DNA of 64,000 bases. Origin: Pirellulales bacterium. GTDB taxonomy: Bacteria; Planctomycetota; Planctomycetia; Pirellulales; JADZDJ01. Position numbers and translations under genes: made by a program. The stretch covers positions 1 to 64,000 of the forward strand of contig DASRSD010000128.1 of the NCBI GenBank assembly GCA_035656635.1, read 5' to 3'. The notes below the pieces were generated by a model that made no database searches, was not told the DNA's origin, and was given only the letters and a program-made list of their open reading frames with translations. Positions 1 through 64,000 of the stretch are shown piece after piece. Within the stretch, counting starts at the first letter, position 1; each line of letters begins with the position of its first letter.

Positions 1-41
1 TGGACGAAATGAAAGCCGAAATGGCCACGACGAGCGAGTAG
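1..41 (+). CDS. C-terminal tail of a gene entering from the left (partial)
   Basis: The third reading frame is open from the window edge to a TAG at 39-41 and would encode a short charged tail (DEMKAEMATTSE). The other two forward frames also end soon, so frame choice rests only on the coding-like composition and on the promoter that follows at once. Too little is visible to suggest a function. Confidence 0.35.
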   Translation, partial: DEMKAEMATTSE

Positions 42-66
42 CGCTCTTCTGTCCCTCCGGGAAAAA

Positions 67-96
67 TTGACAGCGCCCTATCATATGCGACATACT
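67..96 (+). promoter_or_regulatory. Candidate sigma70-type promoter for the PEP-CTERM gene
   Basis: A perfect -35 hexamer TTGACA (67-72) is followed after 18 bases by CATACT (91-96), four of six matches to the -10 consensus. It ends 46 bases before the ATG at 143, in a gap between two genes, where a promoter is expected. Inferred from sequence only. Confidence 0.5.
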
Positions 97-142
97 GGCG
101 GTCTCATCTTGATTTCAACGTCGGTCGACTGAGGAACCAGCC

Positions 143-889
143 ATGAACCGTCAACTCATTGTTTTGCTTACTGCTTGGTGTATCGGCGCCGCGATTCGTT
201 TGTCCGCGGCTCCCTTTCAAGATTTGGATTTTGAGCAAGCCACCATTCATTCGCCGCCAGCCAATTACGTTCCCAATGGTAATGCGATCGGTTTAAACCC
301 TATCAGTGCGGCCGCGGCTTTCCCATTTTGGACTGCCCAGGAAGATTCCACCATTTGCACGGCGGTCTGGGGCGGAGGTGGCGCTTTGGACGAAACCTCG
401 GTGGCGCTGCTCGATGCATCCGGATTTCCCAAACCAATTGACGGAAACTATAGCCTGGAACTTTCCGCTTACGCAGACGCTCCATCAGGCTCAGGCTTAT
501 ATAAGGCTTCCTCCATCTCACAAACGGGCGACATACCGGCCAATGCCAAATCGATTTTGATCCTGTTGCGCGGCGTTGGGCCGCCGGCAAATGTTCGGGA
601 TGTTCCCACCGTTACGATCAACGGCAACGTTATCAACATGATCACGCTGTCCAGTTCCAGTGGAGTCATGACGATGGCCGGTGATGTTAGTGCATTTGCA
701 GGCACATCTGCCCAATTCACGATTCAAGCTGCCGGTGTTTCGGGCCAAGGCACTTTTCTGGCCGAAGATTACATCGACATTGATGACATCTCTTTCTCTC
801 CCAATCCAGTTCCCGAACCCGGTGCTGTTTGTCTGGCATTAGGATGTGTTGGAGTCGTCTTGCTGCGTTTCCGCCGGAATGCGGCGTGA
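143..889 (+). CDS. PEP-CTERM sorting domain protein
   Basis: Secreted protein of 248 residues. The N-terminus is a signal peptide (hydrophobic residues about 5-22, probable cleavage after LSA-A). The C-terminus, residues about 221-246, has the three-part sorting signal: PEP box in VPEPGAV, a hydrophobic helix, and a basic RFRRN end. In PEP-CTERM systems an exosortase cleaves this tail and the protein goes to the surface or exopolysaccharide matrix. No exosortase lies in this window. The middle is Ser/Gly/Asp-rich, probably a beta-sandwich, with no catalytic motif that I recognise. The start is supported by GAGG at 131-134, eight bases before the ATG. The sorting signal is clear; the molecular role is unknown. 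Confidence 0.85.
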   Translation: MNRQLIVLLTAWCIGAAIRLSAAPFQDLDFEQATIHSPPANYVPNGNAIGLNPISAAAAFPFWTAQEDSTICTAVWGGGGALDETSVALLDASGFPKPIDGNYSLELSAYADAPSGSGLYKASSISQTGDIPANAKSILILLRGVGPPANVRDVPTVTINGNVINMITLSSSSGVMTMAGDVSAFAGTSAQFTIQAAGVSGQGTFLAEDYIDIDDISFSPNPVPEPGAVCLALGCVGVVLLRFRRNAA

Positions 890-954
890 ACAGTTTCAAT
901 CGATAAGTCGGCGCAAGCGGTCGTCCGCGAACATCACTTGCGCACAGGCAACTC

Positions 955-1611
955 TCAGACGCTGCTGGAATGCATCAGCGAAAGAACCTTTAAGCCGTCT
1001 TCTAATAGGGCGGCGGTTTCCGGGGGCGGCACGCGCTTCGACGTTTTATAAAGTAGCAGCCGATTGCCAGTGCCCTCGGTGCTCCAGCCTAGGTTTTGCT
1101 CGTAAAAATCCAGAACTGGCAAAGTAAATAAATCGCGAACGGCGTCCACATCGCTGCCGCGAAGCAGATATTTGCTGTTGAATTCCGGGTGGTTGTCGAA
1201 CTCGATGCTTTGCTTTCCAAATAAAGTGCCCAGCTTGCTCCACATTCCTTTGGGGCTAAGCGTAAAGTCGGGCAATGTCAACGCCTCTGCCTGAAAGCCG
1301 ATTACCGATTGCCGCCAAATTGTCGAACTGCGGCCGCCGCCGGTGACATATTTGTAGTCGAAAATATTTACGGAAATGCTTTGTGAATTGCCGCGCAGCA
1401 GATTCGACAGCTCCTTGCCGTGGCCGAGTTTCATCAAGGGCATGTCGGCCAATGATTTTTGATAATCGGAGTTTCCCTTGGAAAAGAACTCGAAACCGAG
1501 TTGTTCGGCGGCCTGCCGCAACCCGGCGACGCGCTTTTTCCGCGATTGCGACGAGGTAATTAAACCGATCACCATGACCACCACGAAAATGCAAATCAAG
1601 AACACAAACAA
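955..1611 (-). CDS. Membrane-anchored hypothetical protein
   Basis: I do not recognise this family. From the TTG at 1611 it has about 218 residues: one N-terminal transmembrane helix (about 2-20), a basic stretch, then a soluble domain probably in the cytoplasm, ending in a Pro/Glu segment. The frame is open further upstream, but there it overlaps the preceding gene and contains no ATG. The TTG is chosen because GGAGGAA lies 11 bases before it and the protein then begins with its membrane helix. It is downstream of the glycosidase-like gene on the same strand, 139 bases away, so it may be in its own unit. Start uncertain; coding status fairly safe. Confidence 0.6.
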   Translation of the reverse strand: MFVFLICIFVVVMVIGLITSSQSRKKRVAGLRQAAEQLGFEFFSKGNSDYQKSLADMPLMKLGHGKELSNLLRGNSQSISVNIFDYKYVTGGGRSSTIWRQSVIGFQAEALTLPDFTLSPKGMWSKLGTLFGKQSIEFDNHPEFNSKYLLRGSDVDAVRDLFTLPVLDFYEQNLGWSTEGTGNRLLLYKTSKRVPPPETAALLEDGLKVLSLMHSSSV

Positions 1612-1750
1612 TACCTGGGCATTTCCTCCCCGGCCTGCAGCCAAAAGTAAATTGCCGCCCACGTGCAACACAACGCGATCCTTTGCCAATTTGCTCCTGC
1701 CGCCGGTGAAAACTTTCGCTACGTAAAAATAGCACGGCAACGGCCCGCGG

Positions 1751-3415
1751 TTAATTATTTTCGTGAACCCGCGTAATTCGTAGTGCGATATACGGCTTGC
1801 CAGGCAACGTGATAGTGGCGTGGCTGGGGCAGTTATAGCGATAGGGTGTTTCCTTGGCCACCTCGAACTCGCCCGGCACGGGAGCAATGGTCATGTTCCA
1901 GGCGTCGATGATTTCGGCGCGAAATTTCATCGGCAATTGCGACGGTTTGGAAATGGGGAGCGAAAACGTCCATTCCTGCGGCGCCTCTTTCCCGAAGTAG
2001 ACGAGATAATATTCGTTTGGCTTGCCGGCGGTGCGTAAATCTTGCCACTTATCGATGGGGTTAATTCCCTCCGGCGGTCCGGCTTCCACAATTTTTTTCA
2101 AAAAACCGATGCGCGGCGGACTTTCTCCCCGCAATACGCCGCCGCTGGCCCAGGCAATTTGATCGTCCGAATGTTGGTATGTTTCGCCGTGCGTGGCATA
2201 GGTTCCGGCCATGATGGCCACCCAAAACCGATGCACCATTTCTTGCGGCGTTAGGTTGCCCCAGCGCACCGGCAAGTCGCCTTCGTACTTTACTTCGTCA
2301 TAAATGATCGGCTTGCGATACACGTCGCGCAGAATTTCGGCGCGGCCAATATCTTCCACGGCCGATCCGTTTTGGATGCTGGCATGCGTCACCAGCGGAT
2401 TGGTGTGGTTGTAAAGCACCGCGCAATTGTGAATGGAGCGCAAATGGGAATACGGATCGTCGGCCGCCACGATTTCAAAAAAGCGGTTCCAATCGCTTTC
2501 TTTTTTTTGCTTGAGCAAATCCCACTCGTTGGCTAGCGACCACCACACGTTGCGATACGCCGCCAGCCGCGCCACCACGTAGTGCAAGTATAAATCGTCC
2601 GCTGCGGCCGGCATTTGGTCGAAGCCCCAATGACCCTTATCGTAGGGGTGAAATAAAATGATGTCCGCCTCCACGCCCCGTTGGCCCAGTTGCGAAATGC
2701 ACTGCTCCAAGTGCTGGAAAAACGCGGGGTTAAACCGCGTGAAATCCCATTGGTTTGGCGGAGTGCCTACATACGGATACAACGCCGGTTCGCGATGATT
2801 GTGGTCGTACCACTTCGGGAACAAGCACATCCGCACTTTATTGAATGGGTTTTGTGCCAATGTGGCGAGCGTTTGCCGCTGTAATTCCTCGGTTTGATGA
2901 ATCCAGGCGTAACACGTGGTGCCAAACGGAAAAAATGGCGTGCCGTCGGCATACGCGAAATGATACGTGTTGTTTACATGAACGGGTCCATGGTTGCCGC
3001 TGGCCGCAGCGACAACCGTAAAGGCTCCTTGCTTGCCATCCAGTTCGGTTCGATTGCTGTGGGTAATGTATTCCCACGTGCCTGGAGCATTGGGCATGAA
3101 ACGCACACGGTAAATGCCATCGCCGTCGTAGAACCCGTGAACAGTGATGGGTTTATCCAGTGAAGAGTCCTTCAATTTGGAGGGCTGAAAGCTGGCCGAC
3201 AATTGAACTTCGACAAATGGATTTCCCTCCACTGGGCCGGGCAATTCGACTTCAAAAATTCCCCATTGTTCCACCGGCTTGGAAGCAGCCGACGGATTCC
3301 CCAGCGGCTCGGCTGCAATAGCCGCCCGAATTATGCCTGCCGCCACGGCAACTAGGAATAAAATTCGCCGGCAAGGGAACTCTGTTACCCCAAAGCTAAA
3401 GCACGAAGTTGCCAT
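1751..3415 (-). CDS. Secreted glycosidase-like protein (DUF5060/DUF4038/DUF5605 type)
   Basis: Probable exported glycoside hydrolase of 554 residues. From the ATG at 3415 the N-terminus is a signal peptide (RRILFLVAVAAG followed by AIAA-EP). Residues about 50-135 resemble the DUF5060 beta-sandwich, and about 150-410 the DUF4038 TIM barrel, with its usual opening HFAYADGTPFFPFGTT. Two acidic residues sit where retaining glycosidases of this fold keep theirs: E297 in SLANEWD (acid/base) and E374 in IIYDEVKYEGD (nucleophile). The C-terminal part resembles DUF5605. A GTG at 3502 inside the end of bioB would add 29 residues and hide the signal peptide, so it is less likely. Substrate unknown; related families act on plant or algal polysaccharides. 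Confidence 0.75.
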   Translation of the reverse strand: MATSCFSFGVTEFPCRRILFLVAVAAGIIRAAIAAEPLGNPSAASKPVEQWGIFEVELPGPVEGNPFVEVQLSASFQPSKLKDSSLDKPITVHGFYDGDGIYRVRFMPNAPGTWEYITHSNRTELDGKQGAFTVVAAASGNHGPVHVNNTYHFAYADGTPFFPFGTTCYAWIHQTEELQRQTLATLAQNPFNKVRMCLFPKWYDHNHREPALYPYVGTPPNQWDFTRFNPAFFQHLEQCISQLGQRGVEADIILFHPYDKGHWGFDQMPAAADDLYLHYVVARLAAYRNVWWSLANEWDLLKQKKESDWNRFFEIVAADDPYSHLRSIHNCAVLYNHTNPLVTHASIQNGSAVEDIGRAEILRDVYRKPIIYDEVKYEGDLPVRWGNLTPQEMVHRFWVAIMAGTYATHGETYQHSDDQIAWASGGVLRGESPPRIGFLKKIVEAGPPEGINPIDKWQDLRTAGKPNEYYLVYFGKEAPQEWTFSLPISKPSQLPMKFRAEIIDAWNMTIAPVPGEFEVAKETPYRYNCPSHATITLPGKPYIALRITRVHENN

Positions 3416-3488
3416 AAATCGTGGCCCGATGTTGCGCCGCGCGCTGAAATCCCCCGGCCGAATCCACAACGCGAATTCACACCATGCC

Positions 3489-4517
3489 TTAGCGTCGATC
3501 ACCGGTAATGGTGAAGCCTAGCTCTTCAATCATTTTATAATCGGCATCCGGGGCTTGCCCCTTGGTCGTGAGATAATCTCCGACAAAAACTGAATTAGCA
3601 ACATACAATCCCAGGGCCTGCAAGCTCCCCAAGTGAATTTCGCGTCCGCCGGCAATGCGAATTTCGGTTGCCGGATTCACCAACCGCATCAGGCACAGCG
3701 CTTTCAAACAATAGCGCGGGTTAAGCCGCTGTGGGCCGGCCAGCGGAGTGCCGTCGATCGAGTTCAGAAAGTTCAACGGGATCGATTCCACCGCCATGTC
3801 GCGCAGCGCAAAGGCCATGTCGACCACGTCGGCATCGTATTCGCCCATGCCAATGATTCCGCCTGAGCACAGTTCCAGCCCGGCGGCCCGCACCGCCTGC
3901 AATGTATCGACCCGATCTTGCCAGGTGTGCGTAGTGCAAATTTCCGGGTAAAACCGCTGGCTGGTGTTTAAGTTGTGGTTCACTTTGTCGACGCCACAGG
4001 CTTTCAGCCGCTGCGCTTGCTCCGGGGTAAGCAAACCCAGGCATGCGCACACGTTCAATCCGTACTGGGCTTTGATTTTGGGCACAATGTGCTCGACCGC
4101 TTCCATCTCGCGCTCCGAGGGTCCACGGGCTGAAATGACCAAGCAGTAGGTGCTGGCACCACGCTCGTGGCATATTCGGGCGGCATCGAGCAGCTTGCTT
4201 TCCGAAATCAGGTTGTAAACCGGAATTTCGGCTTGCGATACTTTCGATTGCGAGCAGTAGCCGCAATCTTCAGGGCAGAGGCCGCTTTTGGCGTTCATCA
4301 AAAAGTAGAGCTGCACGGTCCGGCCCCAGTGACGCTGTCGGATTTTGAAGCAGGCGGCGATGAGATCGAGGAGTTCTTCATCGGGCGATTTCAATACCGC
4401 CAAGGCTTCGTCGCGGGTAAGTTGGTGGCCATCAAGAACGCGCTGCGCCAACTCTTGCCAGGAGTTTGCGGCAGAAGCCGATGTTATTTCAGTCGAAAAT
4501 ACAACAGGTTGGGGCAT
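3489..4517 (-). CDS. bioB: Biotin synthase
   Basis: Radical-SAM enzyme that inserts sulfur into dethiobiotin, the last step of biotin synthesis, in the cytoplasm. The 342 residues match the family length. The radical-SAM cysteines are C81, C85 and C88 in CPEDCGYC, followed by SQSKVSQ. Other family blocks are CACLGLLTPEQAQRLK, VNHNLNTS, GGIIGMGE and the C-terminal IRIAGGREIHLG with the arginine near the second cluster. No other bio genes are in the window. Its end overlaps a possible GTG start of the next gene, but that gene probably starts 73 bases downstream. Confidence 0.97.
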   Translation of the reverse strand: MPQPVVFSTEITSASAANSWQELAQRVLDGHQLTRDEALAVLKSPDEELLDLIAACFKIRQRHWGRTVQLYFLMNAKSGLCPEDCGYCSQSKVSQAEIPVYNLISESKLLDAARICHERGASTYCLVISARGPSEREMEAVEHIVPKIKAQYGLNVCACLGLLTPEQAQRLKACGVDKVNHNLNTSQRFYPEICTTHTWQDRVDTLQAVRAAGLELCSGGIIGMGEYDADVVDMAFALRDMAVESIPLNFLNSIDGTPLAGPQRLNPRYCLKALCLMRLVNPATEIRIAGGREIHLGSLQALGLYVANSVFVGDYLTTKGQAPDADYKMIEELGFTITGDRR

Positions 4518-4719
4518 AAGAAGAAAGCGAAAAATTCAAGTAGGGGTGGTCACGATTTTTTAGCCGTGCGGCATGCGCGCTGGCGGCCATAAATGGCACA
4601 ATGCTGCTTGCACGTTCACCCAGTATGGTCGCAAAACATGCCGAGTGAAAGGTGAAAGAGCCACCCCGCGGCTTAAAAATCGGCTTGGCAATGGGAGCCG
4701 GGTGACCGACAATGAGGAT

Positions 4720-5280
4720 ATGTCACGACAGCATTTTGTACGCGTGGGATTGATGGGGCACGTCGGGCGGTTTACGTCCGTCGATGCCGTGGCCTATCCG
4801 CGCGCAAGCCGTGTGATTGTGCGCACCAGCCGCGGATTGGAAACTGGCGAAGTGCTTGGCCCGGCCGAGGAATCGGCAGCACGCGGCGCGGGCGACGGTT
4901 CCATTCTGCGAGGCATGACCGTGGAAGATGAACTGCTGATATCCCGGCTAGAAAAGAACCGCCAAAAAGCGCTGGAAGCGTGCACGCAGCGGCTGGCCGA
5001 GCGGAGAATTTCGGCGACCTTGTTTGATGTGGAGCACCTGTTCGATGGCCGCTCATTGTTCTTCTATTTTCTGGGTGAAGTGACGCCGGAAATTGAAGCG
5101 ATTACCACCGAGCTGGCTGAGGTGTACGATGCCGCCGCCGAGTTTCGCAAGTTTTCCGAAACCCTGGCCACGGGCTGCGGGCCTGGCTGTGGCACGGAAG
5201 AAGCAGCGGGACATGGCGGTTGCACATTGTGCGCCACGGCCTGCGCCGTCGCCGGAGCTTGCGGCACAAAGCGCAGATAA
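4720..5280 (+). CDS. PSP1 C-terminal domain protein with a Cys-rich tail (YaaT/RicT-like)
   Basis: The protein has 186 residues. The region from FVRVGLMGHVGRFTSVD to YFLGEVTPEIEAI matches the PSP1 C-terminal domain, whose best-known member RicT (YaaT) of Bacillus belongs to a complex influencing RNA processing and development. The last 40 residues carry six cysteines (CGPGC, CTLCATAC, C), suggesting a metal or Fe-S site; RicAFT is reported to hold Fe-S clusters. The ATG at 4720 fits the usual family N-terminus. A GTG at 4702 with GGGAG just before it is an alternative that adds six residues. The track frame extends further upstream, but there the sequence is not protein-like. It converges with the carbonic anhydrase gene. 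Confidence 0.8.
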   Translation: MSRQHFVRVGLMGHVGRFTSVDAVAYPRASRVIVRTSRGLETGEVLGPAEESAARGAGDGSILRGMTVEDELLISRLEKNRQKALEACTQRLAERRISATLFDVEHLFDGRSLFFYFLGEVTPEIEAITTELAEVYDAAAEFRKFSETLATGCGPGCGTEEAAGHGGCTLCATACAVAGACGTKRR

Positions 5281-5305
5281 TCAAACACCGCTAATCAAAC
5301 ACCGC
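5278..5305. repeat. 14-base perfect tandem duplication across two stop codons
   Basis: TAATCAAACACCGC occurs twice head to tail, at 5278-5291 and 5292-5305. The first copy supplies the TAA stop of the PSP1 gene and the second contains the complement of the TGA stop of the carbonic anhydrase gene, so the two convergent genes are separated only by the repeat. It looks like a recent replication-slippage duplication. Confidence 0.9.
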
Positions 5306-5807
5306 GGTATTGCTTTGCCTGTCCTACGTAACGGCTGGCGGTTAATTGGAGTTGATCGAGTTCTTCCGGCGTAACCGCGCGCACCACCCGAGCAGGAATG
5401 CCCAGCACCAGCGAGCCGGGAGGGATTTGCGTTCCCTCGGTGACGACCGTGCCTGTGCCAATGATGCTGCCTGTGCCAATGCGAGCACCGTTCATCAATA
5501 CCGAGCGCATGCCCACCAGCACATCGTTTTCGACCACAGCGCCATGAACAATCGCGCCGTGCCCGACCGTTACGCCCGCGCCAATCGTGCAGGGGAAACC
5601 TGGATCGGCGTGCAGAATGCAACCATCTTGAATGTTGGTGCGTTGACCGATGCGAATGGCTTCGGTGTCGCCGCGCAGCACGGCATTGAACCAGACGCTA
5701 GATTCCTCGTCCAGATGCACATCGCCAATGACAATTGCGCCAGCGGCAATGAACACGCTTTCGTGAGCCAGCTCGGGGCGAAATTCGATCCCTGGCATGG
5801 TGGTCAT
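5295..5807 (-). CDS. Gamma-class carbonic anhydrase family protein
   Basis: Left-handed beta-helix trimer protein of 170 residues, the usual length for the YrdA/gamma-CA family. Hexapeptide repeats (IGAGVTV, IGTGSIIG) run through the sequence. The three zinc ligands are present as H66 (ILHAD), H83 (VGHGA) and H88 (VHGA). The expected activity is hydration of CO2, although many close homologues have weak or unproven activity. Its start overlaps the upstream TPR gene by four bases (ATGA), so the two are probably translationally coupled at the end of the leuCD run. Confidence 0.92.
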   Translation of the reverse strand: MTTMPGIEFRPELAHESVFIAAGAIVIGDVHLDEESSVWFNAVLRGDTEAIRIGQRTNIQDGCILHADPGFPCTIGAGVTVGHGAIVHGAVVENDVLVGMRSVLMNGARIGTGSIIGTGTVVTEGTQIPPGSLVLGIPARVVRAVTPEELDQLQLTASRYVGQAKQYRGV

Positions 5808-6130
5808 TCTCCGACAGTCCCCAACGATGCCAATAGCTCGCTCATTTCTCCTGCGGCGTGGGCATTGGCCTGCCGACGGGCTTCCTCAATTCCAGCGCGG
5901 AGCGTGTCTCGCGCTTCAGGAATTCGATTTAGCTTCACCAGTTGCTGGGCGGCCATGAAAAATGCCGGGACGTAAGGCGCAGAATCGTTCTGCAATTCCC
6001 GCAATCCGGAAAGGCTGCGCTCGTGATCGCTTTCCTTTTCCAATTCCATGGCCAGGCTGTAACGCAGGAATTGATCGGTCGGCTCCAGCGCCAATAAACC
6101 TTCAATTCGGCTACGACGAGATTCAGGCAT
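5804..6130 (-). CDS. Small TPR-like protein
   Basis: A 108-residue helical protein with a pattern of two or three tetratricopeptide-like helix pairs (LEPTDQFLRYSLAMELEKES; APYVPAFFMAAQQLVKLNRIPEARDTL). No signal peptide or membrane segment, so probably cytoplasmic and protein-binding. It lies 35 bases after the propeller gene and overlaps the carbonic anhydrase gene by four bases, suggesting co-transcription. I cannot name a partner. Confidence 0.75.
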   Translation of the reverse strand: MPESRRSRIEGLLALEPTDQFLRYSLAMELEKESDHERSLSGLRELQNDSAPYVPAFFMAAQQLVKLNRIPEARDTLRAGIEEARRQANAHAAGEMSELLASLGTVGE

Positions 6131-6165
6131 ACGTTGTAATTCGCTTCCGCCGTTTCGAGGTGGGT

Positions 6166-7284
6166 TTACAAATCGCCGGTAATTTTGAGCAGCTTTCCCG
6201 ATTTCGCGCTGGAGTCGTTCTTTGCGCTATCGCCGGCCGGCCCGAGCGCGGTCGCCCATAAGGTGCTGTCGGTTCCGAAGGTCATTGCCGACGGTTGCTC
6301 CAGCGCCGTCATTTTGACTGCCTTCACGCCCGCGCGGTCGTCCACTTTGCCGGCATCCAAGCGATATAGCCCATCATCATCCGATTTGCCTGCCGAGCGA
6401 GTAATCGCATATAACCGGCCATGCTCGGGACTGTACGCCAGGGCCACAACGTCGGTCAGGGCGAGCGGCATGCTCGTGAGCAAGCTTCCGTTTCGCAATT
6501 GATAAAACGCCAAGCTCGCGCCGGAATGTGCATCATCGGCGGGAGTTTGGACCGCCACGAGCAGGCCATGGGGGCTAACGGTAGCGCAAATAATTGTGGG
6601 CGATTTGTTCGCGGCGCCGGATTTGAATAATCCATGAACCGAGTCAATCGAGTCGTGGTTTTTGCCCAAATCTGCTTTGTAAATGCCGGCCTTATCGTCG
6701 CCCCGCCGAGCGGCAATCAACAATGCCGATGACGAGAAATCGAATAGCGCCACGCTGAAACCGTTGATCTCACCGCTGTGAGCATTAGCGCCGGTGAAGA
6801 TGGCGATGGACTTGCGATTGCCGGCGGTGTAGCTCAGTGGCTTTTCTTCGGCGGCCGACCCAACCGTGGGCAGCTCGAACGCGCTAATTGCGGCTTCTTC
6901 GTGATCGTCCTGAATGGTGCTGCTTACCGTGGCCAGCGCATTGCGGCTTAAAAATGCCAATCCCCATAAGCCGCCGCTGGCGGCATTTGCGGCAGCAGGG
7001 GAGGCAATGGGAAAATCGATTACGGCTGGTGCTGCTTTTTCCGCGTGGGCAGGCGAAAAGCGCAGCACCTGGCCGGCGCCGCAATCGGCAATATAAACGT
7101 ACTCGGTTTCTGGCCGAACGGCGACGCTGCAGGGATGGTTTAGCCCACCGAGCACCGTTTCCACTTTGAGATTTTTCTTGGCTTCGCTCGTGTCCGTTCC
7201 TTTGGCGCCGTCCGCCCAGGCCGCGGCTGCGCTCAGCAGCCATCCGGCGACAACGATCAACCGAAATAACGATTTTCGCGGCAT
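6166..7284 (-). CDS. Secreted beta-propeller protein (NHL/SMP-30-like)
   Basis: The ATG at 7284 gives 372 residues with a signal peptide (FRLIVVAGWLLSAAAAWA). Repeated blades such as NHPCSVAVRPETEYVYIADC, PHGLLVAVQ, VVALAYSPEHGRLYAI and PSAMTFGTDSTLWATALG fit an NHL or SMP-30 propeller. No catalytic metal-site motif is evident, so binding or scaffolding is as likely as enzyme activity. An ATG at 7341 overlaps the leuD stop by four bases (ATGA) and could be used by coupling, adding 19 residues before the signal peptide. Its place within the leu run seems to reflect shared transcription, not a leucine function. Confidence 0.7.
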   Translation of the reverse strand: MPRKSLFRLIVVAGWLLSAAAAWADGAKGTDTSEAKKNLKVETVLGGLNHPCSVAVRPETEYVYIADCGAGQVLRFSPAHAEKAAPAVIDFPIASPAAANAASGGLWGLAFLSRNALATVSSTIQDDHEEAAISAFELPTVGSAAEEKPLSYTAGNRKSIAIFTGANAHSGEINGFSVALFDFSSSALLIAARRGDDKAGIYKADLGKNHDSIDSVHGLFKSGAANKSPTIICATVSPHGLLVAVQTPADDAHSGASLAFYQLRNGSLLTSMPLALTDVVALAYSPEHGRLYAITRSAGKSDDDGLYRLDAGKVDDRAGVKAVKMTALEQPSAMTFGTDSTLWATALGPAGDSAKNDSSAKSGKLLKITGDL

Positions 7285-7337
7285 CGCCTGGTATTTGTCT
7301 CGCGCAATAAAAACGGAAGTTCTGGCAGGCGTGGCAG

Positions 7338-7946
7338 TCATTGGGCGGCAACGGGCCTCATGCCCTGCTGTTTTTCGAAGGCGGTAATAGTGTCGACCTG
7401 TTGCAATGTCAGGCCAATGTCGTCCAGGCCGTGCAACAAGCAGTGGCGACGGAAGGCTTCTATTTCAAATGGCAGCGACAGACCATGCTCATCAGTTAAG
7501 CGGCATGCTTCCAAATCGGCCGTCAGCTTGTAACTAGGGTATTTAGCGCAGCGAGCAAACAAATCGTCCACGGTGACTTCTGGCAACACGATTGGCAGCA
7601 TGCCGTTTTTGAAGCAGTTGTTGTAGAAAATATCGGCAAAGCTGGGGGCAATGACCACGCGGAAACCGTAATCGGCCAGCGCCCACGGGGCATGTTCGCG
7701 GCTGGAACCGCAGCCAAAATTGCGCCGCGTCAGCAAAACACTTGCACCGCGGTTTTGCGGCCGATTCAATTCGAACTCGGGATTGTCTGAACCGTCGTCC
7801 TTAAACCGCCAATCAAAAAACAAGAACTTTCCGAAGCCCGTCCGTTCAATCCGCTTGAGAAATTGCTTGGGAATGATTTGATCGGTGTCGACATTAGCCC
7901 GATCCATCGGCGCGACCAAGCCTGTGTGTTTGGTGAAGGATTGCAT
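7338..7946 (-). CDS. leuD: 3-isopropylmalate dehydratase small subunit
   Basis: Small subunit of isopropylmalate isomerase, which converts 2-isopropylmalate to 3-isopropylmalate in leucine synthesis together with LeuC. The product has 202 residues, normal for LeuD. Family blocks are [19 protein letters not shown] near the start, [15 protein letters not shown], and [17 protein letters not shown]. The start is the ATG at 7946, which shares its A with the leuC stop (TAATG), typical translational coupling. The frame extends six codons further, but the overlap and the family alignment favour this start. Confidence 0.96.
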
Positions 7947-9364
7947 TATTTTTTGTACTCCCACTGGCGAATGTCGACGAAGTGGCCGGCGATGGCGGCG
8001 GCGGCGGCCATGGCGGGGCTGACCAAATGCGTGCGGCCTCCCTTGCCTTGGCGGCCTTCAAAATTGCGGTTGCTGGTGCTGGCGCAACGTTGGCCGGGAG
8101 TGAGAATATCGGGGTTCATCCCCAGGCACATGCTGCAACCGGCTTCACGCCAATCGAAGCCGGCCTCTTTGAAAATGCGGTCCAGGCCTTCCTTTTCCGC
8201 TTGCTGTTTGATTTGCCCGCTGCCGGGCACGACCATCGCATCGACCGTTTTGGCCACGTGGTAACCGCGCACCACGGCGGCGGCGGCCCGCAAATCTTCA
8301 ATCCGGCTGTTCGTGCAAGAGCCGATGAACACCCGGTCCAGCCCCAGCGATTGCATCGGTTTGCCCGCCTCTAAACCCATGTACTTAAGCGATTGAGCCG
8401 CAGTTTTACGTTCATCTTCGGTTTTAAACTTGGCTGGGTCGGGCACACTTTCCACCACGGGCACAACCTGACCGGGATTCGTGCCCCAGGTAACTTGCGG
8501 AGCAATGTCGGCGGCATTGTACACTTCCACGCGGTCATATTTCGCGCCGGGATCGCTGGGAAGTTGCCGCCAACGAGCAACGGCTGCATCGAATTCGTTT
8601 CCTTGCGGCGCGAATTCGCGCCCCTTAATGTAGGCAAAAGTGGTTTCGTCGGGCGCAATCATGCCGGCCCGCGCGCCGGCTTCAATCGACATGTTGCAGA
8701 CAGTCATACGCTGCTCCATCGAGAAGCTGCGCATGACCGATCCGGTGTATTCGATGACGTAGCCCGTGCCGCCGTCAGTGCCGATTTGCCCAATCAAATA
8801 CAAAATCACATCTTTCGCTGTCACGCCGCGGCCCAGCTGGCCGTCGACGCGGAGTTCAAAAGTCTTGGGTTTGGATTGCAGCAACGTTTGTGTGGCCAGC
8901 ACGTGCTCCACTTCACTGGTGCCAATGCCAAAGGCCAGGGCGCCGAAAGCTCCGTGCGTGGCCGTGTGACTGTCTCCGCAAACAATGGTCATTCCGGGCT
9001 GCGTAATGCCCAGCTCGGGGCCAATGACGTGGACAATTCCTTGCTGCGGACTGTTCAAATCGTAGATGCGAATGCCGAATTCGCGGCAATTGTTGCGGAG
9101 CGTGTCGATTTGCTGCTTGGAAATGGCGTCGGCAATCGGCAGCCGGCGATCGGTGGTCGGCACATTGTGATCGGGCGTGGCCACCGTCAACTCCGGCCGC
9201 CGCACCTTCCGGCCTGCCAACCGCAAGCCTTCAAACGCCTGGGGACTGGTGACTTCGTGAACCAGGTGCAAATCAATGTACAGCAGCGTTTGCTTGCCGG
9301 GCTCGGCATGCACGACGTGTGCATCCCAAATTTTTTCGAACATGGTGTGGGAAGCGGCGGACAT
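7946..9364 (-). CDS. leuC: 3-isopropylmalate dehydratase large subunit
   Basis: Aconitase-family 4Fe-4S enzyme, partner of LeuD. It has 472 residues, as in E. coli LeuC. Cluster cysteines are C350 (FIGSCTNSR), C410 and C413 ([12 protein letters not shown]). Substrate-site blocks include DGTGYV-type [38 protein letters not shown] and the C-terminal [12 protein letters not shown]. ATGs at 9364 and 9343 are both possible; the first matches the usual N-terminal length. leuA and leuB are not in the window, so leucine genes are split in this genome. A candidate promoter lies 63-92 bases upstream. Confidence 0.97.
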
Positions 9365-9426
9365 AATGTGCTAATAAAAACTGTGGGTTGGAGTTAGAAA
9401 TTTGTGTGTGAAAAAGGACTCTAATA

Positions 9427-9456
9427 AGTATATCCCGAGAGAACGTGGGCTGTAAG
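9427..9456 (-). promoter_or_regulatory. Candidate sigma70-type promoter of the leuCD run
   Basis: Read on the minus strand, CTTACA (9456-9451, four of six matches) is followed after 18 bases by TATACT (9432-9427, five of six). It is about 62 bases upstream of the leuC ATG. I see no obvious leader peptide with leucine codons or T-box between the two. Confidence 0.45.
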
Positions 9457-10107
9457 TTACGAAGTTAGGCCATGGAACTTGGAATTTTGGCAGTGATTTT
9501 TATTTTCCGAACAAAAGGAATGAATTTTCGCCGCACGCACCAAAAATTTGCAAGGAATCCGCCATGCTTCCGTGGTGAGCGTGGACAAAACGGTCTCGGT
9601 TTAGGTTCGTTTATGTTCATTGTTGTTCGTTTTTGGATGCGAAGCTGGTGTGCATGACTAATGGGGAATGGAAAAAGCAGAAGGCAGAAAGCAGAAGGCA
9701 GAACAAGACGAATGACCAATGGGGAGTGGGGAATGGAAAAAGCAGAAAGCAGAAGGCAGAACGTGGAAAACAGGAGTAAGACGGAAGTGAAACGCATCTG
9801 CCCGGAAGCCTTTCCTAGAACCGACCCAATCGAGCATCAGAAAAGTGCAGAAGAAGAATGGAAAAATGCCATACAGGATGTCTCTGGCGGAGTGCCAATG
9901 GCCGTCAACTGCGATGAACACCGTGGCACGAAATAAAAATGCTAGCACCCACACGCTGCACAGTAGCAAAAGGCGTGGCCCAATTTCTAGTGCTGACGGG
10001 AAAAACCCTGTGGCCAAATCTCAGGGTATCGCGTGGCCACTTTATCCGATAGGATAGGCACATCATTTCCCGCGCGGTCATTCGACTTTTTTTTGAAACA
10101 TCGCTTG
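9457..10107. other. 650-base intergenic region without a convincing gene
   Basis: Apart from the repeat islet described separately, this stretch holds only open frames with poor composition. The 110-residue minus-strand frame at 9465-9797 is mostly a translation of the repeats (recurrent FCLLLSAF and IPHSPL) and ends in low-complexity text. The part at 9590-9645, with several near copies of GTTCGTTT/GTTCATT, resembles a decayed short repeat. I see no RNA gene. Confidence 0.6.
9663..9762. repeat. Short direct-repeat islet, AGCAGAA-rich
   Basis: GGGGAATGGAAAAAGCAGAA occurs at 9663-9682 and again at 9728-9747. A second 21-base unit beginning GCAGAAAGCAGAAGGC and ending AGAAC occurs at 9684-9704 and 9742-9762. 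The units themselves are built from 7-base steps (AGCAGAA/GGCAGAA). The surrounding AATGACCAATGGGGA words look like pieces of the same element. Purine-rich on the plus strand. Confidence 0.85.
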
Positions 10108-11127
10108 ATGCCCAGTACCTTACTTCCAGATTTAGACCGGGCGGTTCGCAACATCGCGCCGACTCACGGCGTTGCACGACCAATCGGCACGCGCCCGGCG
10201 CGAATATTCACGGGTTACGCCGTCGCCATTGTGCTCATTCACTTGTTGTGCTTGCTGATTGTCGTGCCTTGGCTTTTTAGTTGGACGGGCGTCATCCTGC
10301 TGGTGTCGGGTCACTACGTGTTCGGCATGTTGGGAATGACTTTGTGTTATCACCGGTTGTTAACGCACCGAGGACTTGCCTGCCCGAAATGGTTCGAGCA
10401 TTTTCTAGCGATATTGGGAGTATGTTGCCTCCAAGATTCACCTGCCCGGTGGGTGGCGGTACATCGCAAGCACCATCAGCATTCTGACGAAGAGCCCGAT
10501 CCGCACAGCCCGTTGGTGGCATTTTTGTGGGGTCACTTGGGTTGGCTGTTGATCGAAAATCGAGAGTTGAGCCAGGTCTCGTTTTACGAACGCTATGCCC
10601 GCGATATTTTGCGCGATCCGTTTTATTTGTGGCTCGAGCGAAAGCTGCGATGGCTGTGGGTGTATGTGGCCCACGCGGCATTTTTCTTTCTCGCGGGGCT
10701 GGCCGTCGGGTGGATCACGACCGGTCGCTATCTGGGAGGAGTGCAGTTTGGCGCGAGCCTGTTGGTGTGGGGAGTATTTGCCCGCACCGTGTTGGTGTGG
10801 CACGTGACCTGGTCGGTCAACTCCTTGACGCACTTATGGGGCTACCGAAATTATGCAACCGACGATAACAGCCGCAACAATTGGCTGGTCGGGCTGTTAG
10901 CGCACGGCGAAGGCTGGCACAACAATCATCACGCCGACCAGGTATCGTCCGCACACGGGCACCGCTGGTGGGAGTTGGACATCACCTATCTGACGATCTG
11001 CTTTCTGGAAGCCGTCGGCCTGGCCACCAATGTGGTCCGGCCCAATGCGATGGACGACGGCTTTGCACAAAAAGCCCTGCTGGCACAAAAAAGCGGCCGT
11101 CTGCACAAAAAAGCTTTTCCCAAGTAA
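10108..11127 (+). CDS. Acyl-CoA/acyl-lipid fatty acid desaturase
   Basis: Integral membrane di-iron desaturase of 339 residues, which places a cis double bond (probably delta-9) in saturated acyl chains. The three histidine boxes are HRLLTH (82-87), HRKHHQH (119-125) and HNNHH (271-275), with the accessory NSLTH (about 238-242). Hydrophobic pairs before box 1 and between boxes 2 and 3 fit the four-helix topology. The ATG at 10108 precedes MPSTLLPDLDRAV, typical of the family; the frame's earlier start lies in sequence of poor composition. No redox partner gene is next to it. Probable role: membrane fluidity adjustment. Confidence 0.92.
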   Translation: MPSTLLPDLDRAVRNIAPTHGVARPIGTRPARIFTGYAVAIVLIHLLCLLIVVPWLFSWTGVILLVSGHYVFGMLGMTLCYHRLLTHRGLACPKWFEHFLAILGVCCLQDSPARWVAVHRKHHQHSDEEPDPHSPLVAFLWGHLGWLLIENRELSQVSFYERYARDILRDPFYLWLERKLRWLWVYVAHAAFFFLAGLAVGWITTGRYLGGVQFGASLLVWGVFARTVLVWHVTWSVNSLTHLWGYRNYATDDNSRNNWLVGLLAHGEGWHNNHHADQVSSAHGHRWWELDITYLTICFLEAVGLATNVVRPNAMDDGFAQKALLAQKSGRLHKKAFPK

Positions 11128-11527
11128 TTAGTGCATTTTCGCGCTAGTTGCTTGCCCCCGCGCGCCAGAGCATCAAGCCGGAAAGTGGCAGACCTAGTGC
11201 TGAGCCGATTACACCGGCACGAAGCTGACGCAATCTCTGCCTGATTATTGATGTGCTGGGAACACCACGATGCGGCAAACCGGCGGACAGCCGACCGGCA
11301 ACGTCTAGGCAATCTTGCTGCCCGCATGGTAGCCGAGAGGCGGGGATTGGAAAAATCGAAGCGCGGGTGGAAGAAAAAGGAGCCGTGAGGAATGGCGCGA
11401 CTGACGGAATCGCGCGCACGATTTTTTAGGGAAAGGCTGCCACTTACAATTCAGGCACCCTCACCCTCACCCTCTCCCATCAAGGGAGAGGGAAAGAAGG
11501 CCCGAGAACAGCCAATCGCTGCGTCGA
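11128..11527. other. 400-base gap between convergent genes
   Basis: No convincing gene. It separates the desaturase and the small minus-strand gene at 11528. The only structure I see is the CT/GA-rich hairpin at 11470-11492. Frames of 70-110 codons here lack a ribosome site and have unlikely composition. Confidence 0.6.
11470..11492. repeat. Perfect 9-base hairpin in a CACCCT-rich repeat
   Basis: CCCTCTCCC (11470-11478) and GGGAGAGGG (11484-11492) pair perfectly around a five-base loop ATCAA, preceded by three CACCCT steps. There is no T tract on either side. It could act as a REP-like element or bidirectional transcription barrier between two convergent genes. Similar palindromes are common in intergenic DNA of many bacteria. 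Confidence 0.7.
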
Positions 11528-11791
11528 TTAGGACGCTGCGACACCCAGAGTTTTTTTCCAATCGGCATCGTAAGGCCGAGAAAAAATCAACTGGACTTTT
11601 TCCGCACGTTGTGGGTCCGGCCGGCTTAAGACTTCGATCGCTTGGAGCGCGGCCAAGATGCGTGGGTCGTTATTTACGCTTCCGGTAGCACGATCGATTC
11701 GATCCAACTGCGCCGCCACCTGCAGCAACCGGGCGCGCAGTTCCAAGAACTCCTGCTCTAGCACGGCCGGGGCATCCAGTAGGATCGGCAT
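11528..11791 (-). CDS. Small conserved-type helical protein
   Basis: From the ATG at 11791 the protein has 87 residues: MPILLDAPAVLEQEFLE, a heptad-like helix (LRARLLQVAAQLDRIDRA) and a second helical part. The frame runs 29 codons further up, but those residues look non-coding. It resembles small single-domain proteins often seen in planctomycetes, with no known function. Neighbours give no clue: it converges on the desaturase and diverges from the HEAT-repeat gene. Confidence 0.6.
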   Translation of the reverse strand: MPILLDAPAVLEQEFLELRARLLQVAAQLDRIDRATGSVNNDPRILAALQAIEVLSRPDPQRAEKVQLIFSRPYDADWKKTLGVAAS

Positions 11792-12153
11792 AATCGTCAG
11801 CTCCCGAACACTAAGGCGGTCTTTAGGCACATTGATGCACTGCATTCTATCAAACCGGCACGGCCACTCACCAGGCAATCCAACATGGGAAAACCGATTC
11901 TACTAATCCAAGCGTCATGCCTGCCGCGGACCAAGTGTACGCGAAGTATGCTTACCATAACGGATAAATGGGCAAGGCGCACCGCTGGTTGACTGGTCAT
12001 TGACGGCCGCCGCTGGCCGTGTCGGATTGCTCACAACCGTGGGGCAGGAAAGCAGAAAGTGGATCGAGGTTAAACCGTGTCAGATCGGGTGTTTGCACCC
12101 TGCGCCCGTTCGTTCAGAGTGCCCTTTGCCCCAGCGTTTTTTGTGACTGTGGA
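11792..12153. other. 360-base divergent intergenic region
   Basis: This lies between the minus-strand 87-residue gene and the plus-strand HEAT gene and so should hold both promoters. I do not find a strong -35/-10 pair for either. A GGTCATTG word at 11994-12001 resembles the repeat words found at 19.7 kb. No gene or RNA is evident. Confidence 0.5.
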
Positions 12154-13809
12154 ATGCTTCGTCGCCCGACCCCCAAAAACTCCCCGAAGACGGACTTAAG
12201 CATCACGTTCGATGTGCTGTGGAAAACGCACAACGAATCGGCCGTGGAGCTGCTGTTGCATGCGCTCGATAGTCCCCTGAAGCCGATTCGCGACGGCGCG
12301 CTAGAAAGCCTGCTCAAGCGCCGCACGACCTTGGGGAATCAGGAAATCATTAACCGGCTGGCAACCTTGGACGCCGGCGCGCGGGAAATTGTAGGCGAGT
12401 ATCATCGCTATTTGGGCCGGGGACTGCGCGATTCCATTCAATCGGCCGATCCCAAAGTCTTTGCCACAGGTTGCGCAGCCACGCTGGAGTTCCACGATTA
12501 TGACATGCTGCCCACGCTGGTTCATACGGCAGAAGACGAAACGCATCCGCACCGTGATTTAGCGGCTCAACACGTGCTGAAATTGGCCGAGTTGCTCTAC
12601 GACGAACTGGCGACGGGGCAGAGCACCTCAGCAGGGCGCGATCCGCCCTTAATGCGCAAGCACATGCTGCACAGCCTGGAGCAATCGCTGGCTCGGTTGC
12701 CGCAGCATAAGCGGCCGGAAATTGTCGAGGCGTTATTATTGCTGGCTCCGCGCGAATATCCGGCGCTGCAAAAAATTCTGGCCGACCCCATGCACGTGGC
12801 CTATCTCAGCGTCATCGATTTGCTAACCCACAGCACGCGCGGAGGAGTCATCCGGTTGGTGCTGAGCTTTCTGGACGATCCGCAAGCTCCTTCGACGGTC
12901 ATCAAATTGTTTGGGCGGCGCAGCGACAAGCTGTTTTTAGAGCATTTTTTGCGAAAAATCGGCTCGCAGCCCAGTTCCGTAATGACGCAAAATTTACACA
13001 AGATCGAAACCATTTGCTGGATGCAGGACCACGTGAGGCTGGTCGATCAACTGGAAGAAGCCGTTCAAGGCGGGTCCGTGCAATTGGCTTTAACGAGCAA
13101 CATCAGCCGGCATACCAAGTTCAAGCTGATCGAGCACCTGGTGCGGTTTGGCAAACCGGCTGGTCGCAGAGCCGCGGCTTTGGCGCTGGCAAGCTTTCAG
13201 GGCGCGGAGGCCAACCAGCTCGCCCAAGAAGCGTTGCAAGACCCCGATCCGCAAGTGCAGGCGCACGTGTTGGTTCAAATTCGCTCGCGCGGCATTACCG
13301 GCGCATTGCCGCTGTTGCTTTCGATGCTCGACAGCCAATACGAATGCATTCGCAATGCCGCGCGGCGCAGCTTGGAAGAATTCTCGTTCGATCGGTTTTT
13401 TGCGGCGTTCGACTCGTTGGACGACCATGTTCGTCGCACAACCGGCCCCACGGTGCGGAAGGTGGATCTCACTGTTCCGAAACGCTTGCAGGAAGAGCTG
13501 GACGCCCGCTCCCGGACCCGCCGCATTCGCGCGGTGGCAATGGCCTCTTCCATGGGATTGGTGCCGCAATTCGAAACACAAATTATTCAGCGGCTAACCG
13601 ACGAAGATCATTTGGTCCGGGCCGAGGCCGCCAAAGCATTGGCACAATGCCCCACCGACCATGCTCGCCGGGCGCTTTTGGCTGCACGTCACGATCGGAG
13701 CATTGTGGTTCAGGAAGGGGCCGCTCAAAGTTTGCAGCATTGGGGGTTTGATTCCATGGTCGAAGATTTATTGGCCGCCGACGCCGTTGCAGCAAAGGAA
13801 AAGCTGTAG
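12154..13809 (+). CDS. HEAT-repeat protein
   Basis: An all-helical protein of 551 residues made of HEAT-like repeats: examples are AVELLLHALDSPLKPIRDGA near the start, AAALALASFQGAEANQLAQE and HLVRAEAAKALAQCPTDHAR near the end. There is no signal peptide and no catalytic motif. Such solenoids serve as protein-binding scaffolds. The ATG at 12154 (MLRRPTPKNSP) is preferred; the upstream 45 codons have non-coding composition. The small membrane protein follows 56 bases downstream and may be co-expressed. Partner unknown. Confidence 0.8.
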   Translation: MLRRPTPKNSPKTDLSITFDVLWKTHNESAVELLLHALDSPLKPIRDGALESLLKRRTTLGNQEIINRLATLDAGAREIVGEYHRYLGRGLRDSIQSADPKVFATGCAATLEFHDYDMLPTLVHTAEDETHPHRDLAAQHVLKLAELLYDELATGQSTSAGRDPPLMRKHMLHSLEQSLARLPQHKRPEIVEALLLLAPREYPALQKILADPMHVAYLSVIDLLTHSTRGGVIRLVLSFLDDPQAPSTVIKLFGRRSDKLFLEHFLRKIGSQPSSVMTQNLHKIETICWMQDHVRLVDQLEEAVQGGSVQLALTSNISRHTKFKLIEHLVRFGKPAGRRAAALALASFQGAEANQLAQEALQDPDPQVQAHVLVQIRSRGITGALPLLLSMLDSQYECIRNAARRSLEEFSFDRFFAAFDSLDDHVRRTTGPTVRKVDLTVPKRLQEELDARSRTRRIRAVAMASSMGLVPQFETQIIQRLTDEDHLVRAEAAKALAQCPTDHARRALLAARHDRSIVVQEGAAQSLQHWGFDSMVEDLLAADAVAAKEKL

Positions 13810-13865
13810 CCATGAACCGACATTCCTCGAGCGAAGCGAAGTGAGATGGAAGTAACGCCACTGCC

Positions 13866-14306
13866 ATGATTGTTTTGCATTTCACAAAACCGATGGCGAG
13901 CATGTGCCTACTGGCGCTGGCCTTGCGCGACCACGCAGGCCATTTAGAACTGGGCAATTGCTTCCTGTTGCTGCTTTTGCTAGCTGGCGGGCTGTGGGCG
14001 GCATTCGCCATTTGGAAGCGGTGGTATGGCGTTTGGTCGGCGAATCATCCTAGTAAATTGTTTGAAGCATTGTGCCGAGCCCACAAACTCGATCGGAATC
14101 AGCAGCGGTTGCTAGTCCTGTTGGCCGAATGGCACCGCTTGCCGCACCCAGGCGCTATGTTTCTTAAGCCCGAGCTCTTGGAAGCCAGCCATGTTGGACC
14201 GCAATTCGCGGCGCACATGGCTCAAGTTCAGGCATTACGACAGCGGTTGTTTGGGGCCGGTACTCAGGCAGAAAATTCTTCCCAGTCTACCCAAAATCTT
14301 TCTTAA
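13866..14306 (+). CDS. Small membrane-anchored hypothetical protein
   Basis: A 146-residue protein with one clear transmembrane helix (CFLLLLLLAGGLWAAFAIW, about 32-50) after a short N-terminal part. The rest is a soluble helical domain (LFEALCRAHKLDRNQQRLL and QFAAHMAQVQALRQRLFG) with a Ser/Gln-rich end. The basic KRW just after the helix suggests that the C-terminal domain is cytoplasmic. I do not recognise the family. It follows the HEAT-repeat gene by 56 bases on the same strand. Confidence 0.65.
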   Translation: MIVLHFTKPMASMCLLALALRDHAGHLELGNCFLLLLLLAGGLWAAFAIWKRWYGVWSANHPSKLFEALCRAHKLDRNQQRLLVLLAEWHRLPHPGAMFLKPELLEASHVGPQFAAHMAQVQALRQRLFGAGTQAENSSQSTQNLS

Positions 14307-14516
14307 CCATACCGATTTTACCGTGTTTAACACCAGTGCGGCATTTTCCAATTGAGTTGACTGGCCGATTATACCGATGAAAGCGGTGGTAAGGGGGGTT
14401 TGTCTAGCGCTTTCGTAGCGCTTGGTCGGCGATCTCCCCGCACCCAAGGCACAAGCTCCAGAGCCGTCGAGCTGTTCGACGGAAGGGCTTCTGCTGTTCG
14501 TTAGGGGGAACCATCG

Positions 14517-16316
14517 ATGAGCCGATTTTCTCTGGCACTGGCTGGAATTTTGTCGACCGCTGTGGCGACGATTGCCAGTGGGCAGTATCAGCAACCGTAT
14601 CCGATGTATGGCCCCGGCCCAATGTCGCCGGCCGCTTACGGACCTAACGGTGCAGGGCCAATGTACCCGCCGGCCATGTACGGCCAACCGGGAATACCGC
14701 CGGCGGCTTATGGCTATGGTGGAAACGGCATGCCTGGTGGAATGCCCGCCGCTTACAGCTACGGTCCGATGAACGGCGGAGGCATGTATCCAATGCCCAA
14801 TCAGGCGATGTACTCCGGGCCGGGATCTGCCGGCGCATACGGACCCGGCCCGATGGCGCCGGGAATGTATCCGGCAGCGGGCCAAAATCCGCAGGCAGCG
14901 AGCGCTTCAAACTCGAATCAATTCAAGAGCCAAACGCAACCCTCGGCGTATCCCAATGAATATCATGGACCGCAGGGGGCCGTTGCGAAGGCCAATCCGC
15001 CGCCCATGAAACTTCCGCCAGGCGTGCATACCGAAAACGGATTGCTGTTCTACAACGGCAGCGCCCGGGGCGACGTTAATTATCAACAGTATTCTGACAA
15101 AAATTCCGGCAATCCCAACCGCTTGGTGTCTTATCAGGCGGATGCCGAAGAAGGCGCGGGTTCCAACTCGCCGGGCAGCGTAATGACTCCGGGCGCCAAC
15201 CTCGGCGGACCCGGACCTGGCGGACCCGCACCTGGCGGAATGCAAATGGGTTACGCTGGTGGCGCTCCCGAAGGGAATGAAGGTTATGGCCCCGGCCAGC
15301 CGTGCGACAATCAATGCAACGATGGCTACAAAGGCTGCTGCTGCGGTTGTTGTAACTGGCTCTACAATTTCTGTCACGGCTCGATGTTCCCGGGAAAAAT
15401 GGGTTACGTGTGGAGCGCCGGCTGGGATAACCTGGCCATGACACGCAATGCTGGAACCAATCGAAATTTGGTGTTCCTCGATAACTTTGACGGTACTTAC
15501 ACGCCCGTGTTCAACTCCAATGAAGAAAAGTTTCAGTGGGACTACGGCGGTCGATTGCACATGGAGTTGATTGGTCCTAGCGGCATTACTTATCAGGCCA
15601 CGTATTCCAAAATTGCCACGTATGTATCGCAGCAAACCGAGGGCGTCATCGACATAGGCGGCAATCTCAACATTGCGCCGGGCGACCCATTGCTGGGCGG
15701 CCTAAGCACCGTACCGGGCTTTTTCGATGTCGACCAGGTCTTCTTGAAGTACACCAGCTCGATTCAGACCGGCGAGCTGAACATGATTTTTCCCGTGGGC
15801 AGCTTCGAGTTCGTTACCGGCTATCGCTACATGCAAATTGACGAAACCGCGCGGATCGACACTATTTCAACGGTCACGACGCCGGCATTCATTGACGACA
15901 GCAGCTTGAACCGCATGAACGGCGGACAAGTTGGCTTGTTGGGCCGGTGGGAAATGTTTGGCCTGATCGATTTCGATTTCGATGCCAAATTTGCTGTGAT
16001 GGCCGACTCCGTGACGACATCGCAATTTGCGATTGATGGAGCTACAGGCACTCCGGTCCCGCCCAGCGGCGTGCCCGAGGTTGCCGACAAAACCCGCGTG
16101 GCCTTCGTGACCGAGCTGGGTTTGCAAGGGGTGATTCCGCTCGGTTCGTCGTTCAGCTTCCACGCCGGCTATAACGTGTACTTTATCGACCATGTGGCGT
16201 TGGCGCCCGATCAATTCGACTTCATCAACATTGTGGCCGGCGGCCAAACCAATGTGAACAATCACGGCGATTTGGTCGTACAAGGTGTAAACGTGGGGAT
16301 GACTGCGGTATGGTAA
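14517..16316 (+). CDS. Outer membrane beta-barrel protein with Pro/Gly/Tyr/Met- and Cys-rich N-terminal region
   Basis: The 599-residue product starts with a signal peptide (LALAGILSTAVATIASG). Residues about 23-260 are low complexity, rich in Pro, Gly, Tyr and Met (PMYGPGPMSPAAYGPNGAGP and similar). A dense cysteine patch follows at about 262-287 (CDNQC, CCCGCC, C). From about 290 the sequence becomes alternating polar/aromatic strands (YGGRLHMELIGPSGITYQAT; GSFEFVTGYRYMQID; FSFHAGYNVYFID) ending MTAVW, as expected of an outer membrane barrel. It resembles the BBP7-type barrels of planctomycetes, but I cannot assign it firmly. The cysteine patch may be disulfide-linked in the envelope. Confidence 0.75.
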   Translation: MSRFSLALAGILSTAVATIASGQYQQPYPMYGPGPMSPAAYGPNGAGPMYPPAMYGQPGIPPAAYGYGGNGMPGGMPAAYSYGPMNGGGMYPMPNQAMYSGPGSAGAYGPGPMAPGMYPAAGQNPQAASASNSNQFKSQTQPSAYPNEYHGPQGAVAKANPPPMKLPPGVHTENGLLFYNGSARGDVNYQQYSDKNSGNPNRLVSYQADAEEGAGSNSPGSVMTPGANLGGPGPGGPAPGGMQMGYAGGAPEGNEGYGPGQPCDNQCNDGYKGCCCGCCNWLYNFCHGSMFPGKMGYVWSAGWDNLAMTRNAGTNRNLVFLDNFDGTYTPVFNSNEEKFQWDYGGRLHMELIGPSGITYQATYSKIATYVSQQTEGVIDIGGNLNIAPGDPLLGGLSTVPGFFDVDQVFLKYTSSIQTGELNMIFPVGSFEFVTGYRYMQIDETARIDTISTVTTPAFIDDSSLNRMNGGQVGLLGRWEMFGLIDFDFDAKFAVMADSVTTSQFAIDGATGTPVPPSGVPEVADKTRVAFVTELGLQGVIPLGSSFSFHAGYNVYFIDHVALAPDQFDFINIVAGGQTNVNNHGDLVVQGVNVGMTAVW

Positions 16317-16726
16317 AAAATCCTAAGGGCTGCCGCATCCGGTTGCGCAAAGTTTGAACAATAACAGCTTCTCGGCCCGGGCTTGCCAGCGCAGCTCGGG
16401 CCGAGTTCGTTGCTGAGGGGCGCTGCAATGATCGACTGCTCTGCTGGCTTGCCAGCGGGCGCTGCGTCAGTGGATGGCAGATGTCGTTGGCCGTTGACCC
16501 CTGTCAAACAGGCACTCGCCCGGAAAATGCGTGGCCCGTAGCGAATATGCCGAATGTCCTGCCGATCAAGACCTTGCGTCTACGGTCAACGGAGCGGATA
16601 CTAAAAATGGTAGCCGGTACGTCGAATGCACTAGACATTCGGGCACCGAATTCTTACGCCACCTTGGGCGGCGCTACATTCCTCCACCTTTGACAAACTG
16701 ACCCCGGACCCCCAGACCGTCCCCGC
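16317..16726. other. 410-base gap between barrel gene and GAF-HlyD operon
   Basis: Apart from a hairpin at 16371-16405 I see no feature. A 70-codon frame at 16481-16693 has no ribosome site and unlikely composition. The promoter for the operon that starts at 16727 should be here, but no strong match is evident. Confidence 0.55.
16371..16405 (+). terminator. Candidate hairpin terminator after the barrel gene
   Basis: CTCGGCCCG (16371-16379) pairs perfectly with CGGGCCGAG (16397-16405) across a 17-base loop, 54 bases after the stop of the barrel gene. The stem is very GC-rich, but no run of T follows, so it may be a structure-only barrier or an RNA 3' end stabiliser instead of an intrinsic terminator. 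Confidence 0.4.
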
Positions 16727-18763
16727 ATGAGTACCGAACAATCGTATCAGCCCGAAATGGTCGATCAAACGCGGCAGCAAATCCGCGGGTTGGTCTCGGA
16801 AATCGAGGGGCTCGCCCGGGCGGAGGTTTCGCACGAAGAGTTTTATGAGGGGTTTCTACACCGTGTGGTGGCGGCACTGGCGGCCGTTGGTGGCGCAGTG
16901 TGGACGCTGGATGACGAAGGCCGGCTGACCCTTAGCGCCCAAATCAATTTGGCCGAAACTCGCTTGCACGAAAGCGAGGAAGAACAGCAACGCCACGGCA
17001 AGCTGCTGCGGAAAATTCTTTCCGGCGGGCAAGGCGCCGTTGTGCAGCCCAAGTACGTGAACGCGGAGGACGATTCGGCCAATCCCACCGACAGCTTATT
17101 GGTGCTGGGAATTCTGAAAAGCGATACGGAAACCCGCGGGCTGGTCGAAATTTTCCAGCGCACTGGCGGGCGTCCGGCCGTGGAGCGCGGTTATTTGCGG
17201 TTCGTGATGCAGATGTGCGATCTGGCGGAAGATTTTTTGAAGACCCGCCAATTGCGGTTGTACACCGATCGCCAGGCCATCTGGGCGCAACTGGAGCAAT
17301 TTACACGGCTGGCACATGGCAGCTTGGAGCCCCGCGCCACGGCCTACACGCTGGCCAACGAAGGGCGGCGGTTGATTGACTGCGACCGGGTGTCGGTGGC
17401 CATTCACAAAGGGCGCAAAAGCAAAATTGAAGCCGTGAGCGGCCAGGAAACTTTCGACAAGCGCTCCAACCAGGTGACGCTGCTGGGAAAGCTGGCCACG
17501 GTGGTGGTCCGGGCGGGCGAGCCGCTGTGGTACACCGGCGACACGCGAGATTTAGCGCCCCAAGTGGAAGAGGCCGTGGAAGCGTACGTGGACGAATCGC
17601 ATTCAAAAACCGTCGTCGTGTTGCCGCTGGCCAAGCCGCATGATGCGGAGGAGCACGAAGTCGAAAACGCTCCGCCGCACAAGCCGGAGTACATTGGTGC
17701 GCTCATTATCGAGCAAATTAACACTGATGGCATTCCCACCGCCATGCGCCGCCGGGTTGACGTGGTGTCCGAGCATGGCTGCACGGCGCTTTCGAACGCG
17801 CTGGAGCATAACAGCTTGTTTCTGATGCCGGTGTGGCGCACGTTGGGCAAATCACGATTGCTGGTGTCCGCCCGCACGCTCCCCAAAACTTTAGCGGCGA
17901 TTGTGCTGGTGGTGGTCGGCATCGCTTCGTTGTTCTTTGTGCCGGCGGAATTTCAACTGCACGGCAAAGGCACGCTGGAGCCCGTCGTCAAGCGAGACAT
18001 CTTCACGCAGACCGATGGCCAGGTCGTCAAGGTTTTGGTGAAGCATGGTGAAAACGTAAAAGCCGGCGATGTGCTGGTCGAGCTGCAAAACGATAAACTC
18101 GAAGAACAACTGTCCGAAAAAATCGGCCAGGAAACGGCCAACGAGCAAAAAATTCTTTATTTGGAAGATGCCGGCCACGATGCCCGGATGAGCGCCCAGG
18201 AACGCGCCAAAAACGAAGGCGATCTGGCCGTGGCACGGGCAAATCAAAAAGATTTCCGCAGGCAGCGGGAGCTGTTGGAAGACGAAAAGAAAAAATTGAC
18301 GGTGCGCAGCCCCATCGACGGCAAAGTAGTGACCTTCAAACTGGAGGATTTGCTCGCCAACCGTCCCGTGGAAAAAGGGCAAGTGTTGATGACCGTCATC
18401 GATCCGACCAAGGACTGGGAACTGGAAGTGCTCATGCCGGAAGACCGCATGGGGCACATTAAGCGTGCCCAGCGCGACCTGCACAAAAAAGATTTGGACG
18501 TGATCTACATGTTGCAGCAGAATCGGGGCAGCTGGTTGCACGGCACGATCAAGGAGGTGCAGGAAAAGGCGGAAGTGGAAGGAGAAGAGGGCAATACCGT
18601 CAAGGTGCTGGTCACCATGAACAAAGCGGATTTGGACCCCGATCTAATTACCAAAGGGGCGGGGGTCTCGGCCAAAATCGATTGTGGCCGCCGGAGCTTA
18701 GGCTACGTGTGGTTCCACGACGTATTAGAATTTATCCAATCGAAAATCTTATTCCGCTGGTAA
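16727..18763 (+). CDS. GAF-domain/HlyD fusion membrane protein
   Basis: The 678-residue product joins a cytoplasmic sensor-like half to a periplasmic adaptor-like half. Residues about 20-180 and 185-365 resemble two GAF-type domains (second: GRRLIDCDRVSVAIHKGRKS). A transmembrane helix spans about 386-405 (TLAAIVLVVVGIASLFF). Then follow a split biotinyl-lipoyl domain (about 424-455, DGQVVKVLVKHGENVKAGDV; about 523-560, SPIDGKVVTF) with a charged helical hairpin between, and a beta-barrel part. This is the architecture of a HlyD membrane-fusion protein with a cytoplasmic sensory head. The gene leads a three-gene run, with 40 bases to the next. Ligand and exporter partner are unknown. Confidence 0.85.
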   Translation: MSTEQSYQPEMVDQTRQQIRGLVSEIEGLARAEVSHEEFYEGFLHRVVAALAAVGGAVWTLDDEGRLTLSAQINLAETRLHESEEEQQRHGKLLRKILSGGQGAVVQPKYVNAEDDSANPTDSLLVLGILKSDTETRGLVEIFQRTGGRPAVERGYLRFVMQMCDLAEDFLKTRQLRLYTDRQAIWAQLEQFTRLAHGSLEPRATAYTLANEGRRLIDCDRVSVAIHKGRKSKIEAVSGQETFDKRSNQVTLLGKLATVVVRAGEPLWYTGDTRDLAPQVEEAVEAYVDESHSKTVVVLPLAKPHDAEEHEVENAPPHKPEYIGALIIEQINTDGIPTAMRRRVDVVSEHGCTALSNALEHNSLFLMPVWRTLGKSRLLVSARTLPKTLAAIVLVVVGIASLFFVPAEFQLHGKGTLEPVVKRDIFTQTDGQVVKVLVKHGENVKAGDVLVELQNDKLEEQLSEKIGQETANEQKILYLEDAGHDARMSAQERAKNEGDLAVARANQKDFRRQRELLEDEKKKLTVRSPIDGKVVTFKLEDLLANRPVEKGQVLMTVIDPTKDWELEVLMPEDRMGHIKRAQRDLHKKDLDVIYMLQQNRGSWLHGTIKEVQEKAEVEGEEGNTVKVLVTMNKADLDPDLITKGAGVSAKIDCGRRSLGYVWFHDVLEFIQSKILFRW

Positions 18764-18803
18764 GTGGCGACAATTCTTCGGCGGTTCACGACGAGGCTAT
18801 CTC

Positions 18804-19748
18804 ATGCGAATTATAGTGCTGACCGTTTCCGCTTGTTTGGCCTTGGCGGCGCTGGCTTGGGCGCAGCGTCCTGCCGCTTCCACCACGGCTTCCAATGCTC
18901 CTCCCGCTTCCTCAGGCGCCACTTCGCAGCCTGGTACGGTTACCCTCGATCACAGCGAGGTCCGTTTGGATGAAGAGGCCCAAGTGCCGGCGCAAGAAGC
19001 CGGCGTGTTGATGAAAATTGAAGTGCACGAAGGCGATCAAGTGCCGCTGAATACGCTGCTGGCTCAAATTGATGATGCTCAAGTGCAAAAGCAACTCAAA
19101 AACGCCACGGCAGAATATAACGGCGCCGCAGAAAAATCGAACAGTGACATTGATGTCCGCTATGCCACCGCAGCCTATGAAGTCGCAAAATTCGAATACC
19201 TGCGCTGCTTGGAGGCAAACAAAAAGCAGCCGTTGGCCTTTTCCGACGTGGAAATGGCGGAAAAGAAATTTGCCGCCGATAAAGCCAATCTCGCCATTGA
19301 GCAAGCCGGCAAACAACACATTGTCGATGGATACACCTCCGAAGCCAAAGAGGCCGAAGTAGATCTGGCCAAAGAAGCCATCAAGCGCCGTAAAATTACC
19401 TCGCCGATCGAGGGTGTTGTGCAGCAAGTTTACGCTCATCTCGGCGAATGGGTAAAACCGGGCGACGCGGTGGTGCGAGTCATTCGCATGGATCGCCTGC
19501 GCGTGGAAGGTTATTTGGACAAAGATAAATTCAGTCCCGGCGAAATCGCCGATCATCCGGTCGTGGTGCAAGCCGAATTAACCAACGGTCGCAAAGTGCA
19601 GTTTCCTGGAAAAATTGTGTTCGTCGATCCCGAAGTTCGCGGCGAAACCGAGTACACGGTTCGCGCCACGGTCGACAATCGCAAAGAGAACGGACAGTGG
19701 CTGCTCCGTCCCGGCATGCCTGCCGCCATGACCATTCAATTGAAATGA
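18804..19748 (+). CDS. HlyD/RND-type periplasmic adaptor protein
   Basis: A 314-residue exported adaptor. The signal peptide is MRIIVLTVSACLALAALAWA. The first lipoyl half is at about 55-90 (EAGVLMKIEVHEGDQVPLN), followed by a helical hairpin rich in Lys/Glu/Ala (about 90-190), the second lipoyl half (ITSPIEGVVQQVYAHLGEWV, about 195-222) and a beta-barrel domain. Adaptors of this kind bridge an inner-membrane protein to an outer-membrane channel, but no RND, ABC or TolC gene is adjacent. It sits between the GAF-HlyD and M50 genes, and an imperfect hairpin overlaps its stop codon. Confidence 0.88.
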   Translation: MRIIVLTVSACLALAALAWAQRPAASTTASNAPPASSGATSQPGTVTLDHSEVRLDEEAQVPAQEAGVLMKIEVHEGDQVPLNTLLAQIDDAQVQKQLKNATAEYNGAAEKSNSDIDVRYATAAYEVAKFEYLRCLEANKKQPLAFSDVEMAEKKFAADKANLAIEQAGKQHIVDGYTSEAKEAEVDLAKEAIKRRKITSPIEGVVQQVYAHLGEWVKPGDAVVRVIRMDRLRVEGYLDKDKFSPGEIADHPVVVQAELTNGRKVQFPGKIVFVDPEVRGETEYTVRATVDNRKENGQWLLRPGMPAAMTIQLK

Positions 19749-19805
19749 CCAAGCGCGAATGACCGATTGAAAAACCAGCCGATTGGTCATTGGTGCTTGG
19801 CCATT
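19744..19805. repeat. Imperfect 26-base inverted repeat within the operon
   Basis: The left arm, 19744-19769, and right arm, 19780-19805, are near reverse complements: both contain GGTCATT and GCTTGG when read in the same sense. The loop is about ten A-rich bases. The left arm includes the HlyD stop codon (19746-19748); the right arm ends 16 bases before the M50 start. The words AATGACC and GGTCATT recur in other intergenic repeats of the window. It could be a mobile short repeat, an RNA stabiliser or a partial attenuator. Confidence 0.75.
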
Positions 19806-19821
19806 CGTCATTTGCCTACCT

Positions 19822-22056
19822 ATGCCTAGTCTTGCCGACAGCTTAGTTTCCAGTTCTGCTCGGCCGCTGGCGATTCGCAAGCGGCCCGATTTGGAAGTTA
19901 CGCGCCAGCGGTACCAAGGACGGCAATATTGGATTGTGAAAGATCCTGTCGGGCTGAATTATTTTCGTTTTCAAGAGGAAGAATTTGCGCTGTTGAATTG
20001 GCTTGACGGGCACACCAGTCTCGACGATTTACGGGAACGATTTGAGGAAGAATTTGCGCCGCAAAAAATCACGCTGGAAGAGTTGGGCCGCCTGATCGGC
20101 ATGCTGCATCAAAGCGCGCTGGTGATCGCCGCCGTGCCGGGGCAAGGAAAGCAGCTGCTGAAGCTGCGGTGGGACCGCAAAAAGCGCGAATTCTGGGGCG
20201 CGGTTTCCAATCTCCTGGCGATTCGCTTCAAAGGCATCGACCCGGAACGGTTTTTCAATTGGCTGCATCCCAAAGTCGCTTGGTTTCTCAGCACGCCTGT
20301 CGTTTGCCTTTGCCTGTTGATGTTGGTTTCGGCCTTGACGTTAGTGCTGGTCCAATTTGACACGTTTCGGGCCAAGCTGCCGGAGTTTCATCAATTTTTT
20401 GGCCCGCACAACTGGATCGTGTTGGCCATCGCGATGGTTTTTACGAAAATTTTGCACGAGTTTGGCCACGGTCTTTCCTGCAAGCATTTTGGCGGCGAGT
20501 GTCATGAATTGGGCGTGATGTTCCTAGTGTTGACTCCCTGCCTGTATTGCAACGTGTCGGACTCATGGATGCTGCCCAACAAATGGCATCGCGCATTCAT
20601 TGGCGCCGCCGGCATGTATGTCGAAGTTTGCATCGCCTCCATTGCCACGTTCATTTGGTGGTTCAGCCAACCCGGCTTGCTGAACAATGTTTGCTTAAGC
20701 ACGATGTTTGTTTGCTCGGTCAGCACGGTAGTCTTCAACGGCAATCCGCTGTTGCGCTACGACGGCTACTACATTCTGGCCGACTTAATGGAAATTCCCA
20801 ACTTGCGTCAGAAGGCCACGACGATTCTCAACCGAAGGCTGGGTGAATGGTGCTTAGGGTTGGAGCAGCCCGAAGACCCGTTCCTTCCCACGCGCAATCA
20901 GTTTTGGTTTATGCTGTACTCGGTGGCGGCCTCGCTGTACAGCTGGTTCGTGATGCTTTCGATTTTGTATTTCTTGCTGCGCGTGTTTCAGCCGCATCGT
21001 TTGGAAATTTTCGGCTATATCATTGCCGCGGCGTCGATCGCCAGCCTGGTCGGTCGACCCGTGTACAGCATGGGCAAATTCTTTTATGTTCCCGGGAGGA
21101 TTGATGAAGTGAAAAAGCCCCGTTTTTACGCCACTTTAGCCATTGCTGTGAGCGTGCTGGCGGTCATTGTTTTCATGCCATTCCCCTACCACGTGTTTTG
21201 TACGCTGCACGTAGAGCCGCAAAATGCGGATTCGGTCTATGTGGATGTCAGCGGCGTGCTGGACTCCCAATACGTGCATGCCGGCGACATCGTGCAAGCC
21301 GGCGCGCCGTTGGCCGATTTGAAAAGTTCGGATTTGGAATTAGCCATCGCCGAATTGAACAGTCGCCACAACCAAATTCTGGCGCAGCTCAACGCCCTGC
21401 GAATGCAGCAGCACGACGACCGGAAGGCGGGCGATATTATTCCTGAAGCGCAAAAGCAATTGACGGCGATTGAAGAGCAACTAAGTAAAAAGCAGGCCGA
21501 GGCGCAACGCCTGCACTTGGTGGCCCATCGTGCGGGCGTGGTCATTCCGCCGCCGTCCGTTCCTAGTCATCCCTCGACCGATGGCAGACTAAACGCTTGG
21601 GAAGGCACGCCGCTGGACGAGCAGAATTTAGGCGCAACGCTCAAGCCCAACACGCTATTTTGCAAAATTGGCGATCCTGAAAAATACGAAGCGGTGCTGG
21701 TGGTCGATCAGTCCGAAATCGATCAAGTATTTGCGGGGCAGCACGTGAAGATTATGCTCGATGAACAACCCGGCGTCACGTTGCACAGCCAAATCGCTGA
21801 AATCTCGAGCGATCCGATGAAGGTGGTTCCCAAAGCGCTGTCGAGCAAAGCCGGCGGCAGCTTGGAAACGAAGCCAGACGAAAGCGGAATGCTCCGACCG
21901 GCCAACATTTCCTACGAAGCCCGTGTTCCGCTGCCTGACGACAACGACAATTTGCTCACCGGGCTGAAAGGGCAAGCCAAAATCGACGGCCCGTGGCATT
22001 CGCTGGGCTGGCGCGCCTGGCGATTCCTGCAAAACACCTTCCATTTCAAGTTGTAG
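19822..22056 (+). CDS. PqqD-like/M50 site-2-type protease/HlyD-like fusion membrane protein
   Basis: The 744-residue product has three parts. Residues about 15-110 resemble a PqqD-type peptide-binding winged helix (YFRFQEEEFALLNWLDGHTS). The middle is a polytopic M50 zinc protease with HEFGH at 212-216 (ligands H212, H216, catalytic E213) and the second motif NGNPLLRYDGYYILAD with D314. The C-terminal 260 residues follow a last helix and form a HlyD-like lipoyl and coiled-coil segment (DVSGVLDSQYVHAGDIVQAG; QLTAIEEQLSKKQAEAQRLH). Similar M50 proteins occur with peptide maturation and export systems such as Skf. The ATG at 19822 is preferred over an upstream TTG in the repeat. Substrate unknown. 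Confidence 0.87.
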   Translation: MPSLADSLVSSSARPLAIRKRPDLEVTRQRYQGRQYWIVKDPVGLNYFRFQEEEFALLNWLDGHTSLDDLRERFEEEFAPQKITLEELGRLIGMLHQSALVIAAVPGQGKQLLKLRWDRKKREFWGAVSNLLAIRFKGIDPERFFNWLHPKVAWFLSTPVVCLCLLMLVSALTLVLVQFDTFRAKLPEFHQFFGPHNWIVLAIAMVFTKILHEFGHGLSCKHFGGECHELGVMFLVLTPCLYCNVSDSWMLPNKWHRAFIGAAGMYVEVCIASIATFIWWFSQPGLLNNVCLSTMFVCSVSTVVFNGNPLLRYDGYYILADLMEIPNLRQKATTILNRRLGEWCLGLEQPEDPFLPTRNQFWFMLYSVAASLYSWFVMLSILYFLLRVFQPHRLEIFGYIIAAASIASLVGRPVYSMGKFFYVPGRIDEVKKPRFYATLAIAVSVLAVIVFMPFPYHVFCTLHVEPQNADSVYVDVSGVLDSQYVHAGDIVQAGAPLADLKSSDLELAIAELNSRHNQILAQLNALRMQQHDDRKAGDIIPEAQKQLTAIEEQLSKKQAEAQRLHLVAHRAGVVIPPPSVPSHPSTDGRLNAWEGTPLDEQNLGATLKPNTLFCKIGDPEKYEAVLVVDQSEIDQVFAGQHVKIMLDEQPGVTLHSQIAEISSDPMKVVPKALSSKAGGSLETKPDESGMLRPANISYEARVPLPDDNDNLLTGLKGQAKIDGPWHSLGWRAWRFLQNTFHFKL

Positions 22057-22140
22057 CATCTGCCCCTGGCGGCGGTTGTAAGGTAGAATTCCTGGGGAAT
22101 ACAACCACCAATCACCTGTCAGCCATTCACACACACTCGC

Positions 22141-23130
22141 ATGCGTAAAGTTCTTGTCACCGGCGGCGCCGGCTTCATCGCGTCGCACCTGGTCGATGCT
22201 CTGGTTGAACGCGGCCTGCAGGTCCGCGTGCTTGATAATCTTTCCACCGGCCGGTTGGAAAACCTGGAGCAATCGCGCAATAAAATTGACTTCTTGGAAG
22301 CCGATTTAACCGATCCTGTTGCCGTTGCCCGCGCGGTTTCGGGAATGGATTGCATTTTTCATCAGGCGGCCATTGCCTCGGTGCCGCGCAGCGTGGCCAA
22401 GCCATTGGAAACCCACGCGGCTTGCGCCACAGCCACGCTTACTTTGTTGGATGCCGCTCGGAAGGCTGGCGTGCGCCGTGTGGTTTACGCGGGCTCCAGC
22501 AGTGCGTACGGCAATTCCCCCAAACCGAGCAAGCAAGAAACGGATTTGCCGATGGCCATTTCGCCGTATGCGGCGGCGAAGCTTGCCGGCGAATTGTATT
22601 GCCAATCGTTTGCCGCCGTCAGCGAAGTGGAAACCGTCGCCTTGCGTTATTTCAACGTGTTCGGCCCCCGGCAAGATCCCAACAGTGAGTACTCGGCTGT
22701 CATTCCGAAATTCATCACCACCATGCTCGCCGGCAAAGCGCCCACAATTTTTGGCGACGGTAAGCAATCGCGAGATTTTGTGTTTGTGGCCGACGTGGTG
22801 CAAGCGAATCTGCTTGCCGCCGAGACAGACGTGAAAGAGGTTTCTGGGCACGTGTTCAATGTCGGCAGCAGCAGCCGAGTAACGCTGCTCGATTTAATTG
22901 CTCAGCTAAACGAGCTCTTGGGCACGCACATCAAGCCTAAACTCGAAAAGGAACGCACCGGCGACGTGCGCGAGAGCCTGGCCGATATTTCGCAGGCCCA
23001 AAAGCATTTGGGTTACGAGCCCAAAGTCGATTTTGAAGAGGGCCTAAGCCGCTCGATCGAGTACTATCGATCGCTGGTCAAAAAGCCCGCCGCTAAAGCA
23101 GCAGTGGGCAAAGCGGTGGTCAGTAAATAG
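22141..23130 (+). CDS. NAD-dependent epimerase/dehydratase (UDP-sugar 4-epimerase-like)
   Basis: Extended short-chain dehydrogenase of 329 residues. The NAD-binding motif is at the start (VTGGAGFIASHLVDAL), the catalytic Ser is in YAGSSSAYG, and Tyr/Lys are in SPYAAAKLAGE (YxxxK). The block RYFNVFGPRQDPNSEYSAV is typical of GalE/WbpP-type UDP-glucose or UDP-GlcNAc 4-epimerases. It would supply sugar nucleotides for surface polysaccharide. The C-terminus ends in an unusual Lys/Ala-rich tail (KKPAAKAAVGKAV). It follows the M50 gene by 84 bases on the same strand; a link to that operon is possible but unproven. Confidence 0.9.
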   Translation: MRKVLVTGGAGFIASHLVDALVERGLQVRVLDNLSTGRLENLEQSRNKIDFLEADLTDPVAVARAVSGMDCIFHQAAIASVPRSVAKPLETHAACATATLTLLDAARKAGVRRVVYAGSSSAYGNSPKPSKQETDLPMAISPYAAAKLAGELYCQSFAAVSEVETVALRYFNVFGPRQDPNSEYSAVIPKFITTMLAGKAPTIFGDGKQSRDFVFVADVVQANLLAAETDVKEVSGHVFNVGSSSRVTLLDLIAQLNELLGTHIKPKLEKERTGDVRESLADISQAQKHLGYEPKVDFEEGLSRSIEYYRSLVKKPAAKAAVGKAVVSK

Positions 23131-23298
23131 GAATGTGCAGCGTATTCTACAGGTTCATCGGCGATAAAACCGCAGACGTTTGCCGCTGCTGTCTGCTGGC
23201 GGGCAAGAAATCTTCACAAAATCCGCATTCAATCTTGCTGGCACCGCTAGCCGAACTAGGAATAGAGACGCGCTGAACATCCGCCAGGGAGGGCTCCG

Positions 23299-23850
23299 GT
23301 GTCTGCGGCTAGCGGCTGGAATGTGTTTTCATGGTGCTGGTTAACGCGTCCCAAGAGCGACCGCGCGCTGTACCGGCTGATTCGTAAGAACAAGCCGCGA
23401 AAAATCATGCTGCTGGGTTTGGGCGATGCCGTGCGGCCGCGGCGAATGATCTCGTTGGCACAACGGTACCAAGCAGCCCAACCAATTGATTTCGCCGGGA
23501 TTGATTCGTTCGATGCCCGACCGGCTGGAGCCACGGCATTTTCGTTGAAAGCCGCCCATCAATTGTTGCGGCCGACGGGAGCCAAAATCCACCTGCTTCC
23601 TGGAAATCCGCACGAGGCGCTTCCCCGGGCGGCCAATCTGCTGCATGGGATCGAGCTGGTGCTGATTTCCGCCGATCAAGATGCGGATTCTCTATCGCGT
23701 GCCTGGTTCTTTCTGAACCGGCTTTTAGCCCCGCAAGCCACGGTGTTGCGGGAAGAAATTCGCGAAGAACAGCCGCAGCTAACGCCCATTTCCAGGGCCG
23801 ATTTAGACCGCTTGGCAATTGCCGCATCCCCCCGCCGCCGGGCGGCTTAA
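23299..23850 (+). CDS. Conserved-type hypothetical protein, Rossmann-like
   Basis: A 183-residue protein from a GTG at 23299, with GGGAGGG eight bases upstream. It shows strand/helix alternation with a glycine turn (KIMLLGLGDAVRPRRM) and later IELVLISADQDADSLSRAWFF, reminiscent of a class I methyltransferase-like fold without a clear SAM motif. The N-terminal SAASGWNVFSWCWLTRPKS is characteristic but unknown to me. No signal peptide. It follows the epimerase by 168 bases. Function not assigned. Confidence 0.65.
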   Translation: MSAASGWNVFSWCWLTRPKSDRALYRLIRKNKPRKIMLLGLGDAVRPRRMISLAQRYQAAQPIDFAGIDSFDARPAGATAFSLKAAHQLLRPTGAKIHLLPGNPHEALPRAANLLHGIELVLISADQDADSLSRAWFFLNRLLAPQATVLREEIREEQPQLTPISRADLDRLAIAASPRRRAA

Positions 23851-24100
23851 GCAGGGGGTTCAGCAGGTTTTTTTTCGCCATTTCTGGAAGTGTCTAGCAG
23901 ACAATTTCGGTAAGCGGCGGGAAATGCATTGCAGGATCGATCTTTGAGTTAAGTGGTTACAGAGCCCAGCTTGCGCTGAAAAAAGACACTGTCGCCAGCC
24001 GCTTCTCGCCGGAGTATGATAAATGTCCCGCGGCGGGAGCTTTCGCCGAACCGCCGCTTGCAAAGAACTGTCATCAGGTCAATGGCGGAGGATTAGCGAT

Positions 24101-25882
24101 ATGTCTGATTCATCCAATCATGCCACGGTGGTAGCGTCCCCGCTGCCGCTGTTGGGCTCTAGTGATTCGCATAGTGGGCCCTGCTGCCAGGTTGCCATGT
24201 GCCAGGGTAGTAGTCCGCACATGTCGAAGGAAACTCGCTCGCTGTTGCGCGGCCGGCTGCGAATGGCGGCGCTGCTGTTGGGCGGCGGCTTCGGCGTGTT
24301 CTTCTTGCGGCAATTGATCACCGTCAATTACCACAGCGCGGAAGAAATGTTCTTGCTGTTGTTTCATGGGATAACCACGCTCTGCTTGTTGCTAGTCGGC
24401 GGTCGCTTGTGCCAGAAGTGCACTTTTTCGTTGGCGAAGTTGCGCGCGGCCGAACTGCTTATTTTCGGCGTGCCCATGTTGTTTTTCATTACGCTGCAGT
24501 GGTTGGAAATCCGTAGCGGCAACAAGTTTTTAATAGGCGTTACCGCGCCCTGGATGCTGCTGATTCTCACGTATTCGCTGTACATTCCCAACACGTGGAA
24601 GCGCGCCGCCTGGGTACTGGGCATATTCACCCTTGCTCCCACAGCCATTTGCATTGTCGCCGCCGTCACGATCCCAAATTATGCTCAAGATGCCCACGCG
24701 TCCATCATCTCCATGATCTTCATGACCATGGTCCTGGCCGCAGTCATTGGCGCCTGGGGCGTGCACACTATTAACCGCTTGCGGCGGGAAGTGTTCGAAG
24801 CCAAGCAATTGGGGCAATACAAGCTAAAACGCCTGCTCGGCGCCGGCGGCATGGGCGAAGTTCACCTGGCCGAACATCAATTGATGAAGCGCCCGGTGGC
24901 CATCAAGCTGATTAAGCCCAGCAACGCGGCCGATCCCACGTCGTTGGCCCGTTTCCATCGCGAAGTGCAGGCCACGGCCAAGCTCACCCATTTGAACACC
25001 ATCGAAATTTTCGATTATGGCCACACCAACGACGGCACGTTTTACTATGTGATGGAATATTTGCCCGGAAAAAGCCTGGCCGATTTGGTCGAACAACACG
25101 GACCCATGCACCCGGCCCGAGTGGTGTGGCTGCTGGAACAAATTTGCGGCGCGCTGGCGGAAGCCCACGGTTTGGGATTGATGCACCGCGACATTAAGCC
25201 GGGCAACATTTTCGCCGCGGAACGGGGGGGCGTGTACGATGTCGCCAAGCTGCTCGATTTCGGATTGGCCAAGCCGCTGATGAACACCAATGGTGATGTC
25301 ACGCTTACGCAGCAAGGTTCGATTACCGGTTCGCCGTTGTTCATGTCTCCCGAACAAGCTGCTAGCGACGGCGAGCCCGATGCGCGCAGCGATATTTACG
25401 CGTTGGGCGCGGTGGCGTACTACTTGCTTACCGGTCATCCGCCATTTGAAGGCGACAATGCGGTAAAGGTGCTGTTGGCGCATGCGAACAAAACCGTGAC
25501 GCCGCCATCGAAATTGCAACCTGACATTCCGGCCGATTTAGAGCAGATTGTGCTGCATTGCCTGGAAAAGAAGCCAGCCGATCGATTTGCCGACGTGGCG
25601 ACTTTAAGCGCATCGCTGGCCCAATCACAATTGCACGGCAAATGGACTGCCGCCGACGCTCAAAAATGGTGGCAGGAAAACGGCGGGGTCAGCCGTGACG
25701 GCACGCCGACCATCACGGGCGCCTCAGACGGCACCGTTCGCGATGGTGAAGTCACCAGCGGTCCGCTACGCGCTGCGAAGGCTGTGGCGGGCGCCAACGG
25801 CTCCAGCACACGCGGCTCTTCCGATGCCACTGCCGCCGAAGTTACCCAAGAGAGCGCTAGTCGGGGTGCGTTGGTAAGCTAG
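24101..25882 (+). CDS. Six-TM N-terminal, C-terminal kinase: Ser/Thr protein kinase
   Basis: From the ATG at 24101 (GGAGGA eight bases before) the product has 593 residues. Six hydrophobic helices occupy about 55-73, 83-100, 119-134, 143-161, 170-189 and 202-221. The Hanks-type kinase domain runs from about 239 to 515: Gly loop GAGGMGEVHLA, K269 in VAIKLIK, HRDIKPGN with D364, DFG at 386-388, and SPLFMSPEQA. All catalytic residues are present, so it should be active in the cytoplasm. The tail is Ala/Ser/Gly-rich. The usual bacterial order (kinase, one TM, extracellular sensor) is reversed here, with a membrane-embedded sensor-like region first. Substrates unknown. Confidence 0.92.
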   Translation: MSDSSNHATVVASPLPLLGSSDSHSGPCCQVAMCQGSSPHMSKETRSLLRGRLRMAALLLGGGFGVFFLRQLITVNYHSAEEMFLLLFHGITTLCLLLVGGRLCQKCTFSLAKLRAAELLIFGVPMLFFITLQWLEIRSGNKFLIGVTAPWMLLILTYSLYIPNTWKRAAWVLGIFTLAPTAICIVAAVTIPNYAQDAHASIISMIFMTMVLAAVIGAWGVHTINRLRREVFEAKQLGQYKLKRLLGAGGMGEVHLAEHQLMKRPVAIKLIKPSNAADPTSLARFHREVQATAKLTHLNTIEIFDYGHTNDGTFYYVMEYLPGKSLADLVEQHGPMHPARVVWLLEQICGALAEAHGLGLMHRDIKPGNIFAAERGGVYDVAKLLDFGLAKPLMNTNGDVTLTQQGSITGSPLFMSPEQAASDGEPDARSDIYALGAVAYYLLTGHPPFEGDNAVKVLLAHANKTVTPPSKLQPDIPADLEQIVLHCLEKKPADRFADVATLSASLAQSQLHGKWTAADAQKWWQENGGVSRDGTPTITGASDGTVRDGEVTSGPLRAAKAVAGANGSSTRGSSDATAAEVTQESASRGALVS

Positions 25883-25991
25883 AAAGTGCAGCACAACCCG
25901 TTTCTGCGTTGCTGTTTCCGCATGGTTGGCGCCGAAGCGAAGCGGCCATATTGAAGCGATTGCTTAAAGCAGCTAGATCACGGACACCGCC

Positions 25992-26894
25992 ATGGATTTC
26001 ATCGATCCGCACATTCACATGGTTTCGCGGACCACCGATGATTACGAGCTATTGGCCAAAATGGGCTGCGTGGCCCTCAGCGAGCCGGCGTTTTGGGCCG
26101 GCTTCGATCGCGGAAGCGTGGATGGATTTCAAGATTATTTTCGCCAGCTAACGCAGTTCGAGCCTAAGCGGGCCGCTTGGTATGGAATGGCGCATTTTAC
26201 GTGGTTGTGCATCAACGCCAAGGAAGCGGAGAACGTAAAACTTGCCCGCGAAGTAATTGCCATCATCCCGGAGTATTTACAGCTCCCCGGCGTGCTGGGA
26301 ATTGGCGAAATCGGCCTGAACAAAAACACACGGAATGAAGCCACCGTGTTTTTGGAGCACGTGCAGTTGGCCGAGCGGTTGGAGCAACAAATTCTCATCC
26401 ACACGCCGCACTTGGAAGATAAATACCAAGGGACCCGCATGATTTTAGACATGCTGGATGACTTTCCTCGACTGGACCATGGCCGGGTGCTGGTCGACCA
26501 CGTGGAAGAGCACACCATTGGCTTGGTGTTGGAGCGTGGCTATTGGGCCGGCATGACGCTGTACCCAGTCAGCAAATGCACGCCGCAGCGGGCCGCCGAC
26601 ATGGTGGAAATGTTCGGACCGCAGCGCCTACTGGTTAATTCAGCGGGCGATTGGGGGCCGTCCAAGCCTACGGCCGTGCCCGACTTTATTTTGACGATGC
26701 GCAAGCGCGGGCACCCCGAAGAGTTGATTCGGCAAATGGTGTATGAGAATCCGCTGCAATTTTTTCGTCAGAGCCGAAATTTTTCGCCCCCGGAGCGGAT
26801 AACCCTGTGTGTCACAAGCGACTTCGATGCCCAGGAAAAAAAATCCTTTGTGGCGCGCGAGAAAGTCTCCGGCGGCACGCGCGTTAATCCGTAA
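25992..26894 (+). CDS. TatD-family metal-dependent hydrolase, Ebo-cluster type
   Basis: An amidohydrolase-fold protein of 300 residues. Metal-site blocks are FIDPHIHM (H7, H9), LGIGEIGLN, ILIHTPHLED, VLVDHVEE and NSAGDWGPS. The opening FIDPHIHMVSRTTDDYELLA and SEPAFWAGFDRGSVDGFQDY match what I recall of the TatD-type hydrolase of the bacterial ebo gene clusters, whose product is thought to be a small-molecule signal or terpenoid-related compound; this is from memory and unchecked. No other ebo-type genes (UbiA-like prenyltransferase, dehydroquinate-synthase-like, sugar isomerase-like) are nearby. The last 35 residues, past FFRQSRNFS, are variable. Substrate unknown. Confidence 0.82.
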   Translation: MDFIDPHIHMVSRTTDDYELLAKMGCVALSEPAFWAGFDRGSVDGFQDYFRQLTQFEPKRAAWYGMAHFTWLCINAKEAENVKLAREVIAIIPEYLQLPGVLGIGEIGLNKNTRNEATVFLEHVQLAERLEQQILIHTPHLEDKYQGTRMILDMLDDFPRLDHGRVLVDHVEEHTIGLVLERGYWAGMTLYPVSKCTPQRAADMVEMFGPQRLLVNSAGDWGPSKPTAVPDFILTMRKRGHPEELIRQMVYENPLQFFRQSRNFSPPERITLCVTSDFDAQEKKSFVAREKVSGGTRVNP

Positions 26895-26914
26895 CGAACC
26901 AAGTTGCAGTAGCG

Positions 26915-28594
26915 TTACATCGAAGCGAAGTAGTTGTCGAGCGCATCGCTGGAAGCATTGGCATCCGCGTCATGCAGAACATGGAAGTGATGCAAGGCGC
27001 CTTCATCGCTGGAATCGGAAGCAAACGGCAGCGACGCATCATCGTAGTGCAACGACGTCGCCTGCATCGCTGAGGGATCGGCGAGGAAATCGGCATCCGA
27101 ATACTGTCCCGACGCCAAGGCATTGTCGGCTCCAAAAGCACCGCTGCCGGCATCGACAGTAGACGCTATAGCAGCGGCCGCGCCAACGTCGGAGCCGCCT
27201 TCGGTGGCCATCGATTTAGCGAAGAAATAAAATACCCCCGGACTATTACTCAATGCCGGACGGGTGGGCGTGACGACCGTCGAACCGTTGAATGCCACCA
27301 AACCTGAAACCACTAAATTCGCCGCTGGAGCGCCTAAGCCGGAAGCCAAGTCGTATCCTTGGCCAGCGATGTTGCCGATGTTGTTTCCTGTCACGATATC
27401 GTGGAAATCGGCGACGGGCAGCTTGTAAACGATCGATTGAATATTGGCCAACGGCCCCTTACCGCTTAAAGCCCGGCCCTGATCGGCAATTGCAATCAAC
27501 GCAGACCACTGCGGTGCGCCGGCGCTGGTGCCACCGATAATTTCCCAGGGAGTGGTGGCGCCAAAGACGGCAGCATCTCGCACGGCGAAACCGGTGTTTG
27601 GATCGGCATTGTAAGAAACATCAGGAGTACCCCGGCCGGTCAACGTAGGAAGTAGCCCGGCATTGGTTGCCGTGTCTTGATATTGATAATTCGGCACGCT
27701 CTCCAGTGGAACACCGTTTACGATTGCACTCTCGCCACCGCCGCCGGCGTCGCCAGGACCATCGTTCCAAACTACTTGACTGGAAATGCTGTTATTGGGC
27801 GTAAGTTTTAAGCTGGATCCGCCGACACTGAGAACATTCGGCGAGGCGGATGGATAAGAAGCGGGCGCGCCGGTATCACCGGCGGAAAATACAAACTGCA
27901 CGGGCGCATGGCCGCTAGGTGTGGTAAATGAAGAATCGAGCGTACTTTCCCCCAACCCTTCGCCGCCCCCCCAACTGTTCGACACCACAACTACACCGGG
28001 CTGGCTCTTTGCATAGATGTCGCCCGCCATCAAATTTGCAGTGCTGTTGTTAGCGGTTTCGACAAGTAGAATGCTCGCCCCCGGAGCGATGCTATGCGCC
28101 CACTCCACATCCAACGAGATTTCCACCGACCAATCTGCATTGGCAGGAGGCAGTTGGGCGGAGTTGGACGAGCCGTTTTGGTTGACAATTCTAAAGCTCG
28201 GAGGGTCGGGAATGCCGAATTGCGCGTCGAATGCCTTCAGGTCGGCCGCAATGGTGGGAGAGCTAAACGCGTCAACAATGGCAATCGTGGTTCCGCTGCC
28301 GGTGGCTTTGACGCCACCTGGGAAGGTAATGCTGTTAAAGCCGTAGGCTTGACGGATTTGAGCAGGCGTGAACCCCGTTGGTCCAGCCGTTTGGTGCGGC
28401 TTCAAAACGGCATAATCAGGGCTCATGAAGACGTCCGCCAAACTTGCTAGCGACGCGCTGACTGCCGATGCGCTTAGCACCTGTCGAACTTCGAGCGGTT
28501 CGAACCGGCATTGCCGCCAGGCGCAAGAACGCCGGCGATGGATTCGGTTCGTGAAACGCTGGCCGTGAATATGCGGATTTTTGCGACGCGCCAT
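26915..28594 (-). CDS. Sedolisin-like (S53) serine peptidase with LEPR-XLL export motif
   Basis: A 559-residue secreted protein. The basic N-terminus leads to FEPLEVRQVLSA (31-42), a variant of the planctomycete LEPR-XLL motif. Residues about 75-430 form an S53 domain: catalytic E158 and D162 in SVEISLDVEWAHS, oxyanion-region SNSWGGGEG, and nucleophile S357 in IIGGTSAGAPQWSALIA. The calcium-site end FHDIVTGNNIGN and GYDLASGLGAP is also present. The large pro-domain usual in kumamolisins is missing; only about 30 residues precede the catalytic core. A 125-residue Asp/Ser-rich extension follows. It converges on the TatD gene 20 bases away. Confidence 0.88.
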   Translation of the reverse strand: MARRKNPHIHGQRFTNRIHRRRSCAWRQCRFEPLEVRQVLSASAVSASLASLADVFMSPDYAVLKPHQTAGPTGFTPAQIRQAYGFNSITFPGGVKATGSGTTIAIVDAFSSPTIAADLKAFDAQFGIPDPPSFRIVNQNGSSNSAQLPPANADWSVEISLDVEWAHSIAPGASILLVETANNSTANLMAGDIYAKSQPGVVVVSNSWGGGEGLGESTLDSSFTTPSGHAPVQFVFSAGDTGAPASYPSASPNVLSVGGSSLKLTPNNSISSQVVWNDGPGDAGGGGESAIVNGVPLESVPNYQYQDTATNAGLLPTLTGRGTPDVSYNADPNTGFAVRDAAVFGATTPWEIIGGTSAGAPQWSALIAIADQGRALSGKGPLANIQSIVYKLPVADFHDIVTGNNIGNIAGQGYDLASGLGAPAANLVVSGLVAFNGSTVVTPTRPALSNSPGVFYFFAKSMATEGGSDVGAAAAIASTVDAGSGAFGADNALASGQYSDADFLADPSAMQATSLHYDDASLPFASDSSDEGALHHFHVLHDADANASSDALDNYFASM

Positions 28595-28732
28595 GTTGTG
28601 CTCTGCTCTGGTTAGTTGACAATCCTCAGCGGTCCCGCCAAAGACGAAGTCTCCCTACTGATTGGTGCAAGCGCCAATGATTTTGTTGTACTTACGATGA
28701 TTGCTCAGGTCAAATCGTTTTCCAACCAGGTC

Positions 28733-28845
28733 GTCGCCTAATTTCAAACAAATGTAGTGACGGCTGTCCCCAGCCGCTACGTCTTACTAGAGAAAACGGC
28801 TGCGAACAGCCGTCGCTACATTCTCGTTAAATCAAATTAGGCGAC
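28733..28845. mobile_element. MITE/REP-like palindromic element
   Basis: A 113-base element bounded by perfect 12-base inverted repeats, GTCGCCTAATTT (28733-28744) and its complement (28834-28845). Inside, a second pair of arms of 17 bases (28751-28767 and 28806-28822) matches with one G-T mismatch. Each inner arm also carries its own small hairpin, CGGCTG-TCCC-CAGCCG (28761-28776) and CGGCTG-CGAA-CAGCCG (28797-28812), so the whole can fold as a cruciform. It has no coding capacity and would need a transposase or RayT encoded elsewhere. I see no clear target-site duplication. Confidence 0.8.
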
Positions 28846-29344
28846 CTCCAACCAAGAATTCAGGGGGGAACTGGTTTTCGCGTTTAGGTCCCAAGCCGAC
28901 GGCAATCGGCTTATGGCCGAGGCTTATGGCTGATGGGAGAATGGGAGTGGATCGATTTGATCCAGGCTATAGAGAAGGCAAGCCCGTAATTATCCGATAG
29001 TGCCCGCTTTCGTCCAAGAGGATTTCTTCGGCTCCGCTTGGCTGCCGGACACAGCGCACAAACACCGCGTACAAACCTCGCCAACCGGCCGGATTTCGCT
29101 TGACATTGCCGCAAGTGTTGACGACACTGGAAGTTTATGCGTAGCCCTTAGGGGCGCTATCGCATCAGGCAACGCGTTGAGTTGTGACGAAACGGCTGCG
29201 GTCCGACCAGCATGCGCCACGGGGTCGCGTGCAATCTGCAGTAGCTTCGCCACAATTGCCAAAGGGATGGACTCCGATCGCGGATGCTAGCTGCTTTCGA
29301 TGTACACCCTTGATGCCCCTTCGACCAATCTATAGGCAAAGACC
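28846..29344. other. 500-base region upstream of the first giant gene
   Basis: Between the MITE-like element and the giant gene at 29345. A 96-codon plus-strand frame (29000-29290) and overlapping frames on the other strand lack ribosome sites, and none resembles a known protein. The region is probably the promoter and leader of the giant gene, but no clear -35/-10 pair stands out. With the MITE the whole gap is 750 bases. Confidence 0.5.
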
Positions 29345-32300
29345 ATGCTCCCGGAACAGCGCGGCTTGTTAACATCGTTTTTTAATCGGTTTCGCTCCAA
29401 GCGGCGCAGCGGCTGTAATACAGCCAGCAGCAGTAAACGCCGCAAGCAAGGCTTTGCGCGGCTCACGCAGTTGGAATCACTGGAAGATCGTCGGATGCTG
29501 ACGGCGACTCTGTACGTCGATTTTGGCCAACGATTGGGGAACGTTTCTCTCCCAGAAGATACCGTAGTTGATGGCGCGGCGGGCTGGTCTACCTTGGGGT
29601 TAGCTATTACGGCTAACAATCCGGTCGATTGGGTTTTTGGACCCGAGTTTCCCTACGCAGGCAATCCAACAATCACCTATACACCATTAAATATTCCGCA
29701 GAACTTGCCGACCAGCGTTTTCGATCCCGGCCCCGATCCTGCGGGAAGCCCGATTCAATTTCCAATTGGGCCGACATTGCCGCTGAGCGTTCAAGCAGCG
29801 GTTGAAAATTCAATTTTAGAGATTTTAGCCCGCGAAGTTGCGCCTTTTGACATGAATGTTGAGCTAGCGACCTCGCCGAACCTCGCCGCTGCTAGAGCGC
29901 TGTTAGCTTCTAATAATCGGCTCACCGATCCTAATCAAACTCTCGCCAACCCACCCAATGCGAATCTGTACAATCTGACCACTGCAAACCCCAAAGGATT
30001 TGTTCCCCCGGGCTTCGATGGCACACGGTTGAATACTCAGGCGGGCTTTACCTATGCTGCGTTAGGTTCCCCGGTAGGCACGCAGGACGTGTACATTTTG
30101 GTCGGCGGTTGGACCATTGGGGGCCAGGATGTCGGTGGACCGACACAAACCAACAGTCTTGGTTTTTCGGAACCGCACGGATTCACAACAACCATCGATC
30201 CTAACGATCCACTGTTTGGAGCCACGCCGGGCAACCCCATGGCGATGCCGCCGGTACCACCGACGCAGGCCATCCCCATCACTTATTCTGATGCCGGAGT
30301 GGCCGTCGATGCTGCCCAAATTTTGCAGCGAGCCTTGGCCGGGAGTTTGAAGCTGGACACGGCGATTTCCACGATTGCTGCGCAAATGGCGGCCATCACC
30401 TATGGCGGTGCATATGTCTTTACCGATCCGACAACGATGGTGCAGACCGAGGAGATTTTAGAGCACACCAATACCGGTGTCGCCAGTCCGGCAAATCCAT
30501 TCAGTGATCCGGATGTCAGTTTGCTCACCAGTTCTGACATCATGCGTGAGGGACCTGCCGAAAACGGACTTCCCGCCCCAACATTGAACAATGTTTCGGT
30601 GTTCACGCGGATGCCGCTGATGATTGGCGACGGCAACCAAGTTCCCACATTCGTGCAGAACGCTTACGACTTTTTCGCTAATGACCCCGATGTTGGGGCG
30701 CAATTGGGCACAGACCTCAATGCCCTGTCAGGATTTCCATTTAGTAAAGTGGCGTTTGTCACCGGCTCGGGAGCATTCGACGACGTTTCGATCACGAACG
30801 ATTTGGCAAATCCTGGAATGGCGCTGGTCACGGTGAATGCCTACCGCGACGCCACGTTTTCGCCAAACTCCTTTATTACGACATTTTCTTATGACGTCGA
30901 TTTAACGCCGGGTTTATTAACGACCAACGTGTTGCTGATTGAGCTGGGCAACAGCAATGATCAGCTCGACATTGATCCCTCGACAGCGAACCTGGCGGGC
31001 ACGGAAATTCTGGTGTTCGGCGGCGGTGGTGTGGATAACATGTCGCTGTTGGACAATGGCACGGATAGCATTTCGATGGCCCCCGAAAATGTGGACTTCT
31101 TTGAATATAGCCAAGTTGAACGCTTTGAAACCCAGCTGCAAATCAGCAATGGCGTAATCATTTTGGCGGATGAATTTGACGACACCAGCATTTTCCATTT
31201 GGAGGGCTTCAACTCGCTCACGTACACGATGCCGGAGTTTTTGGGAGACAATTTTTCGCTGACCGCGGAAGCCGGCTCGTCGCTGCCTTTGCCGCCTTCC
31301 AATAGCAGCGTTGACATGCTGTTGGACGGCACCGCAGGTCCGACCGCGGCCTCCCCGCTGATCAGCGTATGCAATGTAGAAATTACGGATGTTCCAAACG
31401 TTCTGATTCAGGATCCGATCGGCAGTTTTGCTGATACGTTTAGCATTACTTCCGATTTGGGTTTCTCGGATGGAATGCAAAATATTGAAATCAATTTGGG
31501 TCCCGGTGACGACACCCTCAATTTGTTTGGGACCGATTTCGCCTTCCAGGTTCCGGGGGGGGCGTTTACGTATGACGGTGGTTTGGGCACAGACACCATC
31601 AATGCCGAGGGTGATACCGACTGGGCCTTGTCCGATACCGAATTGACCGGCGCGGCCAGCGGGCTGGATTTGATTTGCCAGAACGTGGAAAACGCCAGCA
31701 TTACGGGCGGATTCAGCGACAATACGCTGGAAGTCGACAGTTGGGCTGGTCAGGCCAAGTTGGATGGCATGGAAGGCAACGACACGATTATCATTGGCGA
31801 TACGGTCAGCAGCGTTGTCAGCGGCAACATTACCGCCTTTGGCGGCGACGGGAACGATACCTTCTACGTCAATTCGTTTGTGCCCGGTTTCGATCCCATT
31901 ACGGGGACCATTAACACGTTGACCTTGAGCGGCGACAACGGCAACGACAATTTCATTCTGGGCAGAGACGCCATTAGCGGAGCGGGCGATTTGAACTCCA
32001 TCACCGGCAACGTCAACGTTACGGGAGTATCTGGCAACGATACGCTTACGCTGAACGATGCAAATTCCTCTGCAATCACAGTGCCCAACTACACGGTCGG
32101 CGCCAACTTTGTGACCGATGACGCTGGATTTGGACAAGCGAATTTCGACAATACCATCAAGAATCTAAAGATCATTGGGTCGACCGGAGCCAACGTGTTT
32201 GATGTCACGCCGAACCGTTCGACGAACATCAACATTGACGGCAACGATCCGCCATTCCCCCAACTGCCCGGAACCGGCGATGCGCTGGTCATTGAATTTT

Positions 32301-34081
32301 CGGGCGTTCAAGGGCAACAGTTGACGAAAGATAACCCGGCCGATGGCGGCGGTCGCTGGACATTCACCAGCGGTCAAAAGCCGGTCGTCTTCAGCAACAT
32401 CGAGGATTTGCAATCGTTCAATCCGTTGCAAAACGTTCCCTTGGTCGCCACGGGCGCGGTGGCGGGCAGTGGCAGCAAACCACTAGTTAAGGTTTATAAC
32501 GCCAGCAACAACGCGTTGCTGTTTAGCTTCTACGCCTTTGAGTCAACATTCACGGGCGGAGCCCGCGTGACCATTGCCAACGTCTTCGATAGCTTTGGCG
32601 CCCTGAGTGACGTCGAGCTGATCGTGGCGCCCGGAACGGGGCGCGTTGGCGAGGTGAAAGTTTACGACGGTCTGAAATTGTTGGCCGCTGCGCCATCTAA
32701 TTCCACACACCTGGTGGCTAATCCCGATGCGGATTTGATCAGTGACACGAGCGTGGCTTCCTCCAGTTTCTCGACGGTTCATAGCAGCAAAAACGCCAGC
32801 GCCGCCGGATTGGCAATTGGCGATGCGGTGGGCGGAACGAACGTTGCCGCAGGAACAACTATTAGTGCCATAAACGCCGCCGGCACCGGCCTCACGCTGT
32901 TTCCGAAAGCCACTGTTTCGGCCACGGCCAATGTCGTTGTGGGAGACTTGGTTAGCGCGACCATGACTGCCGGTAGCCAAGATGTTATGGTGGCCGATAC
33001 TTCCAGCCTCTCAATTGGCGACGCGGTTTTCGGAGCAAATATTCCGGCCGGGGCTACGATTATCGCCATTCCCGATCTCAACGATTTCTTGCTTTCGGCT
33101 CCTGCCACGGGTAACAGCACAAATAACGTGGTCATTGGTTCAATTGTGCTGAGTCTGAAGACTACAAAGAACAGTACCGCTGCAACCGTTTCCAGCGTTG
33201 TAAGCCTGGGCGGGTTGGTCGTGGGTCAATCGATTGTGGGGACCGATATTCCGTCGGACACGACCATTACCGCCATGAAAATTGGGCCGGCGCACACCAT
33301 TGCCGTCACGCTGTCGGCGGTGGCCAGTAGCACGGGCATATTTACCGCGTCGAACGCCGGGTTCTTGCCCGAGGGCGCCGCTTACAAAAGCGGCTTGTAC
33401 TTGGCGACAGGCGATTTCAACGGAGACGGCGCCGCAGACATCGTCACTTCGCGTTCCACAGGCGTTCCCATGGTCCGCGTGTTCGACGGTCTAACCTTTA
33501 CGCCGATGCTTTCGCCGGGCTTGGGGTTGCCCGTCGCGTTTAATCCCTACACCAGCAAATTCACGACGGGCGCTCAAATCGCCGTGGGAGATGTTGACGG
33601 CGATGGAATGCCTGATATTGTTACCGCGCCGGGCACTTCCCAATCTGCCCAAATCAAAGTGTTCAGCTTCAGCACGCTGGAAGATGATTTGGACGATCGG
33701 ATGACGCTGGCGCCGGTCAACTCCTTCCAGGGCTTTACGTCGGCGTTTAAAGGCGGAGTTTCCTTGGCGCTAGGCGATATTAACGGCGATGGCGTCGACG
33801 AAATTATGCTGGGAGCGGGCAGCGGCGGCGGCTCCAAGGTGCAAGTTTTCGACAACTTCGGCGACTTGATCAACCAGTTTGCGACCTTCACCAGCGGCAA
33901 CATTAATGCTCCGTTGTCGATCGCAACGGTCAATATCAACGGCACGGATGAACTGTTTGTCGGACAAGGCCTAGTCGGAAAAACGCATTTAGTGGAAGGG
34001 TTCAATCCACTTACCGGCAAGCTCGTCGATACGTTCCTCGAAGCCGATCCGGCAATGGCCGCGGGAGTATTTTTGGGTTAA
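29345..34081 (+). CDS. Giant LEPR-XLL surface protein with degenerate metzincin-like and FG-GAP domains (paralogue 1)
   Basis: An exported 1578-residue protein. A distinctive start (MLPEQRGLLTSFFNRFR) and basic linker lead to the export motif QLESLEDRRMLTA (42-54). Residues about 55-480 resemble a metzincin domain (VAPFDMNVELATSPN; Met-turn-like DIMREG at 398-403), but the zinc helix HExxHxxGxxH is not present. The middle (about 480-1010) consists of beta-rich Asp/Gly repeats (GNDTIIIGD, GDDTLNLFG). The C-terminal third has FG-GAP calcium-binding loops (GDFNGDGAADIV, GDVDGDGMPDIV, GDINGDGVDEIM), interrupted by a three-unit repeat. Likely a cell-surface adhesin or matrix protein. The next gene is its paralogue. 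Confidence 0.85.
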   Translation: MLPEQRGLLTSFFNRFRSKRRSGCNTASSSKRRKQGFARLTQLESLEDRRMLTATLYVDFGQRLGNVSLPEDTVVDGAAGWSTLGLAITANNPVDWVFGPEFPYAGNPTITYTPLNIPQNLPTSVFDPGPDPAGSPIQFPIGPTLPLSVQAAVENSILEILAREVAPFDMNVELATSPNLAAARALLASNNRLTDPNQTLANPPNANLYNLTTANPKGFVPPGFDGTRLNTQAGFTYAALGSPVGTQDVYILVGGWTIGGQDVGGPTQTNSLGFSEPHGFTTTIDPNDPLFGATPGNPMAMPPVPPTQAIPITYSDAGVAVDAAQILQRALAGSLKLDTAISTIAAQMAAITYGGAYVFTDPTTMVQTEEILEHTNTGVASPANPFSDPDVSLLTSSDIMREGPAENGLPAPTLNNVSVFTRMPLMIGDGNQVPTFVQNAYDFFANDPDVGAQLGTDLNALSGFPFSKVAFVTGSGAFDDVSITNDLANPGMALVTVNAYRDATFSPNSFITTFSYDVDLTPGLLTTNVLLIELGNSNDQLDIDPSTANLAGTEILVFGGGGVDNMSLLDNGTDSISMAPENVDFFEYSQVERFETQLQISNGVIILADEFDDTSIFHLEGFNSLTYTMPEFLGDNFSLTAEAGSSLPLPPSNSSVDMLLDGTAGPTAASPLISVCNVEITDVPNVLIQDPIGSFADTFSITSDLGFSDGMQNIEINLGPGDDTLNLFGTDFAFQVPGGAFTYDGGLGTDTINAEGDTDWALSDTELTGAASGLDLICQNVENASITGGFSDNTLEVDSWAGQAKLDGMEGNDTIIIGDTVSSVVSGNITAFGGDGNDTFYVNSFVPGFDPITGTINTLTLSGDNGNDNFILGRDAISGAGDLNSITGNVNVTGVSGNDTLTLNDANSSAITVPNYTVGANFVTDDAGFGQANFDNTIKNLKIIGSTGANVFDVTPNRSTNINIDGNDPPFPQLPGTGDALVIEFSGVQGQQLTKDNPADGGGRWTFTSGQKPVVFSNIEDLQSFNPLQNVPLVATGAVAGSGSKPLVKVYNASNNALLFSFYAFESTFTGGARVTIANVFDSFGALSDVELIVAPGTGRVGEVKVYDGLKLLAAAPSNSTHLVANPDADLISDTSVASSSFSTVHSSKNASAAGLAIGDAVGGTNVAAGTTISAINAAGTGLTLFPKATVSATANVVVGDLVSATMTAGSQDVMVADTSSLSIGDAVFGANIPAGATIIAIPDLNDFLLSAPATGNSTNNVVIGSIVLSLKTTKNSTAATVSSVVSLGGLVVGQSIVGTDIPSDTTITAMKIGPAHTIAVTLSAVASSTGIFTASNAGFLPEGAAYKSGLYLATGDFNGDGAADIVTSRSTGVPMVRVFDGLTFTPMLSPGLGLPVAFNPYTSKFTTGAQIAVGDVDGDGMPDIVTAPGTSQSAQIKVFSFSTLEDDLDDRMTLAPVNSFQGFTSAFKGGVSLALGDINGDGVDEIMLGAGSGGGSKVQVFDNFGDLINQFATFTSGNINAPLSIATVNINGTDELFVGQGLVGKTHLVEGFNPLTGKLVDTFLEADPAMAAGVFLG
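32755..33345 (+). repeat. Three 64-residue protein repeats inserted in the FG-GAP region
   Basis: Three consecutive units of roughly 193-207 bases (about 32755-32945, 32946-33138, 33139-33345). Each contains a motif of the form IGDAVxGxNIPAGTTIxAI: IGDAVGGTNVAAGTTISAIN, IGDAVFGANIPAGATIIAIP and VGQSIVGTDIPSDTTITAMK. They interrupt the stretch that in paralogue 2 passes directly from NPNAAILTDIT into an FG-GAP loop. Similar GxGIPxGTxV repeats are known in phage tail proteins and adhesins. Confidence 0.75.
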
Positions 34082-34548
34082 CGTGGTCGCCATGACGGCG
34101 GCCAAGCTGAATTCTTCCTGCCCCGAGGGGAAAAGGCGTTTTTTCAGGGAAAATCGGCGGTTTAATCAGAATTGTCGGAACTTTCATCATACTTATTGCG
34201 TTATTTAGAAAGCGCGTGCGTGTCAACGTTTTGCCGGGGTGGGATTTGCTTGACACCATGATTTGGCCTGATGAAACTAAAACTATGCGCGGCCAAGGGG
34301 CGCTGCGCGTAGAGGCACCCGGGAGATAGTTACGGAACAGACCGATTGGGCCCCCGCTAAGGGCCAATCGTTTTTGGGCGAAAATGCCTGTACACTTACG
34401 ACCAAAGTGGCACAGGCGGAGTGAAACAGTTGCGTCCCTCGCGGCGTGGCTGAAATTCTTCAACGAGTTCGCCCTGTCTGTCGGTTGCCACAACCCTGAT
34501 TGACCCGCGTTGAATTCACCCACTTTGGCCTTGTCCCACGGTATTGCC
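34082..34548. other. 470-base intergenic region between the giant paralogues
   Basis: No gene seen. It contains the intrinsic terminator at 34343-34376, leaving about 170 bases before the second giant gene, so each paralogue probably has its own promoter. A minus-strand frame over this region (34011-34601) is a shadow that overlaps both genes. Confidence 0.6.
34343..34376 (+). terminator. Intrinsic terminator between the giant paralogues
   Basis: CGATTGGGCCC (34343-34353) pairs with GGGCCAATCG (34361-34370) with one bulged G, giving a ten-pair stem and a seven-base loop. TTTTTG follows directly. This is the best stem plus T-tract in the window. It lies 260 bases after the stop of the first giant gene, leaving an unusually long 3' untranslated region if it serves that gene. 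Confidence 0.6.
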
Positions 34549-37500
34549 ATGCTTCCGGAACAAAGAGGTTTGCTGTCGGGGTTCTTTTCACGCTTCCGCA
34601 ATTCTAAACGCTATGGCCGCAAAGCGAAGAATCGTTTTCTATCCGCTGGCTGGCGCGCGGCTGTCGAGCCCCTGGAAGCCCGGCGGTTATTGGTCAGCCG
34701 CGTGTTCATCGATTTCGGCGATGCCTTTCCGGTGCAAGCGACCGGTCCCTTTGCGGGCACGCAGACCCTCCTCGCTATTACTGCCGCAACGCTGCAAACA
34801 AACCTTGTTGGGGTCGGCGGACAAGGCCAGACTGACCAAGATTTGTTGGGCGAGTTTGCCGCAACGCCAACGGGCGGTCTGGACTTGATGAGCTTCGCCA
34901 CCTTTTTGGATTCACCTGTGTTCAACCCACAGGGCTTAGCGCCGGCCGATCCCGCCACGCTAGAGGCTGCCATCGTCGAGCAGATCAAACAAGCATTGGA
35001 ACCATTTGATATTCAAGTGATTCCAGCCGATGGAAATCTCTCGAACTTCCCGGTAGCAACGCTGGCCGCTGCGGGGCGTCTGGAGGGGCTCAATAATCAA
35101 GTTGGCACGATTGGGGCACCAGCCGGAGATGCTTCAGCGACCGTGCTGCAATATGGCAGCGACGACGTCTACCTGTTCATTGGCGCCGAATATACGCTAG
35201 TGAACAACATTCCGGTGCCTGTGTTCGATTCCATCTCGGCCGATTTTGCCGTGAATGTGACGACGCCATTTTCTCAACCCAATCGGCTCGACTCGGGCGC
35301 TATTATCGACGCCAGTTACTTCCTCCAGCGCGTGCTAGGGAACGGTTCTGGCACAGGCACTCCCACAGACCCGGGATTAGGCTTTGGCGGTACGGGTGGC
35401 TCGTACAATATTGCGTTAGCGAATGCCTCGTTATACGCAATTGGTTGGGATTACGGTCTGTCGGAAGTTGAAAATGGCACGCCCGGACCGTTCACGAATT
35501 TTTTTGATCCCAACGTTCAACTGGTTAACCAAGCCGGCGCCATGCAGGAAGCCGGCTTCACCGAAGGTTTTTTTATAAATGGAGTTTCCCCCAGTTTGCC
35601 GATCAGCGACACGGAGCCGGCGTACTTTCCAAATTTCAACATGATGCAGGCGGGGATGGACTTCAATGCGTTCATGAAGAATCCCACGCTTGGCAATCCC
35701 TCGGAAGTGTTCTCGGAACCTTTCCCGTTGCCTCCGTTGACACAAGACACCACATTGATTTTTCCGCCTACCTTTAGCGTCAACACCGATCCGGCGGCCA
35801 CGGTGAATTTGTATCAGCAAATGGCCAGCGATCCCGATATCGGCCCGAATCCTGACGTCGTGGGCTACGTGACGGGAACCGGTGCGTACGATCAAATTTT
35901 CATTACGCGGCTGAATGCCACTCAGGCCAAAGTCACCGTCAATGCTTACACGGACGACACATACACCACGTTAGTCAGCCAGGCTGCTGCGGACGACGGC
36001 GACCCAGGCGTAGTCTCTAGCTACAGCTACACCATCAATCTCACCAAAACAGCGATTCCTGGTCGCAAGGACGATGGCAAAGCGCCCACCATTATTGTGG
36101 ATGGGCTCAATAACAATGACCAAGTCTTTCTGGACCCCACCCTGGGTGTTGGCGCCAAACCCGTACTGATTGAAGTTCACGGTGGTGCGGATGTGAAGAC
36201 GCTCAACATTACTGGCAATGGCACCTATAACGCGGTCTACACCCCGGCCCAGTCCACGGCTCCGCTAGGAACGAGCACAATTATTAACACCTATGCCGCC
36301 AGCCTCCTTCCGGAAGGCCTAATTCCCGGTGCGGCAGGGACCTTGGTGATCACCGGTTCGACGGTCGTTACGACCACCACGACGGTTGGCAAGAAAACTA
36401 CGACCACGAAGGCAACGCTGCCGGTCAAGACGACCATCATGCTCGACCATTTCAATCCAGGGAATGAAAGCGCGTTGCAGTTAGACGGATTCAACCAGCT
36501 CGATTATACCTCACCGGGTTTTACCAATAACGAATACAACGTGGTGGACATGCTGGATGGCTCGTGGCAGATATCCGGCCAGAACGACAGCACATTTAAT
36601 CCGCCTTCGCTCACCGGCAATTTGCAATTCAACAATATTAAGCAATTCATCGTCGACACGAGCAAAGGTGCAAGCACCGATACCGTCAGCTTTGCCACGT
36701 CCGACGAAGTGCCCACAGGCTTGCACTTGGTCAGCGTGGTGATGGGCGCCCAGGGATTTGGCGGCCAAGACGAACTCGATTTCAACGATTCGCTGAATGC
36801 AGATGGTTCGCCAAATTTGGAAGACCAGAATTACTTGATTTCCAGCACGCAGTTGCTGCCGGTGCAGTCCGCCGGTTCGGTGTTTACCGGCTTTACCTAT
36901 AGTGGCGTGGAATTGCTGACGCTGAACGGCACCCAGGGAACCGATCAATTTACCGTTACGCCCAGCACCAAAACCACGTACGTTATCAACGGTGATCCTT
37001 CCGCGGTGCAGAACACACTGGCGGTTCATTTGGCCGGCACGCAGTATCACGAATTCGACGACACCACGGGCAACGGCCAATGGTCGTTCGACAACCGCAT
37101 GCCGATTACGTTTACCAACATCCAGAACATCGTCAATCAATTTGGCAAAGACGGTGTGAACCCGGCAGATTACCAGTCGAATCCGGTGGCCGACAACGCC
37201 TCGCCAATTTATGCCGGCAGTGAGGATAGCGACATTCTGGCGGTGGCCGCCAGCTCCGACAGCGGTGTCAGCAAGCCGTTGGTCCAGGTGTATAGTGCCA
37301 TCACCAACAAGTTGCTGTATAGCTTCTATGCGTTCTCACAAACCTTTGGCGGCGGCGTACGGGTTACCACCGCCGACGTGAATGGCGATAACGGTGATGG
37401 AACTGGAACGCCGGACATCATTGTCGCCACGGGCGCCGGCACGCTGGGCGAAGTAAGGGTATTCGACGGCTTAACGCTGCAAAACGCTCCGAAAAATGCC

Positions 37501-38277
37501 GCAGGGTTGGTCACGAATCCGAACGCAGCGATATTGACTGACATCACTCCCGAAGCCGGATTCAAAAACGGCTTTAATGTAGCTTCGGCCGATGTCGATG
37601 GCGACGGCACCCCAGATTTGATCGTCTCTAACGGCAAGGGCGCGCCAACGGTCATGGTGTTCCTCAACAATGGATCGGGCGTCTTCAACGCCGCGCCAGA
37701 TACAACTTTTGCCGCTTATCCCAAAACCATGGTTTCGGGCGTGTTGGTGGCCGCGGGCGATGTCGATGGCGACGGCATTTCGGAAATTGTCACCGCTCCG
37801 GGCGTGGGGCAAGTGGCCTTAATCAAGGTATTCAGCTACGCCGATGTGTCGGCCAATCCGGCGGCAGCGCCGATTCGCCAATTCAATGGCTTCGAGACCA
37901 CGTTCAAAGGAGGCGTGTCGCTTACCATGGGCGACCTGGATGGCGATGGCCTGGATGAAATCATCCTTGGCGCCGGGCAAGGTGGGAAATCACGCGTACG
38001 GGTCTTCACCGGCAATACCGGCACGCTGGAAAGAGAATTCCAAGCGTACACCACCGGTAACATTAACGCTCCGGTGAAAGTTCTGGCCCGCGATATTGAT
38101 GGCAGCGGGGTTGCTGAGCTATATACCACGCCGGTCGGAACGGCTGTGACGCACACAGTGCAGTTGCTCGATCCGTTGTCGGTTACCAATCCGCTGGTGA
38201 CGCCGCTAATTGCTCCCTTGGTCGACACGATCATGGAGAGCGCCGCGGATATGAAAACCGGAATCAATCTGGGTTAG
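34549..38277 (+). CDS. Giant LEPR-XLL surface protein with degenerate metzincin-like and FG-GAP domains (paralogue 2)
   Basis: An exported 1242-residue paralogue of the preceding protein. The ATG at 34549 is chosen because MLPEQRGLLSGFFSRFR then matches the start of paralogue 1. The export motif is VEPLEARRLLVS (39-50). In the N-terminal domain, EPFDIQVIPAD and the helix Y296-A-I-G-W-D-Y-G303-L-S-E306 reproduce the spacing of the metzincin HExxHxxGxxH motif with only the Gly kept; AMQEAG (M332) is the Met-turn position. The rest is beta-rich sequence and four FG-GAP loops (ADVNGDNGDGTGTPDIIV, ADVDGDGTPDLIV, GDVDGDGISEIV, GDLDGDGLDEII). No 64-residue repeats are inserted. Probable surface or matrix protein. 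Confidence 0.85.
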   Translation: MLPEQRGLLSGFFSRFRNSKRYGRKAKNRFLSAGWRAAVEPLEARRLLVSRVFIDFGDAFPVQATGPFAGTQTLLAITAATLQTNLVGVGGQGQTDQDLLGEFAATPTGGLDLMSFATFLDSPVFNPQGLAPADPATLEAAIVEQIKQALEPFDIQVIPADGNLSNFPVATLAAAGRLEGLNNQVGTIGAPAGDASATVLQYGSDDVYLFIGAEYTLVNNIPVPVFDSISADFAVNVTTPFSQPNRLDSGAIIDASYFLQRVLGNGSGTGTPTDPGLGFGGTGGSYNIALANASLYAIGWDYGLSEVENGTPGPFTNFFDPNVQLVNQAGAMQEAGFTEGFFINGVSPSLPISDTEPAYFPNFNMMQAGMDFNAFMKNPTLGNPSEVFSEPFPLPPLTQDTTLIFPPTFSVNTDPAATVNLYQQMASDPDIGPNPDVVGYVTGTGAYDQIFITRLNATQAKVTVNAYTDDTYTTLVSQAAADDGDPGVVSSYSYTINLTKTAIPGRKDDGKAPTIIVDGLNNNDQVFLDPTLGVGAKPVLIEVHGGADVKTLNITGNGTYNAVYTPAQSTAPLGTSTIINTYAASLLPEGLIPGAAGTLVITGSTVVTTTTTVGKKTTTTKATLPVKTTIMLDHFNPGNESALQLDGFNQLDYTSPGFTNNEYNVVDMLDGSWQISGQNDSTFNPPSLTGNLQFNNIKQFIVDTSKGASTDTVSFATSDEVPTGLHLVSVVMGAQGFGGQDELDFNDSLNADGSPNLEDQNYLISSTQLLPVQSAGSVFTGFTYSGVELLTLNGTQGTDQFTVTPSTKTTYVINGDPSAVQNTLAVHLAGTQYHEFDDTTGNGQWSFDNRMPITFTNIQNIVNQFGKDGVNPADYQSNPVADNASPIYAGSEDSDILAVAASSDSGVSKPLVQVYSAITNKLLYSFYAFSQTFGGGVRVTTADVNGDNGDGTGTPDIIVATGAGTLGEVRVFDGLTLQNAPKNAAGLVTNPNAAILTDITPEAGFKNGFNVASADVDGDGTPDLIVSNGKGAPTVMVFLNNGSGVFNAAPDTTFAAYPKTMVSGVLVAAGDVDGDGISEIVTAPGVGQVALIKVFSYADVSANPAAAPIRQFNGFETTFKGGVSLTMGDLDGDGLDEIILGAGQGGKSRVRVFTGNTGTLEREFQAYTTGNINAPVKVLARDIDGSGVAELYTTPVGTAVTHTVQLLDPLSVTNPLVTPLIAPLVDTIMESAADMKTGINLG

Positions 38278-38380
38278 GCCACGGCTGCGTCCATACTTCC
38301 GAATTCTGCGAGAGTCGGTTGTTGGTTGGGTCAGCGCTTCGCTGGCAGCGAACCCGCCATGCCAGAACGGGCATCCCGAT

Positions 38381-39505
38381 TTATTTGCCGCTCGGCCGTT
38401 CGTCGCCCGAATTGGCCGATGATCTGGCAGGCGTCATGGGCTTGTCATCCGACTTGCCGGCACCTGAGCTGGCATCCGTGTCCCCGTTCTGGGATCCTTG
38501 TTCCGCTTGCTTGGCAGCCGCTTGAATTCGCGGCGAATTGTCGAAATCGAACACAGGAAAGCTCAAGCGGTTCAAGCCGGCCAAATGCGCAACGTCGGCC
38601 AATACCGCGGCGGGGCGATTCATGATCTTGGTGTAACGCCAGTCGTCGTCGCCATACACTTCGGTGAGTAAAGTCGCTAACGCGGCATCCTTGGCTTTCA
38701 ACTGTTCCCGATTGCTGGCGCCGCCGGCGTTTTTAGGATTGGCACAATCGAACCAACATTGCGCCCCTTCGGCCCAGTATTCTTGCTCGTTGGTACCGGC
38801 GTAGCTGTCGCCATAAATTCCTTTGGCCTGGGCATCGTTATACGCATCCCGCAAGCGGTTGTACCAGGCACGGTTCACCCGGCGAATGGCGCTGGCGACC
38901 GTGTGCGAGAATTCGTGAATGGTAATGTTCTCCTTGATGTATGGGTCGCCCCGCAGATTCAACAGGTTTTCCTCCGCGCAAGTGGCCAAGGGCAAACCAC
39001 CCAATCCACGCGAACGCCTGTCGTGATAGGCGCCGCGGGCGATCATTTGCGGGCGTTGGTTTTCTGGAATGTCCAGCGTGTATTCCGTGACCGCAATAAT
39101 TCCCACGCGCACCTTGCAGGCCAATAAGGCGTCATGGGCCAGGGTTCGCCCGTGCAGCAAATGATCCAGCGTCCAGGCACATTCCAAAAATGCATAATCC
39201 GAAACCTTCTCGGATCCGATGATCGGAATGCCGACAATGGTGGCGGATTTTTTGTAGAACGGATTTATCCGATATTCCTTGCGCAATTCGTCGGAAATTG
39301 CATCGACGTAAATCGGCGGAGATTGTGTTACATGGCCATCCGCATCTTCACTCGGTAGCGGCGTGTAAGTGGACTTTTTGGCGGTTTGTCTATTGAGTGA
39401 AGAAGTCTCGATTGCAGGCTTGCCCGATTGGGCAAACACGCTCTTGATAAATAAGGCATTTGCCAACAATCCGACGAACAGGATCGGACCTAAGCGTTTG
39501 TGCAT
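38381..39505 (-). CDS. Secreted M34-like zinc metalloprotease
   Basis: A 374-residue protein with a signal peptide (RLGPILFVGLLANALFIKSVFA). The zinc motif is HEFSH at 197-201 (H197, E198, H201). The third ligand is probably a Glu in NEQEYWAEGAQCWFD (E242 or E246), 41-45 residues later. This arrangement, including the NxxEYxAE block, recalls anthrax lethal factor and related ATLF domains. Four or five cysteines (C109, C130, C176, C250, C254) suggest disulfides in the envelope. The C-terminus is a low-complexity Ser/Asp/Gly tail. It converges on the second giant surface gene. Substrate unknown. Confidence 0.75.
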   Translation of the reverse strand: MHKRLGPILFVGLLANALFIKSVFAQSGKPAIETSSLNRQTAKKSTYTPLPSEDADGHVTQSPPIYVDAISDELRKEYRINPFYKKSATIVGIPIIGSEKVSDYAFLECAWTLDHLLHGRTLAHDALLACKVRVGIIAVTEYTLDIPENQRPQMIARGAYHDRRSRGLGGLPLATCAEENLLNLRGDPYIKENITIHEFSHTVASAIRRVNRAWYNRLRDAYNDAQAKGIYGDSYAGTNEQEYWAEGAQCWFDCANPKNAGGASNREQLKAKDAALATLLTEVYGDDDWRYTKIMNRPAAVLADVAHLAGLNRLSFPVFDFDNSPRIQAAAKQAEQGSQNGDTDASSGAGKSDDKPMTPARSSANSGDERPSGK

Positions 39506-39630
39506 TCCATCACCGCTGGCCGCTAGAATTTAAGAATTCGTCCCAGCACCGCGTGAGATTGTAGCAATCTTTTGCGGGACAGGCGCGGGAGAACTGGGTC
39601 CGCCGATTGGCAAAGATGAAGAACCGGCTG

Positions 39631-41127
39631 TTACGACGATGTTTGCGTTGCGGCGGCGCGGTTGCGCTCCTGCGGCGTACGAGGCTGAAAATTGGTATTC
39701 GGTTCGCCCGCCTCAGGAATGCGAACTCTTTGTTTACTGGCAGCCGACTCCAGTGTGCCGTTGGTTGAGTAGCCCATCATGTCCAAAAACTTTGCCAGGT
39801 CGATGACTTCTACCCCCAACGTATCGGCATCGTGAAGCAGCGTGGTCACGCCGGCGCCGTTAAAGCCGTCATGTTGATTGGTGTCCGCCTCGACGACATA
39901 CCGTGTGGTGGGGGTTAAGGCGCCTTTTACATTGCCTTTTTCGTCGGTTTCCGCATCAATGATGCCGCCATTGGTACGGACAATTTCGCGTATTCTTTGA
40001 ATTTCGTTCACTCCCTTGGCGTCGAGATCAAAAAAACCAACCAGCGCGAAATGTGCGGGCTGTCCCGGTCGCCACAGCGGGGTGTAAATCATGTCGCCGG
40101 GCAAAAGTGGATTCGACGGCGTGTCTTGCAAAATGCGGCACTCGGCCAGATGCGGCTGGGTGATGTCAATTACTTCCAGTACGCCCTTGGGCTTGGCCTC
40201 GCTGACCACAGATTGATTTTCCGACTCCGTAGCGCTAATGCCTTGCTTCTTATTATGCACGGCCGTGGGATCGGTCGTGTTTTGATCGAACACGGCAAAC
40301 GTTACTCGCTTGTGCAACAAATCTTCGCTGCCCAGATTGATATAGGCGATATTGTTGCGTTGATCGACCCACACAATTTTGCCGCTGGGCTGAGAATTGA
40401 CCGCGAATTTACCGTGTAAATCCTTCATTTCCGCTTCGCGTGATTTGAGCTGTTTTCGCAGGGTGTCGATCGATTTATCCCGTTCGGCAAGTTTGCCGTG
40501 CAAATCGTTCCGTTCCGCTTCCATTTCTTTGTCGCGCTTTTGCAGTGTCGCGGATAGTCCTTGTTGCGAATCTTCCAGCTTTTTTACGTGCTCGGTATTG
40601 CTGGCTCGCTCGGCCAAATAATCGGCCACGGCCTTGTTTTTTTCCTCTTCCAAGTCTTTCTTTTTGGTATCGTAATCGGTGGCTTTACGGTCAAAATCGA
40701 CTTTGGCGTCGCGCAAATCCGAAGCCTGTTTTTCCAACGCCGTATGTTGCGAGCCAATAATGCTCTGTAGCCCGGCGATCATTTTGCGGTACGTTTTTTC
40801 GTCGTCGGGAAGGGCGCCGGTGCGCAACGCCTGGAAGGCTTTCATATCTTTGTCCCAGGCGTCTGCGGCGTCCTTCATGGCGTCATCGCCGGTTTTTTTA
40901 TCGTCGGGAGCCGGAAGGCCGCTGAACTGTACCAGCTTGTCGCGCTCGGTTTTTGCATTCGCCAAGGCTTGATTTGCATCGCCGGCGTCCTTTTGTGCCG
41001 CGTTGGCCTTCTGCTGTTCGTTCTGATAGTTGCGAAAAAAGACAAAAGTCGTCAGGCTGAGCAAAACGGTCAACGTGACGAAAATGATGAGCGCAATTTG
41101 CAGGCCTTGATTTTCACGAGCAGCCAT
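39631..41127 (-). CDS. Coiled-coil membrane protein of unknown function
   Basis: A 498-residue protein with one N-terminal transmembrane helix (LQIALIIFVTLTVLLSLTTFVFF, about 9-30), then a long Lys/Glu/Asp-rich coiled coil to about 290 (KLAERDKSIDTLRKQLKSRE). After it comes a beta-rich domain beginning GKIVWVDQRNNIAYINLGSE, and a Gly/Asn/Thr-rich end. The beta domain resembles those in other planctomycete coiled-coil proteins, but I know no function. It may act as an envelope spacer or structural filament. Its start faces the methyltransferase gene across a 225-base divergent gap. Confidence 0.75.
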   Translation of the reverse strand: MAARENQGLQIALIIFVTLTVLLSLTTFVFFRNYQNEQQKANAAQKDAGDANQALANAKTERDKLVQFSGLPAPDDKKTGDDAMKDAADAWDKDMKAFQALRTGALPDDEKTYRKMIAGLQSIIGSQHTALEKQASDLRDAKVDFDRKATDYDTKKKDLEEEKNKAVADYLAERASNTEHVKKLEDSQQGLSATLQKRDKEMEAERNDLHGKLAERDKSIDTLRKQLKSREAEMKDLHGKFAVNSQPSGKIVWVDQRNNIAYINLGSEDLLHKRVTFAVFDQNTTDPTAVHNKKQGISATESENQSVVSEAKPKGVLEVIDITQPHLAECRILQDTPSNPLLPGDMIYTPLWRPGQPAHFALVGFFDLDAKGVNEIQRIREIVRTNGGIIDAETDEKGNVKGALTPTTRYVVEADTNQHDGFNGAGVTTLLHDADTLGVEVIDLAKFLDMMGYSTNGTLESAASKQRVRIPEAGEPNTNFQPRTPQERNRAAATQTSS

Positions 41128-41352
41128 GGGGAAATTTCCTCACGAGGAGAGCAGGGCGAGCTTTCGGTTCGGTAGGCATTTAGCCGCTTGCGACAGCCCC
41201 ACAGGGGGGCCGGGCATCCAGGAGCCGCAATGCCACGTTCCGGCCGGTTGCCATTTGAGCGTAAGATTTTTCAAATTAACAACCTACGTCGATTTTAATT
41301 GGCCAGAAATACTGTGTCAAACAACGGTTTTACGGTGCTGGATTCCCGAGCA

Positions 41353-42636
41353 ATGCCCAATTCCATCAATTCGCAGGGCTTACTAGATGGCTACCGCTGG
41401 CTGGTAGGTCCCGACGGGGGCAAATGGCTGGAGAAGGCCACATCCATGGCTGCTGCAGCCGATACGACTTTGGTGGGACTGACTTCAAAACTTCGCCAGG
41501 CACTGCCGCCACACCAGGTCCAATTGCTGTTGGAACAGCTCGAACTTCGCCGCCGGGCCCGTGAAAGGTTTTCGCAGGCTCAGCGGATGTTCTTTACCCC
41601 TTTGGCTTTAGAGCAAGCTACCGACGAACATGTGGCCCGCTATAAAGCTAGCCGTTTTCTGCCAGGCATGCCGTTGGCCGATTTGTGCTGCGGCATCGGC
41701 GGCGACTTGTTGGCGCTCTCTCAGCGTGGTCCGGCGTGGGCGATTGACCGAAATCGTGTTGCCGTGCTATTGGCCGAGACAAATGTTCGGTCCCTGCTGG
41801 AATGCAGCGAGTCTCCGCCAAAAACAGGAGTGAAATTCGATGTAACAGACGCCTCTGACGCTGGCCATGTGCTCGAGCAAGTTGCTGCCTGGCACATTGA
41901 CCCTGATCGTCGAGCCTCGGGCGGCCGAGTTACAAAAATTGCCCTGCAAGAACCCGGGCCGGAAATCTTGCAGCGGATGCTAACAGCTTGCCCACATGCA
42001 GCGATCAAATTGGCGTCGGCTGCCGACTTAGTCGAACCGTGGTGGAACGAAGCAGAATTGGAATGGATCAGCCGCGGCCGCCAATGCCGGCAATTGGTTG
42101 CCTGGTTCGGCAACCTGGCGCAATATCCTGGCCAGCGGCGGGCGACAATGCTGCGAACGTCGGCAAATGAAAAAGCGGACCAGGTCAATTCGAATTCAAA
42201 ATCCGTTGTGACGTCATTTTTCGGCAGCCCTGGCGTCGAGTGTCCGCTGGCAGCAAAAATTGGTCGGTATGTATTTGAGCCCGATGCGGCAATCTTGGCG
42301 GCGAAAATCGAAGGCGCTGTAGCCGCAGAGCATGGTCTGTTGGCTTTTGCACCGGGCGTGGCATACTTCACCGCCGACAAGCCCATTGACCACGGAGGAT
42401 TGACATGCTTCGAAGTGGTCGAAGTCATGCCCTATCGTGTGAATAAACTTCGATCGTGGCTAGCCCAACGCGGTATTAGCCGGCTGGAAGTAAAAAAGCG
42501 AGGCGTGCCGCTCGATCCGCAACAGGTTCGCGGCGAATTGTTGCCCTGTGGAAATGGCGGCGAAGAAGCCACACTGCTGTTGGCCCGAGTCGGACGCCGC
42601 ATCACTGCGATCATTGCCAAACGCTTCTTGCGCTAA
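41353..42636 (+). CDS. SAM-dependent methyltransferase with C-terminal THUMP-like domain
   Basis: A 427-residue cytoplasmic protein. SAM motif I is ADLCCGIGGDLLALSQRG (about 115-132), followed by AIDRNRVAVLLAETN for the ribose-binding acidic loop. After the Rossmann domain comes the THUMP-like region (about 330-427: VEVMPYRVNKLRSWLAQRGI and SRLEVKKRG). RNA methylation is suggested by the THUMP-like part, but the target is unknown. The ATG at 41353 is preferred over the TTG at 41299. The gene is transcribed away from the coiled-coil gene. Confidence 0.82.
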   Translation: MPNSINSQGLLDGYRWLVGPDGGKWLEKATSMAAAADTTLVGLTSKLRQALPPHQVQLLLEQLELRRRARERFSQAQRMFFTPLALEQATDEHVARYKASRFLPGMPLADLCCGIGGDLLALSQRGPAWAIDRNRVAVLLAETNVRSLLECSESPPKTGVKFDVTDASDAGHVLEQVAAWHIDPDRRASGGRVTKIALQEPGPEILQRMLTACPHAAIKLASAADLVEPWWNEAELEWISRGRQCRQLVAWFGNLAQYPGQRRATMLRTSANEKADQVNSNSKSVVTSFFGSPGVECPLAAKIGRYVFEPDAAILAAKIEGAVAAEHGLLAFAPGVAYFTADKPIDHGGLTCFEVVEVMPYRVNKLRSWLAQRGISRLEVKKRGVPLDPQQVRGELLPCGNGGEEATLLLARVGRRITAIIAKRFLR

Positions 42637-42651
42637 GCGACGCGCGGCAAG

Positions 42652-43581
42652 CTATTTTTTCGCGCTCGACGATTTCCCGGCAGCGGTTTTCGGAATGGAG
42701 GGTACGTCCTCCTCAGTGAACCGGCCGACAAAATGTACGCTGCTGTCGGCTCCGTGGAAGCCCAATACCCGCTCGTCCAAGTCGAGCTGCTTGGAAAGCA
42801 CGCGTCCGGCATCGAGATCAAAGCGAATGGTCCCCTGCGTCAACCGTTGCACCAGTTGCGATTGAATCGCGGGATTATTCACTGGCGTCAGCACTTGGGT
42901 GGCTACCGAAATTGTCGCCACGCCATGGACCACTTTTTCCAATGTGTAATGCTGGCGAGTTTTGATGAGCTTTGTCTCGTTCTCTTCCAACGAAATAGTG
43001 ACGTCCTGCGGCACGTCCCAACTTTCCCCCACGGCGACTGGCCCCGCGGGCAAGGGCACTACCATATCGCTCGATTGCGGATCTGCGGCGGCGGCTTTTT
43101 GCCCGCGATCGATCCGCTTAAGAACTTTTCCACTCGCATCGATTGTGACCACGGCCAGCCGCACACCCACCTCTTTGGCCACGGCAGCGTAAATGGGCGG
43201 CGGTTCTTTATCGGTTTTGCTGTTGTAAGTGACTTCTTGATGATCGCTCAGCTTTTGCCGCATTTCGACGCTTTCGACAGAATGCTCGAAAGTGACCGTG
43301 CCATCTGGCTCGACCGATTTAATACGCCACACTTTGACCGAGCCGCTTGTGCTTTCGGCCGATTGCGATGTGCCGGCAATCGTGGTTTCGCTGTTCGCCT
43401 GGTGCCAAACTTGCGTGCGGATTTCTTCGCCCGGTTGGAACTTATAACGCAGGTTATATTTGGGACCCGTCGGCGGGGCAGGGGAGGCCGAATCGTCCGC
43501 TAGCACGGTCGTCAAGATGCGCGCATTGATTAGGGCTAGTGAAATCAAACAGCAGGCCAAAGCACCCAGACGTGAAAGCAT
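42652..43581 (-). CDS. Secreted hypothetical protein (DUF6263-like)
   Basis: A 309-residue protein with a signal peptide (LGALACCLISLALINARIL, possible cleavage near VLA-DD). The body is beta-rich: YNLRYKFQPGEEIRTQVWHQ, VEPDGTVTFEHSVESVEM, and QHYTLEKVVHGVATISVATQ. The strand pattern with a final LDLDERVLGFHGADSSVHF resembles DUF6263 proteins. The C-terminus is Lys/Ser-rich. It is the last gene of the minus-strand run that starts at xseA, separated from nadK by a perfect hairpin. Function unknown. Confidence 0.7.
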   Translation of the reverse strand: MLSRLGALACCLISLALINARILTTVLADDSASPAPPTGPKYNLRYKFQPGEEIRTQVWHQANSETTIAGTSQSAESTSGSVKVWRIKSVEPDGTVTFEHSVESVEMRQKLSDHQEVTYNSKTDKEPPPIYAAVAKEVGVRLAVVTIDASGKVLKRIDRGQKAAAADPQSSDMVVPLPAGPVAVGESWDVPQDVTISLEENETKLIKTRQHYTLEKVVHGVATISVATQVLTPVNNPAIQSQLVQRLTQGTIRFDLDAGRVLSKQLDLDERVLGFHGADSSVHFVGRFTEEDVPSIPKTAAGKSSSAKK

Positions 43582-43604
43582 GAAACTCGACTCCTTTCGA
43601 GCTT

Positions 43605-43637
43605 CGAAATTCGAACTTTCTTAGCATTCGAATTTCG
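43605..43637. repeat. Perfect 11-base hairpin in intergenic repeat text
   Basis: CGAAATTCGAA (43605-43615) and TTCGAATTTCG (43627-43637) are perfect reverse complements across an 11-base loop. The flanks (GTCATTTGTCACTCATCAT) have the monotone word structure of interspersed planctomycete intergenic repeats; their minus-strand translation begins with a spurious MTNDEIRM. It lies seven bases after the nadK stop, so it may also end or slow transcripts, although no T tract follows on the minus strand. Confidence 0.75.
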
Positions 43638-43644
43638 TCATTTG

Positions 43645-44604
43645 TCACTCATCATATGAGCGTTTGTCATCCGACCGCAGCCGCCCGCCCCAGCCGAGCT
43701 TTTCTCGCAAGGTGCGGTAGTAACTGCGGCCTGGCACTTCAATTAACTGAAACTTCGGCTCGGCGCGTTCCACACGCACCCGATCTTCCGCAGCCAAACC
43801 GCACAATTCCAAGCCATCGACCACAACCGCAGTGCCCGCATGAGGCTCTGTTACGGCGAGCTCGAACACCCGTTCGGCTGAATCGACCACCGGACGATTG
43901 CTAAGCGTGTGCGGACTGATCGGCAGGAACACAAATGCTTGCAAATCTTTCCGTAAAATCGGTCCACCCGATGACAGGCTGTGCGCCGTAGAGCCGATCG
44001 GCGTGGCCACGATCAAGCCGTCGCAACTATAGGTGGTTACCAATTCTGCGTCAACGTAAAGGTTCACGTCGAGAATGCAAAACGGTTTGCCGGCAAGAAT
44101 GCAAACTTCATTTAGCCCCAGCATGTGCTTGAACACTTTGCCCGCCCGCAACACGCGGCATTCGAACATCAAATGCTCTGAAACCTTGCAGTGGCCTGAG
44201 CAAACCTGTGGCAGCACGCTCAAAAGTTCACCTGGCGACAGGTCCGCCAGGAAACCCAGCTTCCCTAAATTGACTCCGAGAATGGGAAGCTGCCGGTAAC
44301 CCATTTGGTGGGCGGCTCGGAGAATAGAACCGTCGCCTCCCATGACAATGGCGAAATCGGCTTCAACCTTCGACAGATCGGCCTGGAATTCTAAATCGAA
44401 CAAAACAATGTCTGCCACTTGCTCCACCAGCGGGCGAAGCCGTTGCGCTTCCTTGGCGATCTTGGGCTTTTGTCCCAAGGCCAAAACGATGACACGGGGG
44501 CGAGATTGAGGCACAGAACCAGTCGCGGAAAGCAGTTGATGGAGAATTCGATTCCAACTTCGATCATAGACGGCCGCTGGATTGCAGAAAAGAGCCGCCC
44601 GCAC
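43645..44604 (-). CDS. nadK: NAD kinase
   Basis: Phosphorylates NAD to NADP in the cytoplasm. It has 319 residues, slightly longer than average. Diagnostic motifs are the GGDG loop at 89-92 (IVMGGDGSILRAAHQMG), the nucleotide loop LGVNLGKLGFLADL, and TPIGSTAHSLSSGGPIL (TGSTA-like). The N-terminal CNPAAVYDRSW precedes the first fold. It follows dxs by 33 bases on the same strand, so it is likely the fifth gene of the xseA-xseB-ispA-dxs run. Confidence 0.95.
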   Translation of the reverse strand: MRAALFCNPAAVYDRSWNRILHQLLSATGSVPQSRPRVIVLALGQKPKIAKEAQRLRPLVEQVADIVLFDLEFQADLSKVEADFAIVMGGDGSILRAAHQMGYRQLPILGVNLGKLGFLADLSPGELLSVLPQVCSGHCKVSEHLMFECRVLRAGKVFKHMLGLNEVCILAGKPFCILDVNLYVDAELVTTYSCDGLIVATPIGSTAHSLSSGGPILRKDLQAFVFLPISPHTLSNRPVVDSAERVFELAVTEPHAGTAVVVDGLELCGLAAEDRVRVERAEPKFQLIEVPGRSYYRTLREKLGWGGRLRSDDKRSYDE

Positions 44605-44637
44605 GGCCGTGCCAGATTAAAGCCTGCACGCTGTTAT

Positions 44638-46572
44638 TTAGCCTGCGCGATTGGCAGACTCGCCCAACACGCCGGCGCGCTGGGCCAATTCGCGGCACGT
44701 GCGCGCCAGGCCGTTGGCATCGAGCCCCAAGCTCGCCAATAGTTCGGCGCGCTCGCCGTGTTCAATAAATCGATCGGGAATGCCGCAGCGCGTAACGTGG
44801 GCCGCGTTCAATCCGGCGTCGGCGGCCGTTTCCAACACGGCGCTGCCAAATCCGCCAGTCAATGCGGCCTCCTCTACCGTGAGCACAAACGGACTACTTT
44901 CGAGGGCTTTGGACACCACTTCGGTATCCAGCGGCTTAACAAACCGCATGTTGACGACGCCAATATCCAAACCCTCGGCTCGCAACGTCTCGGCGGCGTT
45001 CAGACAGTGGGTCAACAACGTACCGCAGGCCAGCATGATGCCATCGCGGCCCCATTCGAATACTTCGCCCCGAGCCAATTCGACAGGCATTCGATCCGAA
45101 ATTTCCGCACGGCAAAATGTCCCGGCATCTTCAGCCGTTGCTTTGGGATAACGGATTGCGACAGGACCGGGGAACGAAAGCGCAAATTCCAACATGGGGG
45201 GCAAATCGACTGCATCGCCGGGAGCCAACACCAACATGTTAGGCAACAATCGCAGGTATCCCAAATCGAAACAGCCATGATGCGTGGGCCCGTCGGGTCC
45301 GGTCAAACCGGCGCGATCTAGCAAGAACGTCACGGGCAGATTTTGCAGCGCCACTTCCTGGAACAGTTGATCGTAACTGCGTTGCAGGAACGTGCTGTAA
45401 ATATCGATGATTGGCCGCAAGCCGGCTTTTGCCTGTCCAGCAGCGAAAGCCACGGCGTGCGATTCGCAAATGCCAACATCGAAAAACCGCTGCGGGAAGG
45501 CATCTCGCACGGCTTCCAGCTTGTTTCCCTGGCACATTGCCGCGGTGATCACGGTCGCCCGCGGATTTTGCTCCAACTGCCGATATACCGCCTGGCTGGC
45601 AATGTCGGTGTATGCCTTCATCGTGCTGGATTTAATGGCGATGACTTTTTCCGCCGACCGTTCAAACGGAGCCGGCGTGTGGAAGTAAACCGGATCGGCG
45701 GCGGCGGGCTGAAAGCCGTGGCCTTTTTCGGTAAATACGTGCAACAGCACGGGGCCATCCACATCTTTCACCATTTTCAAATACCGCCTCAGCATGGCGA
45801 TATTATGCCCATCGACCGGGCCAACATAACGAAAGCCCAGTTCTTCGAATAACATTCCACCGTGCAAGCCGGCCTTCAAGGAATCTTTAATCTGCCCGAG
45901 CAGCCGCTCCACCGGATCGCCCAACACCGGAATTTTATTGAGCAGGCTGACCACCCGGTGCTTCAACCCGGAGTAGGACGGATTCATCCGCAGATGATCG
46001 AGATATGCCGCTAACCCACCCACGCGTGGGCAGATCGACATTTGGTTGTCGTTAAGAATGACAAGCAGCTTTTTCTTGAGGCCGGCGGCATTGTTCATTG
46101 CTTCAAACACAATGCCGGAGGGGAACGCGCCATCGCCAATCACGGCAACGCTGTATCGCTCGCTATGGCCCAACAGTTCATCGCCGCTTTTGAGGCCCAA
46201 GGCCGTCGAAACGCTGCAGCCGGCATGCCCGGTCATGAACAAATCGTAGGGGCTTTCCTGAGGGTTGGGGTAACCCATCAGGCCTCCCTTGCTGCGAATG
46301 GTGTGGAACTGCTCGTAGCGTCCGGTGACGAGCTTGTGTGGATAAATTTGGTGGCCGGTGTCCCAAATCAGTCGATCGCGGCTGAAATCGAACACCGTAT
46401 GCAGCGCCAGGCACAGCTCAACCACGCCTAAATTCGAAGCAAAATGCGCCGTGCGGCTGGAAACCAAATTGCACAAGGCTTCGCGCATTTCCTGGGCCAG
46501 CTGCTCCAATTGCGCTTCCGTCAGTTGGACGAGATCGTGCGGCGAATGAATGCTGGAGAGCAACGTGTTCAT
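44638..46572 (-). CDS. dxs: 1-deoxy-D-xylulose-5-phosphate synthase
   Basis: Thiamine-diphosphate enzyme that joins pyruvate and glyceraldehyde 3-phosphate, the first step of the non-mevalonate isoprenoid pathway. From the ATG at 46572 it has 644 residues, normal for DXS. Evidence: GHQIYPHKLVTGR (substrate and TPP His), GDGAFPSGIVFEAMNN as the TPP-Mg motif, GICESHAVAFAAGQAKAGLR with the catalytic Glu, and DRAGLTGPDGPTHHG. The 24 codons upstream of the ATG lie in repeat-like DNA. It is followed by nadK and preceded by ispA, so isoprenoid supply genes are together. Confidence 0.97.
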   Translation of the reverse strand: MNTLLSSIHSPHDLVQLTEAQLEQLAQEMREALCNLVSSRTAHFASNLGVVELCLALHTVFDFSRDRLIWDTGHQIYPHKLVTGRYEQFHTIRSKGGLMGYPNPQESPYDLFMTGHAGCSVSTALGLKSGDELLGHSERYSVAVIGDGAFPSGIVFEAMNNAAGLKKKLLVILNDNQMSICPRVGGLAAYLDHLRMNPSYSGLKHRVVSLLNKIPVLGDPVERLLGQIKDSLKAGLHGGMLFEELGFRYVGPVDGHNIAMLRRYLKMVKDVDGPVLLHVFTEKGHGFQPAAADPVYFHTPAPFERSAEKVIAIKSSTMKAYTDIASQAVYRQLEQNPRATVITAAMCQGNKLEAVRDAFPQRFFDVGICESHAVAFAAGQAKAGLRPIIDIYSTFLQRSYDQLFQEVALQNLPVTFLLDRAGLTGPDGPTHHGCFDLGYLRLLPNMLVLAPGDAVDLPPMLEFALSFPGPVAIRYPKATAEDAGTFCRAEISDRMPVELARGEVFEWGRDGIMLACGTLLTHCLNAAETLRAEGLDIGVVNMRFVKPLDTEVVSKALESSPFVLTVEEAALTGGFGSAVLETAADAGLNAAHVTRCGIPDRFIEHGERAELLASLGLDANGLARTCRELAQRAGVLGESANRAG

Positions 46573-46660
46573 GGTAGATCCGTCGGTTTGGGAAAGGCTT
46601 TGGGCGGCGCAACTTTCGTTTGAAATTCGAGTTTTGAATTCCAAGATACGCGAATTTGCT

Positions 46661-47554
46661 TCACCGGTTCCTTTCCAGCACGTAGCGCGCCAGGACTTCC
46701 AGTCCGGCGCGTTTTTCTCCTAGTGGCGCCAGCGCCGCGCAGGCCTCGTCAGTGAGCCGCAATGCGCGTTGCCGGCTTTCTTCAATTCCCAGTAGGCCGG
46801 GGAATGTTAATTTGCCGTGTTGCGAATCTTTACCAACCCGCTTGCCGAGGTCTGCTTCGCTTCCCTCGACGTCGAGCAAATCATCCGCAATTTGAAACAC
46901 CAAGCCAATTTTGCGCCCGAAGCGATCCAGCGCCGCCTGCTGGGCTTCGTCGGCGCCGGCGACATATCCGCCTAACCGCACCGACGCCAGAAACAACGCG
47001 CCGGTTTTACGTCGATGAATGTTTTCCAGCGCGGTCACATCGCCGGGCAGATGTTCCAGGGTCAGGTCATCGGTCTGCCCGCCAACCAGCGCAGTGGCCC
47101 CGGCAGCCTCTGCCAAAGCGGCGCAGCACTTCGCGGCGACAGCCGATCGTGAAATCTCGGCAGCCAAAACTTCAAATGCTTGCGCCAAGAGGGCATCGCC
47201 GGCCAGAATTGCCACGGCTTCGCCGTGCGCTTTGTGGCAGGTTGGACGGCCACGACGCAGGTCGTCGTTATCTATGGCTGGCAAATCGTCATGAATAAGA
47301 GAGTACGCGTGCACCATTTCCACGGCACACGCGGCAGGCAGTGCGGCTTCCCAGCTAGAGCCGCAAGCTTCCGCGGCAAACAGCACCAGCGTGGGCCGCA
47401 ATCGCTTTCCGGGAGCAAGCAAGCTGTAGCGAATGGCCTCGCGCAGCCGGACCGGGCAATCGGCAGAATAATCGCTGTAGCGATCCAACGCGGCGTCAAC
47501 CGTTTGTCGCGCGGCCGCCATTTGCTCCATCAACAGGGCGGAACTACAAAGCAT
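46661..47554 (-). CDS. ispA: Polyprenyl diphosphate synthase (farnesyl/geranylgeranyl type)
   Basis: A trans-prenyltransferase of 297 residues that condenses isopentenyl diphosphate with allylic diphosphates. The first Asp-rich motif is DDLPAIDNDD and the second FQIADDLLDVEG; GKRLRPTL and GQTDDL (GGQTDDLTLE) also match. The residues before the first motif are compatible with a C15-C20 product. Starts at 47554, 47530 and 47521 are possible. It lies between xseB and dxs, as in many bacteria. The intergenic gap to dxs (88 bases) holds AT-rich repeat-like words. Confidence 0.93.
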   Translation of the reverse strand: MLCSSALLMEQMAAARQTVDAALDRYSDYSADCPVRLREAIRYSLLAPGKRLRPTLVLFAAEACGSSWEAALPAACAVEMVHAYSLIHDDLPAIDNDDLRRGRPTCHKAHGEAVAILAGDALLAQAFEVLAAEISRSAVAAKCCAALAEAAGATALVGGQTDDLTLEHLPGDVTALENIHRRKTGALFLASVRLGGYVAGADEAQQAALDRFGRKIGLVFQIADDLLDVEGSEADLGKRVGKDSQHGKLTFPGLLGIEESRQRALRLTDEACAALAPLGEKRAGLEVLARYVLERNR

Positions 47555-47667
47555 GGGAAGAAGTGTCAGGGGGTGGGGTATCCAGTTCGGGGTGAATTTG
47601 CCAATCGGGAATTGCAATCCAATTATGTCCCAAGTTACAAGATACTACTACACACCAAGCGCCTATT

Positions 47668-48069
47668 CTAAAATAAGCTGCCGGGTTCGTCCACCGCGGG
47701 ACTAGCAGATTCCCTGTTTGCCTCCGGCGAGGAAATTTGCTCACGCAACTTTTTTTCCGTTTTACCACCGCGCCGGGGACGCCCAGGCGGATCGGCTGCG
47801 TCCGATAATGTCGCCCGATCATCAAATGGCTCCGTCGACGGTTTGCCCGCTGCATCGACGCCGGTCAGCAATTCAATTCGCCGCTGGGCACGCTCCAAAA
47901 GCCCATGGCATTGCCTGAGAAGCTTGACCCCTTCCTCGTACCGCGCCAGCGATTCGGCCAAACCCAGGCCACCAGCCTCCAAATCACGCACAATTTGCTC
48001 CAACGAAGCCAGCGCTTGCTCGAAGGAAGGCGGTTCCGTGGCAGACGAATTTTGATTTTGCTCCGGCAA
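47668..48069 (-). CDS. xseB: Exodeoxyribonuclease VII small subunit with extended tail
   Basis: Small subunit of ExoVII, a single-strand DNA exonuclease. The core (about 14-75) has the usual FEQALASLEQIVRDLEAGGL and SLARYEEGVKLLRQCHGLLE. Total length is 133 residues, against about 80 in E. coli; the extra 50 residues are a charged, Pro/Ser-rich tail (RRGGKTEKKLREQ) that looks disordered. It follows xseA by 32 bases. The tail may be lineage-specific. Confidence 0.93.
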   Translation of the reverse strand: MPEQNQNSSATEPPSFEQALASLEQIVRDLEAGGLGLAESLARYEEGVKLLRQCHGLLERAQRRIELLTGVDAAGKPSTEPFDDRATLSDAADPPGRPRRGGKTEKKLREQISSPEANRESASPAVDEPGSLF

Positions 48070-48101
48070 TTTCGCACTTCCTGCCGCCGTGGCCGGCGAC
48101 G

Positions 48102-49346
48102 CTAACCGCTTTTATTCGCTTCGATAATTTGCTCCACTCGACTTACCGCCGCGCCGCGGCCAAACCGAGTGTGAATAGCTTCTCCGGCTTTCAACTGCGC
48201 CACATCAAAAACAGGCTGGCCGTCGGCCGCGCGCGTTGTCAAACTATAGCCGCGAGCTAACACGTCCAACGGGCTGAGCGATTCCAAATGGGCAGCCATC
48301 GCCGCGGTGCGATGCTTTGTTCGCTCCAGCAACACACTCACTGCTCGAGCACAGCGCGTTTGCCATCCGTCTAATTGTTGCGCGAGAGCGTGCAGCCGGT
48401 CAAATGGCTTTTTGAATGGCGGACGCGATTCAACCGCTTCCAATCGTTGCCGCGCATCTTGCCAGCGATTGTGAAGCCCGGCCAGCAATCGACTTTGCCG
48501 GTCGCGCAGAGTGGCGTAAATTGCTTCCATTGCTGGCACGGCGCGTTCCGCTGCTTCGCTGGGCGTTAGCGCGCGAACATCGGCCACTAAATCGGCCAAA
48601 GTCACGTCAATTTCGTGCCCCACTGCGGATACCACTGGAATCCGCGAAGCGTGGATGGCGCGAACCACAATCTCTTCGTTGAACGACCACAAATCTTCCA
48701 AGCTTCCGCCGCCGCGGCCGACGACCAAAATATCGACAGGCAGCGCCAAGCGATTGACCGCTTCAATCGCTGCGACAATTTCCTCGGCCGCTCCAATGCC
48801 TTGCACCCGCACCGGCGCAATGATCACATGCACCCCGTGCCAGCGCCGGCGCAACACTTCCAAAAAATCTCGCACGGCCGCTCCGGTAGGGCTGGTGACA
48901 AACGCAATTCGGCGCGGAAATGCCGGCAGTGGCCGCTTGCGCTCCGCCGCAAATAACCCTTCCGAGGTCAACTTCTCGTGCAACTGGCGGAACTTCAGCT
49001 GCAAAGCCCCCAATCCCTTCAATTGCAGGTCGTCGACAATTAACTTGTATTCGCCTCGGAGTGCGTAAACATCTAAATGCCCGCGGACGACCACTTCCAA
49101 CCCGTCGTGCAGTTCCGTACGAATGCGTTGCGCAGTCCCTTTCCAAATCACAGCCCGAATTTGAGCTTGAGAATCTTTAAGCGTCAAATAGCAATGGCCG
49201 GAAGGAGTGTGGCGGGTGAAGTTGGAAATTTCGCCCGTCAGCCACACGATCGGAAATGCACTCTCGACAATTTCCTTGAGAACATCGGTGAACTGCGAAA
49301 CCGTCAGTACCGGCAACGCAGCGGCAGATTGAATATCGGAGGTCAC
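48102..49346 (-). CDS. xseA: Exodeoxyribonuclease VII large subunit
   Basis: Catalytic subunit of ExoVII, 414 residues. The N-terminal OB fold is clear (VWLTGEISNFTRHTPSGHCY, LKDSQAQIRAVIWKG), followed by the nuclease core with RIAFVTSPTGAAVRDFLEVL, the Gly-rich VVGRGGGSLEDLWSFNEE, and VSAVGHEIDVTLADLVAD, which carries the conserved catalytic residues. The C-terminal part is helical, with the usual LDVLARGYSLT end. It leads the minus-strand xseA-xseB-ispA-dxs-nadK group. Confidence 0.96.
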   Translation of the reverse strand: MTSDIQSAAALPVLTVSQFTDVLKEIVESAFPIVWLTGEISNFTRHTPSGHCYLTLKDSQAQIRAVIWKGTAQRIRTELHDGLEVVVRGHLDVYALRGEYKLIVDDLQLKGLGALQLKFRQLHEKLTSEGLFAAERKRPLPAFPRRIAFVTSPTGAAVRDFLEVLRRRWHGVHVIIAPVRVQGIGAAEEIVAAIEAVNRLALPVDILVVGRGGGSLEDLWSFNEEIVVRAIHASRIPVVSAVGHEIDVTLADLVADVRALTPSEAAERAVPAMEAIYATLRDRQSRLLAGLHNRWQDARQRLEAVESRPPFKKPFDRLHALAQQLDGWQTRCARAVSVLLERTKHRTAAMAAHLESLSPLDVLARGYSLTTRAADGQPVFDVAQLKAGEAIHTRFGRGAAVSRVEQIIEANKSG

Positions 49347-49473
49347 GGAAGCTCTTAAGAATTAACTGCCAATGAACGCGAATGGACGCCAATAGATTTT
49401 TGCGATTCGCGATTCTTTCGCAAGTGGCTCGTTCCTAGCCCCAGAGAGAGCTGCTTCCAAGCGCGATCCGCAT

Positions 49474-50274
49474 TTATTTGCGTTGATTCACGGCTAGATT
49501 TTGCAATGCAGACTTAATGCTAGGCGGTGCAATGTGTTCGTGCGGCACATCCAGGCGGGCATGGCCGCGCCAAATGGGCTCGCGGCGGAGCGGCAATTCC
49601 TCCACTTTGCGTGTGCCCGATTCCGCCCAAGCCTCGGCTTCCAGCGTCAGGCGATTCATCAGCTGCTCCACATGCAATCGGTAACGCTCCAGCCCGTCTC
49701 GATCTAAATCCGTGGGTACATGAATGGCTGGGCTAACCACGGCTCGCGCTCGGCTGAATGGCCGCGGGATGGCGTGATGATCCCACGTGCCAATGCGCCA
49801 CGGCCGATCGTAGCCAAACCCCATTGCCACAATCGGCAGGCCCAGCTTCGACGCCAAATAAATTGGCCCCTGCGCCAATGTCCGCCGGGGTCCGCGAGGG
49901 CCGTCGGGTGTAATTGTCAAATTCATGTTGCGGCTGCGGCGAACCAACTCCCGCAGTGCGGCCATGCCGCCACGATTCGTGCTGCCGCGCACGAATTCAA
50001 AACCCATGTGGTAGGCCGTGCGGCTGAGAACATCGGTATCGCGATGCCGGCTTAACAGCATCGTCAGATTGCAATTTCCCCGCAGATACAATGGAAACAG
50101 AATGTACTCGTGCCAAAAGATATAGATCTTCTGGCCACGGCAGCTTGGCTTTACCGGATCGACCGATTCGTCGTAGTACGCGCACTTGTATTCCAGCGTG
50201 CTCATCCAACGGCGCACGGCGGCCGATGCGAGAAGCCCTCCGACATGATTCAGAAACTGTTTGACTATTTTCAT
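49474..50274 (-). CDS. DUF374-type lysophospholipid acyltransferase
   Basis: Membrane-associated acyltransferase of 266 residues from the ATG at 50274. Family features are the N-terminal hydrophobic segment, IYIFWHEYILFPLYLRG, SRHRDTDVLSRTAYHMGFE (variant HxxxxD), GSTNRGGMAALREL and TPDGPRGPRRTL. DUF374 proteins are related to LpxL/PlsC acyltransferases and may acylate lipid A-like or phospholipid precursors. The start at 50301 would add nine residues. It lies between dapF and xseA but with gaps above 100 bases. Upstream of xseA, 49355-49395 has words (CCAATGAACGCGAATGGACG) like interspersed repeats. Confidence 0.85.
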   Translation of the reverse strand: MKIVKQFLNHVGGLLASAAVRRWMSTLEYKCAYYDESVDPVKPSCRGQKIYIFWHEYILFPLYLRGNCNLTMLLSRHRDTDVLSRTAYHMGFEFVRGSTNRGGMAALRELVRRSRNMNLTITPDGPRGPRRTLAQGPIYLASKLGLPIVAMGFGYDRPWRIGTWDHHAIPRPFSRARAVVSPAIHVPTDLDRDGLERYRLHVEQLMNRLTLEAEAWAESGTRKVEELPLRREPIWRGHARLDVPHEHIAPPSIKSALQNLAVNQRK

Positions 50275-50383
50275 GGCGTCCGTGCCAAGGGAAGTTTCCA
50301 CGTACGATTTTACTGGGAGGTAAGCGGACTCCGCTTGCGGTTTAGCCGCGAGCCCGCAGGCGAGTGACTCCAGGACCAGGAAT

Positions 50384-51271
50384 TCAATCCGGCCAATCGC
50401 CGCTAAACACTTCTGTGGCCGGGCCCGTCATATAAACATGATTGTCGGTTTCGTTCCACTCCAATTCCAAGTCGCCGCCGGGCAAATGGGCCAAAATTTT
50501 CCGCCCCGTGCGGCCTGTGAGCACGCCGGCCACGCAAACTGCGCTTGCGCCGGTGCCGCAAGCCAGCGTAATTCCACTGCCGCGCTCCCAAGTTCGCATG
50601 GTGACTTCCTGCGGCGAGTGAACTTGGACGAAATGAACGTTGATGCGCTGCGGAAACGCTCGATGCAACTCTAATGTTGGACCAACCTGAGACAGGGGAA
50701 CCGCGATCACATCTTGGCAATAAATCGTCACATGTGGATTGCCCATGGAAACGCAGGTCATGTGTGGATCCAGACCGCAATCGTTCTTCCAGCCGGCGCC
50801 AACCAGCGGAACATTAAATTCAACCAGCGGCACGGCGACAATTTGATCGCGGCTGCCATAATTGGGCAGAGCGACCGGAATTTTCCCGGCTTCTAAGATT
50901 GGTTCATCCATGTCGACGCGAACGCTGTGCACCTTGTCGTCTAAAATTTTTGAGATCAGCGACAGAACGCCACGGCCGGTTTCAACTTTGAGCGTGGGCT
51001 TTTTGGCAATGCCGTGATCGTATACATACTTCGCCACGCAACGCACGGCATTACCGCACATTTCCGCCTCGCTGCCGTCGGCGTTGAACATCCGCATTCG
51101 GACGTCGGCTTTTTCAGAGGGGCAAATCAAAATCAGCCCGTCGCCGCCCACACCGAAATGTCGGTCGACAATTTTCATCGACAAAGCCGAAGGATCGGCC
51201 GGCGCCGGTTGCGCGAAGCAATCGACATACACATAATCGTTGCCAATGCCGTGCATCTTGGTGAAACGCAT
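50384..51271 (-). CDS. dapF: Diaminopimelate epimerase
   Basis: Converts LL- to meso-diaminopimelate for lysine and peptidoglycan. From the ATG at 51271 (MRFTKMHGIGNDYVYVD) the product has 295 residues. The two catalytic cysteines are in EMCGNAVRC (first) and ITLACGTGASAVCVAG (second), the paired-Cys motifs of PLP-independent racemases. GDGLILICPSEKADVRMRMFNADGSEAE is split by the substrate site. An upstream frame start is not needed. Its presence supports meso-DAP synthesis in this planctomycete. Confidence 0.96.
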   Translation of the reverse strand: MRFTKMHGIGNDYVYVDCFAQPAPADPSALSMKIVDRHFGVGGDGLILICPSEKADVRMRMFNADGSEAEMCGNAVRCVAKYVYDHGIAKKPTLKVETGRGVLSLISKILDDKVHSVRVDMDEPILEAGKIPVALPNYGSRDQIVAVPLVEFNVPLVGAGWKNDCGLDPHMTCVSMGNPHVTIYCQDVIAVPLSQVGPTLELHRAFPQRINVHFVQVHSPQEVTMRTWERGSGITLACGTGASAVCVAGVLTGRTGRKILAHLPGGDLELEWNETDNHVYMTGPATEVFSGDWPD

Positions 51272-51376
51272 GCAGAGCGCGGGGAGTGAAAGAATACGAG
51301 GCGCGGGAAGCCGACAAACGGAATGCGGGATTTTATCCGCAGCACCAGCAATAGACAACCGAAGGCGATGAAATGT

Positions 51377-51715
51377 TCAGCCTGTCAAATCGAGCGTGTT
51401 GCCGCATTGGCCCGTGGCGTCCCGGCTGGGAACGGGCGGAAGTGAGGGCAAAGCGGTTTCCGCAGCTTTTGCTGCATTTTTTTTCTTGGCCGGCAATTCC
51501 CAAGGGCGTCGGCCGTCGGCATCGCGCTCTTCGGTTTCGTGTTCGTCGCCGTCGGTTTGGCCAATGCCCGCCGCTTGTTCCGCTTGTAAATCGGTTTGCT
51601 GCTGGGTTTGTTGCGCGGTCGTTTCTTGAGCCTCTCGATCGGTATCCGTGCCTTTCGCCTGGGCCAGCGGCGTGGCGGCGCCAATGCCGGCAAAGCCGAG
51701 TGATCCGATGCTCAT
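51377..51715 (-). CDS. Small Gln/Thr/Glu-rich hypothetical protein
   Basis: A 112-residue protein with no predicted fold. The N-terminus (MSIGSLGFAGIGAATPLAQA) is hydrophobic but not a typical signal peptide. The rest is Gln/Glu/Asp/Thr-rich and probably disordered (ETTAQQTQQQTDLQAEQAAG), with a short basic region (WELPAKKKNAAK). It lies between the AsmA-like gene and dapF. I recognise the general type from planctomycete genomes but no function. Coding status is moderately supported by the ATG and the compact intergenic spacing. Confidence 0.55.
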   Translation of the reverse strand: MSIGSLGFAGIGAATPLAQAKGTDTDREAQETTAQQTQQQTDLQAEQAAGIGQTDGDEHETEERDADGRRPWELPAKKKNAAKAAETALPSLPPVPSRDATGQCGNTLDLTG

Positions 51716-51783
51716 AATTTGTTCTCCACAGACTCACCGAGTGAGGCAACTTCAACTTCGCTAGTGGACATTTCAAGCATACC

Positions 51784-54700
51784 TTAACGTAGCGGCACTT
51801 CTTGAATTCCAGAAAGAGGCTGCGTGCCTGTTGACGACATATTCGGGGGTGGCGGCAATGTGCGATTTTGTGGCTGCATGCCGGTCTGAATCGTTTGCAA
51901 TGCCTGATTGATCCCTGGCAACGCTTCGCGCTTGGGGTGTGGATCGGCCAGCGTGCCCGTCACGTGAATTTGCATGATCTGTTCGCTGGCTCCGCTCATC
52001 AACCGTTTCCAGGCGGGCAATTGCAAATCGCTGCGGCCGACGATCGGTTGCAGCTTGAGATTGATGTCCGTGTTCAAATTTGCTTCACCGTCGCCAACCA
52101 AGCTGATCGCGTCGCCGCTGAACTCGATATTTTTCAAAATCACGTGCTCGCCGTCGATGTGGAACGCAATGTCGCTTTTGGTAAAGGCGTTCTTGTCGGG
52201 CAGTTTCAAATTCAGGAATTTGAGCAGCGCCACCATGACAGGCAACTCGTAAATATCCGCATTCGTGAGTTGCACTTGGCCGTCGCCGTTCAACGTGTGC
52301 AAGCCCGCCGCGGAGCCACTCAAGCGAATGCTGGCGTCGACATTTCCTTTGAGTTTTTGCCGACCGGGAACCGATTCAATGCAAAACCGATTCATGTCGA
52401 CCTTGTTCAGCTTGGCCTGCACCGCAAACCGGGGCGTATCGTCCAAAGCCACCGTGGCATCGGCCTCCGCCCCGCCGCCATAGCACTTGCCGAATAAATG
52501 CCGTGGCGAACGGCCTGGCGGCGGCTGGTCGGCATCGGCTCCCACAATCACTTGCCGGTCGTCCACATACACCGGCCCGACGACATTGGTGAATTGGAAA
52601 TTGTTCCAGGTGACGGAATCGAGATTCAATTCGCCCCGGGTAATCAATCGCTGACCATCGTTGCGATTCGGATCGAAGCTGCCGCTGAACACGCCGCCGC
52701 CGTGAATATTTTCCACTTCGACGCCCGTGTGCAACGTTCCCTGCTCGATGTCGAACTGCATGTTTTGCCACTGGGTGACCACGCGGCAATCTCCCAGCAC
52801 CGCCGGCGGTGCGCCGCTGGGCAATAGCGGCGGCCGCTGCCCCCAAAAATCGAGCATGCCGTTTAAGGTGATAAAACCCGTCGGATTCAATTGCACCACG
52901 GCCTTACGCAGTCGCACCGGCAGGGCGATCATTAAATCGCGGTCGGCATCCAGCCGCACATGCTCGGCGTAAATATTGTCGAAGTGCAAATGGAATGCGC
53001 CATCCGGCCCATGTTCGCAAAAGCCGGTGGCGGAAATTGGCGTGCGATCGTGCACGGCTCGTAAATTTTGAAAATCGCAGCGGTCTTCACTGAACGTGAT
53101 GCCGCCCTGAACTTTTTCCAAGCGATACGGAAAATACGTGGGGTCGATGGAAACCGTTTCGCCCACCGGTTGCACGGCCGCTTTAACTTTCAATTGCTTA
53201 TCGGCCGAGGTGAAGCTGACATCGGCCTGCAGCAAGTTGAACGAGCCCTTGGGCTTCATATCGTTCCAAATGGGTTGCATGCGGACCGGCAGGGCGTCGC
53301 GCAATTCTTCTTCCAGCACGACATCGCGCCCCTTGAATTCCAATGCCAGGCTGACGCCTTGGCCGACGGGCGTCACGCTGCCGTCGCAGGTGACGTGCCC
53401 GGTGTGATTTGCTCCTTCCAGGCCACGGAACGCCCAGTGGCCATCGATCATTTCCAATTTTCCCACTACGTTATACAGCGGATAGGGAAAACGATCGTAA
53501 CGTAGCGAGCAATGGTCCAGCTCGACCTGCAAATGCTGATGCATGTTGATGCTATGCGGATCGTCGCGCAGGCAATCGACGCGAAAATTAAACGCGCCAC
53601 CCAAATGCAACGATTGCACCACATCGCTGGCCTTGGGTTGCACTTCGCTGATGGCGCTGTATAAGCTTTGATCGAACGGCATGCCGGTGCCACTGATCGA
53701 AAGCCCGCCGGTAAACTCCGGTCCCGGATTGATGAATTCGCCGGCGATCTTCACAGGCCGACTGCCGGCGAAAGCCACTAAATCAAGCGTCACGCGATTT
53801 TGCCGGGTTTTCGGATCGCAGGTTAATTGCAGCGTTCCATTGCCATGCTCCACGCGGTACGGGAACTTGTAATACATGAGCGATACATTCAAGCACTCCA
53901 CGGTCGCATTTAACTGCCAATGCTGGCCATCGAATGCGGCTTGCGCGTTTTTGATGTTCACCTCGCCGGCCGGCTGGAATTTTCGCCACTGTTCCAGCAG
54001 TTTTGGCGGCAAGAGCGGCTCCCACATGGGTCCCACGAGCAAGTGCAACGCTTCCCCTTCTACCATGAGGGGCGAGCCAGGCTGAAAACCGTCCATCCGC
54101 GCGCTTAACCGCAGCGCGCTGGGACCGTTGCGGGTGGTTAAATCGGCAATTTGGAAGCCCCGATTGTCGGCATGAAACTTGGCGCGCAAATCGGCTAATG
54201 CTTGCGGCAAGCGTGCGTCATCGAATCGGCCCGATTCTAATTCGCCGGCTACGTCGAATTGCCAGGGTTGTGCCTGCAACTGGTCGCGCCAGACGTGGAA
54301 TTGCAAGTTCGCCTGGCCGCGCAAGGGCGCTAGCGGTTGCAAGCGGGCGGCTTCATCCGGTGGCAATGCAGCCATCAGCTCGGGACAAATATCGATGCCA
54401 TTGACCGTGCCATTCAAATCGACGGCTCCCGTTGCGCGGTTCAATTGTCCCGCAATCTGAATTTGCTGCACGTGATCGCCCGCCAGGGCTCCGCGCAGCT
54501 CGTACGTGGCCCCGTCGGCGGTTGCAGCATCGCCCGACGGCTTTAGGCTGAGGTTGATATCGTGGAAGCTATAGGTGACCGGAGGATTTCGCTGCGAATC
54601 GAAAATCAGAAACTGGCCGTTTTCGATTTGGACTTCGGCTTTGTTTTCGCTGAGCTTCGGCAGCGGCAGCAGTTGACTCAAACTCCAAGAACCATCCGGT

Positions 54701-55233
54701 CGGCGTGAAGCCTGCAATCGCGGACGCCGAACCATGATGCGCGTGATTTTCGGCTCGTGCTTTAACAGTTCTGTCAGATTCGTTTGGCAACAGAACAACA
54801 CTTCGTCGAAGTAGGCCAGTTCTGCTGCGGCCCCGGTCAGGCGCGGATCGCTAATCGCCAAGCCGCGGATTTCAATTCCCTGCCGGTCCAGAAGCTGCGC
54901 CGAGTGAATCGTAACCTTGAGGTTCGGATAAGCCGCGGCAATTTTCGCCTGCACGCGCAATCGAATTTCGTCGTTCAGCCGGCCGTAAAAATAAAGCCCC
55001 AAACCGATTGCCGCTAACAGCGCAGCCAGGAGCCCCCATTTAAAGGCAAACCAACACGCATTGAAAAAATCGCGCAGCACGACAAACGCCGGCGCGGAAA
55101 GCGCCGGTCCCGCGACACGAAACCTTTGCGCCGCCGTCACTTCGGCGCGCAAAAAGGCCGCGTATAGTAGGTCCCGCTGCCAATAGGGGTCAAGGTGGAC
55201 TGAATCCGACACGCCTTTGCCCGAAATCTGCAA
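51784..55233 (-). CDS. Large AsmA/TamB-like envelope protein
   Basis: A 1149-residue inner-membrane-anchored protein. One transmembrane helix lies at about 66-87 (WGLLAALLAAIGLGLYFYG). The rest is a long array of beta strands: LKVTIHSAQLLDRQGIEIRG at the start, DVAGELESGRFDDARLPQAL in the middle, and the AsmA-like end LNGDGQVQLTNADIYELPVM then LVGDGEANLNTDINLKLQPI. AsmA/TamB family members form hydrophobic grooves that carry phospholipids between membranes or help outer membrane assembly. The C-terminus is Pro/Met-rich. The first codon is TTG and the start is uncertain; a later GTG near 55075 is possible. Confidence 0.82.
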   Translation of the reverse strand: MQISGKGVSDSVHLDPYWQRDLLYAAFLRAEVTAAQRFRVAGPALSAPAFVVLRDFFNACWFAFKWGLLAALLAAIGLGLYFYGRLNDEIRLRVQAKIAAAYPNLKVTIHSAQLLDRQGIEIRGLAISDPRLTGAAAELAYFDEVLFCCQTNLTELLKHEPKITRIMVRRPRLQASRRPDGSWSLSQLLPLPKLSENKAEVQIENGQFLIFDSQRNPPVTYSFHDINLSLKPSGDAATADGATYELRGALAGDHVQQIQIAGQLNRATGAVDLNGTVNGIDICPELMAALPPDEAARLQPLAPLRGQANLQFHVWRDQLQAQPWQFDVAGELESGRFDDARLPQALADLRAKFHADNRGFQIADLTTRNGPSALRLSARMDGFQPGSPLMVEGEALHLLVGPMWEPLLPPKLLEQWRKFQPAGEVNIKNAQAAFDGQHWQLNATVECLNVSLMYYKFPYRVEHGNGTLQLTCDPKTRQNRVTLDLVAFAGSRPVKIAGEFINPGPEFTGGLSISGTGMPFDQSLYSAISEVQPKASDVVQSLHLGGAFNFRVDCLRDDPHSINMHQHLQVELDHCSLRYDRFPYPLYNVVGKLEMIDGHWAFRGLEGANHTGHVTCDGSVTPVGQGVSLALEFKGRDVVLEEELRDALPVRMQPIWNDMKPKGSFNLLQADVSFTSADKQLKVKAAVQPVGETVSIDPTYFPYRLEKVQGGITFSEDRCDFQNLRAVHDRTPISATGFCEHGPDGAFHLHFDNIYAEHVRLDADRDLMIALPVRLRKAVVQLNPTGFITLNGMLDFWGQRPPLLPSGAPPAVLGDCRVVTQWQNMQFDIEQGTLHTGVEVENIHGGGVFSGSFDPNRNDGQRLITRGELNLDSVTWNNFQFTNVVGPVYVDDRQVIVGADADQPPPGRSPRHLFGKCYGGGAEADATVALDDTPRFAVQAKLNKVDMNRFCIESVPGRQKLKGNVDASIRLSGSAAGLHTLNGDGQVQLTNADIYELPVMVALLKFLNLKLPDKNAFTKSDIAFHIDGEHVILKNIEFSGDAISLVGDGEANLNTDINLKLQPIVGRSDLQLPAWKRLMSGASEQIMQIHVTGTLADPHPKREALPGINQALQTIQTGMQPQNRTLPPPPNMSSTGTQPLSGIQEVPLR

Positions 55234-55239
55234 ATCGCC

Positions 55240-55270
55240 TTGATTTACATAGCCCCTTCGCGGTTATACT
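55240..55270 (+). promoter_or_regulatory. Candidate promoter of the MFS gene
   Basis: TTGATT (55240-55245) and TATACT (55265-55270) are separated by 19 bases, slightly long. They end 68 bases before the ATG at 55339 in the gap that divides the AsmA-like and MFS genes. Matches are four of six and five of six. Confidence 0.35.
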
Positions 55271-55338
55271 CACGGCCTATTCCCGCGCCAGCATTGCTGT
55301 CGTGATTAGGCAAAAATTTGACTCAGGCGGAGGGTCAC

Positions 55339-56934
55339 ATGATTAATCGCAACGATCGCCGGTTGTTTTGGGCCTGTTGGATTGCGCTGGTCGCCACTGC
55401 GTTTGGTTTCATGATTCGTGGATCGCTGCTGGATACGTGGGGAGCTCAATTCGGTCTCGATGAGGTTCAGAAAGGGCAAATCAACGGCGCGGGAATTTGG
55501 CCGTTTGCCGTGAGCATCATTCTGTTCAGTCTGTTCATCGACAAAATCGGTTACGGCCGCGCGATGGTGTTTGCCTTTCTCGCGCATGTGAGTTACGTCA
55601 TTGTTGTGGTTTGCGCGCCGCTGGTGTTGGCCGCTCCAGGAGCGAAACCCGAGGCAACTACTGCCGGCCAACAAACCGGTTACTGGATGCTATACATCGG
55701 GAATTTGATCTTCGCGCTGGGCAACGGTACGGTGGAAGCGGTCGTGAATCCAGTAGTTGCCACCATGTTTTCGCGCGACAAAACCAAGTGGCTCAACGCG
55801 CTGCACGCCGGCTGGCCCGGCGGCTTGGTGTTGGCAGGGCTAATCGCCATCGGCATGGGCAGCATCGCTTGGCAATGGAAAGTCGGGATGATCTTTCTGC
55901 CAGTTGTGGTTTACGGCCTGATGATGCTCTCGTGCAAGTTTCCTGTGAACGAGCGTGTGGCTGCCGGCAGCTCCTACCGAGACATGCTGGCCGAGTTCGG
56001 TATTTTGGGCGCGCTGGTAGCGTTTCCGTTGATCATTCGGGAAGTGGGGGGAGACTTTGGGGCGAGCAACACGCTGCAAATTGTGATTGCCGCCGTCATT
56101 GTTCTCGCCTTTGGCGCCGCAGCCCGCTCCTTCGGCCGTCCAATGTTTATCTTTATTTTGCTGATCATGTTTCCGTTAGCTACGACCGAATTGGGAACCG
56201 ACAATTGGATTACGAGTTTGATGACCCCTGAAATGGAGCATCTGGGCTACAACGCGGCCTGGGTGCTCGTCTACACGTCGATTATCATGTTGATCTTGCG
56301 GTTAGCTGCCGGACCGATTGTTCATAAGTTGTCACCGCTGGGTTTGTTAGCAGTCTGCGCGGTGTTGGCTGCCTGTGGATTGTTTTTCCTGTCGAAAGCC
56401 GCCGGAATGACGATTTTCGCCGCCGCCACATTGTACGGCGTGGGCAAATCGTTCTTCTGGCCCACGATGCTGGGCGTGGTCTCTGAACAATTTCCCAAAG
56501 GGGGCGCACTCACGCTTAATGCCACGGGCGGAGTGGGCATGTTAGCCGTCGGCGTGTTGGGCATGCCCTTCATCGGTTTGCTGCAAGAGAAAGCTACGAC
56601 CAGCGAATTGAGACAGCAACAACCGGCCCTTTATGCGGTAGTAAAAGCCGACGCCGATAAGCAAAGCGTGTTCGGCACCTACGAATCGGTTGATCCGACC
56701 AAGGTCAGCGCGCTGCCCAAAGCGGATCAGGACGAAATTGCCGCTACGGAGAAAACCGCGAAGAAGGGAGCCCTGGCAAGCATGGCCGTGTTCCCTTGCA
56801 TTATGTTTGTCTGTTATTTGATTTTGATCATCTACTTCCGCTCAAAAGGCGGTTATCAGGCGCAGGTATTGACGGGCCATGCAGCGAGAGACAAAGAATT
56901 CACTGGCGGAACCGCCGGACCAGGCGAGGCGTGA
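55339..56934 (+). CDS. Major facilitator superfamily transporter
   Basis: A 531-residue inner-membrane transporter with about 12 hydrophobic helices. The first is ACWIALVATAFGFMIRGSLL; others include GNLIFALGNGTVEAVVNPVV and MTIFAAATLYGVGKSFFWPT. A large soluble insertion before the last helix (about 415-480: DADKQSVFGTYESVDPTKVS) is unusual for the superfamily. The start is the ATG at 55339 with GGAGGG upstream; a TTG at 55318 would add seven residues. Substrate unknown; sugars or related solutes are possible. It converges on tilS. Confidence 0.87.
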   Translation: MINRNDRRLFWACWIALVATAFGFMIRGSLLDTWGAQFGLDEVQKGQINGAGIWPFAVSIILFSLFIDKIGYGRAMVFAFLAHVSYVIVVVCAPLVLAAPGAKPEATTAGQQTGYWMLYIGNLIFALGNGTVEAVVNPVVATMFSRDKTKWLNALHAGWPGGLVLAGLIAIGMGSIAWQWKVGMIFLPVVVYGLMMLSCKFPVNERVAAGSSYRDMLAEFGILGALVAFPLIIREVGGDFGASNTLQIVIAAVIVLAFGAAARSFGRPMFIFILLIMFPLATTELGTDNWITSLMTPEMEHLGYNAAWVLVYTSIIMLILRLAAGPIVHKLSPLGLLAVCAVLAACGLFFLSKAAGMTIFAAATLYGVGKSFFWPTMLGVVSEQFPKGGALTLNATGGVGMLAVGVLGMPFIGLLQEKATTSELRQQQPALYAVVKADADKQSVFGTYESVDPTKVSALPKADQDEIAATEKTAKKGALASMAVFPCIMFVCYLILIIYFRSKGGYQAQVLTGHAARDKEFTGGTAGPGEA

Positions 56935-56957
56935 CGGAGGCTGTGAATCGCTGATGG

Positions 56958-57998
56958 TTACGAAGATGGTCGCGCGAGCAGAAGTTCGCCGCTGCGGCTT
57001 GTGACGACAACGTTGCCGGGAAAAACTCGCTTCGATGCGGATAAATGGTTGCCGCCGGACTCCGGCGCCTGTGCCATTTGTGCCAAAGCGTTCCATTCCG
57101 TAAAGCCCATGCTTTGTAGCGGCCAACCGCTGCGCCGCCACAGGGCGACGAACATTTCGCGTTGCAAATGTCGGTCGACATTTTCCAGCGGTGCAAGGTT
57201 TAATCGCACTTCGGAGTTCTGCGCAGATACCAAGCAGCGGTCGAGTAATTCTTTCGCGAGCCGTTCGATGAGCTGTTGCGCATCGCCGGCAAGTTGGCTG
57301 AGCCGTCTCAGTGCGCCGTCGATCTTAGAATTGTATTTCTCGCGCAACAGCGGCAGCAACTCGTGCCGCAGTCGATTACGGGCGAAGTCGTGGCACGCAT
57401 TCGTGGGATCAACTCGGTAACGCTGCCCAAGTTTGTCCAAGTATTGCACCACTTCTCCATGGCGCACTTCCAACCAGGGTCGAATCAATGATACAGCTGG
57501 CCCCAACGCTCGGGCTCGCGGCATGCCTGCCACCCCGGCCAGCCCTGTGCCCCGTAAAATATTAAACAACACGGTTTCAACCTGGTCGTCCGCGGTGTGG
57601 GCCGTCGCCACGTACCGAGCGCCCTGGCATTCGGCTGCGCGCTGGAAAAACTCGTATCGGGCCTCGCGCGCCGCGGCCTCCAAGCCATCGCCTTGGAGTT
57701 TTGCTAAACAGGCAACGTCCATTTCTCCGTGGAAGATCGGCAGTTTTAGTTGTGCGGCCAAGTCGCTGACAAAGACCTGATCGTCATTGGCTTCCGGCCG
57801 CAGATGATGGTTGAAATGCGCCACCATCAGCCGTCCTGAGCCGCCGGTTTCCAGCTTCAACGCATGCATGGCCCGCAATAGCGCCACGCTATCGGGGCCG
57901 CCGGAAACGGCGACCATTACCGTCAGGTCGCGCCATTCCCCAGGAGGCCAACTCGCGGCCAAATGTCGCTCGGGCGATCGTGTTTTACCAGTTTCCAT
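56958..57998 (-). CDS. tilS: tRNA(Ile)-lysidine synthetase
   Basis: Adds lysine to C34 of the tRNA-Ile with anticodon CAU, so that it reads AUA instead of AUG; essential in most bacteria. The ATP-pyrophosphatase loop SGGPDSVALLRAMHAL is at about 30-45. Further motifs are VAHFNHHLRPEAND, ARYEFFQRAAECQGARYVAT-type AHTADDQVETVLFNILRGTG and LIRPWLEVRHGEVVQYLDKL. With 346 residues it lacks part of the C-terminal domain of E. coli TilS (432). A TAA ends a frame directly before its ATG; whether that frame is a gene is unclear. Confidence 0.94.
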   Translation of the reverse strand: METGKTRSPERHLAASWPPGEWRDLTVMVAVSGGPDSVALLRAMHALKLETGGSGRLMVAHFNHHLRPEANDDQVFVSDLAAQLKLPIFHGEMDVACLAKLQGDGLEAAAREARYEFFQRAAECQGARYVATAHTADDQVETVLFNILRGTGLAGVAGMPRARALGPAVSLIRPWLEVRHGEVVQYLDKLGQRYRVDPTNACHDFARNRLRHELLPLLREKYNSKIDGALRRLSQLAGDAQQLIERLAKELLDRCLVSAQNSEVRLNLAPLENVDRHLQREMFVALWRRSGWPLQSMGFTEWNALAQMAQAPESGGNHLSASKRVFPGNVVVTSRSGELLLARPSS

Positions 57999-58840
57999 TT
58001 AAGTTTCTGGTGCGGAAAAGGCCGATTTTTGGCCCACCCATCGGTAGGACAAGCGTTTCGACCGGTTCCAGCCGCTAAATTCAGCGTCGGAAAAGGTTGC
58101 TGCCGCCGGTCGAAGGCCATAATCCCGTTGCAGTTTAAGCCAACTTTGATATTCTAACAGTAGGTGGTTCAAGCGCGGCCGAGGAGCGCATGCTTTCGGC
58201 GGTTGCGGAATGCCACCTGACCGAGAAAACCTAAACCAGTTTGAGTGTGCGCGGAGCAGACCAAGTGGGCCAGCGGCGCGTGGACATTCGCTTCGGTTTT
58301 CCCAATTGTGATTCAATGTGCCTGTGAGAACGAGCTAACCAAATCTCAAGGTCGGTGAGCAGATGGAGTGGTTGCTTTTCATCTGGAGTTTTCTGCAGGG
58401 CATTTTGCCTGGCGGAAAGCTTTCGTCACCCCTGTTCGCCTGGCGGCCGACGGAATTTGCTCCCGCGCAAAACAGCCTGACGACATTTCCCCGCCGATCT
58501 TTTGTTGGTTGGATGCAACAAGCCCCGGAATATCACTTGTGTGCGCGTCCCCCTGGTGCGGCGCACGAAAACGGCGAAACGGCGATCCGTGGGGAGCGAT
58601 CAACCGCCGGACCATTTTTTCGCTGGTGATTAAATTTCGCTTGGGCAACTGCGGCCAGACGAGCAGCTTCCTGTTTGTCGGCCACGTTTCTTGAGGCCAT
58701 CAATTGGCAAACCGCGGCGTTATGCTTGTCGCCGATGGCAGCGGCTTGGTCCAGCGCTGGCGGCCTTGTCGTAGTCTGCAGCAGCGGCAGACACGCCCGC
58801 ACTCAAATGCCAAACATACGCACAGAGGGAGCGAGCGAAC
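57999..58840. other. 840-base region without a convincing gene
   Basis: Between the tilS start and rny, so promoters for both should lie here. Open frames of 88-115 codons exist on both strands. The one at 57999-58316 (minus, 105 codons from a TTG) ends TAA just before the tilS ATG, but it has no ribosome site I can see and no recognisable motif. The stretch at about 58160-58330 has several short GC stems and could hold an RNA, but I cannot match it to tmRNA, RNase P, SRP or 6S RNA. Confidence 0.5.
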
Positions 58841-60397
58841 ATGCCTTCCGAAGCCGTAGTTGTAATTATTGTGGCGGTGCTGGCTGCCGGCCTAACCTTT
58901 GCCATGGTCCGCCTGCTGGACCGTCTGACCCGCCGCGATGCAGAAACCGAAGCCAAGCGGATTGTCGAAGAGGCCAACCGCAATGTCGAAAACCGCAAAA
59001 AGGAAGCCGAGCTGGAAATTAAGGAACACGCCATCCAGCAAAAGGCCGCCGGTGAAAAAGAATTGTCCCAAATGCGCCAGGAACTGCACGAACGGGAACG
59101 CTCATTGGATAAGCGTCAGGATGCCGCCGAGCAACAAGCAGAGCAGATGCGCAAACAGGAAAAAATGGTGGAAACCACCCAGCGCAAACTGGCCGAGCGC
59201 ATTGAAGACACCAACCGCCGCAACGAAGACCTGCAAAAACTGCTCGACTTACAACGGCAAACGCTGCACCAACTGAGCGGTCTCAGCCGCGAGGAAGCCA
59301 GCCGCCGGTTGTTGGAAATGCTCGATAACGAACTGCAAAATGAGCAGGGGGCCGTTATCCAGCAGCACGAACGCAAAATGCATGAAATTGCGGAAGCGAA
59401 ATCGCGGGAGATTTTGGTGACCGCCATTCAGCGCTATGCCGCCAGCCATACGGCTGAAACTACCACCAGCACCGTCGACATTCCCAACGACGAAATGAAA
59501 GGCCGCATCATCGGCCGCGAAGGCCGCAACATTCGCGCCTTCGAAAAAGCCACCGGCGTGGATGTCATCATTGATGATACCCCCGGCGTGGTCATTATCA
59601 GCGGTTTCGATCCTGTGCGCCGCGAAATCGCCAAAACGGCTTTGGCAAAGCTCATTGCCGACGGCCGCATCCATCCCTCGCGGATTGACGAAGTGGTGAA
59701 CGAAACACAGGCCGAAATGGAGCAGCATATTCAAAAGTTCGGCGAAGAAGCCGTGCAAGAAGCCGAAGTCGGCCGGCTCAATCCGAAAATTGTCCACTTG
59801 TTAGGCCGGCTGCGCTTCCGCACCAGCTACAGCCAAAACGTGCTGCGGCATTCCATCGAAGTGGCGTTCCTGGCCGGCATGTTGGCTGAGGAAGTGGGCT
59901 TAGACGGCAATCTGGCCCGACGGTGTGGCTTACTGCACGATATTGGCAAGGCCGCCGATCACGAGGCCGAGGGCGGTCACCCCAAAATCGGCGCCGAATT
60001 GCTCAAGCGCTATGGCGAAGGGCCGGAAGTCGTCCATGCAGCGCTGGGTCACCACGACGATATCCGCATCGATCATCCTTACACCGTACTGGTCGCGGCC
60101 GCCGATGCCTGCAGTGCTTCTCGGCCTGGAGCCCGCCGCGAAACCCTGGAGCGGTACATTAAGCGGATGGAAGAATTGGAATCGATCGCCAAAAACTTTC
60201 CCGGCGTGGAGCAGGCGTTCGCCATTCAAGCCGGCCGCGAATTGCGCGTGATCGCCAGTTCCAAAGACACTACCGATCAATCGGCTGCCAAGGTCTGCCG
60301 CGACATCGCCAACGCCTTCGAGCAGCAGCTTACCTATCCCGGCGAAATTAAAGTTACCATGATTCGGGAAACCCGAGTGACGGAACTGGCCCGTTAA
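58841..60397 (+). CDS. rny: Ribonuclease Y
   Basis: Membrane-anchored endoribonuclease that initiates mRNA decay. It has 518 residues, as in Bacillus. Domain order: N-terminal transmembrane helix ([20 protein letters not shown]), long coiled coil (about 35-200), KH domain ([20 protein letters not shown]), and HD domain with [13 protein letters not shown] and [12 protein letters not shown], in which the metal-binding His-Asp pair is intact. The ATG at 58841 follows GAGCG-type weak sites. The ymdB gene follows 16 bases later, the common pairing in many bacteria. Confidence 0.96.
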
Positions 60398-60413
60398 CCA
60401 CGAACTTACCTCC

Positions 60414-61208
60414 ATGCGGATACTGCTGATTGGCGACATCGTGGGCAAGCCGGGGCGGCACATTGTCTGCCGGGCCCTCCACCCTCTGGTGGAGCGTGAA
60501 CGGCTCGATCTGGTAGTGGCCAATGCAGAGAATGCGGCCGGCGGGTCGGGGCTTACCCCTGCCATTTTTCACGAACTGATTGCCGCTGGCGTCGACGTGG
60601 TCACGCTGGGCGATCACATTTATCGTCGGGCAGAAGTGTTCGACGTGTTGCAAACCGACGCCCACATCGTCAAGCCAGCCAACTATCCGGCGGAGGCTGC
60701 CGGACGCGAGTACGCCGTTGTGAAAGCTCGCAACGGCGTTTCCTGTGCCGTGTTCAGTTTGCTGGGGCGCGTCTTTATGCGTCCGGTCGATTGTCCGTTC
60801 AAAGCGGCCGATCGAGTTTTGGCGGCATTGCCCGATGATGCCAAGGTCATCCTGCTCGATTTTCACGCCGAAGCCACCAGCGATAAACAATTGATGGGCC
60901 GCTATTTGGATGGCCGCGTTTCGGCCGTGTTGGGCACGCATACCCATGTGCCAACCGCCGATGAATGCGTTTTATCCGGGGGAACTGCTTTCCAATGCGA
61001 CGTGGGCATGACAGGCCCCTACGAAAGCATTTTGGGCCGGCAGATCAATCGGGTATTGGAAACCACGCTGACTTTTACTCCCACGGCGTTTGACGTAGCC
61101 ACCGGCGACGTACGTTTGAGCGGCAGCATTGTGGATATCGATGAATCCACCGGCCGCGCCACCGCCATCCGCCGCCTGCTGCTGCGGGAAAGTGAATTGA
61201 ACCAATAG
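60414..61208 (+). CDS. ymdB: TIGR00282-type metallophosphoesterase (YmdB family)
   Basis: A 264-residue cytoplasmic calcineurin-type phosphoesterase. Metal-binding motifs are GDIVGKPGR at the start, NAENAAGGSG, TLGDHIYRR, LDFHAEATSDKQ and LGTHTHVPTAD. The Bacillus homologue hydrolyses cyclic nucleotides in vitro and influences motility/biofilm decisions, but its role elsewhere is less certain. It lies 16 bases after rny, consistent with co-expression. Length and motifs are normal. Confidence 0.94.
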   Translation: MRILLIGDIVGKPGRHIVCRALHPLVERERLDLVVANAENAAGGSGLTPAIFHELIAAGVDVVTLGDHIYRRAEVFDVLQTDAHIVKPANYPAEAAGREYAVVKARNGVSCAVFSLLGRVFMRPVDCPFKAADRVLAALPDDAKVILLDFHAEATSDKQLMGRYLDGRVSAVLGTHTHVPTADECVLSGGTAFQCDVGMTGPYESILGRQINRVLETTLTFTPTAFDVATGDVRLSGSIVDIDESTGRATAIRRLLLRESELNQ

Positions 61209-61342
61209 TCTTGCTGTCGATGCTGCCGGTGGAACTTCGTGCTAGCATACCGGGCGTGACAGATTCGACCTTGCGGCAACGGCAGGGGGCAAGTATCTTT
61301 CGCCCCTCTTCTCGCCCAAGCTTTTCATTTCGAGGGTTTGCG

Positions 61343-61996
61343 ATGGATCGCACTCGTTCGCGCCAGGTCTGGCGATCGTTCCAATACGGTGTCTTGTTGG
61401 CCATCCTGTTGCCGGCCGGTTGCGGCTGGATGTCGGTGGCGCTATACAACATGAATCCCGACGACACGCCGGCGGATTTTAAGGATTTGGAAGCCAAGCG
61501 CGTGGTGGTCGTTTGTCGGCCGGTCGTCGAATTGCAGTTTGCTGATTCCACGGTGCCGCGCGACCTGACTCGCGATGTTGCCGAGAGATTGCAAAAGAAA
61601 ATCAAAAAAATCAAAGTCGTCGACGAACGCGAAGTTTCGGAGTGGACCGACGAAAACTCCTGGCAAAAATTCACCGAAGTCGGCAAAGCACTTAAGGCGG
61701 ACATGGTGGTCGGCATCGAGCTGGAGCGGTTCTCGCTGCAGCAAGGCCCGACGCTGCTGCAAGGCAATGCTGCCATGCGCATTGTGGTGTACGATATGCA
61801 AAACGGCGGCAAGCAAGTGTACGAGAATGCCATGCCGCGCGTGTTATATCCGCCGAACACCCCGATTCCCTCTGCGGAAAAATCGGAAGCAGAATTCCGT
61901 CGCCAATATCTGGACGTGCTGGCCGAGCAAATCGGCAGACACTTCTATTCTCACGATTCGCTGGAAGATTTCGGCATCGATGCCAACTTACAGTGA
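61343..61996 (+). CDS. Small predicted lipoprotein
   Basis: A 217-residue protein from the ATG at 61343. The N-terminus has a lipoprotein signal (GVLLAILLPAGCGWM) with lipobox LPAGC. The mature part has alternating strands and helices: KRVVVVCRPVVELQFADSTV, LQKKIKKIKVVDEREVSEWT, ALKADMVVGIELERFSLQQG and AAMRIVVYDMQNGGKQVYEN. It looks like a small alpha/beta periplasmic domain of a type seen in planctomycetes, with no known activity. It follows ymdB by 134 bases. Confidence 0.75.
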   Translation: MDRTRSRQVWRSFQYGVLLAILLPAGCGWMSVALYNMNPDDTPADFKDLEAKRVVVVCRPVVELQFADSTVPRDLTRDVAERLQKKIKKIKVVDEREVSEWTDENSWQKFTEVGKALKADMVVGIELERFSLQQGPTLLQGNAAMRIVVYDMQNGGKQVYENAMPRVLYPPNTPIPSAEKSEAEFRRQYLDVLAEQIGRHFYSHDSLEDFGIDANLQ

Positions 61997-62169
61997 ACAG
62001 GGTGCAGCAATCGGCCGGGCATCATAGGCACATTCGCCGCCAACGGTTGCGGTTGTGTATTTCATTGACGCTATCTTTGCGGCCATCTACGATGGAAGTA
62101 CCGGGCCACAAGCGTTGCCTTGGTGGTTTTTGAAATTGCGGCGGACCCCAAATGCCTCGGGCGGAACAC

Positions 62170-63237
62170 ATGCCATTGAAATATATCGGGCTCACGTTTG
62201 CTGGGTTTGCTTGCACTGCGGCAGTATGGTTCGTCGTTGATTGCGCCGTCGCTCAAACACAACCGCCAAATTCTGCAAAATCAACTGCACCTGCTGCGCC
62301 GGCAACCAACCCAGTTACAATAACAATTCCCCCGCAAACGCCGGTTCCCACCGTGCCGTCTGCGCCGAAGAAAAAACTTCCGCCGCCGGTTGCCGTGGCT
62401 TTTAAGACCCGTGATGGCGTGCAGCTTTCGGCCACGTTTTATCCCACTCCCTTGGAAAAAGACGCGCAGAAAGACGCCGTGCCGGTGATTTTGCTGCATT
62501 CGTTCAAAGGCAGCCGGGCGGAATTCAACGATTTGGCGGTTGCATTGCAGGAGGCCGGCTGTGCGGTTCTGGCTCCCGACTTGCGCGGTCACGGCCAGAG
62601 TACTCGCCGCACCACGTCGGAGGGCAACGACGTGGAAATTGAGCAGGCGCTGATGATTCGGCAAGATTTTGATGCCATGGCCCATTCCGATGTCGATACC
62701 AGCGGCGACGTGGAAGCCTGCAAAAAGTTTCTCATGGATAAAAACAATGCAGGCCAGCTGAATATCGACAAGCTGGTGCTAATTGGCGCCGAAATGGGGG
62801 CCGCTGTCGCCATTAATTGGGCCCGCCGTGATTGGTCGTGGGAGCCATTGGCCTCGGGCAAGCAGGGGAAAGATGTGAAGGCGTTGGTGTTGCTTTCGCC
62901 GGAGTGGTCGTTTCGTGGGCTAACGATTGGAACGGCTGTGGCCGATCGCGATTTTGCCAGCCAGGTGTCGTGGATGATTTTAGTAGGCCAGCAGGATCCT
63001 AAGATCTACCCCGATGCCAAGCGGCTATATTCTGCGCTGGAAAAAACGCCGCTGCCGACCACGGCCGAAGCACCGGGCAAACCGGCGATTGAGTTCCACC
63101 AGTTTGCCACCAGCTTGGAAGGGACGAAGCTGCTGGCCAAAAACTTCAATACCACCGCCGAGATTTTGATGTTCATCGAGAAGCAAGTCGCTAAAACGGC
63201 GCATCCGTGGATGAATCGGAAAAGCCCCCTGCAGTAA
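62170..63237 (+). CDS. Secreted alpha/beta hydrolase-fold protein without the canonical nucleophile
   Basis: A 355-residue protein with a signal peptide (IGLTFAGFACTAAVWFVVDCAVA) and a Pro/Thr-rich linker (about 30-65). The hydrolase fold is recognisable from VPVILLHSFKGSRAEFNDLA and VLAPDLRGHGQSTRRT. At the nucleophile elbow GxSxG the sequence is G206-A-E-M-G210, with Glu at the Ser position. The region where the catalytic His normally sits (LEGTKLL) has no His-Gly. The acid position QQDPKIYPD is plausible. It probably binds a ligand or acts as a pseudoenzyme. ATG at 62170 preferred over 62152. Confidence 0.8.
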   Translation: MPLKYIGLTFAGFACTAAVWFVVDCAVAQTQPPNSAKSTAPAAPATNPVTITIPPQTPVPTVPSAPKKKLPPPVAVAFKTRDGVQLSATFYPTPLEKDAQKDAVPVILLHSFKGSRAEFNDLAVALQEAGCAVLAPDLRGHGQSTRRTTSEGNDVEIEQALMIRQDFDAMAHSDVDTSGDVEACKKFLMDKNNAGQLNIDKLVLIGAEMGAAVAINWARRDWSWEPLASGKQGKDVKALVLLSPEWSFRGLTIGTAVADRDFASQVSWMILVGQQDPKIYPDAKRLYSALEKTPLPTTAEAPGKPAIEFHQFATSLEGTKLLAKNFNTTAEILMFIEKQVAKTAHPWMNRKSPLQ

Positions 63238-63274
63238 TCCCCACGGTTTGCCTCATTCTGCAAGCGGCAACCGC

Positions 63275-64000
63275 TCATGGCACGGTCAACACCATGCCCG
63301 GACGCAAATCGACCGGACTGTGCATTACGCTGCGATTGGCTTCGTATAGCGATTCGTACCGGCGGCCGTCGCCATAAAACTTTCGGGCTAAATCGACCAA
63401 ATTATCGCCCGGCTGCACCTTGTAGGTATGCGGTTTTGCCGGTTGAGAGGAAACGGGTTGTATCGCTTTGGCAGTGGCCGGTGGCTGCATCGGCGGCAAG
63501 GGCATCAGCGGTGTAAGGGGCGTTTCCGGCGCCGCGGGGCTCGCACTAACATTTTCTTGAACGCTTTGAGTTGGCAACGCCACTTTGGGAATGCGCAATT
63601 CCGCGCCAATCGAAAGCACCTCCGGGTTGCGGAGAATGTCGCGGTTGTATTCGAACAGTTCCGGATACCGATCGGCACGGCCCAGGTAGTGCTGCGCAAT
63701 TCCCGGTAGGGTGTCACCATCGACAATGGTGTGCGTTTGCTCCGGAGTGTTCAAATCGACGAGTGGACCGACGGGGGTGATGCTCGACGGAGCAGCCTGA
63801 CGCGCAAAGTCAGCGGTAGCTCCAGCGGTGCCGTTTGGAGCATGCGCTTGATCGGAATTTGATTCGCCACGGGCATCTCCCGGCGCCGCTTCGATGCGGC
63901 CATCGAATGCCGTGGCAGCTGAGGCACGTTGCCCTTGCTGCGGCGCAGGATTGTCCGTGGCGGGCTGCACCGCGCCGTGCCAGGCCTCGCCCAGCGACGA
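63275..64000 (-). CDS. LysM-domain protein, 5' end beyond the window
   Basis: Two LysM domains are visible: HTIVDGDTLPGIAQHYLGRA and HTYKVQPGDNLVDLARKFYG. Between them are linkers rich in Pro/Ala/Gln. The frame stays open to the window edge, so the start, and possibly a transmembrane helix, lie beyond. LysM proteins of planctomycetes are usually envelope-anchored and may bind peptidoglycan or similar glycans. The frame's first GTG at 63970 is internal. Confidence 0.85.
   Translation of the reverse strand, partial: SSLGEAWHGAVQPATDNPAPQQGQRASAATAFDGRIEAAPGDARGESNSDQAHAPNGTAGATADFARQAAPSSITPVGPLVDLNTPEQTHTIVDGDTLPGIAQHYLGRADRYPELFEYNRDILRNPEVLSIGAELRIPKVALPTQSVQENVSASPAAPETPLTPLMPLPPMQPPATAKAIQPVSSQPAKPHTYKVQPGDNLVDLARKFYGDGRRYESLYEANRSVMHSPVDLRPGMVLTVP

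Follow-up and report, generated by a model that had tools for sequence, protein, structure and literature searches.

A GAF-HlyD, HlyD and PqqD-M50-HlyD operon of a Pirellulales bacterium as the probable core of a SecA2-linked secretion system for large LExR-leader proteins

Two earlier descriptions, one of a gene cluster and one of a sequence motif, bear directly on the operon considered here. Kamneva, Poudel and Ward (2015, PMC4452313) described a locus of Planctomycetes, Verrucomicrobia and Proteobacteria in which GAF/HlyD, HlyD and M50/HlyD proteins are encoded with a secondary SecA_DEAD protein, the SecA gene being unlinked to the locus in some genomes; the passages of that paper dealing with the locus propose a type-I-like role, call the biological role completely unknown and name no substrate. 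The motif, represented by Pfam Planc_extracel (PF07595) and NCBIfam LEPR-XLL (NF012209), is described in a section of PMC8567305, after Studholme 2004, as thought to be a novel N-terminal export signal, and is placed there in 52 Tuwongella proteins including 8 of the 10 longest. A third precedent is MpaP, an RRE-dependent M50 protease that removes daptide leaders (PMC10036551). The window analysed here is a stretch of 64,000 nucleotides from a Pirellulales bacterium (contig DASRSD010000128.1), and an initial annotation had presented its three-gene operon as a candidate undescribed membrane system. That description does not stand, since a 2015 paper had already reported the module along with a secondary SecA ATPase: the protein set and the domain fusions are the same, the three defining genes stand together in the window, and the operon is a member of the published locus in which SecA2 is unlinked. 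What differs is that the passages on the locus mention neither a PqqD domain nor an LExR leader. Our comparisons indicate a probable function: the operon would supply the core that spans the envelope in a type-I-like secretion system linked to SecA2, a system whose cargo would be large surface proteins carrying this leader.

The features of the locus are collected in Table 1. As initially read, three collinear genes on the plus strand, separated by 40 and 73 nt according to their ORF coordinates, each encode an HlyD-type part: Pfam places HlyD/biotin-lipoyl domains in all three products, and further gives the first a weak GAF match and the third an M50 domain. The fusion of HlyD to GAF-like domains in the first protein is likewise recovered in its AlphaFold model, which contains two GAF-like domains and a transmembrane helix at residues 385-404. 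Models of the first and third proteins (pLDDT 89.5 and 83.8) and Foldseek searches against the PDB, in which their adaptor parts resemble MacA, MexA and AcrA (E ~1e-13), confirm the adaptor identity of both at the level of predicted structure. The second protein scores 91.4 bits against TIGR01730, whose cut-off is 94.9, and the third gene has a second in-frame start codon, TTG at 19783, besides the ATG.

Table 1. Operon genes, domains, motifs and candidate substrates in the window
Feature	Coordinates	Strand	Basis
Gene 1: GAF-GAF-TM-HlyD protein, 678 aa	16727..18763	+	Pfam, AlphaFold, Foldseek, gene order shared by orthologues at most of 80 loci
Gene 1 parts: GAF-like 34-145 and 200-362; TM 385-404; periplasmic adaptor, short hairpin 456-522		+	AlphaFold
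Gene 2: HlyD/RND-type adaptor, exported, 314 aa, classical signal peptide MRIIVLTVSACLALAALAWA	18804..19748	+	Pfam, TIGR01730
Gene 3: PqqD/RRE - predicted M50 intramembrane metalloprotease - HlyD adaptor, 744 aa from ATG	19822..22056	+	
Gene 3, residues 14-103: winged-helix domain of PqqD/RRE type, putative site of leader binding	19861..20130	+	3g2b, PF05402 in homologues, fold
Gene 3, HEFGH zinc-binding/catalytic motif, residues 212-216	20455..20469	+	Alignments
Gene 3, NPLLRYDG, second M50 metal motif, residues 308-315	20743..20766	+	Alignments
Gene 3, periplasmic HlyD adaptor of M50 protein, residues 452-724	21175..21993	+	Pfam, PDB profile, Foldseek
Candidate substrate, 559 aa, leader ...RFEPLEVRQVLSA	26915..28594	-	Motif 28469-28531
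Candidate substrate, 1578-aa FG-GAP protein, leader ...QLESLEDRRMLTA	29345..34081	+	Motif 29447-29506
Candidate substrate, 1255-aa FG-GAP protein, leader ...AAVEPLEARRLLVS	34510..38277	+	Weak motif match 34654-34692, E 0.11

Assignment of the N-terminus of the third protein to the PqqD/RRE family is supported by several predictive comparisons. In a PDB profile search residues 10-102 match the PqqD structure 3g2b (E 0.003), PF05402 is found in 17 of 27 homologues, yet is absent from the window protein, and the AlphaFold model has a beta-beta-beta-helix-helix-helix fold. NF041824, the profile for the RRE-M50 daptide protease, matches residues 29-410 with E 8e-55 and 186.4 bits, against an equivalog cut-off of 300. 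The M50 domain (PF02163, present in 27 of 27 homologues) has both the HExxH and the NxxPxxxxDG motifs of an M50 (site-2) metalloprotease. Both histidines and the glutamate of HEFGH are invariant in three alignments, and NPLLRYDG, intact in the window protein, is invariant or nearly so in three alignments, a pattern that holds for HExxH and NxNPxxRxDG across planctomycete, alphaproteobacterial and E. coli homologues. Profiles, fold and alignments together confirm the initial reading of a PqqD-like module joined to an M50 protease with intact HEFGH and DG motifs. Conservation of the catalytic residues suggests that proteolytic activity is important and that the M50 protein is not simply a pore. 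One M50-HlyD paralogue, at G121:C5:46606-48822, carries two in-frame stops and is apparently decaying.

Most of 80 related planctomycete loci keep the gene order, a synteny that excludes a chance grouping; the three genes, initially read as a possible single complex, form one conserved module. The secondary SecA of the window genome (SecA2; ~650 aa, SecA_DEAD E 3e-111) is encoded on contig C144, outside the locus. Its gene lies immediately upstream of the module in several of the 80 planctomycete loci and directly beside the operon in relatives including G107, G097, G067 and L167, the last of which has a leader gene, SecA2, GAF-HlyD, HlyD and M50-HlyD one after another. No ABC, RND or MFS pump adjoins the operon in the window, as the initial annotation had also observed, and no ABC transporter was found in the conserved loci examined.

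Three genes 5-12 kb downstream of the operon encode proteins with an N-terminal, basic leader of the type found on large proteins, ending ExLExRxLL(S/T)A (fuller consensus phi-E-x-L-E-x-R-x-(L/M/V)-(L/M)-(S/T/A)-A; RRTYFESLEDRRVLTA is an example). Two of these large proteins have basic leaders ending FEPLEVRQVLSA and LESLEDRRMLTA, the third downstream leader is VEPLEARRLLVS, and the gene directly downstream of SecA2 in the window genome begins MTKRKHVRRWASENRGANLRPRRTYFESLEDRRVLT. The N-terminal 100 residues encoded at 29345 score 20.9 bits against PF07595 (E 3e-4; curated cut-off 25.5 bits), and the motif itself matches. The candidate substrates appear to carry the motif of PF07595 and LEPR-XLL (PMC8567305, citing Studholme 2004); what is added here is its link to the SecA2/HlyD/PqqD-M50 module, the texts read on the motif assigning it no export machinery. 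NF012209 (LEPR-8K) gave no match in the window genome, and because that profile fits proteobacterial leaders, a leader profile was built from local sequences (36 leaders, initially from SecA2-positive genomes), which has 29 matches in the window genome. The leaders have a median of 36 residues ahead of the motif, a median net charge of +8 and no hydrophobic core, with a maximum 12-residue hydropathy of 1.25 vs 2.1-2.8 for Sec signals. Long, basic and coreless, they differ from ordinary Sec signal peptides and would need a dedicated recogniser. The neighbouring FG-GAP paralogues at 29345-34081 and 34510-38277 share the start MLPEQRGLL, both have the leader, and they are probably tandem duplicates. 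The protein at 26915-28594 (minus strand) resembles a sedolisin-type (S53-like) peptidase by eye, with a GGTSAGAP stretch, and Pfam gave no support for this.

These observations bear on an arrangement close to the one initially suggested, in which the cargo is a small RiPP-like peptide and the pump's place is taken by the M50 protein itself, as in daptide or epipeptide systems. The resemblance of the RRE-M50 half to MpaP, which removes small-peptide leaders, would suit it, as would the absence of a pump gene beside the operon in the window. We consider it improbable nonetheless, given that SecA2 co-occurs with the module and is often adjacent, that the neighbouring frames with a common N-terminal motif are large rather than short peptides, and that the NF041824 match falls far under the daptide cut-off. 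SecA2 is found in 21 of 147 genomes, all with the M50 gene, which makes a dedicated SecA2 the likelier motor, and large surface proteins bearing an LExR leader are likelier substrates than peptide precursors.

Among the 147 planctomycete genomes, 34 have a strong PqqD-M50 profile match. SecA2, classified by protein length and full-length alignment, occurs in 21 of these 34 and in none of the 113 others (Fisher 7e-17); 13 M50-positive genomes are without it. True N-terminal leaders, with matches checked by reading the sequences outside the training genomes of the profile, are present in 17 of 21 SecA2-positive and 1 of 126 SecA2-negative genomes (Fisher 1e-17, relatedness uncorrected). Four SecA2-positive genomes (G034, G046, G071 and G085) have no leader protein by this profile. 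The sole SecA2-negative genome with a leader, G139, is a MAG with 6% contamination in which the leader gene sits on a contig of 6 kb, and one further genome (G022) has the M50 operon with neither SecA2 nor leader proteins. Profile matches in six genomes were discarded as lying mid-frame in long spurious frames, those in G071 and G141 running antisense to a real gene; keeping the six would have weakened the association. SecA2/M50 and LExR proteins could both simply be typical of certain planctomycete classes, a lineage effect to which the window's own class would contribute with 9 of the 21 SecA2-positive genomes. Kinship was handled by a family-level count alone, many SecA2-positive genomes coming from one class, and in that count, with training families excluded, leaders occur in 5 of 9 SecA2-positive vs 1 of 54 SecA2-negative families (p 1e-4). 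Persistence of the association across non-training families, together with physical linkage in Alphaproteobacteria and Enterobacteriaceae, leaves such an effect very unlikely.

Of eight SecA2 loci that were placed separately, four have a leader gene within ~10 kb, against an expectation of 0.31 if leader genes were evenly spread (P 3e-4); most planctomycete loci have no leader gene within 10 kb. In 12 of 14 plasmid loci of Alphaproteobacteria and E. coli, motif-bearing giant proteins are encoded next to the homologous operon, one giant being ~10 kb away. These proteins have 4-13 thousand residues, and the order, with variations, is giant protein, DUF3467, GAF/HlyD, PqqD-M50-HlyD, SecA, HlyD and TolC. 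Their motifs include METYEPRLLLSAD in Pseudohalocynthiibacter, FDTLEPRVLLNAD in Methylosinus, VEQLEPRLLLAAD in Alisedimentitalea, VEPIEPRILLSAD in Thalassospira, MEALEPRFLLSAD in Pseudosulfitobacter (12,918 aa, the longest), LDPMEPRVLLSAD in Pontibrevibacter and FESLEPRLLLSAD in Rhizobium. The loci examined include those of Phyllobacterium, where the operon adjoins a large motif-less protein, and Indioceanicola. In several Alphaproteobacteria (four loci) it is a small DUF3467 gene that separates the giant protein from the GAF-HlyD gene.

A sister type appears to operate without its own SecA, SecA2 having not been detected in the examined loci of Azospirillum, Tistrella and an E. coli plasmid. 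The giants of these loci, commonly DUF4347 proteins, have LEPRFMFDAA or LESRQLFDGA, the leader variant of this type being LExRxxFDA (for example LEPRxMFDAA). In four planctomycete loci without SecA2, LEERIVLDA, LEERIVFNA and LEDRVLFEA occur beside the M50 gene. E. coli plasmid NZ_CP081687.1 encodes a 4459-aa DUF4347 protein, TolC, two adaptors and M50-HlyD without SecA; the SecA-less version is present on E. coli and Citrobacter plasmids, and 18 E. coli records match. Since LExR is kept while the remainder of the leader varies by subtype, and the PqqD-M50-HlyD protein is common to both, the comparison points to this protein as the likely leader reader. One possibility is that the housekeeping SecA drives the SecA-less type. 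Association of some SecA-less M50 loci with LExR-variant giants means that SecA2 is not essential to the linkage, and, with the leader protein of the one SecA2-negative genome, would fit a different scheme in which LExR proteins leave through the usual Sec route, or some other one, and the module only processes them or anchors them at the surface, or serves a few of them. The leaders' lack of a hydrophobic core, the strong genome-level co-occurrence of leaders with SecA2, and the HlyD adaptors and adjacent proteobacterial TolC genes, which favour a trans-envelope conduit, make that scheme unlikely.

A TolC gene adjoins the module in Methylosinus, Thalassospira, Azospirillum, E. coli and the planctomycete G081. 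Neither the window's contig nor the one with SecA2 has a TolC-type gene, and several TolC-like genes occur elsewhere in the genome. The barrel gene at 14517-16316, initially raised as a speculative outer-membrane partner, belongs to BBP7 (Pfam); since no more than 6 of the 80 related loci have a BBP7-like gene less than 10 kb away, it was set aside and is a weak lead at best. BBP7-type barrel genes, including the one at L062:15612-17117, lie near the module in the window genome, in G107 and in those 6 loci, a frequency possibly above background. A 720-aa protein at L061:3390-5552 (minus strand), downstream of SecA2 and the leader gene, has a signal peptide, a long helical part and no family match. 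A TolC-like role, suggested by its sequence, was dropped, support from Pfam, PDB and phmmer all being absent.

The proposed secretion system takes as its ground the domains, the conserved operon, the co-occurrence with SecA2 and leader proteins across genomes and the physical linkage in many of them; the link between module and leader is correlative and the evidence wholly comparative. In the cytoplasm, the PqqD/RRE domain at the N-terminus of the M50 protein would bind the LExR leader, and the unlinked secondary SecA, judging from homology and co-occurrence, would provide ATP-driven movement. The M50 protein, with or without SecYEG, may make the membrane core, from which the three HlyD parts would build a periplasmic tube to a TolC-type outer-membrane channel. 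The M50 site is predicted to cut the leader near LL-S/T-A, as MpaP does to daptides, that enzyme being a precedent for both the binding and the cleavage steps, and the two GAF domains may gate or regulate the system. The initial suggestion that a PqqD-M50 unit recognises and matures a substrate crossing the envelope is plausible. On a broader proposal we are evenly divided: that this is a distinct Gram-negative secretion class in which the PqqD-M50-HlyD protein reads LExR and SecA2 with three HlyD parts moves giant proteins, alongside the SecA-less sister with LExRxxFDA leaders and DUF4347 cargo in Azospirillum and on E. coli plasmids.

No paper tying the leader to the locus was found in the open-access literature searched. 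The proposed system would join two orphans, an export-like motif recognised in 2004 on the largest planctomycete proteins and a SecA2/HlyD/M50 cluster described in 2015 without a cargo. If correct, planctomycetes and proteobacterial plasmids share a separate secretion route that combines a RiPP-style leader reader with a SecA motor, the surface proteomes of hard-to-study bacteria become predictable, and the model can be tested directly and simply.

Two further known systems resemble the module in part. With type I secretion (HlyB-HlyD-TolC) it shares HlyD-type membrane fusion proteins, an adjacent TolC gene in some relatives, and very large cargo that is sometimes Ca-binding or RTX-like. It differs in having SecA2 and an M50 protein and no ABC transporter, and its signal is N-terminal whereas that of type I substrates is C-terminal. 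With the daptide proteins MpaP/DapP (RRE-M50) and with YydH/LiaK it shares a site-2-type protease that carries an RRE/PqqD domain at its N-terminus. Unlike these, the third protein of the operon adds a C-terminal HlyD adaptor, scores below the daptide equivalog cut-off, and has large proteins rather than a peptide as its neighbours.
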